A stretch of DNA of 17,188 nt, taken from positions 1 through 17,188 of the forward strand of contig JAUWOV010000037.1 of assembly GCA_030611945.1 (NCBI GenBank), in the 5' to 3' direction. Positions within the stretch are counted from its first letter, which is position 1. Each line of letters opens with the position of its first letter. The translations under genes were made by a program, and so were the position numbers. This stretch comes from a bacterium. GTDB lineage: Bacteria > JAHJDO01. Positions 1 through 17,188 of this stretch are shown in pieces. The notes under the pieces are model-generated. The model did not search any database. It saw only the letters and a program-made list of their open reading frames with translations, and was not told the DNA's origin.

Positions 1-103
1 AACCAGGCATAAAACGTTCTTTGAGTGAATTATAGTGATTTGAAAGGAAATTCTTGGCAGAAATAAGTAGATTAGGTAAAAACTAATCTCGAATTTTCTT
101 TAG

Positions 104-274
104 ATCCCTGTGTTTGCCGGTCTAAATAGGAATTTGGGAGATCATCTCGGGGATGTGTATTCTCAAAAAAAGATGTATAATAAAGCTATTGAGCAGTGGG
201 AAAAAGCAGTAGAGTTAGGCGCAGAAGATAGGAAAATAATTGAAGAGAAAATAAAAAATGCAGGGAGAAAATAA
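104..274 (+). pseudogene. C-terminal remnant of a tetratricopeptide repeat protein
   Basis: The open frame after the TAG at 101-103 encodes a typical last TPR unit: a DHLGDVY helix A, then KAIEQWEKAVELG as helix B, then a charged KIIEEKIKNAGRK tail ending in TAA at 272-274. DHLGDVY followed by A..QWE.A.ELG is characteristic of the final repeat of multi-TPR proteins. There is no credible start codon or ribosome-binding site, and only one repeat survives. The DNA before it (1-103) shows stops in all three plus frames and nothing TPR-like. It therefore looks like the decayed end of a larger gene, although a recent frameshift or sequencing error cannot be excluded. A 7-bp AT-rich hairpin (69-75 with 83-89) lies just upstream. 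The stop is one base before the iolB ATG, so translational coupling may once have existed. Confidence 0.55.
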
Positions 275-275
275 T

Positions 276-1088
276 ATGGACATTAGATTTAATTATGAAC
301 CAAAATCCGGTTATACAAAGGTATTGTTTCCTGATGGAGAATTATTGAATTATATTGAGTTCGGAATTATAGAACTTTCTGCAGGAGAACAGTATTCGGA
401 AAATACAGAGGACAATGAGGTTGTCCTGATTATTCTCAAGGGTAAGTGTGTGATCAGCACAAACATTATAAAGTGGGGGCCGATAGGTGGGAGAAAGGAT
501 GTATTTAGTGGTAAGGCTTATGCTACGTATATACCAAGACAGAACAGATATGATATTACTGCAACAACTGATTTAGAAGTGGCTGTATGCAAAGGAAGAA
601 CTGATTTTGCTGGGGAGCCTGTTGTTATAACGCCTGATAAAGTAAAAGTTCGATCTGTTGGAAATGGAATCTGGACAAGAAATGTATACAATATTATTGA
701 TGAAAGAACCCCTGCAGGGTCTCTTCTTGTTGGTGAGACAATAAATCCTCCTGGCAATTGGTCATCATTTCCTCCGCATAAACACGATATTGAAAATCCA
801 CCGGAAGAAACAAAATTAGAAGAGGTATACTTTTTTAAAGTTCAGCCTGAAGAGGGGTTTGGTATGCAGAGAGTATATACTGATCCTGCATCGAAAGATG
901 AGGGTTTTGATGAGGCACTAGTTTTAAAAAACAACACTGTGACTGTTATGCCTAGAGGATATCATCCTGTCTGTGCCGCGCCAGGATATTCGGTTTATTA
1001 CCTCTGGATACTTGCAGGGAAAAACAGGAAACTCATTCCCAAAGACGACCCGCAACATTCATGGATTAAGAAGGAAGATAATCTATGA
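276..1088 (+). CDS. iolB: 5-deoxy-glucuronate isomerase (KduI/IolB family)
   Basis: This is a cytosolic bicupin isomerase. IolB enzymes convert 5-deoxy-D-glucuronate to 2-deoxy-5-keto-D-gluconate in myo-inositol breakdown. I chose the ATG at 276 over the one at 258 because AGGGAG (262-267) lies 8 bases before it. That gives 270 residues, the usual IolB length. The C-terminal cupin shows the metal-site pattern: NWSSFPPHKHD with His168 and His170, Glu182/Glu183 in KLEEVYFF, and His230 in PRGYHPVCAAPGY, the IolB signature. The N-terminal half is the weaker first cupin. It is the first intact gene of a seven-gene run, and the next gene starts 15 bp downstream. IolC, IolD, IolE and IolJ are absent nearby, so the true substrate may be another 5-keto or uronic acid. 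The family is secure, the substrate is not. Confidence 0.85.
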   Translation: MDIRFNYEPKSGYTKVLFPDGELLNYIEFGIIELSAGEQYSENTEDNEVVLIILKGKCVISTNIIKWGPIGGRKDVFSGKAYATYIPRQNRYDITATTDLEVAVCKGRTDFAGEPVVITPDKVKVRSVGNGIWTRNVYNIIDERTPAGSLLVGETINPPGNWSSFPPHKHDIENPPEETKLEEVYFFKVQPEEGFGMQRVYTDPASKDEGFDEALVLKNNTVTVMPRGYHPVCAAPGYSVYYLWILAGKNRKLIPKDDPQHSWIKKEDNL

Positions 1089-1103
1089 GGAGGATTTTAG
1101 GAT

Positions 1104-2384
1104 ATGTCTAAACTTAAAAACGTTGTTATTGCTCAATCCGGTGGTCCATCACCAGTAATTAATAACTCTCTCAGGGGAGTTGTCGAGACATGCAAGATGT
1201 TTCCTGAGAAGTTTGGCAGAATATATGCTGGATACCATGGAATAGAGGGTGTCCTTAAGGAGGAATTGTTGGATTTGAGCGCTCAGAGTGAAGAGGAAAT
1301 ATCTCTTTTAAGGACAACTCCAGCTGCTGGAGCAATAGGAACATGCCGCTATAAATTAAAACAAGAACAAGTTGCAGATTTTAATCGTGTTATAGAGGTT
1401 TTTAAAGCTCATAATATCGGCTATTTCTTTTACATTGGCGGCAATGATTCAATGGATACAGCCCATAAAATTAGCGTGCTTGCAAAGGATAAGGGGCTGG
1501 ATTTAATTGCCGTAGGCGTGCCGAAAACAATAGACAATGATGTTGGAGATGAAGAATTCAAGCTTATAGATCATACTCCCGGATACGGAAGTGTAGCAAG
1601 ATACTGGGCGTATTGCATCCAGAATGCAAATGAAGAGAATGCCGGTTCTTCTCCTGCAGATCCTGTTACGGTGATTCAGGCTATGGGAAGGAAGATAGGT
1701 TTTATTCCTGCGGCAGCGCGTCTTGCAGATCCTGAAAGGAAGATGCCATTACAGATATATCTTGCTGAGACTGAGCTTTCAATAGAAGATCTTGCAGACA
1801 ATGTGAATGAAGAGTTAAAAAGATCAGGCAGGGTTATTGTAGTGATAAGTGAGGGATTTCAGGTTGGAGATATTGGAGAAGCAAAGGATGCCTTTGGACA
1901 TACTGAGTTTGGCGCAAGTCATGGTACTGTTAAACAGACGGTTGTGAATTATTTAAATAAAGTTGGACTTAAAGCAAGAGGCAGTGCAAGAGGATTTATA
2001 CCTGGAACTGACCAGCGGGATACAGCAATTTATGCTTCTACAGTGGATTTGGACGAAGCCTACAAAGTTGGTCAGAAAGCGGCTCTGATAGCCTATGAAG
2101 AAACCAATGGTTTTATGTCTACAATTCTCAGAAAATCAGGATCAATTTATAGTGTTGAATATGGCAAGGTTCCGCTTGAACAGGTTGCAAATTCAGAAAG
2201 AAAATTTCCTTCAAACTGGATAGCAAAGAATAGGATTGATGTAACTGACGAATTCGTAAAATATGCAAGACCGCTCATTGGCGAGGATTGGGTGAGCGTG
2301 CCGATAGTTAACGGCATACAGCGTTTTGCTAGAATTAAGCCTGTATTTGCTGAGAAGAAATGCGCTGAATACATTCGCGTATAA
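1104..2384 (+). CDS. pfp: PPi-type 6-phosphofructokinase (PfkA superfamily)
   Basis: This is a 426-residue PfkA-fold phosphofructokinase that phosphorylates fructose 6-phosphate to the 1,6-bisphosphate, most likely with pyrophosphate. The N terminus IAQSGGPSPVINNSL is the phosphate-donor loop. The donor-selecting residues are of the PPi type: Asp115 in GGNDS, where ATP enzymes have Gly, and Lys141 in PKTIDND, where ATP enzymes have Gly. Asn114 stands where the classical GGD motif has a metal-binding Asp. MGRKIGF (194-200) is the substrate-binding MGR motif. A strong GAGGAGG (1087-1093) precedes the ATG and overlaps the iolB stop, so the two are probably coupled. A PPi-PFK is reversible and could serve glycolysis or gluconeogenesis. 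Directly behind IolB it also occupies the place expected for a kinase of the deoxy-keto-gluconate product, but that role is speculation. Confidence 0.85.
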   Translation: MSKLKNVVIAQSGGPSPVINNSLRGVVETCKMFPEKFGRIYAGYHGIEGVLKEELLDLSAQSEEEISLLRTTPAAGAIGTCRYKLKQEQVADFNRVIEVFKAHNIGYFFYIGGNDSMDTAHKISVLAKDKGLDLIAVGVPKTIDNDVGDEEFKLIDHTPGYGSVARYWAYCIQNANEENAGSSPADPVTVIQAMGRKIGFIPAAARLADPERKMPLQIYLAETELSIEDLADNVNEELKRSGRVIVVISEGFQVGDIGEAKDAFGHTEFGASHGTVKQTVVNYLNKVGLKARGSARGFIPGTDQRDTAIYASTVDLDEAYKVGQKAALIAYEETNGFMSTILRKSGSIYSVEYGKVPLEQVANSERKFPSNWIAKNRIDVTDEFVKYARPLIGEDWVSVPIVNGIQRFARIKPVFAEKKCAEYIRV

Positions 2385-2428
2385 AAATAATTAAAGAGAA
2401 GGACTTGATGGGAGGATAGTCAATAATT

Positions 2429-3766
2429 ATGAATTTTCAATTGTTAAATAAGCTGCAGATAAAAGATATTTATAAAAATTCAGTTACAAAAATTCAGGAT
2501 ACGACGCTGCTTTTGGTAAAAAAAGACAGCATAAAGAAACTTGTTGTCATGGGTAATAGGACTATTCTGGATAAATTTGAAGGAGAAATTACCGATTTAG
2601 AAGAAGGCGCTCTAAAAATATGTGATTTAATCTCTAATAATGCGGAGATATTAAGAGATATGTGTCCTTTTACAAAGCCCGTTCCAATTGGCATGCAGAG
2701 TGGGTTTGGATTTGGAGACAGACTTGGAAATGCTACTGTTGGTCATATCAAGGCAGTTAAGAAATTCAAAATTATTCCAATATTTGCCCAGCAGTCCATA
2801 AGGGAGCTTTCAAGGACAGGAAGAACTCCGCAGGAAGTTATAGACAGCGCTGCATGGGCGGTTTTTGAGGATCATTTCGTAGATGGCTATGGCGCTGATG
2901 CGGATCATTTAAAGACACTGCGCGATATAGAAGTAATGGCTAATGCCGGATTTACGATGTTTACAATTGATCCGTCCGATTATATTGAAAATAGAGATGA
3001 AGTTATTAAACATGTTGTCAAGATGTATAACTATCTTAAAGAGTTAAAGGGAGACGCTGCTTTTGACTTTGAGGTATCAGTTGATGAGACTTCTTATCCA
3101 ACAACTGCGGAAGACCACATATTTATTATAAGAAAACTGCGCGAATCAGGTGTGAATGTTACAAGCCTTGCTCCGCGATTTGTAGGTCAGTTTCAGAAGG
3201 GGATTGATTATATAGGGAACATAGAACTTTTCAGAAAACATTTGGTAGAACATTGCAATATTGCAAAAGATAACGGCGGTTATAAATTAAGCATTCACTC
3301 AGGCAGCGATAAGTTTTCTGTATACCCTGTGATCGGTGAGGTGACAGAAGGCAATATTCATGTTAAAACAGCGGGAACATCATATCTTGAAGCAATAAAA
3401 ACAGTAGCAGAAACAAGTCCGGATTTTTATAGAGAACTTCACAATTTTGCGCTTAAAAGATTTGAAAAGGACAGAGCATCCTATCATGTAACAACTGATT
3501 TACGCAGAATACCTGACGTAAAAGACTTGAAGGATTCTGAATTGCCTGAACTTATGAATCAAATTGACGCCCGCCAGCTTATGCATATAACGTATGGTTC
3601 GGTTCTTAATGCAAAAGACAAGAATGGAGAATTGCTTTATAAAAACAGGTTAATGAAAATACTTAATGAGTATGAGGATATATATTATAAGCATCTTGAC
3701 AGTCATCTTTCAAAGCATCTGGAAAAGCTGGGAGTAGAAAGAAAGCAGCGAGTGAAATTTAAATAA
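2429..3766 (+). CDS. uxaE: UxaE-like tagaturonate epimerase
   Basis: This 445-residue cytosolic protein belongs to the UxaE family, whose characterised members interconvert D-tagaturonate and D-fructuronate in galacturonate breakdown. Conserved-looking blocks are GFGFGDRLG (92-100) near the N terminus, IHSGSDKFSVYP (289-300), VKTAGTSYLEAI (312-323) and RQLMHITYGSVL (382-393). The His and Asp residues in these blocks are candidate metal or catalytic positions, but I cannot assign them individually. GGGAGG at 2410-2415 is 13 bases before the ATG, a little long but the best site present. The gene is 44 bp after pfp and 16 bp before the aminotransferase, so it sits inside the operon. No uxaC, uxaB or kdgK lies nearby, which leaves open whether the substrate is a classical hexuronate or a related keto acid made by the neighbours. 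Confidence 0.75.
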   Translation: MNFQLLNKLQIKDIYKNSVTKIQDTTLLLVKKDSIKKLVVMGNRTILDKFEGEITDLEEGALKICDLISNNAEILRDMCPFTKPVPIGMQSGFGFGDRLGNATVGHIKAVKKFKIIPIFAQQSIRELSRTGRTPQEVIDSAAWAVFEDHFVDGYGADADHLKTLRDIEVMANAGFTMFTIDPSDYIENRDEVIKHVVKMYNYLKELKGDAAFDFEVSVDETSYPTTAEDHIFIIRKLRESGVNVTSLAPRFVGQFQKGIDYIGNIELFRKHLVEHCNIAKDNGGYKLSIHSGSDKFSVYPVIGEVTEGNIHVKTAGTSYLEAIKTVAETSPDFYRELHNFALKRFEKDRASYHVTTDLRRIPDVKDLKDSELPELMNQIDARQLMHITYGSVLNAKDKNGELLYKNRLMKILNEYEDIYYKHLDSHLSKHLEKLGVERKQRVKFK

Positions 3767-3782
3767 AGAGAGGAGTTGGATT

Positions 3783-5153
3783 ATGAGTAAATATAATTTG
3801 AAACCGATAGATGTGCCCAAAGTTAAGACAAAATACCGCTGTATACAAACAAAACTTCCTGTACCTGAATCTCTTAGTATATTTAAGGCATTGCAGGAAT
3901 CTGAACCTGCATCCATGATGGGGCAGCCGCCTATAGTATGGCATAAAGCCGAAGGATTTCAGGTTTCGGATAGATGGGGCAATACATGGCTTGATTGGTC
4001 TTCCTGTGTGTTGATTAGTAACGCAGGACATGGAAGGAAAGAGATTATAGCGGCTATAAAAGATATGCTGGACCAAAATCTTCTGGCCACTTATGTTTTT
4101 GTCCATGAAAAAAGGGCAGAGCTTACCAAAGCCCTGCAGGCTCTTTCCCCTGATCCAAAAAATTACAATGTGTTTATACTTACTACTGGTAGTGAAGCCA
4201 CAGAGAACTGTATTAAGCTGGCAAAGACCTACGCTCTGGAAAAACACGGGTCTCAAAAAAAATATATGGTTACTTTCAAGAACGCTTTTCATGGTCGTAC
4301 ATTAGGCTCGCAGCTGGCGGGAGGTATGGATAAATTAAAGAAATGGATCGTTGATGAAGGCAGGACATTTATTCAGGTGTCTTTTCCTGACGGTTATAAG
4401 AACGAGGATGTCTCTTTTGACCTTTTCTTGAAAAGCATAGCCGAACAAAATATAAAACCCGAAGAAATAGCCGGTGTTATGACGGAATCCTATCAAGGCG
4501 TAGGTCCCGATTTCTTGCCCTATGATTATGCTCAGGCTTTAGACAAGTTTTGTAAAGAGCATGATATCGTAACTATTTTTGATGAGGTGCAGGCCGGTTT
4601 TGGCAGAACTGGAAAGATGTTTTGTTTCCAGCATTATAATATAAAACCAGACCTTATTGCTTGCGGAAAAGGCATTACTTCCTCATTGCCTCTTTCAGCA
4701 GTAATCGGCAGAAAGGACATTATGGGACTCTACGCGCCGGGATCTATGACTTCTACTCACTCGGCAAGTCCTATTCCTGTGGCTGCGGCTCTGGCCAATT
4801 TGGAGATAATAAAGAAGGAAAGTCTTGTAGAGAATGCCAGGAAGTTAGGAGAAATACTTATACCTGAGCTAGAGAGAATAAAGAATAAATATTCAGACAG
4901 ACTCGGTTGCGTTCAGGGCAAGGGGCTTGTGGCTGGTATTCAGGTGGTAAAGAGCGGCACTAAAGAGCCTGATGCCGAGACAGCTTTAAAGATCAACGAA
5001 AAATGTTTCCAGAAAGGACTGTTGATGTTTGCGCCGGTGGGTATCAACGGTGAGTGTATAAAAATTTCCCCGCCTTTAACTATAAACGAAGAGGCTTTAA
5101 GGGAAGGCATTGGTGTGCTTGAAGAAGCGTGCGATGAAGTATTGGGAAACTAA
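3783..5153 (+). CDS. Class III PLP-dependent aminotransferase (GabT/ArgD-like)
   Basis: This is a complete 456-residue class III (omega) aminotransferase, cytosolic, that moves an amino group between an amine or amino acid and a keto compound through pyridoxal phosphate. Visible landmarks are GHG (82-84), the cofactor-phosphate loop TTGSEAT (134-140), NAFHGRT (167-173), the PLP-ring Asp267 in IFDEVQAGFGRTG, the Schiff-base Lys296 in CGKGIT, and Thr325 in STHSASP. AGAGGAG (3768-3774) is well placed before the ATG. The closest feel is the 4-aminobutyrate/ornithine/beta-alanine group, but the substrate cannot be read from sequence. Its place between UxaE and a Gfo/Idh/MocA oxidoreductase suggests a sugar or cyclitol ketone or a short semialdehyde as amino acceptor. 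If inositol chemistry is involved, malonate semialdehyde to beta-alanine is one possibility. Confidence 0.85.
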   Translation: MSKYNLKPIDVPKVKTKYRCIQTKLPVPESLSIFKALQESEPASMMGQPPIVWHKAEGFQVSDRWGNTWLDWSSCVLISNAGHGRKEIIAAIKDMLDQNLLATYVFVHEKRAELTKALQALSPDPKNYNVFILTTGSEATENCIKLAKTYALEKHGSQKKYMVTFKNAFHGRTLGSQLAGGMDKLKKWIVDEGRTFIQVSFPDGYKNEDVSFDLFLKSIAEQNIKPEEIAGVMTESYQGVGPDFLPYDYAQALDKFCKEHDIVTIFDEVQAGFGRTGKMFCFQHYNIKPDLIACGKGITSSLPLSAVIGRKDIMGLYAPGSMTSTHSASPIPVAAALANLEIIKKESLVENARKLGEILIPELERIKNKYSDRLGCVQGKGLVAGIQVVKSGTKEPDAETALKINEKCFQKGLLMFAPVGINGECIKISPPLTINEEALREGIGVLEEACDEVLGN

Positions 5154-5170
5154 TTTGGAGAATTAATGTT

Positions 5171-6448
5171 ATGATAAATAAAAAGTCGGACAAGACAGTT
5201 GATGTTACCATAGTCGGCGGGGGCATGATTACCAATGACTTGATTTTACCTTCTGTTTATCATTTGCAGAGGATGGGTGTAGTGGGAGACATAAATATAT
5301 GTTCGCTGAATAATCCTCCGCTCAAAGCGCTCAAAGAGAACAAAGAGATTCAGGATGCGTTTCCAGGCCAGGATTTTACAGCTTATCCGTCTCTTTCGGA
5401 GTTACCTGATAAAAACCTTCCTGAATTGTACAAGGAAGTATTAAGCAGGATGCCATCCCGTCAGGCTGTGGTAGTGGCTATGCCTGACCAGCTTCACTAC
5501 GAAGTGGTTAAGGAAGCATTAAAAAATAATCAGCATGTGCTTTGTGTCAAACCACTTGTCCTAAAGTACGAACAGGCGAAAAAAATTGAAGAGATTGCTT
5601 ATCAGAAAGGGCTTTTTGTCGGAGTGGAATATCATAAACGTTTTGACATTCGTTCGCTGATAGCCAGACGCAGTTATGAACTTGGCCACTTCGGTGAATT
5701 TGTTATGGGAGAGGCTAAGATGATTGAACCGTATCTTTACAGGTCTTCTAATTTTCAAAACTGGTTTACTATGGATAAAACAGACCCGTTTGTTTATGTG
5801 GGCTGCCATTATGTTGATCTGGTTTACTTTATCACAGGTCTTAAACCTGCTGAGGTTTCAGTGGCTGGGATCAAAGGAAAGTTTCCTAACGGAAAAGAAG
5901 GTTATATGTGGGCAAACGGTCGGGTTAAGTATGAGAACGGGGCTTTATTGTCTGTAACTGACGGATTGGGTTATCCAGATGATGGCGCCGGCAGTAACGA
6001 GCAAAATCTGACTATGTACTGCGAAGGCAGCGGAAAAACAGGTATGATTAAACATAATGATCAGTTCAGGGGTGTAAGCCACAGTTTTTTGGAAAACATT
6101 GGCTGTGCAGGGTCACGATTTAATTATATCAATCCTGATTTTTACCGTTTGGTTCCATGGGAAGGAGAAGGATATAAACCCGTAGGATATGGTTTTGAAT
6201 CAGTGGCTGCAACAATCAATACTATTAGCAGCATTGAAAATGAAGCGCAATCTTTTTCCGAAGACGAATCGTTGAATAAAAGACAAAAAATGATCAAGGA
6301 TGTTGATGAAAAGGGTATTATTGCCACACCGGCTAACAGTTATATAAATGAATTGGTAGTTGAAGCGGCAAGAATGTCAATATTAAGCGACGGCGACGCC
6401 ATAAAAATTGTTTATGGAGATGAGCCGCACGTAGAACAGCGTGGTTAA
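5171..6448 (+). CDS. Gfo/Idh/MocA family NAD(P)-dependent oxidoreductase
   Basis: This is a 425-residue dehydrogenase of the glucose-fructose oxidoreductase/inositol dehydrogenase family. The N-terminal Rossmann fold has VTIVGGGMI (12-20) for NAD(P). The family EKP motif appears as VKP (126-128), keeping the catalytic Lys127. YHKRFD (154-159) follows, and GCHYVD (211-216) matches the HxxD catalytic site in the C-terminal domain. The protein is longer than the usual 330-390 residues, with extra sequence around residues 50-95 and at the C terminus. GGAG (5157-5160) is 10 bases before the start, and the gene follows the aminotransferase by 17 bp. The pairing suggests one enzyme oxidises a sugar or cyclitol hydroxyl to a ketone that the other aminates, or the reverse in catabolism. 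The substrate is unknown. Confidence 0.85.
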   Translation: MINKKSDKTVDVTIVGGGMITNDLILPSVYHLQRMGVVGDINICSLNNPPLKALKENKEIQDAFPGQDFTAYPSLSELPDKNLPELYKEVLSRMPSRQAVVVAMPDQLHYEVVKEALKNNQHVLCVKPLVLKYEQAKKIEEIAYQKGLFVGVEYHKRFDIRSLIARRSYELGHFGEFVMGEAKMIEPYLYRSSNFQNWFTMDKTDPFVYVGCHYVDLVYFITGLKPAEVSVAGIKGKFPNGKEGYMWANGRVKYENGALLSVTDGLGYPDDGAGSNEQNLTMYCEGSGKTGMIKHNDQFRGVSHSFLENIGCAGSRFNYINPDFYRLVPWEGEGYKPVGYGFESVAATINTISSIENEAQSFSEDESLNKRQKMIKDVDEKGIIATPANSYINELVVEAARMSILSDGDAIKIVYGDEPHVEQRG

Positions 6449-6464
6449 GTCAGGGATATAAAGA

Positions 6465-7808
6465 ATGAGATTCACAAATGGCAGGATTTGTACAAAGGAT
6501 AAAATAGTAACGGATCAAGACCTGATCATTAATGATGGCAGAATTTTTTTAGAAAAAAGCGCTGGAAATATTAAGTGTAAAGATGAAAATATTGTTGATC
6601 TTAAAAGCTCTTATGTCCTGCCGGGATTTGTGGACATTCATACACATGGGGCCGGTTTATTTGACCTCACTTTAGGTCAATATAATCCTAAAACTAATTC
6701 CTTTCAAAGCTCTTCTGAAATATATCAGGAAGCATTTCCTCGTTATGTGCGACTGCGTACAAAAACAGGAGTTACTAATCTATATTTGGCTACTATTGCG
6801 GATTCCATAGAACATCTGCAATTTTGTCTTGAGCAATTGAATAAATACATGAATTCGGATAGCAATGGTCGGGATGGTTGTTTAATAAAAGGTAGTTTGC
6901 TGGAAGGCACTTTTTTAAATCCCCTGATGTGCGGCGCCCAGAATCCAGAATATGTTTTTGCGCCGGATATTAAAAAATTTGATGAGATAAATAAATCGGG
7001 CGCAATAAAATTAGTTAATGTAGTTCCTGATCATGGCAAGGAGTCTTTTAAATTAACAAAAGCCCTTCAGGAAAAAGGTATTATCGTTGGAACAGGACAT
7101 ACAAACGCTACTGCCGATCAGATTAAAACAGCTATGGAAAATGGACTGGACTATGTCATCCATTTTCTTAATGGTCCTACAGGCAGTTCTTTTAAACCTT
7201 TTAATGGAGGCGGAGCAGTAGAAGGGATATTACAGAATGACAGTATATACGTTGAATTAATTGTGGACGGATTTCACGTTAATCCGGCTTATGTACGGGA
7301 TGTTATAGAAAGGAAAGGCATTGAGAATATCATTGCTGTTACAGACGCAGTGTTTGTTAGTCAGGCTGAAGATATCACAGACTTTGAGATGGCGGGAATT
7401 TCCGGACGTATGAGCGCGGACGGGAAGTACGTATATGTAGCAGGGTCAAAACCATTAACCCTTTTCGGCAGCGTTCTGACTATGGATAAGGCGTTCAGCA
7501 ATATATTATCTTTACTAACTCAGGACATGGCAGGGGTATGGTATCGTGAACATAAGGCTATTGATTTTGACCGAGCTGTTTTGACTGCGGCTCGGATGTG
7601 TGCAGCAAACCCATGTGATATGTTAAAGAAACACGGAGCGGAAGATCCTGAAACAGGATCCATAGAAGAGGGCAAATGGGCTGATTTGTTAGTAGCGGAT
7701 ATTAAAGGACAATCGGGAGATTACAAGTTGGATGTTCATAATGTTTTTGTGCGTGGCAATAATGTATTTTCTGATATTAAACAAAAAAAGAATATGATAA
7801 ATGAGTGA
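6465..7808 (+). CDS. NagA-like amidohydrolase (N-acetyl amino sugar deacetylase)
   Basis: This is a 447-residue metal-dependent amidohydrolase of the N-acetylglucosamine-6-phosphate deacetylase group. It shows DIHTHG with His59 and His61, metal ligand Glu147 in LEGTF, His212 in GTGHTNA, His233 in IHFLNGP (NagA has a His-Leu-Phe-Asn motif here), His271 in VDGFHV, and the catalytic Asp294 in VTDAVF. The small beta domain is formed by residues 1-50 and about 400-435, ending in GKWADLLV. It is about 60 residues longer than typical NagA, mainly around residues 65-90 and 300-330. AGGGA (6452-6456) sets the ATG. NagA itself normally neighbours NagB, which is absent here, so the substrate may be a different N-acetylated sugar, sugar acid or phosphate. 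The gene overlaps the next one by 8 bp. Confidence 0.8.
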   Translation: MRFTNGRICTKDKIVTDQDLIINDGRIFLEKSAGNIKCKDENIVDLKSSYVLPGFVDIHTHGAGLFDLTLGQYNPKTNSFQSSSEIYQEAFPRYVRLRTKTGVTNLYLATIADSIEHLQFCLEQLNKYMNSDSNGRDGCLIKGSLLEGTFLNPLMCGAQNPEYVFAPDIKKFDEINKSGAIKLVNVVPDHGKESFKLTKALQEKGIIVGTGHTNATADQIKTAMENGLDYVIHFLNGPTGSSFKPFNGGGAVEGILQNDSIYVELIVDGFHVNPAYVRDVIERKGIENIIAVTDAVFVSQAEDITDFEMAGISGRMSADGKYVYVAGSKPLTLFGSVLTMDKAFSNILSLLTQDMAGVWYREHKAIDFDRAVLTAARMCAANPCDMLKKHGAEDPETGSIEEGKWADLLVADIKGQSGDYKLDVHNVFVRGNNVFSDIKQKKNMINE

Positions 7809-8688
7809 TCCTGCGCAGTTATTAAAAGATCTTAAAGCGGAAAAACAGTTTTTTGTGGGCATTGATTCTGACGGGTGTGCGTTTGACACTATGGAAGTAA
7901 AGCATAAAGAATGTTTTATTCCTAATATCATCAATGAATGGGAGCTTCAGGCAGTATCAAAGTATGCAAGAGAAGCTGCGGAATTTGTAAACCTCTATTC
8001 AAAATGGCGTGGAATAAACAGGTTTCCTGCTCTTACAATGGTTTTTGATCTTCTTCAAGAAAGAGAAGACGTAAAAAAACGCGGTGTTAATATACCTGAA
8101 GCAAAGTCCCTGCGTGAATGGATTGAGAAAGAAACAAAGCTCGGTAATCCTGCTTTAGAACAAGCCGTTAAGGAAACAAATGACACTGTGTTAACTCAGG
8201 CTTTAAAATGGTCTAAGGCAGTTAACGAGTCTGTGGCAAAAATAGTTCGCGGAGTGCCTCCGTTTCCTTTTGTCAGAGAAGGTCTTGAAAAGATATCTAA
8301 TACAGCAGATGCAATTGTTGTGTCTGCCACTCCATGTGATGCTCTCAAGAGAGAGTGGGATGAACATGATATTGCTAAATATGTCAGGGTGATTGCTGGA
8401 CAGGAGATGGGAACAAAGAAAGAACATCTGGCATTTGCCGCTGTTGGGCAGTACAAGCCGGATCATATTCTAATGATAGGCGATGCTCCGGGAGATATGA
8501 AAGCAGCGTGCGCTAATAATGCCCTGTTTTATCCAATTAATCCCGGAGACGAAGATATATCATGGGAAAGATTCTACAATGAAGCCTTTGATAAATTTAT
8601 AAATGGAACATATGCTGGAGATTATGAAAAATCCCTGATAGACGAGTTTGACAAGTATTTACCCAGCATCCCGCCGTGGAAGAAATAA
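7801..8688 (+). CDS. HAD superfamily hydrolase, probable sugar-phosphate phosphatase
   Basis: This is a 295-residue haloacid-dehalogenase-fold hydrolase. Motif I is GIDSDGCAFDT, with nucleophile Asp22 and acid/base Asp24. Motif II is Ser175 in VVSATP. A lysine for motif III is offered by Lys206/Lys207. Motif IV is GDAPGD, with Asp228 and Asp232. The large insert between motifs I and II (about 150 residues, mostly helical in character) is a type 1 cap that would set specificity. The ATG at 7801 overlaps the end of the NagA-like gene by 8 bp and has only a weak upstream purine stretch, so it is probably translated by coupling. As last gene of the operon it plausibly removes phosphate from the pathway product. 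Some HAD proteins are instead phosphoglucomutases, but the long cap and DxD make a phosphatase the first guess. Confidence 0.8.
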   Translation: MSDPAQLLKDLKAEKQFFVGIDSDGCAFDTMEVKHKECFIPNIINEWELQAVSKYAREAAEFVNLYSKWRGINRFPALTMVFDLLQEREDVKKRGVNIPEAKSLREWIEKETKLGNPALEQAVKETNDTVLTQALKWSKAVNESVAKIVRGVPPFPFVREGLEKISNTADAIVVSATPCDALKREWDEHDIAKYVRVIAGQEMGTKKEHLAFAAVGQYKPDHILMIGDAPGDMKAACANNALFYPINPGDEDISWERFYNEAFDKFINGTYAGDYEKSLIDEFDKYLPSIPPWKK

Positions 8689-8700
8689 TGCAAACGTGTC

Positions 8701-8726
8701 ATTGTCCCGAAAGCTTTCGGGACAAT
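8701..8726. repeat. Perfect 26-bp palindrome
   Basis: The half-site ATTGTCCCGAAAG is followed without spacer by its exact reverse complement. In RNA it would form a strong hairpin, but no T-tract follows on either strand, so it is not a standard Rho-independent terminator. It lies 12 bp after the HAD gene stop and could stabilise the operon's 3' end. It may equally be a dispersed palindromic repeat or a protein-binding site. Confidence 0.85.
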
Positions 8727-8742
8727 CCAAAAACTAAATTTA

Positions 8743-8771
8743 TTGAGGTTCTAGGCAATTTTAAGTATAGT
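8743..8771 (+). promoter_or_regulatory. Sigma-70-type promoter of the toxin-antitoxin operon
   Basis: A -35 box TTGAGG (8743-8748) and a -10 box TATAGT (8766-8771) are separated by exactly 17 bp. They match the consensus at 4 of 6 and 5 of 6 positions. Transcription would start near 8778, 20 bp before the antitoxin ATG. This is the clearest promoter in the window. Confidence 0.65.
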
Positions 8772-8779
8772 AGCCTCAA
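8743..8779. promoter_or_regulatory. Inverted repeat overlapping the promoter, candidate autoregulatory operator
   Basis: TTGAGG (8743-8748) is mirrored by CCTCAA (8774-8779), with an inner CTA (8751-8753) and TAG (8768-8770) also able to pair. One arm coincides with the -35 box and the other with the expected start of transcription. Type II antitoxins usually repress their own promoters at such sites. The role here is inferred from position and symmetry only. Confidence 0.4.
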
Positions 8780-8797
8780 AGTAACAGAGGAGGAAAA

Positions 8798-8989
8798 ATG
8801 TTAGTCACGGAAAAATTTGAAGCGGAAAGTCTAATAAAAAAACTTCCAGATAAAAGCACATTTGAAGACATTCAGTATCATCTTTATGTCGCAGAAAAAT
8901 TAAAAAATGCCAGACAACAAGTAAAAGATGGAAAAATCCATTCACAGGCAGAGGCAGAAAAAAGGCTTGGAAAATGGATTATGAAGTAG
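8798..8989 (+). CDS. Antitoxin of a ParE-type toxin-antitoxin pair
   Basis: This 63-residue acidic and basic helical protein begins at an ATG preceded by a strong GAGGAGGAAAA. The central pattern, LPDKSTFEDIQYHLYVAEKL, then a KDGKIHS turn and EAEKRLGKW, matches small antitoxins that usually precede ParE/RelE toxins. In these the LP..T.EDI.Y.LYV.EK segment is the conserved core and the C-terminal part wraps the toxin. No clear DNA-binding motif can be seen, but the inverted repeat over the promoter suggests the pair represses itself. The 3' end overlaps the toxin gene by 16 bp, the usual arrangement for coupling antitoxin and toxin dosage. Identification rests on both sequence pattern and context. 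Confidence 0.8.
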   Translation: MLVTEKFEAESLIKKLPDKSTFEDIQYHLYVAEKLKNARQQVKDGKIHSQAEAEKRLGKWIMK

Positions 8990-9288
8990 TTTGGGCGGAT
9001 GAAGCGTTATGTGATGTTAAGGAAATCGCCGAATATATTGAAAAAGATTCGTTTTTTTATGCGAGTTCAATTGTGACAAAGATTATGGACACAACAAGGC
9101 ATCTTGCGTTATTTCCGTTTGCTGGACGTATTGTTCCTGAAGAAAATAAAGCATCGGTAAGGGAGTATTTTGTATACAATTACAGAATCATCTACGAAAT
9201 CCGAGATTCAGCGGTTTACGTATTGGCTGTTGTTCACGGAAAGAGAATGCTTTATCCTGGATTTAAAAAAAGAATAAAGAAAGGATGA
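8974..9288 (+). CDS. ParE/RelE superfamily toxin
   Basis: This is a 104-residue toxin with the ParE/RelE fold. The N terminus YEVVWADEALCDVKEIAEYI is the first strand and helix hairpin. FPFAGRIVPE is the family F..GR.VPE turn. The C terminus YRIIYEIRDSAVYVLAVVHG followed by KRML is the ParE-like strand pair ending in the conserved HG(K/R)R. ParE toxins poison DNA gyrase, while RelE toxins cut mRNA on the ribosome. The sequence resembles the ParE branch more, but the target is not provable here. It is expressed from inside the antitoxin coding region, with no independent ribosome-binding site of note. Length and all family landmarks are intact, so it is probably functional. Confidence 0.85.
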   Translation: MDYEVVWADEALCDVKEIAEYIEKDSFFYASSIVTKIMDTTRHLALFPFAGRIVPEENKASVREYFVYNYRIIYEIRDSAVYVLAVVHGKRMLYPGFKKRIKKG

Positions 9289-9347
9289 CAATGCCTACGT
9301 ACGCAAACAAAAATTCTGTTTCGCTTAATTCTTGTAGATGATTAGAT

Positions 9348-9515
9348 ATGTATATTGAAATAGAATCTGAAGATGATGGTCGCTGGATAGCAGAAGTTAA
9401 AGATTTGCCTGGTGTAATGGGGTATGGTCAAAGTCGTGAGGAGGCAGTTTCCAAAGTAGAAGCTTTGGATCTTCCTGTCAAGCAGGAAGATGACTGCATA
9501 TATGGCGATTTTTAA
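9348..9515 (+). CDS. Solitary HicB-like protein, short and possibly truncated
   Basis: This 55-codon frame begins MYIEIESEDDGRWIAEVKDL, then PGVMGYGQSREEAVSKVEAL. That is the standard HicB/UPF0150 antitoxin core: a beta strand with E.EDDGRWIAEV, then LPGV..YG.(S/T)REEA...VEAL. After residue 40 the family normally continues with a helix ending near a HG(E/D) motif. Here it becomes DLPVKQEDDCIYGDF and stops. The divergence coincides with a 9-bp hairpin (9469-9491). There is no good ribosome-binding site, and no HicA toxin is visible on either side (59 bp to the ParE gene upstream, 14 bp to the next gene). It may be an orphan antitoxin, a regulator, or a decaying gene. Confidence 0.6.
   Translation: MYIEIESEDDGRWIAEVKDLPGVMGYGQSREEAVSKVEALDLPVKQEDDCIYGDF
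9469..9491. repeat. 9-bp perfect hairpin inside the HicB-like gene
   Basis: ATCTTCCTG (9469-9477) and CAGGAAGAT (9483-9491) are exact reverse complements around a 5-base loop. The hairpin sits where the protein leaves the HicB consensus and 39 bp before the next start codon. It could be a small palindromic insertion or an RNA structure affecting the downstream gene. Confidence 0.6.
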
Positions 9516-9529
9516 ACAAAAGGGTGGAA

Positions 9530-11797
9530 ATGGAAACAAAGAAGACAAATAAAGTTTTTTGGTTGGTTCTGTTTGGAATTTTGGTGGTTGGATTTTCTAG
9601 ATATTGTTTTGCCGTCGAAAAAAATTTCTCGACGGAAGAAATTTTCAAGCAGGCTGAAATTAAACGTTCCAGGATTAAAAGTGTACAAATGATTTATGAA
9701 ATAGGAGAAGGAACAGGAAAGGCAGGAGAAATACACATGGTTTGGAGAAAGCCCAATTTTACAAAATTGGTTTTTATAATTGGCGGTCACAAGACCATAA
9801 ATATCTTTGATGGCAAAGTTCAGTGGAAAGGCTATGAAGAAAATTTTGGCGGGGAAATTACAAAGATAGATTTATCCGGGGGGTTATCAGAAGAAGAAAA
9901 AAGCAGAATAAGGAAGATGTTGCATCCTGACATTAGGTATTTTTGTTGCAGCGATGATGTTTTTCCTGATATTTTTTCAGATATGTTTCCTGGGATGTTT
10001 TCTCATTCCAATTGGAAATTCCAGGAGGTAGAAACTGGACATTTTGGGAGAGTATATCCCTTAACTGCAGAACGGACAGAAGATAAAGCGAAATTATGGT
10101 TAGGCTGTGAAGATGGATTGATACATAGATTGGAGTTTTCCGTGAAGGGTAGCCCTAATACGATAATATTAAAAAAGCTAATCATCAATCAACCAATTCC
10201 TCAAGAGTGTTTTACTTACCAGCCTCCTCCTGAAGCAAGAATTAAAGAACTTACTGCCGAGGAATTCATCAAACAATTGGTCCCATGGAAGCAACAGCGT
10301 GTGCGTGTAGAAAGAATAAAAGAAGCAATAGAATCCAAACTTAAACAGGGAGTAGTAACAGTTACCTATGGAATAATAATAAGTAACGGTCCTAAATTTT
10401 TAGCACTCACCAAAAAGGGCCATGGAATTGGATTTGTTGCTGATAACGAAGGGCATATTTTGACTATTTTGCATCGGGGAATGGGTACCAAGAATGAAAA
10501 AGTAAAGACAGTTACTGGAGAAGAATTCAAAGCAAAAATTATTAAAAGAGATAAGGAAACGGGAGCTACTTTGCTCAAGATAAAGAGAAAAGAACCTTTG
10601 CCAAAACTGCCATTTGGCGATATTAAAGAACTGTCAGTTGGTGAAGATGTATTTGTTGTTTGCGGTAGTTACAAACATGTTTTTTGTATCCATAAAGGAT
10701 TCATAAGCGAACTTGATCTGAGAGGGGAAAATGATTTGATAAAAGTCCGTATACCATCAAGTAAGTCATGCTTGGGTCCTTTAGTCAACATACATGGGGA
10801 AGTAGTGGGAATTATTACTTCTATAAACGGTACCACAGGCCAGGATGCTGTTTCCTGTACAGCAATCCCTATCAGTACAATTATGAAAAGATTAGGAAAT
10901 AAAGAGGCGAATGTAAAAATTCAGAAACTAATTCAGGATCTTTTAGAAGGGGATGTTACGGAATATAAGAAGGCACAAGTCGCTTTAAGGAGAATTGGGA
11001 AATCAGCAGTGCCCGATTTAATTCAGGCATTAAAGGATAAGGACAAAGACCGACGATGGATGATAATTAGTATGCTGGCAAAAATCGGTGACAAATCAGC
11101 AGTCTCTGCTATAGCAGAAGCCTTGAAAGACGAAAACCCAACTGTTCGGTGGAGTGCAGCGTTTGAATTGAGAAGATTTGGTCACATACATGCACCCTCT
11201 GCATTAATTGATGCATTAAAAGATGAGAATAAAACAGTCAGGGAAAATACCGCTATAACACTGGCAATTATCTGCGACAAGGGAACAACCAATGTTTTAA
11301 TTGAAGCACTGAAAGATGAAGAATCGTCTGTTAGAGAAGGTGCTGCATGGGCATTGGGAAGAATACGCAATAAATCTGCAATTCTTGCTTTAAGGAGTTC
11401 TCTAAAGGATGAAAATCCATCTGTGCGAATGAAAGCAGCAGCAGCACTGGTAAGCTTAGGAGACGAATCTGCGCTGCCTGTTATTTTCAAAGCTCTGAAA
11501 TACGAAGATCAGCCTATACGTGAGAAAACAATATGGGCATTGGAAGAACTTATCAACGGGCAAGCAGTATCCCCTTCGCAAATAGTTCCACACTTGGTAG
11601 AAGCGTTGGAAGATAAGGATTCATCTATTCGCAGGGGAGCAGCATTCCTCTTAAAAAGAATCGGCGACAAATCAGCGATTCCAGCATTAGAGAGAGCTTT
11701 GAAGTGTGAAAAAGAATCTCTTGCACGAGCAGAAATAGTAGAAACTCTACGGTTTTTGGGAAAACCAAAATGGTTAAGAAAATACATATTCTGGTAA
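9530..11797 (+). CDS. Exported LolA-like / degenerate HtrA-like / HEAT-repeat protein
   Basis: I prefer the ATG at 9530 (755 residues) over the GTG at 9524, because the purine run at 9518-9525 can then serve as ribosome-binding site. Residues 8-28 are a hydrophobic signal peptide with a possible cut after CFA. Residues 33-230 resemble the LolA/outer-membrane lipoprotein-sorting fold (IDG/FDG turn, VWRKPNF, late PL..F). Residues 280-455 align with an HtrA/trypsin-like protease: GIGFVADNEGHILTILHRG keeps His315, but the Asp position in DKETGATLLKI is Gly345 and the Ser position in SCLGPLVN is Cys414, so normal serine-protease activity is unlikely. Residues 478-747 form about eight HEAT (PBS-lyase-like) repeats. 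The ALKDE motif recurs at 500, 531, 562, 593, 624 and 655, exactly 31 residues apart. It is probably a periplasmic binding or scaffold protein. The function is unknown. Confidence 0.75.
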   Translation: METKKTNKVFWLVLFGILVVGFSRYCFAVEKNFSTEEIFKQAEIKRSRIKSVQMIYEIGEGTGKAGEIHMVWRKPNFTKLVFIIGGHKTINIFDGKVQWKGYEENFGGEITKIDLSGGLSEEEKSRIRKMLHPDIRYFCCSDDVFPDIFSDMFPGMFSHSNWKFQEVETGHFGRVYPLTAERTEDKAKLWLGCEDGLIHRLEFSVKGSPNTIILKKLIINQPIPQECFTYQPPPEARIKELTAEEFIKQLVPWKQQRVRVERIKEAIESKLKQGVVTVTYGIIISNGPKFLALTKKGHGIGFVADNEGHILTILHRGMGTKNEKVKTVTGEEFKAKIIKRDKETGATLLKIKRKEPLPKLPFGDIKELSVGEDVFVVCGSYKHVFCIHKGFISELDLRGENDLIKVRIPSSKSCLGPLVNIHGEVVGIITSINGTTGQDAVSCTAIPISTIMKRLGNKEANVKIQKLIQDLLEGDVTEYKKAQVALRRIGKSAVPDLIQALKDKDKDRRWMIISMLAKIGDKSAVSAIAEALKDENPTVRWSAAFELRRFGHIHAPSALIDALKDENKTVRENTAITLAIICDKGTTNVLIEALKDEESSVREGAAWALGRIRNKSAILALRSSLKDENPSVRMKAAAALVSLGDESALPVIFKALKYEDQPIREKTIWALEELINGQAVSPSQIVPHLVEALEDKDSSIRRGAAFLLKRIGDKSAIPALERALKCEKESLARAEIVETLRFLGKPKWLRKYIFW

Positions 11798-11851
11798 TGA
11801 TTATTGGAATGCTTGAGCAGATAATACAGCATAAAAGGAGAAGAGAATAAG

Positions 11852-12298
11852 ATGAATGAGAAAAAAATAAAAGGACTAATTGGAATGGATTTGATACGCC
11901 TGTTCTACTTTTTAAGCATTATAATATATATTTTTCTTTTTATATTAATGAGACGCCATGTTCCAGTTGGCTTACAATCTATTGTTGCGATTGGCTTGTG
12001 GGTTTTATTGATAAAAATAATTACAAAGAGATATTTGTGGGGATGGGCTGTTATAATTGGGGCTAGTATTTTTTATATATTTTGCTATGGATATGGTTCA
12101 TTGGTTGTGTTTAGGGTAATGCCACCAATACCAATGGAGTTATCTTTTTCGCATTATTTATTATTCCTATTATTTTTACCAATACAATTTGCTATGCAGA
12201 TACCGTTAATATCTTATATTGTAATAGCAATACCAATAGGTATCCAAATAGCTATTCTTGTATACATTGTTAGAAATAAAGCTTATTTTGTTCGATAA
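11852..12298 (+). CDS. Small hydrophobic integral membrane protein, unknown function
   Basis: I do not recognise this 148-residue protein. It is strongly hydrophobic, with likely membrane segments at about residues 17-33, 40-57, 62-88, and one long or two short segments at 101-138. It has a lysine-rich N terminus and a short basic C-terminal tail. It has no obvious signal peptide, catalytic motif or conserved signature. AAGGAG (11835-11840) supports the ATG. It lies 54 bp after the LolA/HtrA/HEAT gene on the same strand, so the two may be co-transcribed. It could anchor or accompany that exported protein, which is a guess from position only. Confidence 0.6.
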   Translation: MNEKKIKGLIGMDLIRLFYFLSIIIYIFLFILMRRHVPVGLQSIVAIGLWVLLIKIITKRYLWGWAVIIGASIFYIFCYGYGSLVVFRVMPPIPMELSFSHYLLFLLFLPIQFAMQIPLISYIVIAIPIGIQIAILVYIVRNKAYFVR

Positions 12299-12377
12299 AG
12301 AATGGAGTTAAATCTTTATCATTGACAAATTAGAGAAAGAATAATATGGAAATGATATTACGCAATAAACATCTGGA

Positions 12378-12398
12378 TTCCCCGATTAAATCGGAGAA
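12378..12398. repeat. Imperfect palindrome, module 1 of an intergenic repeat cluster
   Basis: TTCCCCGAT and ATCGGAGAA form a 9-bp stem with one mismatch around TAA. The flanks CTGGA and TGACA resemble dispersed palindromes with a CTGGATTCC...GGAATGACA frame that are seen in many bacterial genomes. It is the first of three palindromic units in the 207-bp gap between the membrane protein and pdxB, which holds no gene. Confidence 0.6.
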
Positions 12399-12415
12399 TG
12401 ACACAATAAGGCAAA

Positions 12416-12436
12416 GGAATCAGGCGTGCCTGTTCC
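12416..12436. repeat. Palindrome, module 2 of the intergenic repeat cluster
   Basis: GGAA-T-CAGGC pairs with GCCTG-TTCC, leaving a single bulged T at 12420 and GT between the arms. The G+C-rich core stands out from the AT-rich surroundings. No T-tract follows, so a terminator role is unlikely. Confidence 0.55.
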
Positions 12437-12462
12437 CTACATAAAAATACTCAAAAGGACGA

Positions 12463-12490
12463 GATTGCTTCACTTCGTTCGCAATGACAG
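12463..12490. repeat. Palindromic repeat unit, module 3, just before pdxB
   Basis: GATTGC (12463-12468) through GCAATGACAG (12481-12490) is a semi-palindrome with ATTGC/GCAAT ends and a CTTCACTTCGTTC core. This form (GATTGCTTCgCTTCGcTCGCAATGACAG-like) is a familiar dispersed intergenic repeat. It ends only 15 bp before the pdxB GTG, so it must lie in the pdxB mRNA leader or promoter. Confidence 0.6.
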
Positions 12491-12505
12491 AAAGAATATT
12501 TTAAA

Positions 12506-13648
12506 GTGAAAATAGTTGTTGATGAGAATATTCCATTTGCTAAGGAGGCGTTTTCTACGTTAGGAGAAGTTGAGACTTCTCATGGAAGAGAGATAACTCC
12601 TCAAAAGGTAAAGGATGCTGATGTTCTGATTGTCCGCTCTATCACAAAGGTTAATTCCAAACTTTTAGAAAAAAGCTCGGTTAAGTTTGTTGGAACAGCT
12701 ACGATAGGAATGGATCATATTGATGTTGAGTATTTGAAGGATAGAGACATCGGATTTGTAAGCGCGCCCGGTTCCAATTCAAATTCCGTTGCAGAGTACA
12801 TAGTTTGTGCATTGTTAAGCGCGGCAAACGAGTTATATCTTAATCTTTGCGATTTGACAATTGGAATTATAGGCGTAGGTAACGTTGGCAGTAAAGTAGT
12901 AAAGAAGGTGGAGGCTTTGGGAATAAAAGTGCTTCTTAATGACCCACCTCTTCTTGAAAGAACGGGAGACGCAGAATATCGTCCAATACAGGAATTGACG
13001 GATAATTGCGACATATTAACATTTCACGTTCCCCTTGAAAGACATGGTAACTATCCTACTCATCATATGATAAATGAAAAGTTTCTCAGAAGTTTAAAGA
13101 AGTGCCCCATAATTATAAATACCTCTCGCGGAGGTGTTATGGACACGGATGCTGTTAAGAGCGCTTTGATGCATTGCGGGATATCACAGACTATCTTAGA
13201 TGTGTGGGAGAACGAGCCGAATATTGATATGGAAATACTTAAAATGGCTCTTATCGGGACTCCTCATATTGCAGGCTATTCGTTTGATGGTAAGGTCAAT
13301 GGAACATTTATGATATACGACAGTTTGCGCCGATATTTAAATAAGAAGGCGGAATGGAATCCACAAGACTTTTTGCCGAAGAGTAATTGTCCGGTTGTTA
13401 AAGTTAATGAACGGAACGTATCATTAGAAAAAAAATTACACAAAGTTGTTTCCCAATTGTACAATATCGAAAAAGATGATTTAAAACTTAGAGAATCTCT
13501 TTCTGTGCCTGCTGAAAAAAGGGGTGCGCATTTTGACTCTTTGAGAAAGAATTATCCTGTGAGAAGAGAGTTTTTTAATACAAGTATTTTGTTTGAAAAA
13601 GAAGATTTGCAATTAGCGAATATTTTATCAAAAATAGGGTTTAAGTAG
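12506..13648 (+). CDS. pdxB: Erythronate-4-phosphate dehydrogenase
   Basis: PdxB oxidises 4-phospho-D-erythronate to 2-oxo-3-hydroxy-4-phosphobutanoate, the second step of the DXP-dependent pyridoxal phosphate pathway, in the cytosol. The GTG start gives MKIVVDENIP, the canonical PdxB N terminus, at 380 residues (family about 380). The Rossmann loop GIIGVGNVGSKV is at 120-131. The D-2-hydroxyacid dehydrogenase triad is Arg208 (TSRGG), Glu237 (WENEP) and His254 in TPHIAGYS. HIAGYS distinguishes PdxB from SerA and other relatives. The C-terminal 100 residues match the PdxB dimerisation region in length. The ribosome-binding site is weak (AGAAAGAA, 12489-12496) and abuts a dispersed repeat. A terminator follows immediately, so it may be a single-gene unit. 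Its product PLP is the cofactor of the class III aminotransferase upstream. Confidence 0.88.
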   Translation: MKIVVDENIPFAKEAFSTLGEVETSHGREITPQKVKDADVLIVRSITKVNSKLLEKSSVKFVGTATIGMDHIDVEYLKDRDIGFVSAPGSNSNSVAEYIVCALLSAANELYLNLCDLTIGIIGVGNVGSKVVKKVEALGIKVLLNDPPLLERTGDAEYRPIQELTDNCDILTFHVPLERHGNYPTHHMINEKFLRSLKKCPIIINTSRGGVMDTDAVKSALMHCGISQTILDVWENEPNIDMEILKMALIGTPHIAGYSFDGKVNGTFMIYDSLRRYLNKKAEWNPQDFLPKSNCPVVKVNERNVSLEKKLHKVVSQLYNIEKDDLKLRESLSVPAEKRGAHFDSLRKNYPVRREFFNTSILFEKEDLQLANILSKIGFK

Positions 13649-13649
13649 G

Positions 13650-13680
13650 GGGCGGATCCATGTATCTGCCCTGCTTTTGT
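13650..13680 (+). terminator. Rho-independent terminator after pdxB
   Basis: GGGCGGAT (13650-13657) pairs with ATCTGCCC (13664-13671) with one G-U pair and a 6-base loop, followed by TGCTTTTGT. The stem begins two bases after the pdxB stop. The U-tract is short, so read-through into the larA/gnd pair is possible. Confidence 0.65.
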
Positions 13681-13704
13681 AAACATAATAGGAGAATTTA
13701 AAGT

Positions 13705-15003
13705 ATGCCATGGTTTTATGAAGAATCCAAAGAGATAGATATAAATAAGAAGCAGGAAGTGATGGAAAGAGTTATGCAGGAAGCGGGAAAGAGGATAACA
13801 AAGGATCTCAAAAAGGTTCTTTTATTACCTCCTGACATTACTCGTTGTCATTCAGGCGCTGGGAAATTAACAGAAATGATTTACAAGCTTCTTCCAAAGA
13901 CTTGTAAGGTTGATGTTATCCCAACATTAGGACAGCATGTTCCTCATACTGAGGAGGAAAACAAATGGATGTTCGGCTCTATACCTCAGGAGTGTTTTCT
14001 TGAGCATGATTGGAGAGACGGCTGTAAAAAAATCGGCGAAGTTCCTGCTGATTATGTGAAAGAGGTCAGTGAAGGCAAAGCGGACTGGCCGATACCTGTT
14101 GAAATTAATAGAAAAGTTGTAGAAGAGAATTATGACCTTATAGTAAATATAGGACACGTCGTTCCTCATGAAGTGCTTGGTTTTGCCAACCACAACAAGA
14201 ATTACTTTATTGGTCTCGGCGGCAAAGAAATGATATGCGCTTCCCATATGATGGCGGCGTGCTGTGGTATTGAAAATAATCTGGGTCAGCTTATAACGCC
14301 TTTGAGAGCATGTTATAACAAAGCAGAAAAAGAGTATTTAAGTAATCTTCCGCATGTATATGTTCAAATCGTCATGGCGAGAAATCAAGATGGTAAACTT
14401 GTTACTACGGGATTGTATGTCGGAGATGATCTTGAAACATATTTAATGGCAGCTAAAAAAAGCAGGGAACAAAACATTACCGTTTTTGACAAACCTGTTA
14501 AAAAAATTGTTGCAGTAATGCAGGCAGACGAATTCAAGAGCACATGGGTAGCTAATAAAGCGATATACCGTACACGTATGGCTATAGCAGATGGAGGAGA
14601 GTTATTGATTATTGCGCCGGGACTTGAGCGTTTTGGTGAACAGCCGGAAGTTGATAAGATTATCCGTAAATATGGATATGTTGGAACTCCAGCTATTATG
14701 GAGCAATATAGAAAGAATGCAGATATGCAGGATCTGAGACATGCTACTGCGCACCTTATTCATGGGTCATCTGAGGGTCGTTTCAGCATAATATACGCTC
14801 CCGGAAAGTTGACCAAGAGCGAGATAGAAGGAGTTAATTTTAAATATGCGGATATTAGAGAGACTTTAAATAGATATAATCCTGAAAAGATGTCAGAAGG
14901 TTGGAATACCATGCCTGACGGCGAGCAGGTCTTTTTTATCAGCTCTCCATCAGCAGGTTTGTGGGCATGTAGAGAAAAATTAGAAGCACGAAATTCAAAA
15001 TAG
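13705..15003 (+). CDS. larA: LarA-family nickel-pincer racemase/epimerase, probable gluconate 2-epimerase
   Basis: This 432-residue LarA homologue belongs to the enzymes that use the nickel-pincer nucleotide to invert the alpha-carbon of 2-hydroxyacids. Key residues are Arg47 (DITR), His78 in [10 protein letters not shown] (LarA GxHRPxTEEE), His155 in VVPHE, Lys165 in NHNK and His181 in CASH. The spacing 155/165/181 equals the 174/184/200 of the Lactobacillus enzyme, covering nickel binding, lysine attachment and catalysis. AGGAG (13690-13694) sets the start. The next gene is 6-phosphogluconate dehydrogenase, 41 bp downstream, which points to D-gluconate/D-mannonate epimerisation rather than lactate. 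The altered HVPH and NHNK surroundings also suggest a substrate other than lactate. LarB, LarC and LarE, which make the cofactor, are not in the window and must be elsewhere for activity. Confidence 0.8.
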
Positions 15004-15044
15004 GAAATAGAATAAACTTAACAAACAATAGGAGAAAAAGAAAG

Positions 15045-16457
15045 ATGCAGAAAGCAGACATTGGATTGATTGGACTTGCTGTGATGGGGGAGAATCTTGT
15101 GCTGAACATGGAAAGCAAGGGATTTACAGTAGCGGTTTTTAATAGGACAGTTGAGAAGGTTGACAGATTTATAAACGGCGGGGCAAAAGGTAAGAATATT
15201 ATTGGTAATCACTCAGTGGAAGAATTTGTTAACTCGCTGAATTCTCCGCGTAAGATTATGCTTATGGTTAAAGCCGGTCAGGCTGTAGACGATTTTATAG
15301 AAAAAGTAATACCTTATCTGGAAAAGGGAGATATTATTATTGACGGAGGCAATTCTCATTTTCCGGACACTATACGCAGAGCAGAGTATTTGGAATCTAA
15401 AGAACTGCTCTTTATAGGAACAGGTGTCTCAGGCGGAGAAGAGGGCGCATTAAAAGGACCAAGCATTATGCCCGGAGGCTCTCCTGCAGCATGGGAACAT
15501 GTTAAGCCGATATTTCAGAAAATCTGCGCAATAGCAGATGAAGAGCCATGTTGTCAGTGGATAGGCTCGGACGGCGCAGGACATTTTGTTAAGATGGTGC
15601 ATAACGGTATTGAATATGGAGATATGCAGCTTATATGCGAGGCATATTTTCTAATGAAGAATGCTTTGGGAATGGAAGCCTCTGAACAGCACGAAATATT
15701 TACAGAATGGAACAATGGGGAATTAGATAGTTATTTGATTGAAATAACACGGGATATTCTTTCAAAGACAGATCCTGATACAGGGAAACCGCTTGTTGAA
15801 GTAATACTTGATACAGCAGGCCAGAAGGGGACTGGTAAATGGACTTCTCAGGCTGCGTTAGATCTTGGTACTCCAGCGCCAACGATTGCTGAAGCCGTAT
15901 TTGCAAGGTGTATTTCTGCTATAAAAGATGAGAGAGTTAACGCGTCTAAAGTGCTTAATGGTCCGTCAGAAAAATATGAAGGAGATAAAAAGGAATTTGT
16001 AAAAGCTATAAAGGATGCTCTTTATGCGTCAAAGGTATGTTCTTATGCTCAGGGTTATGCTTTGATGAAGGCTGCAGCAAAGGAATATGGATGGAATCTG
16101 AATTTTGGCGAGATTGCATTAATGTGGCGTGGAGGTTGTATAATCAGAGCGCGGTTTCTTGGAGAGATAAAGAAAGTCTTTGATAAAACTCCTGATCTCG
16201 CGAATCTTCTGCTCGACCCTTATTTCAAGGAAATCGTTGAGAAGAATCAAGATAGCTGGCGCAAGGTTGTTGCAACAGCAGTAGAGCTTGGCATACCAAC
16301 TCCTGCGTTCAGTTCAGCACTTGCATACTTTGACAGCTACAGGAGAGAGAGTCTTCCTGCAAACCTCTTGCAGGCGCAAAGGGATTATTTTGGGGCACAT
16401 ACATATAAGAGAATTGACAAAGAAGGCACATTTCATACAGATTGGCTGAATATATAA
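15045..16457 (+). CDS. gnd: 6-phosphogluconate dehydrogenase, decarboxylating
   Basis: Gnd converts 6-phosphogluconate to ribulose 5-phosphate, CO2 and NADPH in the oxidative pentose phosphate pathway. The 470-residue length is the long (homodimeric) form. Visible are the Rossmann motif GLAVMG (10-15), NRT (33-35) consistent with NADP preference, GGNS (101-104), GVSGGEEGA (127-135), catalytic Lys183 in [16 protein letters not shown], the GQKGTGKW block, and the C-terminal [12 protein letters not shown] tail that reaches into the partner's active site. AGGAG (15030-15034) is 10 bases before the ATG, and the leader resembles that of larA (AATAGGAGAA in both). It is co-directional with larA and ends at a strong terminator. 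A gluconate kinase would be needed to link the two enzymes and is not visible here. Confidence 0.95.
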
Positions 16458-16461
16458 GATT

Positions 16462-17034
16462 TTATTGTGGGGTCGCAATATTTTGCGCCCTTTTTTCTCT
16501 AAAAACCTGTGCGCTGAAGATGTGAATTTCGGTGGTTTTGTCTTTCCAAGCATCCGGAGAGAGGCCTGCTTTGTGACTGCAGAGAGAGGATAAGAATTCT
16601 TCTTTTGACCAGCCTGTCTCTTGAGCAACCTGAGGCAGGAATACTCCCTGATTAAAACCTCTCTTTATTATTACTCCGTGTTCGCCCAAATGGAATTCGT
16701 CAATATTTTCAATCCTTTTCGGATGTGTTAGAACAGAGATTTCTATATCTATTTGCTCTAATTCTTTCTCTGTAACGGCAGAAAATCTCGGGTCGCCTGT
16801 TGCTGATTCAATTGTCATATTCCTGACTGTTTTCCATAGAGGCATTGTGCCAATAATATTCCCTATGCAGCCGCGTAATTGACCTTTTTTGTGCAGAGTT
16901 ACAAAGGATCCATATTCTTCATTCAATAGTCTATCATCAATTTTGAATGTTGGCGTCTTACCTGTTTTGATATAGGTTTCTATAGTTTCTCTGGCAACTT
17001 TTAACAGAATTTGTTTTTGCTCGCTATTTAACAT
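16462..17034 (-). CDS. AMMECR1-domain protein (AmmeMemoRadiSam system protein A)
   Basis: This 190-residue protein carries one complete AMMECR1 domain. The signature LRGCIG is at 53-58, followed by ATGDPRF (78-84), GVFLPQVA (130-137) and HKAGLSPDAW (154-163). The biochemical role of the family is unknown. In many bacteria it is found with a MEMO-like protein and a radical SAM enzyme (the AmmeMemoRadiSam set), sometimes as fusions. Neither partner is visible here, though the truncated gene directly upstream cannot be excluded from belonging to the unit. GGAG (complement of 17044-17047) lies 9 bases before the ATG. The gene converges on gnd with 4 bp between stops, and the gnd terminator is embedded in its last ten codons. 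Confidence 0.88.
   Translation of the reverse strand: MLNSEQKQILLKVARETIETYIKTGKTPTFKIDDRLLNEEYGSFVTLHKKGQLRGCIGNIIGTMPLWKTVRNMTIESATGDPRFSAVTEKELEQIDIEISVLTHPKRIENIDEFHLGEHGVIIKRGFNQGVFLPQVAQETGWSKEEFLSSLCSHKAGLSPDAWKDKTTEIHIFSAQVFREKRAQNIATPQ
16470..16496 (+). terminator. Rho-independent terminator of gnd, inside the convergent AMMECR1 gene
   Basis: GGG-T-CGCAA (16470-16478) pairs with TTGCG-CCC (16483-16490), with one bulged T and a TATT loop, followed by six T residues. It is correctly oriented for the larA-gnd transcript. On the other strand the hairpin is not followed by a T-run. Confidence 0.8.
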
Positions 17035-17048
17035 GACTTATAACTCCA

Positions 17049-17188
17049 TTAGGGAACGGTCAACACATCATTACCCCCCTGGGCAGAAAAAGACTGATCT
17101 AATCTAATCGCAGTATCAAGGTCAATAGGAGGAATCATAAGCAAGCGCTTGTCCAGATTCGGCACCTTATCTTTAGCTAATTGCCAAG
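17049..17188 (-). CDS. 3' end of an unrecognised gene, truncated by the window edge
   Basis: On the minus strand an open frame enters at the window end and stops at TAA (complement of 17049-17051), giving 45 complete codons. The peptide includes KDKVPNLDKRLLMIPPIDLD and ends SAQGGNDVLTVP. I see no motif that identifies it. Only 14 bp separate its stop from the AMMECR1 start, so the two are likely co-transcribed. There is no stop in 45 codons, and the spacing is operon-like, but the frame is short enough that it could be chance. Confidence 0.45.
   Translation of the reverse strand, partial: WQLAKDKVPNLDKRLLMIPPIDLDTAIRLDQSFSAQGGNDVLTVP

Follow-up and report, generated by a model that had tools for sequence, protein, structure and literature searches.

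The window, a bacterial stretch of 17,188 nucleotides, opens with seven closely spaced genes on the + strand. The first (276–1088) encodes an IolB/KduI-family isomerase (TIGR04378, 269.5 bits; cut-off 205), and is followed by genes for a PFK-family kinase with a PPi signature (1104–2384; NF010675, a PRK14072-type subfamily, 387 bits; cut-off 273) and a shorter form of the UxaE-family tagaturonate/fructuronate epimerase (2429–3766; PF16257, 549.9 bits). Further downstream are genes for a class III (PLP) aminotransferase (AT3; 3783–5153; PF00202, 279 bits), a Gfo/Idh/MocA oxidoreductase (Gfo; 5171–6448; PF01408), a NagA-like amidohydrolase (6465–7808) that scores 152 bits on TIGR00221, below the cut-off of 225.65, and a cap-type HAD-family phosphatase (7801–8688; PF13419, 30 bits). 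The ORF check and profile scores confirmed the seven genes and families reported in an earlier note, and their tight packing was borne out, with gaps of 15, 44, 16, 17, and 16 bases and one 8-base overlap between the NagA-like and HAD genes. Most of the seven starts are preceded by Shine-Dalgarno-like stretches.

These seven genes make up the left half of a larger locus. A 3.8-kb insertion (8689–12505), which contains toxin-antitoxin genes and genes for a trypsin/HEAT protein and a small membrane protein, splits the ancestral operon between the HAD gene and three further genes on the + strand. These encode a PdxB-like 4-phosphoerythronate/D-2-hydroxyacid dehydrogenase (12506–13648; NF001309, 429.3 bits; cut-off 434), a LarA-family nickel-dependent hexonate epimerase of group 18 (13705–15003; NF052594, 623 bits; cut-off 500), and a 6-phosphogluconate dehydrogenase (Gnd; 15045–16457; TIGR00873, 769 bits; cut-off 426.7). 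The unit is extended past position 8688 to include these three genes because of the gene order in the sister genomes (the phylum sample comprises five genomes of one genus). In three of the sisters, the insertion is missing and PdxB comes straight after HAD; in G003, the HAD stop runs into the PdxB start with no gap. The PdxB-like gene has the same position in the gene order of G001, G003, and G004. A role of the PdxB-like protein as a 2-ketogluconate reductase was considered and dropped, its best-scoring family being PdxB.

For the HAD gene, a homologue search found it in 18 of 192 genomes. In about eleven other lineages, it neighbors genes for LarA-like, Gnd, D-mannonate oxidoreductase, UxaE, IolB/KduI, or PFK-like proteins. 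The neighborhood comparison identified PFK-like, LarA-like, Gnd, SDR (mannonate oxidoreductase), and UxaE genes as those that recur beside it, and parts of this core cluster were also found on Glassbacteria and Gemmatimonadales contigs. Gnd lies within the cluster in G005, G058, G062, G049, G071, G042, G043, and G031. The G071 cluster (TRAP transporter-IolB-SDR-Gnd-HAD-PFK-LarA) has a near-complete set of steps and no other kinase. Because HAD recurs with PFK, LarA-like, Gnd, and mannonate oxidoreductase genes in unrelated lineages, this gene set is more than a chance association. The motifs of the HAD protein are complete and invariant in 16 sequences, and its gene is a conserved marker of the core cluster. 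Its predicted structure (pLDDT 93) has a fold like that of phosphoglycolate phosphatase/beta-phosphoglucomutase, and a fold search, whose matches include a pyrophosphatase, pointed to nothing more specific than the phosphatase/phosphomutase fold and names no substrate. The protein may be an accessory phosphatase that perhaps removes sugar acids whose phosphorylated form is wrong or inhibitory. We rejected a grouping of the kanosamine type (Gfo, aminotransferase, and HAD), as HAD goes with the core and not with AT3/Gfo.

In many lineages, the core is found as a unit that lacks AT3, Gfo, and NagA. Among the sister genomes, G001, G003, and G004 lack UxaE, AT3, Gfo, and NagA between PFK and HAD, and G002 has the order PFK-AT3-Gfo-NagA-HAD without UxaE. 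The seven-gene set is therefore not conserved in its linkage. We favor the interpretation, at a probability of about 0.58, that the locus combines a hexuronate-to-pentose-phosphate core, in which the PFK-family protein is the kinase, with a second AT3-Gfo-NagA module, and that the two have different histories and share one operon.

The suggestion of the earlier note that the operon matches no standard sugar pathway is wrong for the core, which resembles the uxaE-uxaD-gntE-gntK-gnd route of Thermotoga maritima (PMC3750489). The pectin/galacturonate regulon of that species contains gnd, uxaR, uxaE, uxaD, gntE, and gntK (PMC3750489), and its route leads from hexuronate through mannonate, gluconate, and 6-phosphogluconate to ribulose-5-phosphate, with GntK as the gluconate kinase (PMC3750489, PMC7583248). 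Both systems bring together UxaE, a LarA-family hexonate epimerase, and Gnd; an oxidoreductase is part of the clusters of the sisters, and its candidate counterpart in this genome is on contig C26. However, the locus has no GntK, its kinase slot being occupied by a PFK-family protein; it also has two additions, a conserved HAD and IolB/KduI, and its LarA protein belongs to group 18 rather than group 20. Given that no GntK scored over the cut-off, we regard the locus as a variant, and not a member, of the T. maritima-type pathway. The route of Lactobacillus suebicus also brings hexuronates to the pentose phosphate side via hexonate phosphorylation, using a mannonate kinase and a 6-phosphomannonate 2-epimerase. 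However, the donor in its extracts is ATP, the phosphoketolase pathway follows, and the genes were not identified (PMC6978723).

The core would start from glucuronate or galacturonate, which the IolB/KduI protein, or UxaC encoded elsewhere in the genome, may convert to fructuronate or tagaturonate. The earlier note regarded UxaC as absent, which holds within the window but not genome-wide, as a homolog with 686 bits was found at G000:C84:217-1602. We propose the IolB/KduI protein as a glucuronate/galacturonate ketol-isomerase feeding the core, its substrate being inferred. Homologs with 44–47% identity occur in the corresponding clusters of G071 and G042, and IolB is also in the cluster of G003, a genome without UxaC. 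UxaE would then interconvert fructuronate and tagaturonate. The gene at 2429–3766 is the only UxaE gene found in the genome; the alignment indicated an internal deletion of about 60 residues, and the PDB matches are 6ilb and 9lhu. The UxaE scan of genome contigs identified only six loci, all 40–43% identical, and several of these contigs carry parts of the core cluster. The UxaE copies of sisters G001 and G003 are in unrelated surroundings. Reduction of fructuronate to mannonate could be performed by an SDR of the mannonate-oxidoreductase type on contig C26 (301–1107; 275.7 bits, just short of the cut-off of 281); the cluster SDR of the sisters is a D-mannonate oxidoreductase (409 bits; cut-off 281).

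The LarA-family nickel enzyme would convert mannonate to gluconate, and is proposed as a predicted mannonate-gluconate 2-epimerase. Its sole PDB match is 4nar, which is GntE2 of T. maritima, and GntE2 has been shown to epimerize mannonate/gluconate (PMC7583248). Residues D44, R47, H78, H155, K165, H181, and K285, which are involved in NPN binding and catalysis, are invariant in 12 sequences. The identity between the window protein and the LarA proteins of other clusters is only about 25–29%. Group 18 was termed only a putative hexonate epimerase by its discoverers (PMC7583248), and would gain a pathway context from this locus. As judged from its profile score, Gnd is a true 6-phosphogluconate dehydrogenase, predicted to convert 6-phosphogluconate to ribulose-5-phosphate. 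Such a route, so far little studied and using uronic acids from plant and algal polymers, would be spread over many little-known lineages.

The AT3-Gfo-NagA module is separate from the core. AT3 homologs (45–75% identical) are often beside Gfo, and the AT3-Gfo pair is present in at least eight other genomes, with the core missing from the stretches examined. In G250, G216, G197, and G004, Gfo is paired with AT3 at 68, 52, 51, and 57% identity, respectively. Only this genome and sister G002 have NagA joined to the pair, and G349 has an M20 deacylase in place of NagA (AT3-M20 deacylase-Gfo). In an alignment with Escherichia coli NagA, the NagA-like protein keeps all five catalytic residues (Glu131, His195, His216, His251, and Asp273). 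However, it differs from NagA in its HxH metal motif, its score below the cut-off, the lack of NagB in the operon, and the loss of the phosphate-binding Arg227, which is replaced by F, Y, or T in all six NagA-like sequences aligned. We propose that it is a putative deacetylase of an unphosphorylated substrate. With low confidence, the trio probably removes the nitrogen of an N-acetylamino sugar acid that is not phosphorylated: the NagA-like protein would deacetylate it, AT3 would pass its amino group on to a keto acid, and Gfo would reduce the resulting ketone, such that a hexonate or uronate enters the core. A literature search on N-acetylglucosaminate transamination gave nothing useful.

The direction of this module is inferred, and a reverse role has an appreciable, albeit minor, chance of being correct. 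AT3-Gfo may instead aminate, supplying a surface glycan with an amino sugar or cyclitol, with an incidental placement in the operon; this concerns only the second module and is compatible with the core as described above. Distant AT3 relatives are located with NeuB/NeuA-like genes (L146 and L147), and their presence in nonulosonate-type glycan clusters suggests a biosynthetic use. In addition, the G004 pair lies between shikimate dehydrogenase and shikimate kinase genes, next to sugar epimerases. However, the joining of a deacylase in two unrelated forms, NagA-like here and M20 in G349, fits the removal of an acyl group.

The kinase step is assigned to the PFK-like protein, a predicted PPi-dependent sugar-acid 6-kinase acting on gluconate or mannonate, or on C1 of fructuronate. 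It would place a phosphate, probably from PPi, on the terminal hydroxyl, with the carboxylate sitting in the site that binds the substrate 6-phosphate in a true PFK. Phosphorylation may also precede epimerization, on mannonate or even on fructuronate, with the same product. The protein has full-length homology to the PPi-dependent phosphofructokinases 3hno and 3k2q (E 2e-74 and 2e-75) and keeps the PPi signature (D104/K124, E. coli numbering, by alignment). However, two ligand sites for the 6-phosphate of fructose-6-phosphate are altered (P162 and T249), and the loop before the conserved Arg252 differs from those of PPi-PFKs; R243 and R252 align across this loop, and region 243–252 aligns with gaps. 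Position 162 varies among other PFKs too, as R, K, or G, and the Glassbacteria/Gemmatimonadales copies have T162/L249 rather than P/T, the one scored being a good match to the canonical PPi-PFK model at 560 bits. In G062, the slot between HAD and LarA holds a PfkB-family kinase whose nearest relatives are KDG kinases; it may itself be a KDG kinase because a KDPG aldolase is in the same cluster.

Alternatively, the PFK-like protein may be a PPi-kinase of sedoheptulose-7-phosphate (or fructose-6-phosphate) that serves the pentose phosphate pathway downstream of Gnd, with an FGGY kinase elsewhere phosphorylating gluconate and the core otherwise unchanged. We consider this unlikely, with roughly one chance in four. 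The subfamily is annotated as PPi-PFK, transketolase-like genes were noted by eye within the clusters of G005 and G058, and FGGY kinases scoring under the cut-off are found in most genomes. In either family searched, no gluconokinase passed the cut-off in the 18 cluster genomes, although only two of 14 controls pass it in the FGGY search (T. maritima is among the controls giving signal), such that a gluconokinase among the sub-cut-off FGGY proteins is possible; the FGGY match of this genome is a xylulokinase. Arguing against this alternative, the cluster PFKs differ at the substrate-phosphate positions from almost every other PFK copy of their genomes, and they form a clade (support 85/90) apart from the housekeeping PFKs, with an eight-row subclade at 100/100. 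Moreover, this genome has two further PFKs, one of which adjoins a transketolase-like gene on C54.

To our knowledge, no PFK-family enzyme has PPi-dependent hexonate 6-kinase activity, and a literature search for a PPi-dependent gluconate kinase found none. A joint proposal is tentative and less likely than not: the PFK-like proteins of many uncultured lineages would be such kinases, and the AT3-Gfo-deacylase set would provide a previously unreported route from N-acetylamino sugar acids to ordinary hexonates, in which hydrolysis, transamination, and reduction take the place of NagB-type or dehydratase chemistry. If the PPi-driven kinase is true, fermenters living on pectin-like polymers would save ATP. 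The locus would also offer a gene assignment for the missing kinase; in L. suebicus, the kinases and epimerases at this branch point are still without genes (PMC6978723).

The earlier note read all seven enzymes as a single linear pathway for degrading an N-acetylated amino-uronate or aminocyclitol. The tight packing with one overlap and the PFK-AT3-Gfo-NagA-HAD order kept in G002 are in its favor. However, three sisters and all other lineages examined have a core cluster without AT3/Gfo/NagA, and UxaE is not at that place in G002. In the neighborhood check proposed there, the families are scattered as a set of seven, and each module (the core and AT3-Gfo) keeps its linkage elsewhere. A single pathway is thus improbable, and its idea of deacetylation and deamination survives, at low confidence, for the trio only. 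A variant inositol pathway, with a true IolB, PFK replacing IolC, UxaE as the aldolase, AT3 handling malonate semialdehyde, and Gfo as IolG, is more improbable still: IolB exceeds the TIGR04378 equivalog cut-off for 5-deoxy-glucuronate isomerase, the true inositol-pathway isomerase, and the best NCBIfam match of Gfo is IolG (far below the cut-off), but the IolB homologs elsewhere adjoin mannonate oxidoreductase, LarA, and Gnd rather than inositol genes. No linkage of IolB to inositol catabolic genes was found in the window, G003, G004, G071, or G042, where its neighbors are mainly uronate/hexonate genes.

The seven forward-strand ORFs of the earlier note (276–8688) were borne out in order, strand, and spacing. 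Membership in the IolB, PFK, and UxaE families is clear by score, and the NagA gene can be called only NagA-like because its score (152 bits) is below the family cut-off (225.65). The locus extends beyond these genes, with a PdxB-like dehydrogenase (from 12506), a LarA-family protein (from 13705), and Gnd (from 15045) downstream. It was said to match no standard sugar pathway; in outline it is an ordinary finding, a variation on a uronate route already described. In Thermotoga maritima, galacturonate is converted through tagaturonate, fructuronate, mannonate, gluconate, and 6-phosphogluconate to ribulose-5-phosphate (PMC3750489), and the cluster here provides the same steps except for the kinase. 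A related branch via 6-phosphomannonate, with genes not assigned there, was described in L. suebicus (PMC6978723). The real interest lies in two points, namely a candidate PPi sugar-acid kinase and a deacylase-aminotransferase-oxidoreductase module.

The core recurs in unrelated lineages. The HAD phosphatase had matches in 18 of 192 genomes, which by eye represent 14 lineages when the home genus is taken once and two named contigs (Glassbacteria and Gemmatimonadales) are added. Several of these stretches are cut off by contig ends. LarA-like, PFK-like, and Gnd genes lie near the HAD gene in 11, nine, and nine lineages, respectively (counted by eye). By our estimate, in a genome of 2.5 Mb, a single-copy gene has a chance of about 1% of lying no more than 16 kb from a chosen gene, on one side or the other. 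In G071, the order is TRAP transporter (named by eye)-IolB-SDR-Gnd-HAD-PFK-LarA. The expectation of one conserved neighborhood holds for this core, and the class III aminotransferase (AT3; 3783–5153) and Gfo/Idh/MocA oxidoreductase (Gfo; 5171–6448) recur as a pair, but none of AT3, Gfo, NagA, and UxaE lies between PFK and HAD in the sister genomes G001, G003, and G004. By NCBIfam, the SDR is a D-mannonate oxidoreductase (409 bits in the sisters and 356 in G071; cut-off 281), Gnd is a true 6-phosphogluconate dehydrogenase (769 bits; cut-off 427), and the window LarA falls in a nickel-dependent family of putative hexonate epimerases (623 bits; cut-off 500). Cofactor-binding and catalytic residues are kept in all 12 LarA-like sequences. 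At E 0.001, the sole relative with a solved structure is 4nar, T. maritima GntE2, a mannonate/gluconate epimerase (PMC7583248).

The PFK-like protein is the sole kinase recurring in the cluster, and most cluster genomes have further PFKs elsewhere. No gluconokinase of either family scored above cut-off in the 18 cluster genomes. For the FGGY family this is a weak test, as just 2 of the 14 control genomes reach its cut-off; the FGGY match of the home genome is a xylulokinase (616.6 bits; cut-off 380). In the tree, the cluster PFK copies form one group (85/90), within which a long branch (100/100) unites eight of them. Their Asp/Lys at positions 104/124 (except Gly104 in G042) constitute the PPi signature. 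Position 162 is Pro (Thr in two) and position 249 is Thr (Leu in two), whereas in other PFK copies Arg, Lys, or Gly occupies the first of these positions and His or Tyr the second, with L109 of G059 (Lys162, Thr249) as the lone exception. In E. coli PfkA, these two positions hold the substrate 6-phosphate. In G062, the slot is occupied by a PfkB-family kinase closest to KDG kinases. We infer that the cluster protein is a sugar-acid kinase acting on the hydroxymethyl end.

E. coli KduI has been tied to galacturonate and glucuronate conversion, with isomerization proposed by the authors (PMC3578941). UxaC was not found in the G001 and G003 genomes (each at least 95% complete); G003 has IolB within its cluster, and the home genome and G004 have both UxaC and IolB. 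A role of IolB as uronate isomerase is plausible, though not required here. Adjoining the G062 cluster (L158) are a UxaC-family gene, a KduI homolog, an SDR, and a second NagA-like amidohydrolase. For the HAD phosphatase, the motif residues D22, D24, S175, K206, D228, and D232 show no variation across 16 sequences, and neither do R57, R70, and R74. Its model (pLDDT 93) has a common cap-type phosphatase fold, matching phosphoglycolate phosphatases, beta-phosphoglucomutase, a pyrophosphatase, and a mannitol-1-phosphate phosphatase (Z 15–17). Our guess is that it may serve in repair by removing an inhibitory phosphate such as 4-phosphoerythronate, which would suit the neighboring PdxB.

AT3 adjoins Gfo in G250 (71/68%), G216, G197, G004, and G059, and more distant adjacent pairs occur in G164 and G188. 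The order in G349 is AT3-M20 deacylase-Gfo, G128 has AT3-M20, and G049 has a DegT aminotransferase together with a NagA-like gene; the aminotransferase-deacylase pairing therefore recurs with unrelated partners. An M20 deacylase and a Dfp-like flavoprotein (by eye) lie beside AT3 homologs in L142 and L144. In the NagA-like protein, the catalytic residues are conserved but Arg227 is missing, so the substrate is unlikely to be phosphorylated. For the trio, the simplest chemistry would be deacetylation followed by transamination to a ketone and reduction of that ketone to a hydroxyl group; the core would then receive a hexonate or hexuronate. In L146 and L147, distant AT3 relatives (38–43%) are accompanied, as judged by eye, by NeuB/NeuA-like genes and one for a glyoxalase-like protein; this suggests nonulosonate-type glycan synthesis and cautions that the module could run in the direction opposite to breakdown. 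A NagA-like paralog (48–50%), also without Arg227, is present in G001, G003, and G004 (L067, L069, and L070), surrounded by a K+ transporter, folE, and his genes (by eye).

The window spans the whole of contig G000:C118 from a 1.66-Mb genome (91% complete), and the phylum sample comprises five genomes of a single genus. The order in G003 and G004 is IolB-SDR-PFK-HAD-PdxB-LarA-Gnd, with two extra genes ahead of Gnd in G003, and that in G001 is SDR-PFK-HAD-PdxB-LarA-Gnd with one extra gene. In comparison, the SDR is missing from this place in the window, and UxaE, AT3, Gfo, and NagA sit between PFK and HAD. G002 has PFK-AT3-Gfo-NagA-HAD, colinear with the window at 92% identity, but has no UxaE at that place. 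The operon was therefore put together stepwise. After 'DPSDYIENR', the window UxaE (2429–3766) lacks about 60 residues that full-length relatives have. In G001, two fragments of additional UxaE copies lie at contig ends (L012 end and L013 start), the second followed by a DegT aminotransferase (by eye). In G003, the PdxB start directly abuts the HAD stop; in the window, a 3.8-kb insertion (8689–12505) between them carries a short possible antitoxin ORF (8798–8989), a ParE-type toxin (8974–9288), a trypsin/HEAT-repeat protein with a GTG start, and a small membrane protein. The palindrome TGTCCCGAAAGCTTTCGGGACA follows the HAD stop.
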